Part shown: one piece after another, positions 1-38,097 of the stretch
Position numbering within the stretch: the stretch's first letter is position 1
How the letters are laid out: every line of letters starts with the position of its first letter
Source: Mesorhizobium sp.
Lineage (GTDB): Bacteria > Pseudomonadota > Alphaproteobacteria > Rhizobiales > Rhizobiaceae
Reading direction: 5' to 3'
Assembly (NCBI GenBank): GCA_004020545.1
Contig: SAQE01000061.1
Location: forward strand, 1-38,097
DNA: 38,097 nucleotides
Program-made: the position numbers and the translations under genes
Notes under the pieces: model-generated
What the model saw: only the letters and a program-made list of their open reading frames with translations
Database searches by the model: none
Told to the model about the DNA's origin: nothing

Positions 1-29
1 GGAGATGTCCGGCAGGACAGAGAGGCGTG
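1..29. repeat. Truncated end of a RIME-like palindromic repeat
   Basis: The first bases read GGAGATGTCCGGCAGGACAG and closely match the right arms of the repeats at 3063-3093 and 17340-17369 (GGAGATGcCCGGCAGGgCAG and GGAGATGgCCGGCAGGcCAG). The window therefore begins inside one of these intergenic elements. The only ATG available to the first gene lies inside this arm. Confidence 0.7.
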
Positions 30-1459
30 CGAAGGATCTCGACGCTGGAGATAATTCCCTTTGGGCGTTCGCCGGCGCCTTGGTGCTGACGCCGCTTCTC
101 CCCACCCCCGCCCTCGCCCACGCGTCCGACCGCGGCCACGTGCTGCTGCTCCCGACCGGCTACTACATCGCCGGCGGTGCCTTTGCCGTTGCCGTCAGTT
201 TTCTCGTGCTGGCGCTGCTGCCGCCGGCTGCTCTCGACCGCTTTTGGCGTCGGCGCCTCTCCCTGTTCACCTTCGGCGACGCTTCGCGCACCATCATCAG
301 CCTGCTTTCCTTTGCCGGCTTTGCGCTTCTCATCGCCGCCGGCCTCTTCGGCAGCCGCGACCCGCTCTCCAACCCGCTGCCGCTGGTGATCTGGACGCTG
401 CTGTGGGCCGGCTTCACGCTGCTGCAGGGCGTGTTCGGCGATCTCTGGTCCTGGCTTAACCCATGGTACGGACCGTGGCGCGTGACGGTCCATGTCTTCG
501 GCCTTCGGGATGACAAAGCACATCCATCCCGCCTGCCCTCATTGCTCGGCTTCTGGCCCGCTTTCGTGCTGTTTTTCGCCTTCGCCTGGTTCGAGCTGAT
601 CGACCCTGCGCCCGACGATCCGTCTCGCCTGGCTCTCGCCGCCCGCCTCTACTGGCTGGTCAGCTTTGGCGCCATGCTCGCCTTCGGCTACAGCGACTGG
701 AGCCGGCGCGGCGAATTCCTCGGCATCTTCTTTTCCATGGTCGCCCGCTTCGCGCCCTTCCAGCGCGACGAAGGTCGGCTCAGTCTCTGCTGGCCAGGGG
801 CCAAGCTGCTCGCAGCCGAGCCGCTGCCGCCGAGCGGCGTGGCCTTCCTTCTGCTGGCGCTGTCTTCGGTATCGTTCGACGGCTTGTCGAAGACTTTTTT
901 CTGGCTCGGCCTGTCGGGCGTCAATCCGCTGGAATTTCCGGGCCGCACCGCATTGATCGGCATCGGCAGTTTCGGTCTCGTGCTCACTTTCGTTCTGCTC
1001 GCGTTGGTGTTCACGCTGGCCGTCTTCCTCGGCCAACGCCTTGCCGGTGATGCACAGCCGTTCGAAAAAGCCGCCGGCCTGCTGGTGTGGTCGATCGTGC
1101 CGATCGCGCTCGCCTATCATATCGCGCATTACCTGACGGTGTTGCTCGTCGACGGCCAGTACGCGCTGGTCGCCTTTTCCGACCCCTCCGGCCTTGGCTG
1201 GAACCTGTTCGGCACCGCAGACCGGTTGGTCGAAGCGGGCATCGTGGCCGGCGCCGGGTCGGCCTGGTGGCTGTGGAATCTGCAGGCCGGCGTCATCATC
1301 GGCGGCCATGTGCTGGCCGTGCTTGTGGCGCATGGCCTGGCTGCGCGGCTGCATTCGCAAGCCTCTCGCGCGGCGCTCAGCCAGCTTCCGCTGACGCTTC
1401 TGATGATCGCCTACACGATCTTTGGCCTGTGGCTGCTTGCCACGCCGACCGCTGGATGA
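5..1459 (+). CDS. Polytopic membrane protein of unknown function
   Basis: A 484-residue protein with a signal-like hydrophobic stretch ending near Ala-His-Ala (residues 36-40), followed by roughly ten further hydrophobic segments to the C-terminus. It is probably an inner-membrane protein. Conserved-looking features include HASDRGHVLLLPTGYYIAGG after the signal segment, a Trp/Pro-rich WSWLNPWYGPWR loop near residue 150, and IAHYLTVLLVDGQ late in the protein. Relatives in Rhizobiales may carry the label fenitrothion hydrolase; I recall this only weakly and see no recognisable hydrolase motif. The ATG used here sits inside a repeat arm with no proper ribosome-binding site. The next in-frame alternatives, TTG and GTG near 80-85, would shorten the signal segment strongly. 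The start is therefore uncertain. The next gene is 138 nt downstream with its own promoter. Confidence 0.6.
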   Translation: MSGRTERRAKDLDAGDNSLWAFAGALVLTPLLPTPALAHASDRGHVLLLPTGYYIAGGAFAVAVSFLVLALLPPAALDRFWRRRLSLFTFGDASRTIISLLSFAGFALLIAAGLFGSRDPLSNPLPLVIWTLLWAGFTLLQGVFGDLWSWLNPWYGPWRVTVHVFGLRDDKAHPSRLPSLLGFWPAFVLFFAFAWFELIDPAPDDPSRLALAARLYWLVSFGAMLAFGYSDWSRRGEFLGIFFSMVARFAPFQRDEGRLSLCWPGAKLLAAEPLPPSGVAFLLLALSSVSFDGLSKTFFWLGLSGVNPLEFPGRTALIGIGSFGLVLTFVLLALVFTLAVFLGQRLAGDAQPFEKAAGLLVWSIVPIALAYHIAHYLTVLLVDGQYALVAFSDPSGLGWNLFGTADRLVEAGIVAGAGSAWWLWNLQAGVIIGGHVLAVLVAHGLAARLHSQASRAALSQLPLTLLMIAYTIFGLWLLATPTAG

Positions 1460-1480
1460 GAGTGTCCCTGGGAAGCTTGC

Positions 1481-1523
1481 TTGCCAGGTCACGGCTTTGG
1501 TGATTTAGTTTGTACACATGCAA
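1481..1523 (+). promoter_or_regulatory. Putative promoter and operator for the branched-chain-type ABC operon
   Basis: TTGCCA at 1481-1486 and TTTAGT at 1504-1509 are separated by 17 nt and resemble sigma-70 -35 and -10 boxes. TTTGTACACATGCAA at 1509-1523 overlaps the -10/start region and shares the TTTGyAyAC core with sites at 10015-10029 and 21264-21278. A repressor binding here would block transcription of the binding-protein gene, which starts at 1598. Boxes and motif are visible; the function is inferred. Confidence 0.4.
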
Positions 1524-1597
1524 TTTTCGCATCCTCCGAGCAAGGAGGAGCGAGCCGCCTTATCGCTGGTCAAGACTGAAAAAACAGGGGAACGGAC

Positions 1598-2902
1598 ATG
1601 GCTGACAAGAACGGATTCTTCGACCTCTCCAAGACCACGCTTTCTCGCCGCACCGCGCTGAAGGGCATGGCCGCAGGCGCCGGCCTTGCGCTGGCTCCCG
1701 GCTTCGTCCGCTACAGCCAGGCGCAGAGCTCCGCGCCGATCAAGATCGGCTTCCAGTTGCACCGCACCGGCATCGGCGCCGCCTATGGCCGCTGGTACGA
1801 AAGGACGAGCGCTGCCGCGGTCAAGGCGATCAACGACGCCGGCGGCATCGGCGGCCGCAAGGTCGAGCTGGTGATCGAGGATGACGGCACCGATCCCGCG
1901 CGCGGCGCCGAGGTGGTCGGCAAGTTCGCCAAGCAGCACAAGACCGACATCGTCTTCGGCACGCTGTTCTCGCATGTCGTGATCGGCTCGGCGCCCGCCG
2001 CCGGCGAGAACAAGATTCCCTATTTCGTGGTCAGCGAAGGCCACCACGTCGCCTCGACCAAGCTCAACCGCTACGTCTTCCAGCCCGGCATCACCGACGT
2101 GAAGAGCCAGATCAAGTCGATGGCGCCGTGGATCGCGGCGAACGCCGGCAAGAAGGTGACGCAGATCTTCCCCGACTTCGCCTTCGGCTACGACCATCGC
2201 GACTACTTGCCGCCGGCGCTGAAGGCGCAAGGGGCCGACGTCATCGCCCAGATCGCCATCCCGCCGACGGAATCCTCCTTCACCAAATACTTCCCGCAGA
2301 TCCCGGCCGAGACCGAAGTCATATACCACGTCATGGTCGGCCCGGCCGTGCTCACCTTCGTCAAGGAGCTCGGTGAGTTCTACGGCTCGCAAAGGCCGCA
2401 GCTCTTCGGCTTCATGGACTCGCTCGAGGCCGTCGACATCAACAGCCCCGGCCTCGAATTCCTCGACGGCAGCCATTTTTGGGAAGGCTCGCCGCGCTAC
2501 GCGCAGCCTGACGATTCCGCCGCACAGAAAGCCTATCGCGCCGCCGTCGGCATCGACGACAACGGCGCCGCCGTCGGCGATCCCAAGGACGTCTCCACCG
2601 CCTCGCACATGTTCGGTTGCTGGGAGACGCTCTATGTCGTCAAGAAGGCGATGGAGGATGCCGGCTACAAGGGTCCGGAGGACCGCGCCAAGCTGGTCGA
2701 GGCCACCGAGAAGCTGAAAGAATTCGCCGAAGGCCCGGAGCATCCGCAGGGCCCCAAGATCTTCAACGGCAAGATCCACCAGTGTTTCGGCATCCAGAAC
2801 ATCTCCAAGGTCGAGGGCGGCAAGCTCAAGGTCGTCCACAAGACCAAGATCGAGGACGGTCTCTACGAGCCGGAAGGGGATTATACGACGCAGGCGCTTT
2901 AG
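1598..2902 (+). CDS. ABC transporter substrate-binding protein, branched-chain amino acid/amide type
   Basis: A 434-residue periplasmic binding protein of the Peripla_BP_6 (LivK-like) family. The N-terminus carries a twin-arginine-like signal (SRRTALKGM at residues 16-24, then a hydrophobic segment and a likely cleavage site near Ala-Gln-Ser). The mature protein opens with IKIGFQLHRTGIGAAYG and has AINDAGGIGGRKVELVIEDD, typical of the family. The start is supported by an AGGGGAACGG ribosome-binding site just upstream. It heads an operon with two permeases and two ATPases, separated from them by a palindromic repeat that may help give the binding protein higher expression. The ligand cannot be read from the sequence. 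The operator shared with the molybdenum hydroxylase and hydantoinase operons suggests a nitrogen heterocycle or related amide rather than leucine; that is inference. Confidence 0.9.
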   Translation: MADKNGFFDLSKTTLSRRTALKGMAAGAGLALAPGFVRYSQAQSSAPIKIGFQLHRTGIGAAYGRWYERTSAAAVKAINDAGGIGGRKVELVIEDDGTDPARGAEVVGKFAKQHKTDIVFGTLFSHVVIGSAPAAGENKIPYFVVSEGHHVASTKLNRYVFQPGITDVKSQIKSMAPWIAANAGKKVTQIFPDFAFGYDHRDYLPPALKAQGADVIAQIAIPPTESSFTKYFPQIPAETEVIYHVMVGPAVLTFVKELGEFYGSQRPQLFGFMDSLEAVDINSPGLEFLDGSHFWEGSPRYAQPDDSAAQKAYRAAVGIDDNGAAVGDPKDVSTASHMFGCWETLYVVKKAMEDAGYKGPEDRAKLVEATEKLKEFAEGPEHPQGPKIFNGKIHQCFGIQNISKVEGGKLKVVHKTKIEDGLYEPEGDYTTQAL

Positions 2903-2935
2903 GCTTGCCTTACCAGCAAAGCGTGGGCGCCAAGC

Positions 2936-3093
2936 CACCCCCCTCTGTCCTGCCGGACATCTCCCCCTCAAGGGGGAAGATCGGCAGCTCGCGCGCCGGC
3001 ACTCATTCTGCAACGTTCGCGATTTGCGAAGGCGGCCGTGACATCCAATCTCCCCCCTTGTGGGGGAGATGCCCGGCAGGGCAGAGGGGGGTG
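2936..3093. repeat. RIME-like palindromic intergenic repeat, copy A1
   Basis: About 158 bp with inverted arms. The left arm reads CACCCCCCTCTGTCCTGCCG and continues into CATCTCCCCCTCAAGGGGG. The right arm reads CCCCCCTTGTGGGGGAGATG and continues into CCCGGCAGGGCAGAGGGGGG. The central part (CAACGTTCGCGATTTGCGAAGG) is also shared with the copy at 17213-17369, so the whole element and not just the arms is repeated. It sits between the binding-protein gene and the first permease gene inside one operon and would form a strong hairpin in the transcript. Confidence 0.85.
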
Positions 3094-3120
3094 CCTCGCG
3101 CATCCGCCGGTGTCTAACCC

Positions 3121-4002
3121 ATGCACTTCGGACCCCATCTCCTCCTCGCCGCCCTCGAGGGCCTCGTCACGTCCGCCGTGCTGGCGCTGACGGCGCTCGG
3201 CCTGTCGCTGGTGTTCGGCGTCATGCGCATCGTCAATGTCGCCCATGGCGAATTCTTCATGCTGGGCGCGGTGCTGGCCTGGGCTATCTCGACGGCGATC
3301 TCCGGCCATCCGGCGATCGGCTTCGTTGCCGCGCTGGTGATCGCGCCCTTGATGGTCGGGCTGGTCGCGTTTTTCGCTGAATGGCTGGTGCTGCGCCGGC
3401 TGAACTACAATCCCGAAAGCACCATCGTCGCCACCATCGGCATGCTCTACATCATCCAGCAACTGGCGCTGACATTCTATGGGCCGGAGGCGCGCCCGGT
3501 CGAGCCGCCTTTCAGCTACCGCATCCTCCTGCCATGGTTCGGCTATTCCGGCTACAAGCTGTCGGTGGTCGCGGCCTCCGCCATTCTCCTCGTGCTGACA
3601 TGGCTGGTGCTGACGCGCACCAGGATCGGCCTGATCATGCGCGCCACGCAGTACGATCGCGAGACCGCGCAGGCCTTCGGCATTCCGGTCGAGCGCGTCT
3701 ATGCCGGCGTCTTCGCCATCGGCGCCATGCTGGCGGCGATCGCCGCGGTGCTGATCGTGCCGATCAGCCAGGCGCATTACCTGATGGGACAGGACCCGTT
3801 GCTCCTGTCCTTCATCGTCGTCATCATCGGCGGGCTGGGGTCGCTGCGCGGCACCGTGGTCGCCGCCATCCTGATCGGTCTTTCCGACGGCATCATCTCG
3901 ATGTTCTTCTCGCCGACTTTGGCCAAGATCATCGCCACGCTGGTCGTCGCCATGGTACTGGTGTTCCGGCCGCAGGGCCTGTTTGGGACCACTCAGCGAT
4001 GA
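3121..4002 (+). CDS. livH: Branched-chain amino acid-type ABC transporter permease (LivH family)
   Basis: A 293-residue inner-membrane permease of the LivH family with about eight hydrophobic segments. Family hallmarks include LGLSLVFGVMRIVNVAHGEFFMLGA near residues 26-50 and the late loop VVIIGGLGSLRGTVVAAILIG near residues 235-255, which contacts the ATPase subunits. Its length is usual for the family. The start ATG follows the repeat closely, with no strong ribosome-binding site visible. It overlaps the next permease by an ATGA junction, so the two are translationally coupled. It forms half of the transmembrane pathway of the importer whose binding protein lies upstream. The transported compound is unknown. 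Confidence 0.92.
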   Translation: MHFGPHLLLAALEGLVTSAVLALTALGLSLVFGVMRIVNVAHGEFFMLGAVLAWAISTAISGHPAIGFVAALVIAPLMVGLVAFFAEWLVLRRLNYNPESTIVATIGMLYIIQQLALTFYGPEARPVEPPFSYRILLPWFGYSGYKLSVVAASAILLVLTWLVLTRTRIGLIMRATQYDRETAQAFGIPVERVYAGVFAIGAMLAAIAAVLIVPISQAHYLMGQDPLLLSFIVVIIGGLGSLRGTVVAAILIGLSDGIISMFFSPTLAKIIATLVVAMVLVFRPQGLFGTTQR

Positions 4003-4957
4003 AGGATGTTTCGCTGGCAAAGACCTACGCCCTGCATATCGGGATCATCGCGCTTTTGTTCGTGCTGAACTTCGTCCTGCCTGACTACCACCAGGGGCTT
4101 TTCGCCCGCATCATGACGCTTGCCGTCTTCGCCATGGGCTACAATCTGCTCTTCGGCTATGTCGGCCTGCTCAGCCTCGGCCATGCCATGTTCTTCTCGG
4201 CCGGCCTCTACGGCGCCGGGCTGACGGTGTACCATCTCGGCTGGGGCGTGCCGGAAGCCTTCGTTGCCGGTGTGGCCTGCGGCGCGCTGCTTGCCCTGGT
4301 CATCGGCCTGCTCGCGCTGCGCACCTCCGGTGTGGCGTTCATGATCGTCACCATGATGTTCGCGCAGGTCTTCTACCTGCTCATCCTCTATTTCGCCGCC
4401 TGGACCGGCGGCGACCAGGGCCTGGTCATCCAGCAAACGTCGCGCGCGTTGAATTTCGGCAGCACATCGTTCGACCTCACCAACCCGACCGTGCGCTACA
4501 TGAGCGCGCTAGCGCTGTTCTCGGTCGTGCTGTTCATCACGCTTGCCGTCGTCCGCTCCCGCTTCGGCCGCGTGCTGGTCGCCATCCGCGAGAACGAGGA
4601 GCGCACCAGGATGCTGGGCTACGACACGGTCGCCAACAAGCTCGCCGCCGTGGTCCTCTCCGGCACGATCTGCGCCGCACCCGGCGCAGCCTATGCGCTG
4701 CTGTTCGGCTATATCGGCTCGAGTTTCGCTTCGGTGCAATACTCGATCCTGCCGCTGCTGTGGGTGCTGCTCGGCGGCGCCGCGACGACGCTCGGGCCGC
4801 TGATCGGCACACTTTTCATGTACTATGTCACCGACATCACCAGCGGCTTCACCTCGGCCTATCTGCTGATCGTCGGCGTCGCGCTCATCCTGCTGGTACT
4901 GTTTGCCCCAAAGGGCATTCTGGGCAGCATCCGCCAGCGCTGGCTGGGATGGCTGCC

Positions 4958-4961
<4 letters not shown>
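3999..4961 (+). CDS. livM: Branched-chain amino acid-type ABC transporter permease (LivM family)
   Basis: A 320-residue permease of the LivM family, the partner of the upstream LivH-like protein. It begins MKDVSLAKTYALHIGIIALL at an ATGA overlap with the preceding stop codon; a longer in-frame reading into the upstream gene is not credible. Visible family segments are GYNLLFGYVGLLSLGHAMFF near residue 47, the cytoplasmic loop AIRENEERTRMLGYDTVANKL near residue 195, and LLGGAATTLGPLIGTLF near residue 258. About nine transmembrane segments are expected. It ends in an ATGA overlap with the first ATPase gene, continuing the coupled operon. Confidence 0.92.
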
Positions 4962-5678
<717 letters not shown>

Positions 5679-5686
<8 letters not shown>

Positions 5687-6407
5687 TCCCCTCATGGTCG
5701 ATCGAGGGCTCCTCACCATTTCCGGGCTGGACTGCTTCTACGGCGAGGTCCAGGTGCTCTACGGTCTCGACCTCGTGCTGAACAAGGGCGAGGTGCTTTG
5801 CCTGTTCGGCCGCAACGGCGCCGGCAAGACGACGACGCTGAAAGCGATCATGGGGCTGGTCCCGGCGGCGGCCGGCTCGATCACGCTGGATGGCAAGGAA
5901 TTGACCGGGCTCGCCGCGCATGACGTGCCGAAGGCTGGCGTCGCCTATGTGCCGCAGGGCAGGCGATTGTTCGCCGACATGACGGTGGCGGAGAACATCG
6001 ATATCGGTCTGATGACGCGCCGCAAAGGCAAGCAGACGCGCGAAAACGTCCTCGACCTTTTCCCGCTGCTGCGCGAACGGCTGAAGCAGCGCTCCGGCAC
6101 GCTGTCCGGCGGCGAGCAGCAGATGCTGGCCATGGCTCGCGCGCTCTGCCTCGAGCCGCAGGTGCTGTTGCTCGACGAGCCGACCGAAGGGCTGATGCCG
6201 TCGATGATCGCCAAGATCCGCGAGACGGTGGCGAAGCTGCGGGAACTCGGAGTCTCGACGATCCTGGTCGAGCAGCGCGTCGACGCCGTGCTTTCGGTCG
6301 CCGACCGCGTCTCATTCATCGAGAACGGCCGCAACCGCGAGACGGTCGATGTCGAGGAGTTGCGCGCCGATCCTTCGGCGGTTCGGCGGTATGTCGGCGT
6401 AGGTTGA
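5679..6407 (+). CDS. livF: Branched-chain amino acid-type ABC transporter ATPase (LivF family)
   Basis: A 242-residue ATPase starting MADPLMVDRGLLTISGLDCF at an ATG that overlaps the end of the upstream ATPase gene by eight bases. It has Walker A GRNGAGKTT, the LivF-typical VAYVPQGRRLF segment, signature LSGGEQQMLAMARAL, Walker B VLLLDEPTEGL and the H-loop replaced by VEQRVD, as in many LivF proteins. It is the last gene of the importer operon. The OCD-family gene converges on it with only about 20 nt between the two stop codons, so there is little room for a dedicated terminator. Confidence 0.92.
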
Positions 6408-6428
6408 GCCAGGCCTTGGGCCTTCACG

Positions 6429-7388
6429 CTAGTCGTCCAGCGCGCCGATCGCTTTCGCGCGTACAAATGCCAGGCCGGCTATGGCAAGATCGCCGACCGC
6501 TATGCCGCGGAACGCGAAAGCTGTTCGCTCACTCGCGCTTTGACGACCTGACACGTCGCCGCCGACCAAACCCGTCAAGTCGCCGGCGACGAGTTCGGGC
6601 TTGATCATCGGTCTGCTCATCGTCGCCTCCTGCACCAAGTCGTCGATGACGATGCGATCGAAGACAGCCATGGTTTCAGGCAGCCAGGGCAGTGCCAGAT
6701 CGGTCATGGTCGCGAAGACTCCGGCCTTCAGCCAACGCGCATCCAAAAATGGAACGGGCTCGGGCACCAAAGTGACTGTCGTCACGACGATGTCGGCAGA
6801 CTCGACCGCCGCTTTGGCAGTATCACTCGGTACCGCGGTTAGACCGCGCGTCTCGGCTATCCGACACAGCGCGTCACGATTGCCTTTGCCCCGACCAAAG
6901 GCCCGAATCTCCTGCAGCGGAAAAAGATCGGCCAGGACCTCGAGATGAGCGCGCGCCTGAACGCCGCATCCGATGAACGCGGCGCACGCTGAGTCAACCC
7001 GAGCCAGACGCCTGGCTGCTACGGCGCTTAGACCGGCCGTGCGCTTGGACGTCACCCAATTGCCGTCGACCACAGCAAGCGGCAGACCCGTCTCAGCGTC
7101 GAGAAGGGTGACCAGCGAGTTCAGGGTTGCAAGTCCCCGCTCGGCGTTGCGGGGGTTGACCACCAGCGATTTGGTTGCCAGCACCCGGGGGTCGGTCGCG
7201 ACGCCGAGGGTCGCCATGATGTAGCGGTCGTCGCCTGGCAGCACCACCGCCTTGGGCGCACACCATACTTCGCCACGCCTCTGACCGATGATCTGTCGCT
7301 CGATTTCGTCGACCACGTCGGATGTCGAAATCGCCAAGCCATCCAGGAATTCGGCTGACAGATAGGGCAGCTTCTCGATGGTCGTCAT
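6429..7388 (-). CDS. Ornithine cyclodeaminase/mu-crystallin family protein
   Basis: A 319-residue NAD(P)-binding protein of the OCD/mu-crystallin family, whose members deaminate ornithine or reduce cyclic imines such as pyrroline-2-carboxylate. Visible features are the substrate-side helix KRTAGLSAVAARRLA, the Rossmann motif AFIGCGVQARAHLEVL near residue 136, and the later DIVVTTVTLVPEPVPFLD segment where substrate and cofactor sites meet. The usual GAD motif is diverged to TMTDLALPW, so the substrate may not be ornithine. The start ATG lies at the end of a G-rich stretch that could act as a ribosome-binding site. It stands alone, convergent with the transporter operon. A cyclic-imine reductase beside an N-heterocycle cluster is suggestive, but no direct link is seen. 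Confidence 0.82.
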   Translation of the reverse strand: MTTIEKLPYLSAEFLDGLAISTSDVVDEIERQIIGQRRGEVWCAPKAVVLPGDDRYIMATLGVATDPRVLATKSLVVNPRNAERGLATLNSLVTLLDAETGLPLAVVDGNWVTSKRTAGLSAVAARRLARVDSACAAFIGCGVQARAHLEVLADLFPLQEIRAFGRGKGNRDALCRIAETRGLTAVPSDTAKAAVESADIVVTTVTLVPEPVPFLDARWLKAGVFATMTDLALPWLPETMAVFDRIVIDDLVQEATMSRPMIKPELVAGDLTGLVGGDVSGRQSASERTAFAFRGIAVGDLAIAGLAFVRAKAIGALDD

Positions 7389-7547
7389 TGTCGCCCCAAC
7401 CTAACTCCGCACCTACTCGACAATAGCAGAAACTGCAGGCCCCGCATACGCAAGCGCCGTCGCCAACCGGCTACTCCATGCCAGCGGCTGCCGGCGGCCT
7501 CGGCTTCACCCGACAAGGGCAGCGCCAAACGCTGGTCGTGTCTCGGC

Positions 7548-8972
7548 TCAATGGAAGAACACAAAACCGGCGATCAGAAAAGTCGGGATCAGCACCAGGC
7601 CCGACCACGCCATGTAGCCGAAGAAGCCGGGCATCTTGAAGCCGCGATGCCTGGCGATGGCAAACACCATGAAGTTCGGCGCATTGCCGATATAGGTGTT
7701 GGCGCCCATGAACACCGCGCCGGCCGAGACCGCGGCGAGCGTCGAGGCGGCCTCCGTCATCAGGTGCTTCGCATCGCCGCCCGCAAGCTCGAAGAACACG
7801 AGATAGGTCGGCGCATTGTCGAGGAAGGACGACAGCGCGCCCGTCAGCCAGAAATAGGCGAGGTCGTTGGGCTGGCCATCCGCCGAGGTGACCAGCGAGA
7901 CCAGCGGTGCCAGCGCGCCGTCGTGACCTGCCCTCAGGATCGCGATGACCGGCACGATGCAGATGAAGATGCCGGCAAACAATTTCGCCACTTCGGCGAT
8001 GGGACCCCAGGTGAAGCCGTTCGCCTGGCGGTGGCTTTTGTACGAGACTTGAAGCGACAGAAAGGCCAGCGCAAGGATGATCGCGTCACGCACCAGGTTC
8101 TGCAGCTCCAGGCTGACGCCGAGGATGGAAAAGCTTACGCCCGGCTTCCAGCTCGCCGAAAGCAGGATCGCGCCGATGACGCCGGCAAGCAGCGGCAAAT
8201 TGGCCAGCCCGCGCAGGCGCACCTTCGTGTCCGGCGTCGGGTCCTTGATCTTTGGCATGCCGGCCTCGCGGCGATGCAGGACGATGTCGAGCGCGAGGAA
8301 GACGGCGAGCACCAGGCCGCCGACGAAAAGCGTGTCGGGCAGGATGTGCACCGTCGTCCAGAAGAAATCGACGCCGCGCAGGAAGCCGACAAACAGCGGC
8401 GGATCGCCGAGCGGCGTCAGCGACCCGCCGATGTTGGACACCAGGAAGATGAAGAAGATCACCACATGCGCGTTGAACGGCCGGTTGTCGTTGGCGCGCA
8501 GGACCGGCCGGATCAGGATCATCGAGGCGCCGGTCGTGCCGATGAAGGAAGCGAGCAGCGCGCCGACAAGCAGCAGGCCGGTATTCACCAGCGGCGTGCC
8601 GTGGATGTTGCCCGCAAGCAGGATGCCGCCCGAAATCGTATAGAGCGCGAACAACAGGATGATGAAGGACATGTATTCGGTGAGCAGCGTGTGCAGCACC
8701 GCCTCGCCTGCCGTCGGAACGCCGAACGCGACCGCGAGGGGAACAACCACCAAAGCTGCCCAGGCGGCGGCAATCTTGCCATAGTGATGCTCCCAGACAT
8801 GATGAAAGAGCAGCGGCCCGGTCGCGATCGAGAGCAACAAGCCGGCAAAGGGCAGCGCCCACCAGAGCGACATCGCGGCGCCGGGCAGCTCATGAGCCTC
8901 GGCTGCCAGCGCCTGTGCTGGAAACAGCACCGCAACGGCAAGCGCGGTGAAGTGGGGGAAAAGCCCCCTCAT
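7548..8972 (-). CDS. CitMHS/NhaD-like sodium:proton antiporter or organic-anion transporter
   Basis: A 474-residue polytopic inner-membrane transporter. The chosen start gives an N-terminus MRGLFPHFTALAVAVLFPAQ that reads as a signal peptide ending in ALA, followed by about eleven hydrophobic segments. SNIGGSLTPLGDPPLFVGF near the middle and MGANTYIGNAPNFMVFAIA near the end are the two re-entrant-loop-like motifs expected in the ion transporter superfamily. Rhizobial relatives are labelled sodium:proton antiporter or citrate transporter; the sequence cannot decide between these. A longer frame reaching 9110 runs through a palindromic repeat and is rejected. The chosen ATG itself lies in the outer arm of that repeat. 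The gene follows pncA on the same strand. Confidence 0.8.
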   Translation of the reverse strand: MRGLFPHFTALAVAVLFPAQALAAEAHELPGAAMSLWWALPFAGLLLSIATGPLLFHHVWEHHYGKIAAAWAALVVVPLAVAFGVPTAGEAVLHTLLTEYMSFIILLFALYTISGGILLAGNIHGTPLVNTGLLLVGALLASFIGTTGASMILIRPVLRANDNRPFNAHVVIFFIFLVSNIGGSLTPLGDPPLFVGFLRGVDFFWTTVHILPDTLFVGGLVLAVFLALDIVLHRREAGMPKIKDPTPDTKVRLRGLANLPLLAGVIGAILLSASWKPGVSFSILGVSLELQNLVRDAIILALAFLSLQVSYKSHRQANGFTWGPIAEVAKLFAGIFICIVPVIAILRAGHDGALAPLVSLVTSADGQPNDLAYFWLTGALSSFLDNAPTYLVFFELAGGDAKHLMTEAASTLAAVSAGAVFMGANTYIGNAPNFMVFAIARHRGFKMPGFFGYMAWSGLVLIPTFLIAGFVFFH

Positions 8973-9066
8973 CCGGCCGCTGCGCGCCCTCCCTTCTCCC
9001 CTTGTGGAGAGGTCGGATTGTCCCGAATTGCCCTTTGCAATTCTGTTGGCAATCCGGGTGAGGGGG
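8964..9066. repeat. Palindromic intergenic repeat, type B
   Basis: The outer arms CCCCCTCATCCGG (8964-8976) and CCGGGTGAGGGGG (9053-9065) are inverted copies differing at one base. An inner perfect pair GAATTGC/GCAATTC lies at 9025-9031 and 9037-9043. The interior TCTCCCCTTGTGGAGAGG resembles the interior of the copy at 36384-36578. The left arm overlaps the start codon of the transporter gene. Confidence 0.8.
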
Positions 9067-9117
9067 TCCCCCCGAAGGGAGGACGCGAAAGGAACCTTCA
9101 CCTGCCCCACGGTCCGG

Positions 9118-9732
9118 TCAGTCCGACAAATGATCTTCGAGCGTCACGCCGGCTTCGCGCATGCGTGCAATCATCGTGTCGACCGACCCGTTGAGATCGA
9201 TGCCGCGGCAGGCGTCGAGCCGCACAGTCGTCTTGAAGCCTTGCTTCACCGCATCGAGCGCTGAGAAGGCAACGCAGAAATCGGTGGCGAGCCCGACCAG
9301 GGTGACGGTGTGGATACCGCGTTCCTTCAGATAGCCGGCAAGACCAGTCGGCGTCGTGTGGTCGTTCTCGAAGAAAGCCGAATAGCTGTCGATCGTGGTC
9401 CGAAAACCCTTGCGGATCACCAGCTCCGCCTTCGTCCAGGCAAGCCCGGAATGGAAATCCGAGCCGAGGCTGCCCTGGATGCAATGGTCCGGCCAGAGCG
9501 TCTGCGGTCCGTAAGGCATCTCGATCGTCTCGAAGGCCTGCTTCCCCGGATGGCTGGAGGCAAAGCTCGAATGGCCGGCAGGATGCCAGTCCTGCGTCAG
9601 TACGACATGCTCCGTGTGGCGGATCAGATCGTTGACCAGCGGCACGATCTCGTCGCCGCCGGCAACCGCCAGCGCGCCGCCGGGGCAGAAGTCGTTTTGC
9701 AGGTCGATGACGATGAGCGCTTCTGCGGCCAT
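9118..9732 (-). CDS. pncA: Nicotinamidase (pyrazinamidase)
   Basis: A 204-residue cytoplasmic isochorismatase-fold hydrolase that converts nicotinamide to nicotinate and ammonia. The catalytic triad is Asp10 (VIDLQNDFCPGGAL), Lys108 (VIRKGF) and Cys153 (LATDFCVAF). The metal ligands appear as Asp48 and His50 in TQDWHP and His83 in WPDHC. The length matches bacterial PncA. The start at 9732 is preceded by GAGGGAGGCCGC, a good ribosome-binding site; a frame extension to 9792 lacks similarity. The gene is divergent from the molybdenum hydroxylase operon. It could serve NAD salvage, or supply nicotinate to the adjacent operon if that operon degrades nicotinate. The enzyme identity is secure; the pathway link is inference. 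Confidence 0.93.
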   Translation of the reverse strand: MAAEALIVIDLQNDFCPGGALAVAGGDEIVPLVNDLIRHTEHVVLTQDWHPAGHSSFASSHPGKQAFETIEMPYGPQTLWPDHCIQGSLGSDFHSGLAWTKAELVIRKGFRTTIDSYSAFFENDHTTPTGLAGYLKERGIHTVTLVGLATDFCVAFSALDAVKQGFKTTVRLDACRGIDLNGSVDTMIARMREAGVTLEDHLSD

Positions 9733-9826
9733 GCGGCCTCCCTCTGTCTTGGCTTGGGCTCCAGTCGAAGTGCCACTGACGCGACTGGACACGGAACCTT
9801 GACCAGTTGGCCGGCGGCGTCAACCT

Positions 9827-9930
9827 CTACAGCGCCGCGCGTCCCTTTGGACGCGCAAAGGACGCTGTAGCATTCTAGATTTTGCGCGTGATCTCTTTTC
9901 CGAAAATCGATCCGATTTTTGGGTCATGCG
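9827..9930. repeat. Tandem palindromic repeat in the pncA/hydroxylase intergenic region
   Basis: The ends CTACAGCG (9827-9834) and CGCTGTAG (9863-9870) are exact inverted copies enclosing GCGCGTCC-ctt-TGGACGCGC. A second imperfect palindrome follows around CCGAAAATCG/CGATTTTTGG (9900-9922), flanked by GCGCGTGATC and GGTCATGCGC. This pairing resembles a palindromic repeat I associate with Mesorhizobium genomes. It fills the gap between the two divergent genes, and no open frame or RNA gene is seen in 9733-10092 besides the promoter at its right end. Confidence 0.7.
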
Positions 9931-9987
9931 CCAGAGGTTTAACAAAGCCGTGCCGGCCGTTTCCTACAGACTGTCCGGTGCTCCGCT

Positions 9988-10029
9988 TTGACAATTGCGG
10001 CGAAGTTGATATCATTTGCATACGAATGA
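9988..10029 (+). promoter_or_regulatory. Strong sigma-70-like promoter with overlapping operator for the hydroxylase operon
   Basis: TTGACA at 9988-9993 is a perfect -35 box. TATCAT at 10010-10015, 16 nt further, matches five of six -10 positions. TTTGCATACGAATGA at 10015-10029 overlaps the -10 box and probable start point. Its extended form CATTTGCATACGAATG is an imperfect palindrome (12 of 16 positions). It is closely related to the site at 21264-21278. TTGATATCA at 10006-10014 is a further short palindrome over the -10 box. The arrangement is that of a repressor-controlled promoter. Confidence 0.6.
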
Positions 10030-10092
10030 ATTTGCCCGAGCCTGATTGCCCGGCAGGTTCCCTCGGAAAGGCCCTTTCTGGGAAGGCAAGAC

Positions 10093-10950
10093 GTGATCCG
10101 TTACGCGAAACCCACCACGGTCGACGAGGCGCTCGCCTTGCTTGGCGAGGACCGCTGGCGCATCCTCTCCGGCGGCACGGATTTCTATCCGGCGCAGGGC
10201 GCAAAACCCTTCCGCGACAACATCCTCGACGTCAACGGGCTGGTCGAACTGCGGGGTATCGCCGAGGCGGAAGAACGTTGGCGGATCGGCGCCCGCACCA
10301 CCTGGACTGACATCGTCCGTCACCCGTTACCGGCCGCGTTCGATGGGCTGAAGGCGGCCGCGCGCGAGGTCGGCTCGGTCCAGATCCAGAACGTCGCCAC
10401 CGTTGCCGGCAATCTCTGCAACGCTTCGCCTGCCGCGGATGGCGTGCCGGCGCTGCTGGTGCTCGATGCCGATGTCGAATTGCGGTCGGCGATGGCGACC
10501 CGCCACCTGCCGCTCGGCGACTTCATCCTCGGCAATCGCCGCACGGCGCTGCAGCCGGGCGAGATGGTCACCGCCATTCTTGTGCCGAAGCGTTCTGCCG
10601 CCGGCATGTCGGCCTTCGTCAAGCTTGGTGCGCGGCGCTATCTCGTCATCTCCATCGCTATGGCGGCGGCTCGCCTGGTGGTTGACGATGGCGTGGTCGC
10701 CGATGCCGCAATCGCCGTCGGTGCCTGCTCCGCCGTCGCCCGCCGCCTTGCCGGCGTCGAGGCGGCTTTGCGCGGTCAGCCTGTTACAGCCGCGCTCGCC
10801 GACACGGTTCTGTCCGCGCATATCGATGAACTATCGCCGATAGCCGATGTGCGCGGCAGCGCCGAATACCGGAAACACGCCGCGCGCGAGATCGTCGCCC
10901 GCGCGGTGCGTGCCGCAATCGGCCTCGGCGAAAGCAAGGTGGCGGCATGA
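10093..10950 (+). CDS. Xanthine dehydrogenase-family FAD-binding subunit
   Basis: A 285-residue FAD subunit of a molybdenum hydroxylase (CoxM/XdhB/NdhF family). FAD-binding motifs are ILSGGTDFYPAQGAK near residue 28 and TVAGNLCNASPAADGVPALL near residue 102. It passes electrons from the iron-sulfur domain of the downstream subunit to an acceptor. Translation starts at GTG, preceded by GGAAGGCAAGAC, a good ribosome-binding site. It ends in an ATGA overlap with the large subunit, so the two are made together. This order, FAD subunit before a fused iron-sulfur/molybdopterin subunit, differs from classical XdhAB. The substrate is a heteroaromatic or purine; the next gene suggests a pyridine carboxylate. 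Confidence 0.9.
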   Translation: MIRYAKPTTVDEALALLGEDRWRILSGGTDFYPAQGAKPFRDNILDVNGLVELRGIAEAEERWRIGARTTWTDIVRHPLPAAFDGLKAAAREVGSVQIQNVATVAGNLCNASPAADGVPALLVLDADVELRSAMATRHLPLGDFILGNRRTALQPGEMVTAILVPKRSAAGMSAFVKLGARRYLVISIAMAAARLVVDDGVVADAAIAVGACSAVARRLAGVEAALRGQPVTAALADTVLSAHIDELSPIADVRGSAEYRKHAAREIVARAVRAAIGLGESKVAA

Positions 10951-13730
10951 GCACAGTCCGGCCCGGCATCACCCAATCCGGCATCGAACGCGCCGACATT
11001 GCCTTCGAGGTCAATGGCGCCGCCGTCAGCGTCTCGGTGCCGCCGGTGCGGCGGCTGTCGCAGGTTTTGCGCGACGAGTTGCGGCTGACCGGCACCAAGG
11101 TCGGTTGCGATGCCGGCGATTGCGGCGCCTGCACCGTGCTGGTCGATGGCAATCCCGTCTGTGCTTGCCTGGTGCCGGCGGCCTCCGTTTCTGGCGCGAC
11201 CATCACCACGGTCGAGGGCCTCGCCAGTGGCAGGCTGTCCGCCTTGCAGGCGTCGTTCCTCGAGCACGGCGCCGCGCAATGCGGCATCTGCACGCCGGGC
11301 CTGCTGGTGGCGGCCACGGCACTTCTGGAGCGCAATCCGACGCCGAGCGAGGCCGAGACGCAGGATGCGCTGGGCGGCGTGCTCTGCCGCTGCACCGGCT
11401 ATCGCAAGATCATCGCCGCGGTGATGGACGCCTCGCGCCACATGTATGGTGTCGACCATCGCCTGCCGGAGGTTGGCCGCGCCGTCGGCGCCTCGCCGAT
11501 CCGTCTCGACGGTGTGCCCAAGGTCACCGGCGACGAAAAATTCGGCGGCGACAGCTTCCCGGCCGATGCACTGGCCGTGCTTGTGGTGCGCTCGCCGCAC
11601 TATTATGCCCGTTTCAGCTTCGGCGATCTGACAGCCTGGGCAGGCTCTCGCCCCGGCATCGCCGGCGTCTTCACCGCCGCCGACATTCCGGGCCACAATT
11701 GCTTCGGCGTCATCGGTCCCTTTGCCGACCAGCCGGCGCTGGCCGATGGTTTCGCGCGCTTCCGCGGCGAGGCGGTGGCGCTGGTGGCGGGCGAGCGCGA
11801 AGCAATCCTCGATCTCGATCTTACGGATTTTCCGATCGCCTGGACGGAACTGCCGCATGTGCTGCAGCCTTGCGAGGCAAGGGCGGACGGCGCCTCGCTG
11901 ATTCACCAGCATCGGCCTGCGAACCTGCTCACCTCAGGCTTTGTCGAGCGCGGCGACCCCGATGCGGCGCTAGGCAGCGCTGCGGTCACCGTATCCGGTG
12001 CTATCGAGACGTCCTTCGTCGAGCATGCCTATATCGAGCCGGAAGCGGGCTTCGCTTATAGGGACGGCGAGATGCTGGTGATCGTCGCCTGCACGCAGGC
12101 GCCTTATATGGACCGCGACGACACGGCAAAGGTGCTCGGCCTTGCCGTCGACAAGGTGCGCATCGTGCCGACCGCCACCGGCGGCGGCTTCGGCTCAAAA
12201 CTTGATGTCTCTCTGCAGCCTCTCATCGGCCTTGTGGCGATGAAGACGGGCCGAGCGGCAGCGCTAGCCTACACGCGCAACGAATCGATGATGTCGACCA
12301 CCAAGCGCCATCCGGCCGAGATGAAGGCGACGATCGGCGCCGATGCCGAAGGCCGCGTCACCGGCATGGTCTTCGAGGGCGATTTCAACACCGGTGCATA
12401 TGCAAGCTGGGGCCCCACCGTCGCCAACCGCGTGCCGGTGCATGCCTCCGGTCCCTATCTGACGCCGAACTACCGGGCGACGGGTTACGCCATCCACACC
12501 AACGGTCCTATTGCCGGCGCCTTTCGCGGCTTCGGCGTGCCGCAGGCGACCATCATGCAGGAAACGCTCTATGACGAGCTCGCCGGCAAGCTCGGCATGG
12601 ACCGGCTTGATTTCCGGCTGAACAATTGTCTTCGAAACGGTTCCGAAACGGTCACTGGACAACGCCTGGAATCGGGCGTCGGCATCGGCGAATGCCTGGA
12701 GTCGCTTCGGCCGCACTGGTCGCGTGCGCTCGCGGAGGCCGAAGCCTTCAACGCCGTCAATGGAGCAAGCAAGCGCGGCGTTGGCGTCGCCTCCTGCTGG
12801 TATGGCTGCGGCAACACCTCGCTGCCCAATCCCTCGACCATCAAGGTCGGCATCTCGGGCTCCGGTGAGGTCATCCTCCACCAGGGCGCGGTCGATATCG
12901 GCCAGGGATCGAACACCGTCATCACCCAGATTTGCGCCGACGCGCTCGGCCTGCCGCTCGATAAATTCCGGCTGGAGAGCGCCGACACCGCCATCTCGCC
13001 CGACGCCGGCAAGACATCCGCCTCGCGCCAGACTTTTGTGACCGGCAAGGCCGCCGAGAAGGCCGGCCGGTCATTGCGCGAACAAATCCTGCGTTTCGCC
13101 AATGTCTCCGGGAACGCGACGATCGCGCTCGATGGCCCAAGCATCTCCATCCGCGAAGGTGACGCGACGCGGCGCATCGATTTGTCGACACTGAAGGCCG
13201 ATGCCGGCGGCCTGGTGTTCGTCGCAGAAGAGACCTACGACCCGCCGACGCAGCCGCTCGACGCCAAGGGCCAGGGCAAGCCTTATGCCGTCTACGGCTA
13301 TGGCGCGCAGATCGCGGAGCTCGAGGTCGATCTCAAGCTCGGTACCGTGAAACTGATCAAGATCACCGCCGCGCATGATGTCGGCAAGGCGATCAACCCT
13401 GTCCTGGTCGAAGGCCAGATCGAGGGCGGCATCGCGCAGGGCATCGGCATGGCGCTGATGGAGGAATACATCCCTGGCCGCACCGAGAACCTGCACGACT
13501 ATCTCATTCCGACCATCGGCGACGTGCCGCCGATCGAGCACATACTGGTAGAGGTTCCGGACCCGGAAGGACCCTTCGGCGCCAAGGGTCTGGGCGAGCA
13601 TGTGCTGATCCCGACCGCGCCGGCGATCCTCAACGCCATCCGCCATGCCACAGGCGTCCTGGTCACCAAGGTGCCGGCGACGCCGAGCCGCATTCTGGCG
13701 GCGATCCGCGAAAAGGAGGCGCGCCGATGA
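10947..13730 (+). CDS. Fused [2Fe-2S] and molybdopterin subunit of a xanthine/nicotinate dehydrogenase-family enzyme
   Basis: A 927-residue protein. Residues 20-165 form the small iron-sulfur subunit: Cys54, Cys59, Cys62 and Cys74 bind the plant-type cluster, and Cys112, Cys115, Cys147 and Cys149 bind the second cluster. From about residue 175 it is a molybdopterin-binding large subunit with GGGFGSKLD, GAFRGFGVPQA, QGAVDIGQGSNT and the catalytic glutamate Glu884 in GAKGLGEHV. These enzymes hydroxylate a carbon next to a ring nitrogen using water. Eubacterium nicotinate dehydrogenase has these parts as separate subunits; here the iron-sulfur and molybdopterin parts are one chain. The position directly before a 6-hydroxynicotinate reductase-like gene makes nicotinate or a related N-heterocycle the best guess. 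A purine cannot be excluded. Confidence 0.9.
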   Translation: MSTVRPGITQSGIERADIAFEVNGAAVSVSVPPVRRLSQVLRDELRLTGTKVGCDAGDCGACTVLVDGNPVCACLVPAASVSGATITTVEGLASGRLSALQASFLEHGAAQCGICTPGLLVAATALLERNPTPSEAETQDALGGVLCRCTGYRKIIAAVMDASRHMYGVDHRLPEVGRAVGASPIRLDGVPKVTGDEKFGGDSFPADALAVLVVRSPHYYARFSFGDLTAWAGSRPGIAGVFTAADIPGHNCFGVIGPFADQPALADGFARFRGEAVALVAGEREAILDLDLTDFPIAWTELPHVLQPCEARADGASLIHQHRPANLLTSGFVERGDPDAALGSAAVTVSGAIETSFVEHAYIEPEAGFAYRDGEMLVIVACTQAPYMDRDDTAKVLGLAVDKVRIVPTATGGGFGSKLDVSLQPLIGLVAMKTGRAAALAYTRNESMMSTTKRHPAEMKATIGADAEGRVTGMVFEGDFNTGAYASWGPTVANRVPVHASGPYLTPNYRATGYAIHTNGPIAGAFRGFGVPQATIMQETLYDELAGKLGMDRLDFRLNNCLRNGSETVTGQRLESGVGIGECLESLRPHWSRALAEAEAFNAVNGASKRGVGVASCWYGCGNTSLPNPSTIKVGISGSGEVILHQGAVDIGQGSNTVITQICADALGLPLDKFRLESADTAISPDAGKTSASRQTFVTGKAAEKAGRSLREQILRFANVSGNATIALDGPSISIREGDATRRIDLSTLKADAGGLVFVAEETYDPPTQPLDAKGQGKPYAVYGYGAQIAELEVDLKLGTVKLIKITAAHDVGKAINPVLVEGQIEGGIAQGIGMALMEEYIPGRTENLHDYLIPTIGDVPPIEHILVEVPDPEGPFGAKGLGEHVLIPTAPAILNAIRHATGVLVTKVPATPSRILAAIREKEARR

Positions 13731-15268
13731 GCGAGCTTGCCGAACGTTTCGAAACCCACGATCCCGGCGAGAAGCAGGTGGCGGAGAAGATCCGTTGCGA
13801 TGCCTGCCCGGTCATGTGCTACATCGCCGACGGCCGCACCGGCGCCTGCGACCGCTACGGCAATGTCGGCGGCCGTATCGTGCGCATGGACCCGCTGACC
13901 ATCCTCGACCACGCTGCCGAGACTGGCGGCGCGGTGGTGCCTTTCGCGGCCGAGGGCGAAGCCTGGAATGGCGAGTTGGTCAACACCGGCCGCCGCTTCG
14001 TCACCGCGATCGGCGCCGGCACCACCTATCCGGATTATAAGCCGGCGCCCTTCATCGTCAGCCAGGAGGTCGAAGGCGTCGATCTCGTCACCGTCGTCAC
14101 CGAAGGCATCTTCTCCTACTGCGGCGTCAAGGTGAAGATCGACACCGATCGCCATATCGGCGATGAGACAGCGACGGTACGCTCCGAAGGCGAGGCGATT
14201 GGCCATGTGACGACCGGCGAATACGGCTCGCAGATGCTGTCGCTCGGCGGGGTCCATCATCTGACCGGAGGCTCGAAAGCTGAAGGACGCGCCACCTGCG
14301 ATGCGCTGCTCAATCTGTGCAATCGCAAGCCGGTCGAGCTCACCATCGACGGCGGCGCGACGGTCGTCGTCGAGGCCGGCAAACCGCCGGTCATCGACGG
14401 CAAGGTCGAGCATCGCATGCGCGTCGGCTGCGGCTCGGCCACCATCGGCATGTTCGCCACGCAATGGCGCGGCCTGGTCGACGAGGTGGTGGTGGTCGAC
14501 GACCACATCACCGGCGTCGTCTCCGAGCACCAGGCCGGCAAGGTGCTGGGCTGGGAGGATACGGGCATCAAAATCATCGGCCGCCGCTCGACGCCGGGCC
14601 GCTATTTCAAGGTCTCCGAGCCCGGCCTCGGCTGGGGCGGCACCACGATCTCCGACCCGCTGTCGATCCTTGGCGACTGGAACGCCAGGAAGGGCGCACG
14701 GCCGGGCCTGTCGCTGCTCATGGTGTCGACCACCGGCGAGCAGTTCGCCTATTACGAGCTCGACGACCAGCTCAAGCCGGTCGAGAAGCCGTTCCCGGAG
14801 CGGCTGCAGAAATCCGTCGGCCTGATCGAGGAGAATTGCGAGCCCGCGCTCTGCACCGTTCTCTTCGTCGGCGGCGCCGGCGGCTCGCTGCGCGCCGGCG
14901 TCACTGAAAACCCGGTCAACCTCACCCGTTCGGTACAGGGCCTGAAAACCTATGTGACTGTCGGCGGCGCGCCGGTCTACGTCTGGCCGGGCGGCGGCAT
15001 CACGCTGATGGTCGACGTCACCCGCGTGCCGGGAGGCGCCTTCGGCTATGTGCCGACGCCGGCGCTGGTGGCACCGATCGAATTCACCATGCGACGCGAC
15101 GACTATGTCCGGCTCGGCGGCTATGAGAGCGAGATTCGCAGCGTAGAGGACATCCTCGCCAAGGGCGGCGAATACCTCAATCCGCGCCGTGGCGCCGGCG
15201 CGCCGGCCGGCAATCCCTGGCCGCCGCTGGCGCAATTGCGTCGTGGCTGGGCCAACGGGGTCGAGTGA
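13727..15268 (+). CDS. 6-hydroxynicotinate reductase-like iron-sulfur protein
   Basis: A 513-residue protein recognised as like the 6-hydroxynicotinate reductase of reductive nicotinate degradation, which uses reduced ferredoxin to turn 6-hydroxynicotinate into 1,4,5,6-tetrahydro-6-oxonicotinate. An N-terminal cluster site is visible: Cys24, Cys27, Cys31 and Cys41 (CDACPVMCYIADGRTGAC). The rest is rich in Gly and Val, with no classical Rossmann motif. No signal peptide is seen, so it acts in the cytosol. The start is the ATG overlapping the upstream stop (ATGA). It sits directly after a molybdenum hydroxylase, the same order of reactions as in Eubacterium barkeri. Family recognition is from memory of annotated relatives; the exact substrate remains inference. 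Confidence 0.78.
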   Translation: MSELAERFETHDPGEKQVAEKIRCDACPVMCYIADGRTGACDRYGNVGGRIVRMDPLTILDHAAETGGAVVPFAAEGEAWNGELVNTGRRFVTAIGAGTTYPDYKPAPFIVSQEVEGVDLVTVVTEGIFSYCGVKVKIDTDRHIGDETATVRSEGEAIGHVTTGEYGSQMLSLGGVHHLTGGSKAEGRATCDALLNLCNRKPVELTIDGGATVVVEAGKPPVIDGKVEHRMRVGCGSATIGMFATQWRGLVDEVVVVDDHITGVVSEHQAGKVLGWEDTGIKIIGRRSTPGRYFKVSEPGLGWGGTTISDPLSILGDWNARKGARPGLSLLMVSTTGEQFAYYELDDQLKPVEKPFPERLQKSVGLIEENCEPALCTVLFVGGAGGSLRAGVTENPVNLTRSVQGLKTYVTVGGAPVYVWPGGGITLMVDVTRVPGGAFGYVPTPALVAPIEFTMRRDDYVRLGGYESEIRSVEDILAKGGEYLNPRRGAGAPAGNPWPPLAQLRRGWANGVE

Positions 15269-16149
15269 TGAACGGCCCGCAGGCGCACTGGCTTGCCGAT
15301 GGCCGGCGGCTCCATCTCAACCATGGGCCGATCGACCTCATTGTCGAGGCCTTCGGCGACCCGGATGAATGCCGCGCCGCCTACGCGCAGGCTGTTGCGC
15401 GCTTCCAGACGATCCTTACCGAGCTTGTCAAAGAACTTCCCGAATTGCGCCGTCCGGCCTCTTCGGGGGCGCGCGCTTTCGCCGGCCCGACGGCGCGGCG
15501 CATGGAGGCTGCGGTCACACCGCTGGCAGAAGAATTCATCACGCCGATGGCTGCGGTTGCCGGTTCGGTAGCCGACGAAATTCTCGCCGCGCTGGTCGCC
15601 GGACGCCGGCTTGAGCGCGCCTACGTCAACAATGGCGGCGACAGCGCCATTCATCTCGGCAAGGGCCAGTCGATGACGCTGGCCATCGCCGGCACCGGGC
15701 ACGGCTTCGCCGATCGCGTCACCATCCGTGCCGAAGACGGCGTGCGTGGCGTTGCCACCAGCGGCTGGCGCGGCCGTTCGTTTTCGCTGGGTATAGCCGA
15801 CGCCGTCACGATTCTCGCGCGGACCGGCGCCGAGGCCGATGCGGCGGCGACGCTCATCGCCAATGCCGTCGATCTGCCCGGACATCCGGCGATCCATCGC
15901 GCGCCGGCGCGTGATCTCGCACCCGACAGCGATCTCGGCGAGCGGCTGGTGACGCAAGGCGTCGGCGCGCTTTCGGCTGGCGAAGTGGCTAGCGCGCTGG
16001 ACAACGGCCTCGCCGTCGCCGAAGATTTTCGCCGGCGCGGCTTGATTGCCGCATCGGCGCTGTTCCTCGCGGGCCAGTCCCGCGTCAGTGGTTCCGTGGC
16101 GCTGGCCGCGCCCAACAATCATAAGGTGAAGGAAACTGCCCATGCCTGA
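15268..16149 (+). CDS. UPF0280 family protein (ApbE-related fold)
   Basis: A 293-residue protein of the UPF0280 family, distantly related to ApbE-type flavin transferases. It begins MNGPQAHWLADGRRLHLNHG and contains the segment MAAVAGSVADEILAAL near residue 95, followed by YVNNGGDSAIHL near residue 117, the counterpart of the ApbE MAAVAGxxAD and NxGGD region. It has no signal peptide or membrane segment. It starts at a TGATG overlap with the reductase gene; a GTG three bases earlier is also possible. Its role is unknown. In this operon it could mature or assist a flavin enzyme, or be an enzyme of the ring-degradation route. The next gene overlaps it by eight bases, so co-expression is certain. 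Confidence 0.82.
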   Translation: MNGPQAHWLADGRRLHLNHGPIDLIVEAFGDPDECRAAYAQAVARFQTILTELVKELPELRRPASSGARAFAGPTARRMEAAVTPLAEEFITPMAAVAGSVADEILAALVAGRRLERAYVNNGGDSAIHLGKGQSMTLAIAGTGHGFADRVTIRAEDGVRGVATSGWRGRSFSLGIADAVTILARTGAEADAAATLIANAVDLPGHPAIHRAPARDLAPDSDLGERLVTQGVGALSAGEVASALDNGLAVAEDFRRRGLIAASALFLAGQSRVSGSVALAAPNNHKVKETAHA

Positions 16150-16726
16150 CTTTCCGATCCGCAAGGTCGCGGTTCTGACCGAAGAGATTTTTCACGACGG
16201 CGGCCCTGTGGCGAAAGAACCGCGCCTGCGTGCCGCTGCTCTTGCCGTGGTCAAGAACCCCTTCGCTGGCCGCTATGTCGAGGACCTGCAAGGCGCGATG
16301 GAAGACCTGAAGCCGCTTGGGCTGTTGCTTTCCGACAGGCTGATCGCAGCGCTCGGCGGGGACGTGAAGAAGATCGACGGTTACGGCAAGGGCGCCATCG
16401 TCGGCACCGCGGGCGAGCTGGAGCACGGCGCGCTGTGGCATGTACCGGGCGGCTACGCCATGCGCGAGCGGCTCGGCGACGCCAAGGCGATCGTGCCGTC
16501 GGCAAAGAAGGTCGGCGCCTTCGGCTCGCGGCTCGACGTGCCGCTCGGCCACATCAATGCCGCCTATGTGCGCAGCCATTTCGACGCCATGGAGGTCGGC
16601 ATCAGCGACGGGCCGCGTCCCGACGAGATCCTGTTCTGCCTCGCCATGTCGTGCGGCCCGCGCGTTCATGATCGCATGGGCGGTCTCGCGGCCGGGGACA
16701 TCAAGGCATGGGACGGCTTAAGATGA
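16142..16726 (+). CDS. AA_synth (PF06684) family protein
   Basis: A 194-residue cytoplasmic protein of the family named amino acid synthesis, whose biochemical role is poorly defined. Typical features are the N-terminal IRKVAVLTEEIFHDGGP, the KNPFAGRYVEDL segment near residue 38, GKGAIVGTAGELEHGALWH near residue 82, and the late HINAAYVRSHFDAMEVGISD. The start ATG lies inside the end of the preceding gene and follows AAGGTGAAGGAAAC as ribosome-binding site. Its stop overlaps the start of the MarR gene. Family members tend to lie near catabolic hydroxylase and hydantoinase genes in proteobacteria, as here. I cannot assign a reaction from sequence alone. Confidence 0.82.
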   Translation: MPDFPIRKVAVLTEEIFHDGGPVAKEPRLRAAALAVVKNPFAGRYVEDLQGAMEDLKPLGLLLSDRLIAALGGDVKKIDGYGKGAIVGTAGELEHGALWHVPGGYAMRERLGDAKAIVPSAKKVGAFGSRLDVPLGHINAAYVRSHFDAMEVGISDGPRPDEILFCLAMSCGPRVHDRMGGLAAGDIKAWDGLR

Positions 16727-17184
16727 GCGGCGAGGACAATCTGCTGCGGCTGGTAGAGGCCGAAGAGCCGGACGAAAACAATTACCATCTGCAGGACCAG
16801 GTCGGCTTCATCCTGCGCAAGGCGCATCAGCGCCATGTCGCGATCTTCGCCGCCCACATCGCCGATCTGACGCCGCCACAATTCGCGGCTTTGGCCAAGC
16901 TCTACGACATCGGCGAGACCTCGCAGAACCAACTCGGCACGCTGATTGCCATGGATGCCGCGACGGTCAAGGGTGTCATCGACCGGCTGAAGGCGCGTGG
17001 TCTCGTCGAGCTTTCCAAGCACGAGGTCGACAAGAGGCGGCTGCTGGTCAATCTGACGCCGGAAGGCCGCGAGGCGATCGAGCGGCTGATCCCGCTCGCC
17101 CGCGCCATCACCGAGGAAACGCTGGCACCGCTCACGGCCAAGGAAGCTGCGACCTTCTTGCGGCTGCTGGCGAAGCTGGCGTGA
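16723..17184 (+). CDS. MarR family transcriptional regulator
   Basis: A 153-residue winged-helix regulator. The recognition region TSQNQLGTLIAMDAATVKGVIDRLKARGLVEL is followed by the wing HEVDKRRLLVNLTPEGREAI, with the usual Asp-Lys-Arg-Arg, and a C-terminal dimerisation helix. The ATG at 16723 overlaps the upstream stop; an ATG at 16708 is possible but lacks coupling. Being the last gene of the hydroxylase operon, it is the natural candidate for its autoregulator. Its likely targets are the palindromic sites at the 10006-10029 promoter and the 21245-21278 intergenic region. MarR proteins usually respond to small aromatic ligands, which fits a pathway substrate as inducer. The target assignment is inference. 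Confidence 0.9.
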   Translation: MSGEDNLLRLVEAEEPDENNYHLQDQVGFILRKAHQRHVAIFAAHIADLTPPQFAALAKLYDIGETSQNQLGTLIAMDAATVKGVIDRLKARGLVELSKHEVDKRRLLVNLTPEGREAIERLIPLARAITEETLAPLTAKEAATFLRLLAKLA

Positions 17185-17212
17185 AGGGTTGCTTTCGACG
17201 CTGGAGGGACAG

Positions 17213-17369
17213 CACCCCCCTCTGGCCTGCCGGCCATCTCCCCCTCAAGGGGGGAGATTAGCAGCTCGGTCGCTGGTGCTCTTCCTGCAGCGTTGGCGAT
17301 TGGCGAAGGCGAAGGTCATATCCGATCTCCCCCCTTGAGGGGGAGATGGCCGGCAGGCCAGAGGGGGGT
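17213..17369. repeat. RIME-like palindromic intergenic repeat, copy A2
   Basis: Inverted arms CACCCCCCTCTGGCCTGCCG and CGGCAGGCCAGAGGGGGGTT flank a centre (CAGCGTTGGCGATTGGCGAAGG) shared with the copy at 2936-3093. It lies between the convergent MarR and hyuB genes, where its long stem could stop transcription from both sides. Confidence 0.85.
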
Positions 17370-17418
17370 TGGCGGGAACTCGACTTAAGCGTTTGGCCTA
17401 TCCGTCACGCCCGTCCGC

Positions 17419-19107
17419 CTACACGTCCACCCCGAACATCTCCCTGGCCTGCTCCGGCGTATAATAGCCAAGCCGGACATCTTCGACGACGAGCTTCGGA
17501 TCGCGCTCGCGCGGATCGCCATAGCCGCCGCCGCCGGGCGTGCCGACGCGCACGCGGTCGCCGGCCTTGAGCGCTATGTCCTGCTCCTTGGAAAGATGCG
17601 GCGGCACATGCGCTTCGCCGCCGCGGAACACGGTTACGCTGTTCGGCGCCCCGTCCCTGCCGCCGAGCGCGCCCTGCGGTCCGAAGCGGCCGTGATCCAT
17701 GACGAAGGACGCGCGGGCTTCACCTCGCAATATCTCGACCTCATAGGCCAGCCCGAAGCCGCCGCGATGCCTGCCGGCACCGCCGGAGCCTTCGCGCAGC
17801 GCATAGTGCCGGTAGAGCACCGGAAAGGCCTGCTCCATGATCTCGACCGGCGGCGACTTCGAAATGCCGATGGTCGAGCAGCCATTGCTTAAGCCGTCAT
17901 GGGCGGCATTGCCGCCATAGCCGCCGCCCGAGATCTGGTACATGACATAGTCGCGGCCGCGCGCCGGATCGTTGCCGCCGAGCGCGAAATTGCCGCTGGA
18001 GCCGGCGGGCGCCGCCGTCACCTTCTCCGGCAACGCCTGTACCATCGCCGCGAACACCGCCTCGGCGATGCGCTGCGAAACCTCCGCCGCGCAGCCGGAA
18101 ACCGGCCTTGGATATTTCGCGTCGAGGAAGGTGCCCTCCGGCCGTTTGACATTCAGCGGCTCGAAGGCGCCGGCACTGATCGGCACTTCCGGAAAAATAT
18201 GGCGCATGGCGAGATAGACCGACGACAAGGTCGTCGCCAGCACGCTGTTCATCGGCCCGGCGCAGGGTTTTGAGGAGCCGGCAAAGTCGAAGGTCAGCGT
18301 GTCGCTCTTCTTCTCGACGGCCAGATTGATGGTCAGCGGCTCGTTCACCACCCCGTCGGAATCGACGAAGGCCTGCGAGCGGTAGACGCCGTCCGGGATG
18401 ACGGCGATCGAGGCGCGCATCTGATCTGCGGCGCGGCGGCGCAACTCCGCGATAGCCTCGATGACGGTTTCGTCTCCGTAACGATCGAGGATTTCATTGA
18501 GCCTGTCCTGCCCGATCAGCAAGGCCGCCGCTTGCGCGCGAATATCGCCGATGCGCTGGTCGGCGACGCGGATGTTCGAGCAGATGATGGCGTAGATCTC
18601 CGGATCGAGCACGCCCCTCTTGAACAGCTTCACCGGCGGAAGCCTGAGTCCTTCCTGCTCGACGGCGGTGGCCGACGCCGAAAAGCCTCCCGGCACCGAG
18701 CCGCCGATGTCCGGCCAATGGCCGGTGTTGGATAGCCAGCAGAAGATTTTTCCACCGCGATAAACCGGCATGACGAAGCGCACATCCATCAGATGCGTGC
18801 CGCCGAGATAGGGGTCGTTGACGATGTAGATGTCGCCGGGTTCCGGCGCCAGGCAGCTTCCGTCGGCGATCATCTCGATCACCGTTTTGGTCGAATATTG
18901 CATGACGCCGACAAACACCGGCAGGCCCTGGCTGCCCTGCGCGATCAGCGAGCCGTGGACGGCCGAATAGATGCCGTCCGAGCGGTCATTGGCTTCGGCG
19001 ATGACCGGCGAGAAGGCCGCGCGGGAAAACGTCAGATCCATCTCGTCGCAGACCTGTTGCAGGGCCGCCTGCAGCACCGAAAGCGTGATCGTGTCGAGCT
19101 TTGCCAT
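17419..19107 (-). CDS. hyuB: Hydantoinase B/oxoprolinase family subunit
   Basis: A 562-residue subunit of the ATP-dependent hydantoinase/5-oxoprolinase family. It starts MAKLDTITLSVLQAALQQVC one base after the hyuA stop; a longer upstream frame overlaps hyuA and is rejected. Family motifs include FSPVIAEANDRSDGIYSAVHG near residue 36, GDIYIVNDPYLGGTHLMDVRF near residue 90, and the Gly-rich C-terminal part with GGGGYGDPRERDP. HyuB carries the amide-opening activity with HyuA, which supplies ATP-driven activation. Known substrates of the family are hydantoins, 5-oxoproline and N-methylhydantoin. Here the lactam made by the neighbouring reductase would be a chemically sensible target. No ligand can be read from the sequence. 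Confidence 0.92.
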   Translation of the reverse strand: MAKLDTITLSVLQAALQQVCDEMDLTFSRAAFSPVIAEANDRSDGIYSAVHGSLIAQGSQGLPVFVGVMQYSTKTVIEMIADGSCLAPEPGDIYIVNDPYLGGTHLMDVRFVMPVYRGGKIFCWLSNTGHWPDIGGSVPGGFSASATAVEQEGLRLPPVKLFKRGVLDPEIYAIICSNIRVADQRIGDIRAQAAALLIGQDRLNEILDRYGDETVIEAIAELRRRAADQMRASIAVIPDGVYRSQAFVDSDGVVNEPLTINLAVEKKSDTLTFDFAGSSKPCAGPMNSVLATTLSSVYLAMRHIFPEVPISAGAFEPLNVKRPEGTFLDAKYPRPVSGCAAEVSQRIAEAVFAAMVQALPEKVTAAPAGSSGNFALGGNDPARGRDYVMYQISGGGYGGNAAHDGLSNGCSTIGISKSPPVEIMEQAFPVLYRHYALREGSGGAGRHRGGFGLAYEVEILRGEARASFVMDHGRFGPQGALGGRDGAPNSVTVFRGGEAHVPPHLSKEQDIALKAGDRVRVGTPGGGGYGDPRERDPKLVVEDVRLGYYTPEQAREMFGVDV

Positions 19108-19108
19108 A

Positions 19109-21181
19109 TCAGGCCTCGCCGATGTCGATGATGATGTTGCCGTCCGCGTCCGAGCGCGCATGGTCGCCGGGTTCCAGCACCGTCGTGGCGTCCATCTGTT
19201 CCAGGATCGCTGGCCCCTCGATGACGGCATCGAGCGGCAGTTTTTCGCGACTGTAAACCGGGGTGTCGTGCCAGGTACCGTGATACCAGACTGGCCGGAT
19301 TTCACGGCGCGCTTCGTCAAGCGTTGCCGCGCGGCCTGCCGGGTCGATCAGCCGCGACAGGTCGATCTGTGGCCGCACGCCAGTGACCGAGGTGTTGAGG
19401 TTGACGAGGTTGGCGCGGATTTCCGGCAGCTCGACCTTGAAGCGCGCGAAGTAGGCCTTTTCGAATAGCTGCTGCAGCGTCGCCCGTGAAACCGATGAGG
19501 AGGGCAGCGGCACGTTGATGATATGCGTCTGACCGACGAACTGCATGTCGGCGGAATGGGTGACGCGGATCGCATCCGGCTTCACCGCTTCCTTGGCGAT
19601 CAGCGCCTCGCCTTCGTTACGGTGCCGTTCCAATACCTCGCAAAGCTTCGCTTCGTCGAGGCTCGCCACCGGCTGGTTGATCGTGTTGACGAAGTCGTGC
19701 CGCATATCCGCGACGACGCAGCCGAGGGCGTTGGTGATGCCGGGACGCGCCGGCACCAGCACCCTCGGCAGGCCAAGTTCGCGGGCAAGCGCCGTCGCAT
19801 GCAGAGGCCCGGCGCCGCCAAAGGCGAACAGCGCGAAATCGCGCGGGTCGTGTCCGCGCGATACCGACACCATGCGGATCGCGCCAGCCATCTTCATGTT
19901 GCCGAGCCTGAGCACGGCGCCCGCGGCCTCGACGCCGGAGAGGTTGGTGCGCTTGCCGATCCTGTCCTCGAAGATCGAGGTCACGCGCTCGACGGTGACG
20001 GGATTGTCGACCGCCAGCAGCTTCTTCGGCGCCAGCCGGCCGAGCACCAGGTTGGCGTCGGTGATGGTGGGTTCCGTGCCGCCGCGCCCGTAGCAGATCG
20101 GTCCGGGATTGGCGCCGGCGCTTTCCGGGCCGATCTGGATCAGCCCGGCGGCGTCGACGCGCGCGATCGAGCCGCCGCCTGCGCCGACGGTATGCACCGC
20201 CACCATCGGCACATGGATCGGCATCGCATATTCGATCTCGATCTCGTTCGACACGGCGGGCTCTGCATTGCGGATCAGCGCTACGTCGGTCGAGGTGCCG
20301 CCCATGTCGTAGGTGACGAGATTGCCGAAGCCGGCGCGCTTTCCGGTGTAGGCGGCGGCAATCACGCCCGAGGCGGGGCCAGACATCACCGTCTTGGCCG
20401 ATTCCTGCGTGACGAAGCGGGCCGAGATCATGCCGCCATTGCCATTCATGATCAGGAAGTCGCGTCCATAGCCTTTCGCCGCGAGTTCCTTGCGCAGCCG
20501 CTCGACATAGCGCTCGAGGATCGGCTGCACCGAGGCGTTGACCGCCGCCGTCACGCCTCGCTCGAACTCGCGCGCTTCCGAAAGCAGCGCATGACCGGTG
20601 GTGATGTGGCCGTTCGGCCAGATTTCGCGGGCAATCTCCGCCGCGCGGCGCTCATGCGTCGGGTTGGCGTAGGAATGCAGGAAATGGATGACGAGCGACT
20701 CGCAGCCGGCGGCGAGCAATCGCTTCACCGCGTCGCGCATCTCGTTCTCGTCGAGCGCCACGCGCACGGCGCCGGACGCCTCGACGCGCTCTGCAACTTC
20801 GAGCCGGAGATCGCGCGGAATGACCGGCACGAAGGTGCCCGTCATGCCATAGGCTTGCGGCCTCGTGCGCCGTCCGAGCTCGATCACATCGCGAAAGCCG
20901 CGCGTGGTGATCATGCCGGTCCTGGCCAGCCGGCGCTCCAGCACCGCATTGGTGGTGGTCGTCGTGCCATGCACGATGAGGTCGATGCCGTCGACCGGGA
21001 AGCCGGTCGCGGCAAGTGCGGCGACCACGCCAAAAGCCTGGTTTTCCACCGTGGTAGGCCTCTTGGCGATATGCACCTTGCCGCCCGCCTTGCCGTCGAT
21101 CAGCAGCAGGTCGGTGAAGGTTCCGCCGACATCGATGCCTGCGACAACATTTCCCGCCGACGCCGAAAATTTCTCATCCAT
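19109..21181 (-). CDS. hyuA: Hydantoinase A/oxoprolinase family subunit
   Basis: A 690-residue subunit with an actin-like ATPase fold. VVAGIDVGGTFTDLLLIDGK near residue 12 is the first phosphate loop. VTYDMGGTSTDVALI and HTVGAGGGSIARVD in the middle are the second phosphate and adenosine regions, and FAFGGAGPLHATALA lies in the second half. It phosphorylates the cyclic amide so that HyuB can open it. I chose ATG 21181, which places the GIDVGGTFTD motif close to the N-terminus as in the family; ATG 21214 would add eleven residues. Neither has a strong ribosome-binding site. It is the first gene of a two-gene operon divergent from fpr and faces the hydroxylase operon across a repeat. Confidence 0.92.
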   Translation of the reverse strand: MDEKFSASAGNVVAGIDVGGTFTDLLLIDGKAGGKVHIAKRPTTVENQAFGVVAALAATGFPVDGIDLIVHGTTTTTNAVLERRLARTGMITTRGFRDVIELGRRTRPQAYGMTGTFVPVIPRDLRLEVAERVEASGAVRVALDENEMRDAVKRLLAAGCESLVIHFLHSYANPTHERRAAEIAREIWPNGHITTGHALLSEAREFERGVTAAVNASVQPILERYVERLRKELAAKGYGRDFLIMNGNGGMISARFVTQESAKTVMSGPASGVIAAAYTGKRAGFGNLVTYDMGGTSTDVALIRNAEPAVSNEIEIEYAMPIHVPMVAVHTVGAGGGSIARVDAAGLIQIGPESAGANPGPICYGRGGTEPTITDANLVLGRLAPKKLLAVDNPVTVERVTSIFEDRIGKRTNLSGVEAAGAVLRLGNMKMAGAIRMVSVSRGHDPRDFALFAFGGAGPLHATALARELGLPRVLVPARPGITNALGCVVADMRHDFVNTINQPVASLDEAKLCEVLERHRNEGEALIAKEAVKPDAIRVTHSADMQFVGQTHIINVPLPSSSVSRATLQQLFEKAYFARFKVELPEIRANLVNLNTSVTGVRPQIDLSRLIDPAGRAATLDEARREIRPVWYHGTWHDTPVYSREKLPLDAVIEGPAILEQMDATTVLEPGDHARSDADGNIIIDIGEA

Positions 21182-21244
21182 TGTCGAAACCCGAAATGCT
21201 AAGACTACAGACATGTCCCAGTTTGGAAAGGTGTTTTACGCCCT

Positions 21245-21278
21245 GATCTTGACCTCAAGATCGTTTGTATACTAATAA
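21245..21278. promoter_or_regulatory. Double operator between hyuA and fpr
   Basis: GATCTTGACCTCAAGATC at 21245-21262 is a perfect palindrome with 8-bp arms around CC. TTTGTATACTAATAA at 21264-21278 matches the hydroxylase-promoter site at 12 of 15 positions. Both lie 50-85 nt upstream of the possible hyuA starts. TTGACC (21249-21254) and ACTAAT (21271-21276), 16 nt apart, could also be a plus-strand promoter for fpr. Which gene is controlled is not decided by sequence. Confidence 0.5.
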
Positions 21279-21401
21279 CTTTCCAACACAAGGGCCTGCT
21301 GCTGGCAGTGTGTGAGAATCGCGTCGGAACCCGACCGTTCAGACGCGAAGGGATAAAGTTTGGCGCCCGCGCCTCGCGTCCGCGCCGGAAAGTTGGGTTT
21401 G

Positions 21402-22229
21402 ATGAACACGACATCCGCGGTCAACATCGCCGGCGCCAGGCCGCTTCAGTTCCCGATCCCGGCCAATGTTTATGCCGAGACGGTGGTTTCGGTGAAGCAC
21501 TACACCGACCGCCTGTTCTCCTTCCGCATCACCCGTCCGCAGTCGCTGCGCTTCCGCTCCGGCGAGTTCGTCATGATCGGCCTGCCCAATGCCGAGAAGC
21601 CGATCTTCCGCGCCTATTCCGTCGCCAGCCCCGCCTGGGACGACGAGCTCGAATTCTTCTCGATCAAGGTGCCGGACGGTCCGCTGACCTCCGAACTGCA
21701 GAAGATTGAGGTCGGCGACACCGTCATCATGCGCCAGAAGGCGACCGGCACGCTGGTGCTCGACGCGCTGACGCCTGCAAAGCGGCTGTTCATGATCTCG
21801 ACCGGAACCGGCATCGCGCCCTTCGCCAGCCTGCTGCGCGACCCCGACACCTATGAGAAGTTCGACCACGTCTTCCTTACCCACACCTGCCGCGACAAGG
21901 CCGAGCTTCTCTATGGCCAGGAACTGGTGGCGGCACTTGAGAACGATCCGCTGATCGGCGAGCTGACCGGCGGCCGCGTCACGCTCTACAATTCGACGAC
22001 GCGCGAGGAGTCGCCTCGCATGGGCCGCATCACTGCGCTGATCGGCTCGGGCAAGTTCTATTCCGACCTTGGCATCGAAAAGCTCAACCCCGAGACCGAC
22101 CGCATCATGATCTGCGGCTCGATGCATATGCTCAAGGACGTCAAGGAACTCGCCGAGAGCCTCGGCTTCCAGGAAGGCTCGCTGAGCCACCCGGCAAGCT
22201 TCGTCGTCGAGCGCGCCTTCGTCGGCTGA
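21402..22229 (+). CDS. fpr: Ferredoxin-NADP(+) reductase
   Basis: A 275-residue FAD enzyme that moves electrons between NADPH and ferredoxin or flavodoxin. The FAD-binding motif RAYSVASP lies near residue 69, and the NADP-binding GTGIAPFASLL follows near residue 144. The C-terminus ends in VVERAFVG, as in the bacterial subclass found in alphaproteobacteria. I chose the ATG at 21402; a TTG 42 nt upstream in the same frame is less likely. It usually serves general redox and oxidative-stress roles. Its position next to a probable ferredoxin-dependent reductase operon means it could also feed electrons to ring reduction. No ferredoxin gene is present in the window. Confidence 0.92.
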   Translation: MNTTSAVNIAGARPLQFPIPANVYAETVVSVKHYTDRLFSFRITRPQSLRFRSGEFVMIGLPNAEKPIFRAYSVASPAWDDELEFFSIKVPDGPLTSELQKIEVGDTVIMRQKATGTLVLDALTPAKRLFMISTGTGIAPFASLLRDPDTYEKFDHVFLTHTCRDKAELLYGQELVAALENDPLIGELTGGRVTLYNSTTREESPRMGRITALIGSGKFYSDLGIEKLNPETDRIMICGSMHMLKDVKELAESLGFQEGSLSHPASFVVERAFVG

Positions 22230-22256
22230 GGCGCGTCGCAGTCCGCCAACATGTTG

Positions 22257-22276
22257 TTTTGACCGTATGGTCAAAA
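22257..22276. promoter_or_regulatory. RutR-like palindromic operator upstream of deoC
   Basis: TTTTGACCGTATGGTCAAAA has perfect 8-bp inverted arms around GTAT. Its core TTGACCGTATGGTCAA matches the known RutR consensus TTGACCANNTGGTCAA at all defined positions but one. RutR is a TetR-family repressor that senses uracil and controls pyrimidine breakdown in enterobacteria. The site lies about 105 nt upstream of the deoC start. The regulator itself is not in the window. Confidence 0.6.
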
Positions 22277-22323
22277 ATCTGCTGCTTCGGTGGCCTTTTT
22301 CCGCTATGACCCACTGAAGGACT

Positions 22324-22342
22324 CGTGAAGCATCGCTTCACG
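22324..22342 (+). promoter_or_regulatory. Small stem-loop in the deoC leader
   Basis: CGTGAAG-CATCG-CTTCACG is a perfect 7-bp stem with a 5-nt loop, 38 nt before the deoC start codon. It lies between the palindromic operator and the gene. No U-rich tail follows, so it is more likely a leader structure or a second protein site than a terminator. Confidence 0.35.
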
Positions 22343-22380
22343 GGCTATCTTCGGCTGAGGTCGCTGAGAAAGGGCAGGAG

Positions 22381-23430
22381 ATGAGCAGCACGATCCGCGA
22401 GGCGGGCGCAGGCGCGTCCAAGGTCATGCCGTTGCCGGCGCGCGCCGCAGCCAACACGCCGATGCCGGCGGAACACGGCATTGCCCGCAATCCCGGCATA
22501 AAGCTCGATCTCGGCTTTCTGGAATCGGTGCGCAGCGTCAACCGCTCTGCGCTGGAGCGCCGCGTCGCCACGCTCACCAAGCGGCGCTCGATCAAGGCCG
22601 ACAACCAGGCCGCCTGGCTGCTGCGGGCGATAGCCTGCATGGACCTTACCACGCTGAATTCCAACGACACCGACGAGCGCGTGCGCCGGCTCTGCGCCAA
22701 GGCGATCAACCCGCTGCGTAAGGATATCGTCGATGGCCTCGGCATCGCCGGCGAAGTAATCCGTCCGGCGGCGGTCTGCGTCTATCATCCCTTCGTCGCC
22801 ACCGCGGTCGAGGCGCTGCGCGGCACCGGCGTCCATGTCGCCGCCGTTTCGACCGCCTTCCCGCACGGGCTTGCGCCGCTATCGACCCGCCTGCAGGAGA
22901 TCGAGGCCTCGGTGCGCGACGGCGCCGACGAGATCGACGTCGTCATTCCGCGCGGCCTGGTCTACGGCGCCAAATGGCGCGAGCTGTTCAACGAGATCGT
23001 CGCCATGCGCGCCGCCTGCGGCGAGGCTCATCTCAAGGTCATCCTCGGCACCGGCGACCTTTCCACGCTGCGCAATGTGATGCTGGCCTCGATGGTGGCG
23101 ATGATGGCGGGCGCCGATTTCATCAAGACCTCGACCGGCAAGGAAAGCGTCAACGCCACGCTGCCCGTGGGCCTCGCCATGGTGCGCGCCATCCGCGCCT
23201 ATTTCGAGGAGACCGGCTATCTGATCGGCTTCAAGCCGGCGGGCGGCATTTCCACCGCCAAGGTTTCTCTCGATTGGCTGGTGCTGATGAAGGAAGAACT
23301 CGGCCGGCCCTGGCTCGAGCCGAACTTGTTCCGCTTCGGCGCCTCCAGCCTGCTCACCGACATCGAACGCCAGCTCGAGCATCACTTGACCGGCCATTAT
23401 TCGGCCAACCACCGCCACGCGATGGCGTAG
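22381..23430 (+). CDS. deoC: Deoxyribose-phosphate aldolase
   Basis: A 349-residue cytoplasmic aldolase that splits 2-deoxyribose 5-phosphate into acetaldehyde and glyceraldehyde 3-phosphate during deoxynucleoside breakdown. The Schiff-base lysine is Lys249 in ADFIKTSTGK; the supporting residues are Lys285 in GFKPAGG and Asp186 in EIDVVI. The core begins at MDLTTLNSNDTDERV near residue 87, so there is an N-terminal extension of about 75 residues compared with the E. coli enzyme, as in longer members of the family. The start ATG directly follows AAAGGGCAGGAG. The next gene is an aldehyde dehydrogenase that would oxidise the acetaldehyde. A RutR-like palindrome upstream suggests induction by pyrimidine-derived signals. 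Confidence 0.95.
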   Translation: MSSTIREAGAGASKVMPLPARAAANTPMPAEHGIARNPGIKLDLGFLESVRSVNRSALERRVATLTKRRSIKADNQAAWLLRAIACMDLTTLNSNDTDERVRRLCAKAINPLRKDIVDGLGIAGEVIRPAAVCVYHPFVATAVEALRGTGVHVAAVSTAFPHGLAPLSTRLQEIEASVRDGADEIDVVIPRGLVYGAKWRELFNEIVAMRAACGEAHLKVILGTGDLSTLRNVMLASMVAMMAGADFIKTSTGKESVNATLPVGLAMVRAIRAYFEETGYLIGFKPAGGISTAKVSLDWLVLMKEELGRPWLEPNLFRFGASSLLTDIERQLEHHLTGHYSANHRHAMA

Positions 23431-23436
23431 CACCCA

Positions 23437-23582
23437 CCCTCCCCCTTGTGGGGAGGGTCGCCGCGAAGCGGCGGGGTGGGGGTCGAAAAAGCAAATCAAC
23501 TTGTCAAATGCACCAATCCGCTAGCCATTTACCCCCACCCCGATCGGCTCTGCCGATCGACCCTCCCCACAAGGGGGAGGGC
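23437..23582. repeat. Palindromic intergenic repeat between deoC and the ALDH16 gene
   Basis: The left arm CCCTCCCCCTTGTGGGGAGG continues into GTCG and a short CCGC/GCGG stem. The right arm, near 23558-23582, reads CGACCCTCCCCACAAGGGGG. Inner GGGGTGGGGGT and ACCCCCACCCC are also inverted. It lies within an apparent operon and ends just before the ALDH ribosome-binding site AAAGGAGG. Confidence 0.8.
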
Positions 23583-23596
23583 AAAGGAGGCGCCCC

Positions 23597-25972
23597 ATGA
23601 ACATCCTCGAACGCTATCACGCCATGGATTACGGCCCGGCGCCGGAAGCCCGCAACGAAGCCGATGCCTGGATCGCCTCGCGCGATTTCGCAAAAGCGCT
23701 GTTCATCGACGGCGCCTGGAAGGCGGCGGCAAGCGGCAAGACCTTCGACACCAGCGAACCGTCCTCCGGCAAGCTGCTCGCCAAGGTCTCGGATGCGGGC
23801 GCCGCCGACATCGATGCGGCGGTCGCGGCGGCCGCCAAGGCGCTGCCGAAGTGGAGCGCCAGCTCGGGCTACGCCAGAGCCAAGGTGCTCTATGCCATCG
23901 GCCGCGCCATGCAGCGTCACCAGCGCCTGTTCGCGGTGCTGGAATCGATCGACAACGGCAAGCCGATCCGCGAGAGCCGCGACATCGACGTGCCGCTGGC
24001 GATCCGCCACTTCATCCATCACGCCGGCTGGGCGCAGACGCTCGAGAAGGATTTTCCGGATCACAAGCCGGTCGGCGTCGTCGGCCAGGTCATTCCGTGG
24101 AATTTCCCGCTGCTGATGCTTGCATGGAAGATCGCGCCGGCACTCGCGGCCGGCTGCACGGTGGTGCTGAAGCCGGCCGAATTCACGCCGCTCACCGCTA
24201 TCCTGTTTGCCGAGATCTGCGAGCGGGCAGGGGTGCCGAAGGGCGTCGTCAACATCGTCCAGGGCGGGCCGGAGGCGGGTGCGGCGATCGTCAATCACCC
24301 TGGCGTGCAGAAGATCGCCTTCACCGGCTCTTCCGAGGTCGGCAAGATTATCCGCAAGGCGACGGCGGGATCGGGGAAGAAACTGTCGCTGGAGCTTGGC
24401 GGCAAGTCGGCCTTCATCGTCTTCGAGGATGCCGACCTCGACAGCGCCGTCGAGGGTCTGGTCGACGGCATCTGGTTCAACCAGGGCCAGGTCTGCTGCG
24501 CCGGGTCGCGCCTGCTGGTGCAGGAAGGCATCGCCGAAGCCTTCATCGCCAAGGTCAAGGTCAGGATGAGCCGGCTGCGCGTCGGCAGCCCGCTCGACAA
24601 GAACACCGATATCGGCCCGCTGGTCGACCGCACGCAGCTCGATCGCGTCAAGGGCCTGATTGCCGAGGGCGCCAGGCAAGGCGCGGTTTGCTGGCAACCG
24701 GACGCTGCCCTGCCGCCCTCCGGCTACTATCATTTGCCGACGCTCGCGACCGCTGTTTCGCCGGCTAATATTCTGGCGCAGGAGGAGGTCTTCGGACCGG
24801 TGCTGGCGACGATGAGCTTCCGCAACACCGAGGAAGCGATCGAGCTTGCCAACAACACGCGTTACGGCCTCGCCGCTTCGGTGTGGAGCGAGAACGTCAA
24901 CCTTGCGCTGCACGTCGCGCCGCAATTGAAGGCCGGCGTCGTCTGGGTCAACGGCACCAACATGTTCGACGCCGCCTGCGGCTTCGGCGGCTATCGCGAA
25001 AGCGGTTTTGGCCGCGAAGGCGGGCGCGAAGGCATGTTCGAATATCTTGCCGCCAAGCTGCCTGCCGGCCCGGCCATCAAGCCGGCTACAGCCGGCTCGG
25101 CCCAGCCTGTCGAGCAGGCCGACGGCACGGCAATCGACCGCACGGCAAAGCTGTTCATCGGTGGCAAGCAGGTGCGGCCGGATGGGAATTATTCGCTGGC
25201 TGTCGCGACCGCCAAGGGCAAGCTTGCCGGCGAAGTCGGCCTCGGCAACCGCAAGGACATCCGCGATGCCGTCGCCGCGGCCCGCGCGTGCAAGGCCTGG
25301 CCGGATGCGACGGCCTTCAACCGCAGCCAGGTGCTCTACTATTTCGCCGAAAACCTGTCCGGCCGCGCCGACGAGTTCGCTGCCCGTCTTGTCCAGCTCA
25401 CCGGCGTTGGCGCCAAAGCGGCCCGTGAAGAGGTCGAGCAGTCGATCGAGCGGCTGTTCCTCTATGCCGGCCTCGCCGACAAGTTCGAGGGCCGCGTCCA
25501 CCAGCCGCCGGCCCGCGCAGTCACGCTGGCGCTGCATGAGCCGGTGGGGGTCGTCGGCATCGTCGCGCCGGACAACCAGCCGCTGCTCGGCCTCGTCTCG
25601 CTGGTGGCGCCGGCGCTCGCCATGGGCAATACGGTGGTGGCCATTCCGTCCGAGCGCTACCCGCTTTTAGCCACCGATCTCTACCAGGTGATCGAATATT
25701 CCGACATCCCGGCCGGCGCCATCAACATCATCACCGGCCACAGCGCCGAGTTGACCGGCGTGCTGGCGAAGCACGACGATGTCGACGGGCTTTGGGTATT
25801 CGCCGATGCCGACACCTGCGCCAAGGCTGAAGCCGACTCTATCGGCAATCTCAAGCGCGTCTGGACCGGCAATGGCCGCAGCCTCGATTGGACTTCGAGC
25901 GAGGCCGCCGGCGATGCCTTTCTGCGCCGTGCCATCGAGGTCAAGAATATCTGGGTGCCCTACGGTGACTGA
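23597..25972 (+). CDS. ALDH16-type two-domain aldehyde dehydrogenase
   Basis: A 791-residue protein made of two aldehyde dehydrogenase domains. The first, about residues 30-490, is complete: Asn169 in PWNF, Lys192 in KPAE, general-base Glu266 in LELGGK and nucleophile Cys300 in NQGQVCCAG. The second, from KLFIGGKQV near residue 515, keeps the NAD-fold part (EPVGVVGIVAPDNQPLL) but lacks the GQxC nucleophile and ends early, so it is a pseudo-domain. This architecture is that of bacterial ALDH16, whose tail domain has structural and oligomerisation roles. Next to deoC it most likely oxidises acetaldehyde to acetate. Translation starts after a strong AAAGGAGG site. Family and architecture are visible; the substrate is inferred. 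Confidence 0.88.
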   Translation: MNILERYHAMDYGPAPEARNEADAWIASRDFAKALFIDGAWKAAASGKTFDTSEPSSGKLLAKVSDAGAADIDAAVAAAAKALPKWSASSGYARAKVLYAIGRAMQRHQRLFAVLESIDNGKPIRESRDIDVPLAIRHFIHHAGWAQTLEKDFPDHKPVGVVGQVIPWNFPLLMLAWKIAPALAAGCTVVLKPAEFTPLTAILFAEICERAGVPKGVVNIVQGGPEAGAAIVNHPGVQKIAFTGSSEVGKIIRKATAGSGKKLSLELGGKSAFIVFEDADLDSAVEGLVDGIWFNQGQVCCAGSRLLVQEGIAEAFIAKVKVRMSRLRVGSPLDKNTDIGPLVDRTQLDRVKGLIAEGARQGAVCWQPDAALPPSGYYHLPTLATAVSPANILAQEEVFGPVLATMSFRNTEEAIELANNTRYGLAASVWSENVNLALHVAPQLKAGVVWVNGTNMFDAACGFGGYRESGFGREGGREGMFEYLAAKLPAGPAIKPATAGSAQPVEQADGTAIDRTAKLFIGGKQVRPDGNYSLAVATAKGKLAGEVGLGNRKDIRDAVAAARACKAWPDATAFNRSQVLYYFAENLSGRADEFAARLVQLTGVGAKAAREEVEQSIERLFLYAGLADKFEGRVHQPPARAVTLALHEPVGVVGIVAPDNQPLLGLVSLVAPALAMGNTVVAIPSERYPLLATDLYQVIEYSDIPAGAINIITGHSAELTGVLAKHDDVDGLWVFADADTCAKAEADSIGNLKRVWTGNGRSLDWTSSEAAGDAFLRRAIEVKNIWVPYGD

Positions 25973-26035
25973 ATTGCTGCGGCCAAACCCAGCGAACCTA
26001 TGCGTTCAAGTACACGCCGGCGATCACGTTCAGGC

Positions 26036-26064
26036 TTGACGCCTGTGCGCGTGTTCTTTAACGA
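26036..26064 (+). promoter_or_regulatory. Weak candidate promoter for the SDR-FAH pair
   Basis: TTGACG at 26036-26041 is a good -35 box. TAACGA, 17 nt downstream at 26059-26064, is a poor -10 match. An AT-rich run (ACATATTTATCTGTAAACC) follows. It is the most promoter-like stretch in the 215-nt gap before the SDR gene. Confidence 0.25.
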
Positions 26065-26187
26065 GAAAAAACATATTTATCTGTAAACCGGTGGTGGCGC
26101 AGGCTTTACGAAGCCGCCTGACTGGCACATGACGCCTTTCCCGGCCATCGATAAATGCGGTTGCATCGGCAGGAGAGGAGAAAAAGC

Positions 26188-26919
26188 ATGGCGAATCTGG
26201 CTGGCAAGGTCGTGGTCGTCACCGCGGCGGCGCAAGGCATCGGCCGGGCCAGCGCGCTGGCCTTCGCCAAGGCGGGCGCCTCCGTACATGCCACCGACAT
26301 CAACGAGCCGCAACTCGCCGAACTCGCCAAGACATTCGGCATCAAGCCCCGCAAGCTCGACGTGCTGAACGATGCGGCCGTCGCTGCTGCCTTCGCCGAG
26401 ATCGGCCCTGTCGACGTGCTGTTCAACTGCGCCGGCTTCGTCCATTCGGGCTCCATCCTTGAAATGAAGGATGAGGACCTCGACTTCGCCTTGAACCTCA
26501 ATGTCCGTTCGATGATCCGCACCATCCGCGCCGTGCTGCCCGGCATGCTGGAGCGCGGCGACGGCTCGATCATCAACATGGCGTCGCTGGCGAGCTCGCA
26601 GAAGGGCGTGCCGAACCGCTTCGTCTATGGTTTGACAAAGGCGGCGGTCGTCGGCCTCACCAAGGCGGTCGCCGCCGACTATGTCGCCAGAGGGATCCGC
26701 TGCAATGCCATCTGCCCGGGCACGGTCGAGAGCCCGTCGCTGCAGGATCGCATGCACGCGCAGGGCGACTATGAGGCGGCGCGCGCGGCCTTCATCGCCC
26801 GCCAGCCCATGGGAAGGCTGGGCACGCCCGAGGAGATCGCCGATCTCGCCGTCTATCTGGCGGGAGCGACCTATACGTCGGGGCAGGCCTACAATATCGA
26901 CGGCGGCTGGTCGATCTGA
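26188..26919 (+). CDS. Short-chain dehydrogenase, probable 2-keto-3-deoxy-L-fuconate/rhamnonate dehydrogenase type
   Basis: A 243-residue classical SDR. The glycine motif TAAAQGIG (residues 12-19) and Asp37 in ATDIN indicate NAD as cofactor. NCAG lies at 80-83, and the active site has Ser133 or a close neighbour with Tyr147 and Lys151 (YGLTK). The C-terminus GQAYNIDGGWSI is typical. A strong AGGAGAGGAGAAAA ribosome-binding site precedes the ATG. The sequence resembles DHRS6/BDH2-like enzymes and the bacterial 2-keto-3-deoxy-L-fuconate 4-dehydrogenases. The following FAH-family gene is the usual partner of the latter in non-phosphorylative L-fucose or L-rhamnose breakdown. SDR identity is secure; the sugar-acid substrate is inferred from the pairing. 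Confidence 0.88.
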   Translation: MANLAGKVVVVTAAAQGIGRASALAFAKAGASVHATDINEPQLAELAKTFGIKPRKLDVLNDAAVAAAFAEIGPVDVLFNCAGFVHSGSILEMKDEDLDFALNLNVRSMIRTIRAVLPGMLERGDGSIINMASLASSQKGVPNRFVYGLTKAAVVGLTKAVAADYVARGIRCNAICPGTVESPSLQDRMHAQGDYEAARAAFIARQPMGRLGTPEEIADLAVYLAGATYTSGQAYNIDGGWSI

Positions 26920-27147
26920 TCGCCGCCGGGAAAAGATCGTTGGCGAACTGGAAGATCACGCCCCGAACGGCGGTTATCGCCGGAGGATCGAAAAGTCTGA
27001 AAATCCTGCCCGCCGGCTGCCCTGGGCGGCATGCGTGCTTGCCGGGGATCGGGCTGATGAATACGGTCCGCTGGCCTTCGCAGTGAAGTCGTCATCCGGG
27101 CGAAGAGTTTTGCAAAACGGCCTTTGGCCGCAAGGTGGAGAAGAAAG

Positions 27148-27993
27148 ATGAAGTTGTTGCGCTATGGCGAGGCAGGCAGCGAACGGCCCGGTCTGCTCGA
27201 CGCGGATGGGACAATCCGCGACCTTTCGGCCTATGTCGCCGACATCGCCGGCACGGCGCTCAATCCGGCTTCGCTGGACATGCTCTCCAAGCTCGATCCG
27301 AAATCGCTTCCCGCCGTTTCCGGTAAACCGCGCATGGGCGCCTGCGTCGCCGGCACGGGAAAATTCATCTGCATCGGTCTCAACTATTCCGACCATGCCG
27401 CCGAGACCGGCGCCACCGTGCCGCCGGAGCCGATCATCTTCATGAAGGCAAGCTCGGCCATCGTTGGGCCGGATGACGACGTGCTCATCCCGCGCGGCTC
27501 GGTCAAGACCGATTGGGAGGTGGAGCTTGGCGTCGTCATCGGCAAGACGGCGAAGTATGTCAGCGAGGCCGATGCGCTGGACTATGTTGCCGGCTATTGC
27601 GTCACGCACGACGTGTCGGAGCGTGCCTTCCAGGCCGAGCGCCAGGGTCAGTGGACCAAGGGCAAGTCCTGCGACACTTTCGGTCCGATCGGCCCGTGGC
27701 TGGTGACCAAGGACGAGATCGCCGACCCGCAGAATCTGAAGATGTGGCTGACCGTCAACGGCAAGACCATGCAGAACGGTTCGACCAGGACCATGGTCTA
27801 CGGCGTCAAATATCTGGTGTCCTATCTCAGCCAGTTCATGTCGCTGCATCCCGGCGACATCATCTCCACCGGCACGCCGCCCGGCGTCGGCCTGGGCATG
27901 AAGCCGCCGGTGTTCCTGAAGGCCGGCGACGTGGTCGAGCTCGGCATCGAAGGCATGGGCCAGCAGAAGCAGACCTTCAAGGCGGACGAGTAA
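27148..27993 (+). CDS. Fumarylacetoacetate hydrolase family protein
   Basis: A 281-residue FAH-fold hydrolase. CIGLNYSDHAAE (residues 75-86) and FMKASSAIVGP (98-108) form the substrate side. Metal ligands are Glu124 and Glu126 in DWEVELGVVIGK and Asp155 in THDVSER. STGTPPGVGLGMKPP near residue 245 completes the site. The start follows GGTGGAGAAGAAAG. Proteins of this type are often labelled ureidoglycolate lyase, but the closest functional analogue I can name is the 2,4-didehydro-3-deoxy-L-rhamnonate/fuconate hydrolase that cleaves the SDR product to pyruvate and lactate. The upstream SDR supports this. Some other 2,4-diketo acid could be the true substrate. Confidence 0.88.
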   Translation: MKLLRYGEAGSERPGLLDADGTIRDLSAYVADIAGTALNPASLDMLSKLDPKSLPAVSGKPRMGACVAGTGKFICIGLNYSDHAAETGATVPPEPIIFMKASSAIVGPDDDVLIPRGSVKTDWEVELGVVIGKTAKYVSEADALDYVAGYCVTHDVSERAFQAERQGQWTKGKSCDTFGPIGPWLVTKDEIADPQNLKMWLTVNGKTMQNGSTRTMVYGVKYLVSYLSQFMSLHPGDIISTGTPPGVGLGMKPPVFLKAGDVVELGIEGMGQQKQTFKADE

Positions 27994-28031
27994 GGCGCGT
28001 ATCCCGTCCGGAATTGCGCAAAAAACAAATA

Positions 28032-28077
28032 GCTGGAGCGGCTGGAGCGATTCTGCCAAACGCTGAGCCGCTCCAGC
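28032..28077 (+). terminator. Stem-loop after the FAH gene
   Basis: GCTGGAGCGGCT and AGCCGCTCCAGC form a perfect 12-bp stem with a 22-nt loop, about 40 nt after the stop codon. There is no U-tract after it, so it may act as a weak or Rho-assisted terminator, or be a repeat unit. Confidence 0.45.
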
Positions 28078-28158
28078 CGTCCGTCTTCATGACAGGTCGC
28101 AGATTTCGCTGCGCCAGGTCGCGAATAGCGATTGAAAGTCATCTCCGGGCAGGGCGTT

Positions 28159-30153
28159 ATGCGGCCCATGAAAACCGTCACTGAATTCCCTCGCAAGGTC
28201 GTCGAATTTCCCGATATGGGCATCGTCATGCCGGATGGCTGCCGGCTGTCGGCCCGCATATGGATGCCGGAGGATGCGGCGGAAAATCCGGTGCCGGCGA
28301 TCCTCGAGCATCTGCCCTATCGCAAGCGCGACGGCACCATCTTCCGCGATCAGCTGACGCATCCCTATTTCGCCGGCCATGGCTACGCTTCGATCCGCGT
28401 CGACATGCGCGGCAATGGCGATTCCGAAGGGCTGATGGACGACGAATATTCCGAGCAGGAATTGCAGGACGCCTGTGACGTCATCGCCTGGGCCGCCGCG
28501 CAGCCCTGGTGCAACGGCAATGTCGGCATGATGGGCATCTCCTGGGGCGGCTTCAACTGCCTGCAGGTCGCGGCAAAGCAGCCGCCGGCGTTGAAGGCGG
28601 TGATCAGCCTGTGCTCGACTGTCGACCGCTATGCCGACGACATCCACTATAAGGGCGGCTGCCTGTTGCTCGAGAATTTCGGCTGGGCCTCGACGATGCT
28701 CTCCTATTCGTCGCGCCCGCCGGATCCGCTGATTGCCGGTGACAACCGCTGGCGCGACCTGTGGCTCAGCCGGCTGGAGAACCAGCCTTTCCTTCTGCCG
28801 CTCTGGCTCAGCCACCAGCATCGCGACGCCTATTGGAAGCGCGGCTCGATCTGCGAGGATTTCTCGGCTGTTCATGCGGCCGTGCTGTCGATCGGCGGCT
28901 GGCATGACGGTTACCGCAACACGATCTCCAATCTCGTCACCAACATCGAGGCGCCGGTGAAGGGTATCGTCGGGCCCTGGATCCACAAATACCCGCATTA
29001 CGCCGCGCCCAATCCGGCCATCGGCTTCCTGCAGGAGGCGCTGCGCTGGTGGGACCGCTGGCTGAAGGGCGCCGAGACAGGCGTCGAGAACGATCCGGAC
29101 TACCGCGCCTATGTCATGGACAGCGTGCGGCCGGCCCGCTGGCATCCGGAGCGGCCGGGCCGCTGGGTGGCGGAGCGGGAATGGCCGTCGCCCAACATCA
29201 AGGCCGAGGCGATCAAGCTCATTCCTGAAGGTACTAAGCCGGCGATCGTCGCCTCGCCGCAAAATTGCGGGCTCGCCGGCGGCGAGTATTTTCCGTTCAC
29301 CTTCGGGCCGGAGCTGCCGGGCGACCAGCGGCCCGACGATGCGCTTTCGGTGTGCTTCGACCAGCCGGAGCTCGAGGAGGCTATCGACATCGTCGGCGCC
29401 CCGGAGCTCGAGGTGCGGATTGCCTCCGATCGGCGCCAGGCCAACATCGCGGTGCGGCTCTGCGACGTGCATCCCGACGGCGCCTCGGAGCTGATCTCCT
29501 ATGGCGTGCTCAACCTCACGCACCGCAACTCGCATGAATTCCCGGAAGCTCTCGTGCCGGGCGAGTTCGTTTCGGCCCGCGTCGTGCTCGACCAGTGCGC
29601 CTATCGCGTGCCGGCGGGTCATCGCCTGCGGATCGCCGTTTCCAATGCTTATTGGCCGATGATCTGGCCCTCACCGGAGCCAGTGACGCTCGACCTGTCG
29701 GCGGCGACGCTCAAGCTGCCGCTGCGCCCGCTGGCGAAGGGCCACGAGGTCTCGTTCGCCGAACCGGAGGGAGCCACCCCCTGGGCGACGGAGACGATCA
29801 GGCCCACCAATTCCGAACGGCACATCGACCGCAACGAGACGACCGGCGTCGTCACACTTTCCATAACGGATGATTTCGGCGAGGTGCGCGACCTCGCGCA
29901 CGGGCTCGTCAACGGCAGCATCGTCCGGGAGACATGGGCGATCCATCCCGACGATCCGACGTCGGCGACGGGAAGCACCCACTGGACACAGACCTTGTCG
30001 CGGAATGAATGGTCGGTGCGGACCGAGACCTTCGCCAGCATGCGCTCGGACGCGCAAAACTTCATCCTCAGCGCCACAATCGAGGCCTATGAGGACGAGA
30101 AGCTGGTTTTCGAGCGCAACTTCGAGCAGGCGATTCCCCGCGCCCTTGTCTGA
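28159..30153 (+). CDS. CocE/NonD family hydrolase
   Basis: A 664-residue alpha/beta hydrolase of the S15/CocE family, which includes X-Pro dipeptidyl peptidases, cocaine esterase and related acylases. The nucleophile is Ser128 in MMGISWGG. The acid appears in IGGWHDGY and the histidine in GPWIHKYPH. From about residue 330 the protein has the beta-rich C-terminal jelly-roll domain (DLSAATLKLPLRP region). It continues for about 130 residues beyond the usual 550-residue form, ending in a second beta-rich part. I chose ATG 28159, which is placed after GGGCAGGG; ATG 28168 is the alternative. No signal peptide is seen. It lies directly upstream of a peptide importer, so it may hydrolyse an imported peptide or amide. 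Confidence 0.85.
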   Translation: MRPMKTVTEFPRKVVEFPDMGIVMPDGCRLSARIWMPEDAAENPVPAILEHLPYRKRDGTIFRDQLTHPYFAGHGYASIRVDMRGNGDSEGLMDDEYSEQELQDACDVIAWAAAQPWCNGNVGMMGISWGGFNCLQVAAKQPPALKAVISLCSTVDRYADDIHYKGGCLLLENFGWASTMLSYSSRPPDPLIAGDNRWRDLWLSRLENQPFLLPLWLSHQHRDAYWKRGSICEDFSAVHAAVLSIGGWHDGYRNTISNLVTNIEAPVKGIVGPWIHKYPHYAAPNPAIGFLQEALRWWDRWLKGAETGVENDPDYRAYVMDSVRPARWHPERPGRWVAEREWPSPNIKAEAIKLIPEGTKPAIVASPQNCGLAGGEYFPFTFGPELPGDQRPDDALSVCFDQPELEEAIDIVGAPELEVRIASDRRQANIAVRLCDVHPDGASELISYGVLNLTHRNSHEFPEALVPGEFVSARVVLDQCAYRVPAGHRLRIAVSNAYWPMIWPSPEPVTLDLSAATLKLPLRPLAKGHEVSFAEPEGATPWATETIRPTNSERHIDRNETTGVVTLSITDDFGEVRDLAHGLVNGSIVRETWAIHPDDPTSATGSTHWTQTLSRNEWSVRTETFASMRSDAQNFILSATIEAYEDEKLVFERNFEQAIPRALV

Positions 30154-30163
30154 CTGCTGATAG

Positions 30164-30174
30164 ATTGGTCCAAT
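30164..30174. promoter_or_regulatory. Short palindrome upstream of the peptide importer
   Basis: ATTGGTCCAAT is a perfect 11-bp palindrome about 128 nt before the binding-protein start. It resembles half-site patterns of GntR/FadR-type operators (TTGGTnnACCAA class) but is short. TTGCTT (30214-30219) and CATTAT (30238-30243) could be a weak promoter downstream of it. Confidence 0.25.
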
Positions 30175-30230
30175 GCGACGCGCCATTTACGCCACGGCAT
30201 GTCGCATTCGGTCTTGCTTACAGCTTTCCG

Positions 30231-30294
30231 TTGCGGTCATTATCCCTCACAAGAAAACAAGAAACGACCGCAAGGTCGAACCATCAGAGTGAGG
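30231..30294 (+). promoter_or_regulatory. Potential structured leader of the peptide-binding-protein mRNA
   Basis: TTGCGGTC (30231-30238) pairs with GACCGCAA (30266-30273). CGACC-GCAA-GGTCG (30265-30278) is a GNRA-tetraloop hairpin that excludes this pairing. CCTCAC (30245-30250) pairs with GTGAGG (30289-30294), which contains the ribosome-binding site. These pairings are visible; alternative folding with a regulatory role is only an inference. Confidence 0.3.
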
Positions 30295-30301
30295 AACCAT
30301 A

Positions 30302-31888
30302 ATGTCTAAAGAACTCGAATATCTCAGCCGCCGTGTCGCGTCCGGCAAGCTCAGCCGCCGCGATTTCCTTGGCCGTGCCGCCGCGCTCGGCGTCGCCGCG
30401 CCCTTCGCCAATTCGCTGCTTTCGAGCGCAGCCCGCGCCGCCGGCCCTGTCAAGGGCGGCACGCTGAAGGCCGGGATGGTTGGCGGTGCATCCACCGACA
30501 GCCTCGACCCGGCGCTGGACGCCAGCCAGGTTCCGTTTGCCTTCGGCAAAGTCTGGGGCGAGACCTTGGTCGAACTCGCGCCGGGCGGCGGCGTCGAATA
30601 TCTCATCGCCGAGGAGATCGGCGCGTCGGACGACGCCAAGACCTGGACAATGAAGATCCGCAAGGGCGTCCAGTTCCACAACGGCAAGGAAGTGACGCCG
30701 GACGACGTGGTGGCGACGCTGAAGCGCCACAGCGACGAGAAGTCGAAGTCTGGCGCGCTCGGCGTGCTTAAGGGCATCGACACCATCAAGACCGATGGCG
30801 GCAATGTCGTGGTCACGCTGAAGGATCCGAACGCCGACCTGCCCTATCTGATGGCCGACTACCACCTGATCATCCAGCCGAACGGCGGCATGGACAAGCC
30901 CGACGCCGGCATCGGCACCGGCCCATACAAGGTGGCCATCAACAAGCCGGGCGTGAAGTACGGCGGCGAGCGTTTCGCCAATTACTGGCAGCCCGACAAA
31001 TATGGTCATGCCGACCAGGTCGAGATCATCATCATCAACGACGCAACGGCGCGCACCGCCGCGCTCCAAGGCGGCCAGGTCAACATGATCAACCGCGTCG
31101 AGCCGAAGATCGTCGATCTGGTCAAGCGGCTGCCGGGCGTCACCATTCGCGCCGCCTCGGGCCGCGGCTTCTATCCCTTCAACATGTTCTGCGACACCGC
31201 ACCTTTCGACAACAATGACCTCAGGATGGCGTTGAAGCTCGCCATGGACCGCGAGGAGATGCTGACCAAGATCCTGCGCGGCTACGGCTCGGTCGGCAAC
31301 GACATGCCGGTCAACAAGGCCTATCCGCTGTTCACCGAGATCGAGCAGCGCAAGTTCGATCCGGAAAAGGCGGCAGCGCTCTACAAGAAATCGGGCCACA
31401 GCGGCTCGATCCTTCTGCGCACCTCCGACGTCGCCTTCCCCGGCGCGGTGGACGCCGCGCAGCTCTATCAGCAGAGCTGCGCCAAGGCCGGCATCAAGAT
31501 CGAGATCAAGCGCGAGCCGGGCGACGGTTACTGGACGGAAGTCTGGAACAAGCAGCCCTTCTCGCTCTCCTACTGGGGCGGGCGGCCGACGCAGGACCAG
31601 ATGTACTCGACGGCGTATCTCTCGACCGCCGATTGGAACGACACGCACTTCAAGCGCCCCGATTTCGACAAGATGGTGCTTGCGGCGCGCGGCGAGCTCG
31701 ACGAAGCCAAGCGCAAGAAGATCTACCGCGACATGGGTGAGATGATGCGCGACGAGGGCGGCCTGATCGTGCCGTTCTTCAACCAGTTCGTCGATGCGAC
31801 CGGCAAGGGCGTCGAAGGCTGGGTCGACAACCCGGCGCAGGAACTCAGCAACGGCCACGCCCTGATCCAGTGCTGGCTGCAGGCGTGA
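30302..31888 (+). CDS. Peptide/nickel-type ABC transporter substrate-binding protein
   Basis: A 528-residue periplasmic protein of the SBP_bac_5 (DppA/OppA) family. A twin-arginine signal is present: KLSRRDFLGRAAALGVAAP near residues 16-34, cleaved near Ala-Arg-Ala-Ala. The mature protein begins KGGTLKAGMVGGASTDSLDP and contains FHNGKEVTPDDVVATLKRH near residue 122, a hallmark of the family. It is followed by two permeases and a fused ATPase. The start is preceded by GAGTGAGGAACC. Ligands in this family include di- and oligopeptides, opines and glycosides; no specific ligand is evident. A strong hairpin after the gene probably sets it at a higher expression level than the membrane parts. Confidence 0.92.
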   Translation: MSKELEYLSRRVASGKLSRRDFLGRAAALGVAAPFANSLLSSAARAAGPVKGGTLKAGMVGGASTDSLDPALDASQVPFAFGKVWGETLVELAPGGGVEYLIAEEIGASDDAKTWTMKIRKGVQFHNGKEVTPDDVVATLKRHSDEKSKSGALGVLKGIDTIKTDGGNVVVTLKDPNADLPYLMADYHLIIQPNGGMDKPDAGIGTGPYKVAINKPGVKYGGERFANYWQPDKYGHADQVEIIIINDATARTAALQGGQVNMINRVEPKIVDLVKRLPGVTIRAASGRGFYPFNMFCDTAPFDNNDLRMALKLAMDREEMLTKILRGYGSVGNDMPVNKAYPLFTEIEQRKFDPEKAAALYKKSGHSGSILLRTSDVAFPGAVDAAQLYQQSCAKAGIKIEIKREPGDGYWTEVWNKQPFSLSYWGGRPTQDQMYSTAYLSTADWNDTHFKRPDFDKMVLAARGELDEAKRKKIYRDMGEMMRDEGGLIVPFFNQFVDATGKGVEGWVDNPAQELSNGHALIQCWLQA

Positions 31889-31899
31889 CGAAGGAAAAC

Positions 31900-31924
31900 G
31901 AAGGGCCGGCAGAACCGGCCCTTC
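31900..31924 (+). terminator. Strong hairpin between binding-protein and permease genes
   Basis: GAAGGGCCGG-CAGAA-CCGGCCCTTC is a perfect 10-bp GC-rich stem with a 5-nt loop, 11 nt after the stop codon, followed by the pyrimidine-rich run CTTGCTTTC. It could be an attenuating terminator or an mRNA stabiliser that raises binding-protein levels over the permeases. Confidence 0.65.
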
Positions 31925-31982
31925 CTTGCTTTCATGGCTTGCCCGAAGGCAGGCGTCCCTTCCTCAACGTTGCGGGTTGCCG

Positions 31983-32942
31983 ATGTCGTCTCCGATCCTG
32001 AGACTGGTCGCTCAGCGCATCTTGCTGGGCATGGTTCTTTTGCTGGCCGTTTCGGTCCTGATCTTCGCCGGCACCCAGATTCTGCCCGGTGACGTCGCCC
32101 AGGCGATCCTCGGCCAGGCCGCGACGCCCGAGGCCCTGGCCAACCTGCGCGAACAGCTCGGCCTGAATGATCCAGCATGGCTGCGCTACCTGCACTGGCT
32201 CGGCGGGATCCTGCACGGCGACTTCGGCACGGCCCAGTCGAGCGGGCTGGACATCGCAAGTTCGATCAGCACCCGGCTGAAGAACACGCTGTTTCTTGCC
32301 GCATGCGCGGCGATCGTCGCGGTGCCGCTTGCGGTCATTCTCGGACTGATCGCCGTGCGTTACCGCAACGGCTTCGTCGACAAACTGATCTCCGGCCTGG
32401 CGCTGGCCTCGACTTCATTCCCCGAATTCTTCATCGGCTATGTGCTGATCTTCGTTTTCGCCGTGCATTGGCAGATCTTCCCGAGCATCTCGACGGTGGA
32501 TGAATCGACACCTTTCCTCGAGCGGCTGCAGGCCGTCGTTCTGCCGGCTACCGCGCTCACGCTTGTGGTGCTGGCGCACATGATGCGCATGACGCGCGCC
32601 GCGATCCTCAACGTCATGCAGTCGGCTTACATCGAGACCGCGGAGTTGAAGGGGCTGAAGCCCTTCGACGTCATCCGCAAGCACGCCTTCCCCAACGCGA
32701 TCGCGCCGATCGTCAATGTCGTCATGCTCAACCTCGCCTATCTCATCGTCGGCGTCGTGGTGGTGGAGGTGATCTTCGTCTATCCTGGCATGGGACAGTA
32801 TCTCGTCGACCATGTTTCCAAGCGCGACGTGCCCGTGGTGCAGGCGGTCGGGCTGATCTTCGCCGCGGTCTATATCACGCTCAACATCGTGGCGGACATC
32901 GCCGCCATCGTGGCCAATCCGAGACTGAGGCATCCGAAGTGA
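31983..32942 (+). CDS. Peptide/nickel-type ABC transporter permease (DppB family)
   Basis: A 319-residue inner-membrane permease with six main transmembrane segments. The N-terminus LRLVAQRILLGMVLLLAVSV and the segment DPAWLRYLHWLGGILHGDFG near residue 61 are typical of DppB. The cytoplasmic ATPase-contact loop is AYIETAELKGLKPFDVIRKHAFPNAIAPI near residue 215. I chose the ATG at 31983; the frame stays open 57 nt upstream but that stretch shows no family similarity. It forms a heterodimeric channel with the next gene product. Only 25 nt separate them. Confidence 0.92.
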   Translation: MSSPILRLVAQRILLGMVLLLAVSVLIFAGTQILPGDVAQAILGQAATPEALANLREQLGLNDPAWLRYLHWLGGILHGDFGTAQSSGLDIASSISTRLKNTLFLAACAAIVAVPLAVILGLIAVRYRNGFVDKLISGLALASTSFPEFFIGYVLIFVFAVHWQIFPSISTVDESTPFLERLQAVVLPATALTLVVLAHMMRMTRAAILNVMQSAYIETAELKGLKPFDVIRKHAFPNAIAPIVNVVMLNLAYLIVGVVVVEVIFVYPGMGQYLVDHVSKRDVPVVQAVGLIFAAVYITLNIVADIAAIVANPRLRHPK

Positions 32943-32967
32943 CCTATCAGAAGGGATACTGAGGCGA

Positions 32968-33789
32968 ATGGCGCTGCGACAAATCCCGTTCACCGCGTGG
33001 GTCGGGCTTATCCTGACGGCCGCCTTTGCGTTTTGCGCCATATTCGCGCCGTGGGTCGCGCCGCACGGCAATGGCGAGATCGTCGGCGATGTCTGGGAGC
33101 CGATGTCGGCGGCCCATTGGCTGGGCACCGACAATCTCGGCCGCGATCTCATCTCGCGCATGATCTACGGCGCGCGCATCACCATGGAGATCGCGGTGGC
33201 GGCGACGGCGCTCTCCTTCTCGCTCGGCTCGATCCTCGGCTTCTCGGCGGCAGTGTTCGGCGGCTGGTTCGACACGCTGATGTCGCGCTTCGTCGACCTT
33301 CTGATGTCGATCCCGACGCTGATCTTCGGCCTGGTCGTGCTCTCGGTGCTGCCGACGAACGCGCTGACCTTGATCCTGGTCATGGGCATCCTCGATTCGA
33401 CCCGCGTCTACCGCCTGTCGCGTGCGGTCGCCGTCGACATCAACGTCATGGACTATGTCGAGGCGGCGAAGCTGCGCGGCGAGGGCAGCGGCTGGATCAT
33501 CTTCCGCGAGATCCTGCCCAACGCGCTCTCGCCGCTGGTCGCCGAACTCGGCGTGCGCTTCATCTTCGCCGTGCTTTTCCTGTCGGCGCTGTCCTTCCTC
33601 GGCCTCGGCGTGCAGCCGCCAGATTCGGACTGGGGCGGCATGGTCAAGGAGAACAAGGACGGCATCGTCTTCGGTATTCCTGCGGCCCTCATCCCGGCGG
33701 CCGCGATCGCGGTGCTGGCCATCTCGGTCAACCTCGTCGCCGACTGGGTGCTTAACCGCACGACGAGCCTGAAGGGAGGGCGCGGCTGA
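32968..33789 (+). CDS. Peptide/nickel-type ABC transporter permease (DppC family)
   Basis: A 273-residue permease. HWLGTDNLGRDLISRMIYGAR near residue 50 is the classic DppC motif, and the ATPase-contact loop is DYVEAAKLRGEGSGWIIFREILPNALSPL near residue 160. Five to six membrane segments are expected. It ends in a one-base TGATG overlap with the ATPase gene, so expression is coupled. It completes the transmembrane part of the importer. Confidence 0.92.
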   Translation: MALRQIPFTAWVGLILTAAFAFCAIFAPWVAPHGNGEIVGDVWEPMSAAHWLGTDNLGRDLISRMIYGARITMEIAVAATALSFSLGSILGFSAAVFGGWFDTLMSRFVDLLMSIPTLIFGLVVLSVLPTNALTLILVMGILDSTRVYRLSRAVAVDINVMDYVEAAKLRGEGSGWIIFREILPNALSPLVAELGVRFIFAVLFLSALSFLGLGVQPPDSDWGGMVKENKDGIVFGIPAALIPAAAIAVLAISVNLVADWVLNRTTSLKGGRG

Positions 33790-35444
33790 TGGCTGACGGC
33801 AAGGCGAAGTCCACCCCTCTCCTCGACATCCGCAACCTCCGCATCGAAGCGACCGTCTATCCGCCGGGGGAAGCGCCGAAGACCATCACGCTCGTCCACG
33901 ATGTCTCGCTGACGCTGGAAAAGGGCAAGGTGCTCGGCCTGATCGGCGAATCCGGCGCCGGCAAATCGACCATCGGCCTGTCGTCGATGGCCTATGGCCG
34001 CGGCGGCGTGCGCATCACCGGAGGCGAGGTGATCCTCAACGGCCGCGACATCCTCAAGGCCGGCCCGAAGGGCGTGCGGGCGCTGCGCGGGCGCGAGGTA
34101 TGCTATGTCGCGCAATCGGCGGCCGCCGCCTTCAACCCGGCGCACAAGTTGATCGACCAGGTGGTCGAGGCGGCCCTCTTGCACGGCACCGCCACCCGAG
34201 CCGAGGCCGAGAAACGCGCCGTCGCGCTGTTCAAGAAGCTCAGCCTGCCCAATCCCGAAACCATCGGCGAGCGTTTCCCGCACCAGGTCTCCGGCGGCCA
34301 GCTCCAGCGCGTGATGACGGCGATGGCGCTATGCTCGGAGCCGGACCTGATCGTCTTCGACGAGCCGACCACGGCGCTCGACGTGACGACGCAGATCGAC
34401 GTGCTGTCGGCGATCAAGGACGCCATCCGCGACACCCATGTCGCGGCTTTGTACATCACCCACGACCTCGCCGTCGTCGCGCAGGTGTCGGACGAGATCA
34501 TGGTGCTGCGCCACGGCCGGCTGGTCGAATGGGGCGGCACCCGCCAGATCATCAAGGAGCCGCGCCAGGAATACACCAACGCGCTGGTCTCGGTGCATGA
34601 GATCGAGCACAAGGAACAGCAGCCGGGCACGGCGCCAATGCTGTCAGTGAAGAACGTGACGGCCGCCTATGGTGGCGGCCACGTCAAGGTGCTGAAGAAC
34701 GTCTCGGTCGACATCTATCCGGGTCAGACGCTGGCGGTGGTCGGGGAATCCGGCTCCGGCAAATCGACGCTGGCGCGCGCCATCACCGGCCTGTTGCCGC
34801 CCGAGCAAGGCAGCGTCGTCTTCGATGGGCGCACACTCGGCAACAGGCTGGCCGACCGGCCGAAGGAGGACCTGCGCCAGCTGCAGATGATCTACCAGAT
34901 GGCCGACGTTGCGATGAACCCGCGCCAGACGGTGGGCACCATCATCGGCAGGCCGCTGGAATTCTATTTCGGCATGAAGGGGCGCGAACGCGACAAGCGC
35001 GTTGCCGAGCTGCTTGACGAGATCGAGATGGGCAAGGGCTTCATCGACCGCTATCCGGCCGAGCTTTCCGGCGGCCAGAAGCAGCGCGTCTGCATCGCAC
35101 GCTCGCTCGCCGCAAAGCCGAAGCTGATCATCTGCGACGAGGTGACGTCGGCGCTCGACCCGCTGGTCGCGCACGGCATCCTGAAGCTGCTGCTCAACCT
35201 GCAGCAGGTCGAGAAGGTGGCCTATCTCTTCATCACCCACGACCTCGCCACGGTGAAGTCGATCGCCGATTCGATCGCGGTGATGTATCGCGGTGAGGTG
35301 GTGCGCTACGGCGCCAAGAGCAAGGTGCTGACCCCGCCCTTCGACGCCTACACCGACCTCCTCTTGTCCTCGGTCCCCGAAATGGAGATCGGCTGGCTGG
35401 AGAAGGCCATCGCGGGCCGGCGCATGGAAAGCGCCGGCAACTGA
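33789..35444 (+). CDS. Fused peptide ABC transporter ATPase (DppD-DppF type)
   Basis: A 551-residue protein with two complete ATPase domains that are separate DppD and DppF proteins in many bacteria. Domain 1 has Walker A GESGAGKST (53-61), signature VSGGQ (167-171) and Walker B LIVFDEPT (187-194). Domain 2 has Walker A GESGSGKST (319-327), signature LSGGQ (426-430) and Walker B LIICDE (446-451). The Cys-rich iron-sulfur tail of some DppD proteins is absent, since the linker at 265-285 has no cysteines. It starts at a TGATG overlap with the permease. It energises the importer encoded upstream. Confidence 0.93.
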   Translation: MADGKAKSTPLLDIRNLRIEATVYPPGEAPKTITLVHDVSLTLEKGKVLGLIGESGAGKSTIGLSSMAYGRGGVRITGGEVILNGRDILKAGPKGVRALRGREVCYVAQSAAAAFNPAHKLIDQVVEAALLHGTATRAEAEKRAVALFKKLSLPNPETIGERFPHQVSGGQLQRVMTAMALCSEPDLIVFDEPTTALDVTTQIDVLSAIKDAIRDTHVAALYITHDLAVVAQVSDEIMVLRHGRLVEWGGTRQIIKEPRQEYTNALVSVHEIEHKEQQPGTAPMLSVKNVTAAYGGGHVKVLKNVSVDIYPGQTLAVVGESGSGKSTLARAITGLLPPEQGSVVFDGRTLGNRLADRPKEDLRQLQMIYQMADVAMNPRQTVGTIIGRPLEFYFGMKGRERDKRVAELLDEIEMGKGFIDRYPAELSGGQKQRVCIARSLAAKPKLIICDEVTSALDPLVAHGILKLLLNLQQVEKVAYLFITHDLATVKSIADSIAVMYRGEVVRYGAKSKVLTPPFDAYTDLLLSSVPEMEIGWLEKAIAGRRMESAGN

Positions 35445-35524
35445 GCTGGCGTCCTCTTCTCTGCGTTTATGGGGCTTGGCCGGACTGGCCAGGCCCTCGA
35501 TGCTGATCTCTCCCGCAAGACCGC

Positions 35525-36376
35525 ATGGAGCCGCCCGTGGCGCTCACATCCAAACTGCTGCTCATCATCCTCGACGGCGTGCCCTACCGGAACTGGCGCC
35601 GGCTGATGGGCAATCTCGAAGGCTGGGCGCAGTCGGGCGAGGCGCAGATGTGGAAGATGCGCTCGGTGCTGCCGTCGACATCGGCCTGCTGCTACGCCTC
35701 GATTCACACCGGGGTCACGCCGCAGGTGCATGGCATCCTCTCCAACGAGAACCGGTTCAGGATCGAGCAGCCGGATATCTTCTCCGAGGTCAGCAAGGCC
35801 GGCGGCAAGACCGGCGCGGTGACCCATTCCTACTGGTCGGAATTCTTCCGCTCCTATCCGTTCGACCTCGTCGAGGACATGGAGTTCGACGAGCCCGGCG
35901 GGCCGATCACGCATGGCCGCTTCCACACCATAACCGGCTACAATCTCAGGAACCAGATGACGCCGAGCGACGTCGACCTGTTCGCGACGCTGACGATGCT
36001 GACCAGGCGCCACGGCATCGACTACGGCATCCTGCATACCTGCACGCTGGACTCGATGGGTCACCGCTTCGGCCATGACTGCCAGGAGATGGACCACGCC
36101 TGCTACGCGATGGACGGCATGCTGGCCGCCTTCCTGCCCGGCTGGCGCCAGGCCGGCTACGAGGTGATCGTCACCGCCGACCACGGCCAGACGAACCGCG
36201 GCCACCACGGCGGCCACGATGACGAGATGCAGGATTTCGCGCTCTATTATTTCGGCCCTGGCAAAGGTCCCGAGGCGGACACGCTGCTCGACCAGTTGCA
36301 GCTCGCGCCGACGGTGCTGAGCCGGCTCGGCGTTGAAATACCGGCGACGATGAAGGCGAAGGTGTTTTTTGAGTGA
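35525..36376 (+). CDS. Alkaline phosphatase superfamily protein (nucleotide pyrophosphatase/phosphodiesterase-like)
   Basis: A 283-residue protein of the type I phosphodiesterase/nucleotide pyrophosphatase group. The two-metal site is visible: Asp17 in LIILDGVP, nucleophile Thr52 or Ser53 in LPSTSACC, Asp176 and His180 in LDSMGHRFGHD, Asp219-His220 in VTADHGQ and a His in HHGGHDD. There is no signal peptide, so it is probably cytoplasmic, unlike many relatives. It follows the ABC operon by 80 nt on the same strand. It may act on a phospho-compound brought in by the importer, which would point to an organophosphate ligand. The start lacks a clear ribosome-binding site, so a nearby alternative is possible. 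Confidence 0.85.
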   Translation: MEPPVALTSKLLLIILDGVPYRNWRRLMGNLEGWAQSGEAQMWKMRSVLPSTSACCYASIHTGVTPQVHGILSNENRFRIEQPDIFSEVSKAGGKTGAVTHSYWSEFFRSYPFDLVEDMEFDEPGGPITHGRFHTITGYNLRNQMTPSDVDLFATLTMLTRRHGIDYGILHTCTLDSMGHRFGHDCQEMDHACYAMDGMLAAFLPGWRQAGYEVIVTADHGQTNRGHHGGHDDEMQDFALYYFGPGKGPEADTLLDQLQLAPTVLSRLGVEIPATMKAKVFFE

Positions 36377-36383
36377 AGCGCCG

Positions 36384-36578
36384 TCCTCCCCTTCTCCCCT
36401 TGTGGGAGAAGGTGGATCGGCGCGCTAGCGCCGAGACGGATGAGGGGTGCGGGAAGGAACTCGACGCGAAAAATCAAGCGATTGCAGGCGCTTACATTCT
36501 AAGCGCCTCACTCCGTCCAGCACCCCTCATCCGACCGAGCTTCGCTCGGCCACCTTCCCCCACAAGGGGGGGAAGGGA
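36384..36578. repeat. Palindromic intergenic repeat, type B, long form
   Basis: The left part reads CCTTCTCCCCTTGTGGGAGAAGG, then a GGCGCGCTAGCGCC stem and CGGATGAGGGGTGC. The right part reads GCACCCCTCATCCG, a CCGAGCTTCGCTCGG stem, and CACCTTCCCCCACAAGGGGGG. The two halves are inverted copies around a unique centre of about 60 nt. It separates the phosphatase gene from the sigma-factor operon. Confidence 0.85.
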
Positions 36579-36640
36579 AGACCCTGCCTCTGGCAACACT
36601 CCCTTTCTTCGGCTAGCTTCCGAAAATTCCTTGGCGGAGG

Positions 36641-37267
36641 ATGAACCTTTTTGGACCGATCAGCGACAAAGCCACGAGGAGCCAGGCGGCTCGACCGGCC
36701 ATGAACGCGGCGACGGAAACCGATCGCGCGCTTGTAGACCGGGTCGCGAAGGGCGACCGGGCTGCCGTGCGGCTCCTGTTCATGCGTCACCACGCGCGGA
36801 TCTACCGCTTCGTGACGCGGCAGACGGGATCGGAAATGATGGCCGACGATATCACCAACGAGGTCTTTCTCGAGCTGTGGCGGCAGGCGCCGGGCTTCGA
36901 AGGCCGCTCCGAAGTCTCCACCTGGCTGCTCGGCATCGCCCGCTTCAAGGCGCTGTCCTTGCTGCGCAAGAAGAAGGAAGACTGGATCGACGACGACGAC
37001 GCGGCGCAAGTCCCCGACAGCGCCGACACGCCGGAGGTCGTCACCATGAAGGAGGACAAGGCAGCCGCTCTGCGGCGCTTCGTCGATGCCTTGCCGGAAG
37101 AACACCGCACGGTGATCGACCTTGCCTATTACCACGGCCAGTCGGTGACCGAGATCGGCGAGGTGCTCAACATCCCGGTCGCCACCGTCAAGACCAGGAT
37201 GTTCTACGCCCGCAAGAAACTCGGCGAAGCGCTCAAGGCCGCCGGTTACGACAGGGGGTGGCCATGA
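36641..37267 (+). CDS. ECF-type RNA polymerase sigma factor
   Basis: A 208-residue sigma-70-family factor of the extracytoplasmic-function type. Region 2 spans about residues 30-100 with DDITNEVFLELWRQAPGFEGRSEVSTWLLGIARFKAL. Region 4 spans about 140-200 with LPEEHRTVIDLAYYHGQSVTEIGEVLNIPVATVKTRMFYARKKL, a clear helix-turn-helix. GGCGGAGG sits directly before the ATG at 36641; ATG 36701 (MNAATETDR) is a possible shorter start. It overlaps the next gene by an ATGA junction, the usual arrangement of a sigma factor with its anti-sigma partner. Confidence 0.92.
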   Translation: MNLFGPISDKATRSQAARPAMNAATETDRALVDRVAKGDRAAVRLLFMRHHARIYRFVTRQTGSEMMADDITNEVFLELWRQAPGFEGRSEVSTWLLGIARFKALSLLRKKKEDWIDDDDAAQVPDSADTPEVVTMKEDKAAALRRFVDALPEEHRTVIDLAYYHGQSVTEIGEVLNIPVATVKTRMFYARKKLGEALKAAGYDRGWP

Positions 37268-37932
37268 GCGCCGCTGAGAAGATGTCGCGCCGCGACGAGA
37301 TGGAGGCGCTGCTGCCCTTCTACCTGAACGGCTCGCTGGAAGGCGCCGAGCTCGAGGCCGTCGAGGAATGGCTCGCCTCCGATCCGGCGGCGATGGCAGC
37401 CCTTGGCGAGGCTGAGGCCGAATTCTCGGGCACCGCCGCCGCCAACGAGGCGATCCGCCCGCCGGCCGATGCGCTCTCCCGCTTTGCCAGGGCGCTCGAC
37501 GCCGAGGCCGGGCCGGCGCGCGCGCCTGCCGGCCAGTCGTGGCTCGCCAAGGCCTTCGGCCGGCTGACGGCGATGCCCGCCGGCGTCGCCTGGGCGGCAG
37601 CCGCGGCGATGCTTGCGCTGGTCGTGGTGCAGTCCTTCGAGCGGCCCGGCGGCAAGGGCAACGATTTCGAGATCGCTGGCGCCGAGGACGATCTCGCGAA
37701 GCTGCCTTTCGCCCTGGTCAAGTTCAAGCCGGACGCCAAGATGTCGGATATCGCCGCCTTCCTCGGCCAGAACGGGCTGAAGATTGCCGGCGGGCCGACT
37801 GCCGACGGCGTCTTCCACGTGACCATCCCGGCGGGCGGCGCGGCCGACTACGACAAGCTCGTCGGCCTTATTGCCGCCCAGCCTTTCGCGGATGCTGTGA
37901 TACAGGGAAGGAAACCGGTCGATGGCGGCTAA
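37264..37932 (+). CDS. Membrane-anchored anti-sigma factor with propeptide-like C-terminal domain
   Basis: A 222-residue protein. The N-terminal 50 residues (MEALLPFYLNGSLEGAELEAVEEWLASDP) resemble the sigma-binding domain of anti-sigma factors, without the zinc-binding HxxxCxxC motif. A single membrane segment lies at about residues 100-122 (AGVAWAAAAAMLALVVVQSF). The outer part at 140-215 (FALVKFKPDAKMSDIAAFLG, then HVTIPAGG) resembles the inhibitory propeptide domain of subtilisin-like proteases. The start overlaps the sigma-factor stop. The protein would hold the sigma factor at the membrane and release it on an envelope signal. The propeptide resemblance is a pattern judgement and needs a structural search. 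Confidence 0.8.
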   Translation: MSAAEKMSRRDEMEALLPFYLNGSLEGAELEAVEEWLASDPAAMAALGEAEAEFSGTAAANEAIRPPADALSRFARALDAEAGPARAPAGQSWLAKAFGRLTAMPAGVAWAAAAAMLALVVVQSFERPGGKGNDFEIAGAEDDLAKLPFALVKFKPDAKMSDIAAFLGQNGLKIAGGPTADGVFHVTIPAGGAADYDKLVGLIAAQPFADAVIQGRKPVDGG

Positions 37933-38097
37933 GGCGGTCGTTCTTCACGCGGCAATCCTTGCGGCGGCATTTGCCGCCGCGCCCGCCTTTGCGCAGACCA
38001 ACGATCCGAACCTTTCGCAGAAAGAGGTCGACTGCCTGAACCGTACGACGGCGGCGGGCGCCGGATGCGATCAGGATGGCGGCGGCGCCAAGAACGG
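37922..38097 (+). CDS. Secreted protein, N-terminal fragment cut by the window edge
   Basis: The frame starts at an ATG overlapping the end of the anti-sigma gene by 11 bases and is open to the last base, giving 58 residues. It begins MAAKAVVLHAAILAAAFAAA and has a signal peptide cleaved near PAFAQT. The mature part holds two cysteines (VDCLNRTT and GCDQDG) in a low-complexity region. No domain can be identified in the visible part. By position it is the likely effector or sensor of the sigma/anti-sigma pair; a secreted subtilisin-like protease would fit the propeptide-like domain upstream, but this is a guess. Confidence 0.6.
   Translation, partial: MAAKAVVLHAAILAAAFAAAPAFAQTNDPNLSQKEVDCLNRTTAAGAGCDQDGGGAKN

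What the first reader, a model, noticed from the sequence alone, without database searches (positions are those of the whole stretch)
9118..22229. Possible variant reductive N-heterocycle (nicotinate-like) degradation cluster without enamidase
Seen: in one tightly coupled operon lie a molybdenum hydroxylase (FAD subunit plus fused FeS/Moco subunit), a 6-hydroxynicotinate reductase-like protein, UPF0280, AA_synth and MarR. HyuB/HyuA face it, with PncA upstream and a ferredoxin reductase downstream. Known: in Eubacterium barkeri nicotinate is hydroxylated, reduced by a ferredoxin-dependent reductase to 1,4,5,6-tetrahydro-6-oxonicotinate, then opened by an enamidase of the amidohydrolase family. 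Azorhizobium is also reported to use a reductive nicotinate route. Inferred: no amidohydrolase is present here, and HyuAB, an ATP-dependent lactam/hydantoin opener, could take the ring-opening step, with the two orphan-family proteins providing new chemistry. The ring compound could differ from nicotinate.
Basis: partly seen in the sequence, partly recalled or inferred. Interest (0 to 1): 0.78.

Follow-up and report, generated by a model that had tools for sequence, protein, structure and literature searches.

The report
Nicotinate breakdown with ATP-driven ring opening
A Mesorhizobium gene cluster very probably breaks down nicotinate (vitamin B3) by a known reductive route, but opens the ring with an ATP-using lactamase instead of the known enamidase, and it carries a so far unexplained protein that looks like the enzyme that fixes the flavin cofactor onto the route's central reductase.

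Summary
The cluster is a reductive nicotinate pathway: nicotinamidase, molybdenum hydroxylase (related to E. barkeri nicotinate dehydrogenase), 6-hydroxynicotinate reductase homologue (HNR), UPF0280, AA_synth, HyuAB, flavin reductase.

That HyuAB replaces enamidase is strongly supported. Of 74 HNR genomes among 297 of the order, 39 carry only enamidase, 27 only a close HyuA, 3 both, 5 neither. Close HyuA is in 30 HNR genomes and 1 other; the label changes at least five times on a quick HNR tree. ATP motifs and metal tetrad are intact.

New beyond the finding: UPF0280 occurs almost exactly where HNR does (71 of 74; 17 of 17 in a partly overlapping phylum sample), also where the two genes lie apart. 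Its predicted fold matches DVU1097 and otherwise only ApbE-type flavin transferases. E. barkeri HNR has covalent flavin (recalled), so UPF0280 is probably its flavinyltransferase, although ApbE's catalytic His is absent. AA_synth has two paralogues: A, in HyuAB genomes and many enamidase genomes; B, in 46 of 48 enamidase genomes.

The parts
9118..9792 (-). PncA nicotinamidase: feeds nicotinate from nicotinamide (inferred)
   Evidence: NF008623 214.7 bits, cut-off 174; relatives near HNR in other loci
10093..10950 (+). FAD subunit of molybdenum hydroxylase (nicotinate to 6-hydroxynicotinate, inferred)
   Evidence: PF00941, PF03450
10947..13730 (+). Fused [2Fe-2S]/molybdopterin subunit of the hydroxylase
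   Evidence: PF20256, PF02738, PF01799, PF00111; E. barkeri nicotinate dehydrogenase chains 3hrd A and B give 262 and 226.5 bits (sum 488 over the Mo part) against 423 for the best single chain, 1dgj; a sum over two chains is not strictly comparable
13727..15268 (+). 6-hydroxynicotinate reductase (HNR): reduces the ring to 1,4,5,6-tetrahydro-6-oxonicotinate (inferred)
   Evidence: Homologues annotated 6-hydroxynicotinate reductase; C24, C27, C31, C41, C132, C191, C235, C371 in 52 of 52; no PDB sequence or fold match
15265..16149 (+). UPF0280: proposed flavinyltransferase for HNR
   Evidence: NF003322 over cut-off; co-occurs with HNR; model pLDDT 92.9, fold matches 2o34 then only ApbE/Ftp/FmnB
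16142..16726 (+). AA_synth (DUF1185) paralogue A: proposed to act on the ring-opened product
   Evidence: PF06684 235 bits, PDB 3byq/2qtp; paralogue pattern
16708..17184 (+). MarR-type regulator, probably of the operon
   Evidence: PF01047
17419..19107 (-). HyuB: metal-dependent hydrolase half of the lactamase
   Evidence: PF02538; D41-H105-D108-H130 aligned to the CapB tetrad Asp41-His99-Asp102-His124, kept in 29 of 29 readable relatives of 34 loci; start
19109..21214 (-). HyuA: ATP-binding, substrate-phosphorylating half of the lactamase
   Evidence: PF01968, PF05378, PF19278; DVGGTFTD, DMGGT, GANPGP motifs; close HyuA almost only in HNR genomes, one clade
21360..22229 (+). FAD/NAD(P) flavoprotein reductase, proposed electron supply (through a ferredoxin) to HNR
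   Evidence: PF00970, PF00175; best NCBIfam ferredoxin-NADP reductase 135.6 bits, below its 390 cut-off; stays beside HyuA in L139-L142 and near HNR in other loci
1598..4002 (+). Branched-chain-type ABC importer, binding protein 1598-2902 and permease 3121-4002; possible nicotinate importer (weak)
   Evidence: PF13458, PF02653; relatives recur near HNR in other loci

Best explanation
A reductive nicotinate catabolic cluster. PncA frees nicotinate; the Mo hydroxylase makes 6-hydroxynicotinate; HNR, supplied by the flavin reductase (presumably through a ferredoxin), reduces it to 1,4,5,6-tetrahydro-6-oxonicotinate (THON), a six-membered lactam. HyuA phosphorylates the lactam with ATP and HyuB, with its metal, hydrolyses it, giving 2-formylglutarate plus ammonium by way of the enamine; this replaces enamidase. 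UPF0280 attaches the flavin of HNR covalently. AA_synth handles the ring-opened product, perhaps decarboxylation towards glutarate semialdehyde. Shown here: gene content, co-occurrence, replacement pattern, predicted folds, catalytic motifs. Inferred: every chemical step. Likelihoods: nicotinate as substrate 0.9; HyuAB as ring opener 0.85; UPF0280 as flavinyltransferase 0.65; AA_synth role 0.35.
For: Substrate: nicotinamidase next door, Mo subunit related to nicotinate dehydrogenase 3hrd, HNR homologues named so, and Bradyrhizobiaceae SG-6C, which grows on nicotinate and 6-hydroxynicotinate and has a cluster holding an HNR 42% identical to E. barkeri's (PMC3511419, passages and section 13). 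HyuAB: 39 enamidase only, 27 HyuA only, 3 both, 5 neither of 74 HNR genomes, Fisher 5e-12, not corrected for kinship; HyuA of 58% identity or more in 30 HNR genomes and 1 of the other 223; of 32 genomes behind loci with neither enzyme nearby, 23 have HyuA (63-92%) elsewhere, 8 have enamidase (72-84%), 1 has neither; 32 HyuA rows of 59% or more from HNR genomes form one clade apart from 15 lower-identity HyuA; 6 label changes, 5 forced, on a quick HNR tree of 77 rows; motifs; oxoprolinases of this family hydrolyse delta-valerolactam (PMC11033972, abstract). UPF0280: 71 of 74 HNR genomes carry it strongly and 1 of 223 others does, the three misses being fragments or at contig ends; the same 17 of 209 phylum genomes carry both; kept in G068, G135, G181 and G208 although HNR lies elsewhere; the 41 best fold matches are all 2o34 or ApbE-type, next E 0.41; Ser166 and Asp192, aligned to the ApbE triad Ser and Asp, are 62 of 62.
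Against: No assay. That E. barkeri HNR has covalent flavin is recalled (Alhapel 2006, not held). UPF0280 lacks the ApbE catalytic His, gets no Pfam hit, and hhalign to ApbE has a probability of only 45%. HNR lacks the exact ApbE target motif as far as seen by eye. M. jannaschii and M. acetivorans hold UPF0280 matches below the cut-off; whether they have HNR was not tested. HNR has eight invariant cysteines (ten in at least 48 of 52), fewer than the twelve ligands that its recalled cluster content would need. G098 has both ring openers; G064, G159 and G245 have HNR-UPF0280 but no close HyuA, enamidase or AA_synth. HyuA can lie far (about 98 kb in G136) from the operon. The HyuA clade was labelled partly by identity, and 10 of the 15 lower-identity HyuA also come from HNR genomes.
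Confidence: 0.75

Rival explanations
1. HyuAB does not open THON but acts on another lactam or hydantoin, and ring opening in these genomes is done by another enzyme (for example AA_synth).
For: HyuAB is a broad family; it is unlinked in some genomes; AA_synth has a chorismate-mutase-like fold of unknown chemistry (PMC2954203, passages); five of 74 HNR genomes lack both ring openers, two of them fragmented assemblies.
Against: Replacement pattern in the order, in the 32 genomes and on the HNR tree; close HyuA almost only in HNR genomes. AA_synth is present with both enzymes, so it does not explain the alternation; of the five genomes without either it is not found in four (G032, G064, G159, G245) and present in G246.
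Confidence: 0.12
2. UPF0280 is not a flavinyltransferase but another HNR maturation or cofactor factor (flavin delivery, FAD hydrolysis, Fe-S assembly).
For: The ApbE catalytic His is missing; an ApbE-type protein of Treponema is a FAD pyrophosphatase (PMC4767422, abstract in the listing).
Against: Ser and Asp of the ApbE triad and the D-x3-T element are kept, and HNR is the constant partner, with covalent flavin in E. barkeri (recalled).
Confidence: 0.3
3. The route degrades a different pyridine or lactam (such as a substituted pyridone), with PncA a bystander.
For: Mo hydroxylases and reductases vary in substrate; an enamidase module with AA_synth exists without HNR.
Against: Nicotinamidase near HNR in several lineages, relation to nicotinate dehydrogenase, the growing relative SG-6C.
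Confidence: 0.1

Closest known systems
Nicotinate cluster of Azorhizobium caulinodans, Bradyrhizobium japonicum, Rhodopseudomonas palustris HaA2 and strain SG-6C (PMC3511419, passages and one section)
   Same: [quoted passage not shown] those loci were not fetched by name)
   Different: The paper says those clusters hold the first three steps, which I take to include ring opening (the word enamidase does not occur in it); here HyuAB stands instead
Eubacterium barkeri nicotinate fermentation (Alhapel 2006, recalled)
   Same: Nicotinate dehydrogenase relative, HNR, THON intermediate
   Different: No enamidase (2vun type) here; later steps probably go to glutarate (Kitts 1992, recalled), not 2-methyleneglutarate
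ATP-dependent caprolactamase CapAB and oxoprolinases OplAB (PMC8453981 passages, PMC11033972 abstract)
   Same: ATP motifs, metal tetrad, two-subunit form
   Different: Scores far below the caprolactamase cut-offs (503 and 318 of 1000 bits); own clade, tied to HNR
ApbE/Ftp/FmnB flavin transferases (PMC12052999, passages)
   Same: Predicted fold, Ser and Asp of the triad
   Different: No catalytic His; different family (UPF0280, DVU1097); target without the exact D-x-x-[ST]-G-A-[ST] motif as far as seen by eye

Membership tests
Reductive (THON) nicotinate pathway | Molybdenum nicotinate hydroxylase | tested here: inconclusive
   Domains met and 3hrd has the highest summed score; substrate not assayed
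Reductive (THON) nicotinate pathway | 6-hydroxynicotinate reductase homologue | tested here: met
   Homologues so annotated; not compared with the E. barkeri protein directly
Reductive (THON) nicotinate pathway | Enamidase for ring opening | tested here: not met
   None at E<=1e-90 in the whole genome; HyuAB instead
Reductive (THON) nicotinate pathway | Growth on nicotinate with THON as intermediate | not testable with these tools
   Needs culture
HyuAB/oxoprolinase/caprolactamase | ATP-binding motifs of HyuA | tested here: met
   DVGGTFTD, DMGGT, GANPGP (motifs from PMC8453981)
HyuAB/oxoprolinase/caprolactamase | Asp-His-Asp-His metal tetrad of HyuB | tested here: met
   29 of 29 readable of 34 loci. 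The paper's text gives Asp102 as ligand, its abstract lists the mutant as D101A
Caprolactamase proper | NCBIfam equivalog cut-off | tested here: not met
   503 and 318 bits, cut-offs 1000
UPF0280 (PRK04334) | Profile NF003322 cut-off | tested here: met
   403.5 vs 290 bits
ApbE flavin transferase | ApbE fold | tested here: met
   Foldseek E 2.7e-5 to 4.1e-3, probability 0.97-1.00, TM normalised to the query 0.34-0.51: a distant match of a predicted model
ApbE flavin transferase | Ser and Asp of the triad | tested here: met
   S166 and D192 62 of 62, by alignment
ApbE flavin transferase | Catalytic His | tested here: not met
   No conserved His in the region; R171 and S172 invariant
ApbE flavin transferase | Target with D-x-x-[ST]-G-A-[ST] | tested here: inconclusive
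   The nearest conserved stretch that I saw in HNR is D259-H-I-T-G-V-x-S, not the exact motif; no systematic motif scan was run
AA_synth PF06684 | Pfam cut-off | tested here: met
   235 vs 27 bits

The most novel reading that the evidence does not exclude
UPF0280 is a dedicated protein flavinyltransferase family, distant from ApbE and without its catalytic His, that fixes the flavin onto 6-hydroxynicotinate reductase; the same pathway has swapped enamidase and an ATP-dependent HyuAB lactamase at least five times; and DUF1185 (AA_synth), named for amino-acid synthesis, is really a heterocycle-catabolism enzyme acting after ring opening, paralogue B being tied to enamidase.
Probability: 0.45. 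Interest if true: 0.82.

Novelty: new variant of a known kind. Interest (0 to 1): 0.72.

Why it matters
It gives a testable function to an orphan family (UPF0280), redirects the probably misleading name of another (DUF1185), and shows a hydrolase repeatedly exchanged with an ATP-spending lactamase for the same proposed step. Breakdown of vitamin B3, and of 6-chloronicotinate from insecticides, which enters by 6-hydroxynicotinate (PMC3511419), could be predicted better in Alphaproteobacteria. A second flavin-attaching enzyme would also interest protein engineers. Searches that found no print of these links: 'nicotinate degradation' with 'hydantoinase' 0 papers; 'UPF0280' 0 papers; a four-term search with 34 papers, of which the 20 listed paired no nicotinate term with hydantoinase (one pairs 6-hydroxynicotin with oxoprolinase, a fungal nicotine transcriptome). 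Only the open-licence library was searched.

Tried and rejected
An enamidase hidden elsewhere in the genome: rejected, none at E<=1e-90. HyuAB as a chance neighbour: rejected. AA_synth as the ring opener: disfavoured, it coexists with both enzymes. The HNR genomes with neither enzyme: for G159, 10 ORFs from its two regions (L175, L177) were scanned and gave no ring-opening candidate; the HyuA at 49-50% in G064, G159 and G245 was not pursued further; left open. HNR fold: model mediocre (pLDDT 71), best PDB match E 0.089. DUF375 paper search: 30 papers, the 10 listed seem to be matches to longer names. An apparent two-gene HNR in L225 looks like a frame shift in that assembly, not a domain split. 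The look for an ApbE-type target motif in HNR was by eye only.

Rows left out or assigned by hand: in the HNR tree L058 (both enzymes), L098 (neither), L041 and L225 were left out, as were loci whose ring opener was not determined; rows with HyuA plus the ~60% enamidase-like gene were labelled Hyu. Of the 56 loci among L059-L138 with neither enzyme nearby, 32 were searched whole. AA_synth A (53% or more to the window's) and B (43-51%, in tandem or in the cluster) were assigned by reading the list; no AA_synth tree was made. Two UPF0280 matches (G072, G224, E about 1e-5) were set aside as weak, and the 44% enamidase match of G056 was dropped.
Full report
What is there. The window is one 38,097-base contig of a 7.0 Mb draft genome; the best named relatives of the 513-aa protein are Mesorhizobium (97%). 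Operon genes from 10093 to 17184 overlap end to start. HyuA and HyuB converge on it from the other strand.

What the ring is. PncA passes the nicotinamidase cut-off. The molybdenum part is close to E. barkeri nicotinate dehydrogenase: its two chains give 262 and 226.5 bits, together 488, where the best single chain, an aldehyde oxidoreductase, gives 423 (sum and single score are not strictly comparable). Homologues of the 513-aa protein are annotated 6-hydroxynicotinate reductase in 12 of 20 listed plasmid records. Strain SG-6C, with an HNR cluster, grows on nicotinate and on 6-hydroxynicotinate (PMC3511419). Four Bradyrhizobium-type loci (L131, L134, L136, L043) use a different hydroxylase, with a separate FeS subunit and a Moco subunit ending in cytochrome c-like sequence, beside the same HNR (family scan of L134 only); its likeness to NicAB of Pseudomonas is recalled, not tested.

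Who opens the ring. An amidohydrolase near HNR in other genomes matches the E. barkeri enamidase structure 2vun at 2.9e-101. In 100 HNR loci (L039-L138; some short, some genomes twice), 27 show HyuA nearby, 9 show enamidase, none shows both. In the same 297 genomes of the order: HNR 74; enamidase 49 at E<=1e-90, 48 of them 59% or more identical; HyuA of 58% or more 31. Among the 74: enamidase only 39, HyuA only 27, both 3, neither 5. Two of the three 'both' (G209, G248) have only a 59-61% enamidase-like gene in a separate module; G098 has one at 82%. Of the five 'neither', G032 and G246 are fragmented assemblies. Outside the 74, six genomes have enamidase and one (G185) has HyuA. By genus, of 32 genera, 21 have enamidase and no HyuA, 9 have HyuA and no enamidase-only genome (two members of the window's genus also hold the separate module), one is mixed, one has neither. 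Of the 56 loci among L059-L138 with neither enzyme nearby, 32 were searched whole: 23 have HyuA at 63-92% elsewhere (four of them also the ~60% enamidase-like gene), 8 have enamidase at 72-84% and no HyuA above 45% at E<=1e-170, 1 (L098, a 2.2 Mb assembly) has neither. These 32 overlap the order sample: G301 appears to be the same genome as G248. Four further HNR loci outside the order show two enamidases and two HyuA.

Thirty-two HyuA of 59% or more from HNR genomes form one clade (100/100) apart from 15 lower-identity HyuA (44-50%), 10 of which also come from HNR genomes; the label is partly by identity, so the independent point is that close HyuA is nearly confined to HNR genomes (30 of 31). 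On a quick HNR tree of 77 rows (SH-aLRT support only) the ring-opener label needs 6 changes, at least 5 forced by supported branches. Telling swaps are L081, beside Aminobacter: operon and downstream genes like the window's, but HyuAB and AA_synth gone from the place, no close HyuA in the genome, and enamidase with a B-type AA_synth elsewhere; and L113, inside a Rhodobacter-like group. [quoted passage not shown] HyuA keeps the ATP motifs. A relative hydrolyses the six-membered delta-valerolactam (PMC11033972, abstract).

UPF0280. It follows HNR, at times after MarR, in 92 of 93 loci with room. Genome-wide, 72 of 297 have a strong match; 71 of these are HNR genomes, the other (G185) has HyuA, UPF0280 and AA_synth but no HNR found. 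Of the three HNR genomes without a strong match, G120's HNR ends 133 bases before a contig end, G183's HNR is a fragment at a contig start, and G224's HNR is partial and its UPF0280 a fragment at a contig start. In the phylum sample the same 17 of 209 genomes hold both; 13 of the 17 were also in the order sample. In G068, G135, G181 and G208 the two genes are apart yet both kept, so linkage alone does not explain the pairing. A confident model (pLDDT 92.9) matches DVU1097 2o34 and then only ApbE, Ftp and FmnB structures, 41 hits before an unrelated one at E 0.41. TM-scores to the query are 0.34-0.57, so it is a distant relative. Profile comparison with eight ApbE of related genomes gives E 2e-4 but probability 45%, aligning the TSG and ADAxxT elements. 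The review PMC12052999 names the triad Asp285-Ser241-His257; by alignment and spacing UPF0280 keeps Ser (S166) and Asp (D192), not His. E. barkeri HNR is recalled to have covalently bound flavin. A flavinyltransferase dedicated to HNR is the simplest reading.

AA_synth. Its literature name rests on fold and on branched-chain-type transporter neighbours (PMC2954203, passages), a type of transporter that recurs in these clusters. Next to paralogue A there is often a tandem paralogue B (43-51% identical to the window's): B is in 46 of 48 enamidase genomes and 2 of 249 others; A is in 26 of 27 HyuA-only genomes and 28 of 39 enamidase-only genomes (A counted at 53% or more, four of the 28, G035, G171, G194 and G270, only by a 53-54% copy away from the cluster). 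A and B also lie near enamidase in five HNR-less genomes. So AA_synth belongs to the ring-opening end; the recalled Azorhizobium route needs a decarboxylation there. It is missing beside HNR in 11 of 88 loci with room. This step is the least certain.

Limits. Fisher values ignore kinship. Chemical steps are inferred.

Noticed in passing
L159 7670-10236 and flanks; L160, L161, L170: A second enamidase-like gene (59-60%) with AA_synth A-like and B and MarR; in L159 beside a nucleoside hydrolase and ABC transporter genes. In three Mesorhizobium-type loci and one from another family; perhaps for a ribosylated pyridone (guess).
   Followed up: partly
L164, L165: Enamidase with tandem AA_synth A and B in genomes without HNR: a ring-opening module independent of the reductase.
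   Followed up: partly
L174, L175, L176: HNR-UPF0280 clusters in three genomes of one genus with no close HyuA, enamidase or AA_synth: a possible third way of ring opening. A 49-50% HyuA lies elsewhere in those genomes.
   Followed up: partly
L134 5646-9688, also L131, L136, L043: Bradyrhizobium-type loci replace the FAD/FeS-Moco hydroxylase with a separate FeS subunit plus a 1184-1248-aa Moco subunit; in L134 its end is cytochrome c-like.
   Followed up: partly
window 22381-26919: DeoC-type aldolase, double aldehyde dehydrogenase and SDR stay beside HyuAB and the flavin reductase in L139 and L141; DeoC and ALDH follow the HNR operon without HyuAB in L081.
   Followed up: no
window 6429-9110: Ornithine cyclodeaminase-like protein and a CitMHS_2 transporter next to PncA on the same strand; the transporter is kept in many Mesorhizobium loci.
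   Followed up: no
Methanocaldococcus jannaschii and Methanosarcina acetivorans (controls): UPF0280 matches below the cut-off in methanogens; if UPF0280 attaches flavin, its target there is unknown.
   Followed up: no
L225 9323-10752: HNR appears in two frames in this assembly, an apparent frame shift rather than a split gene.
   Followed up: yes
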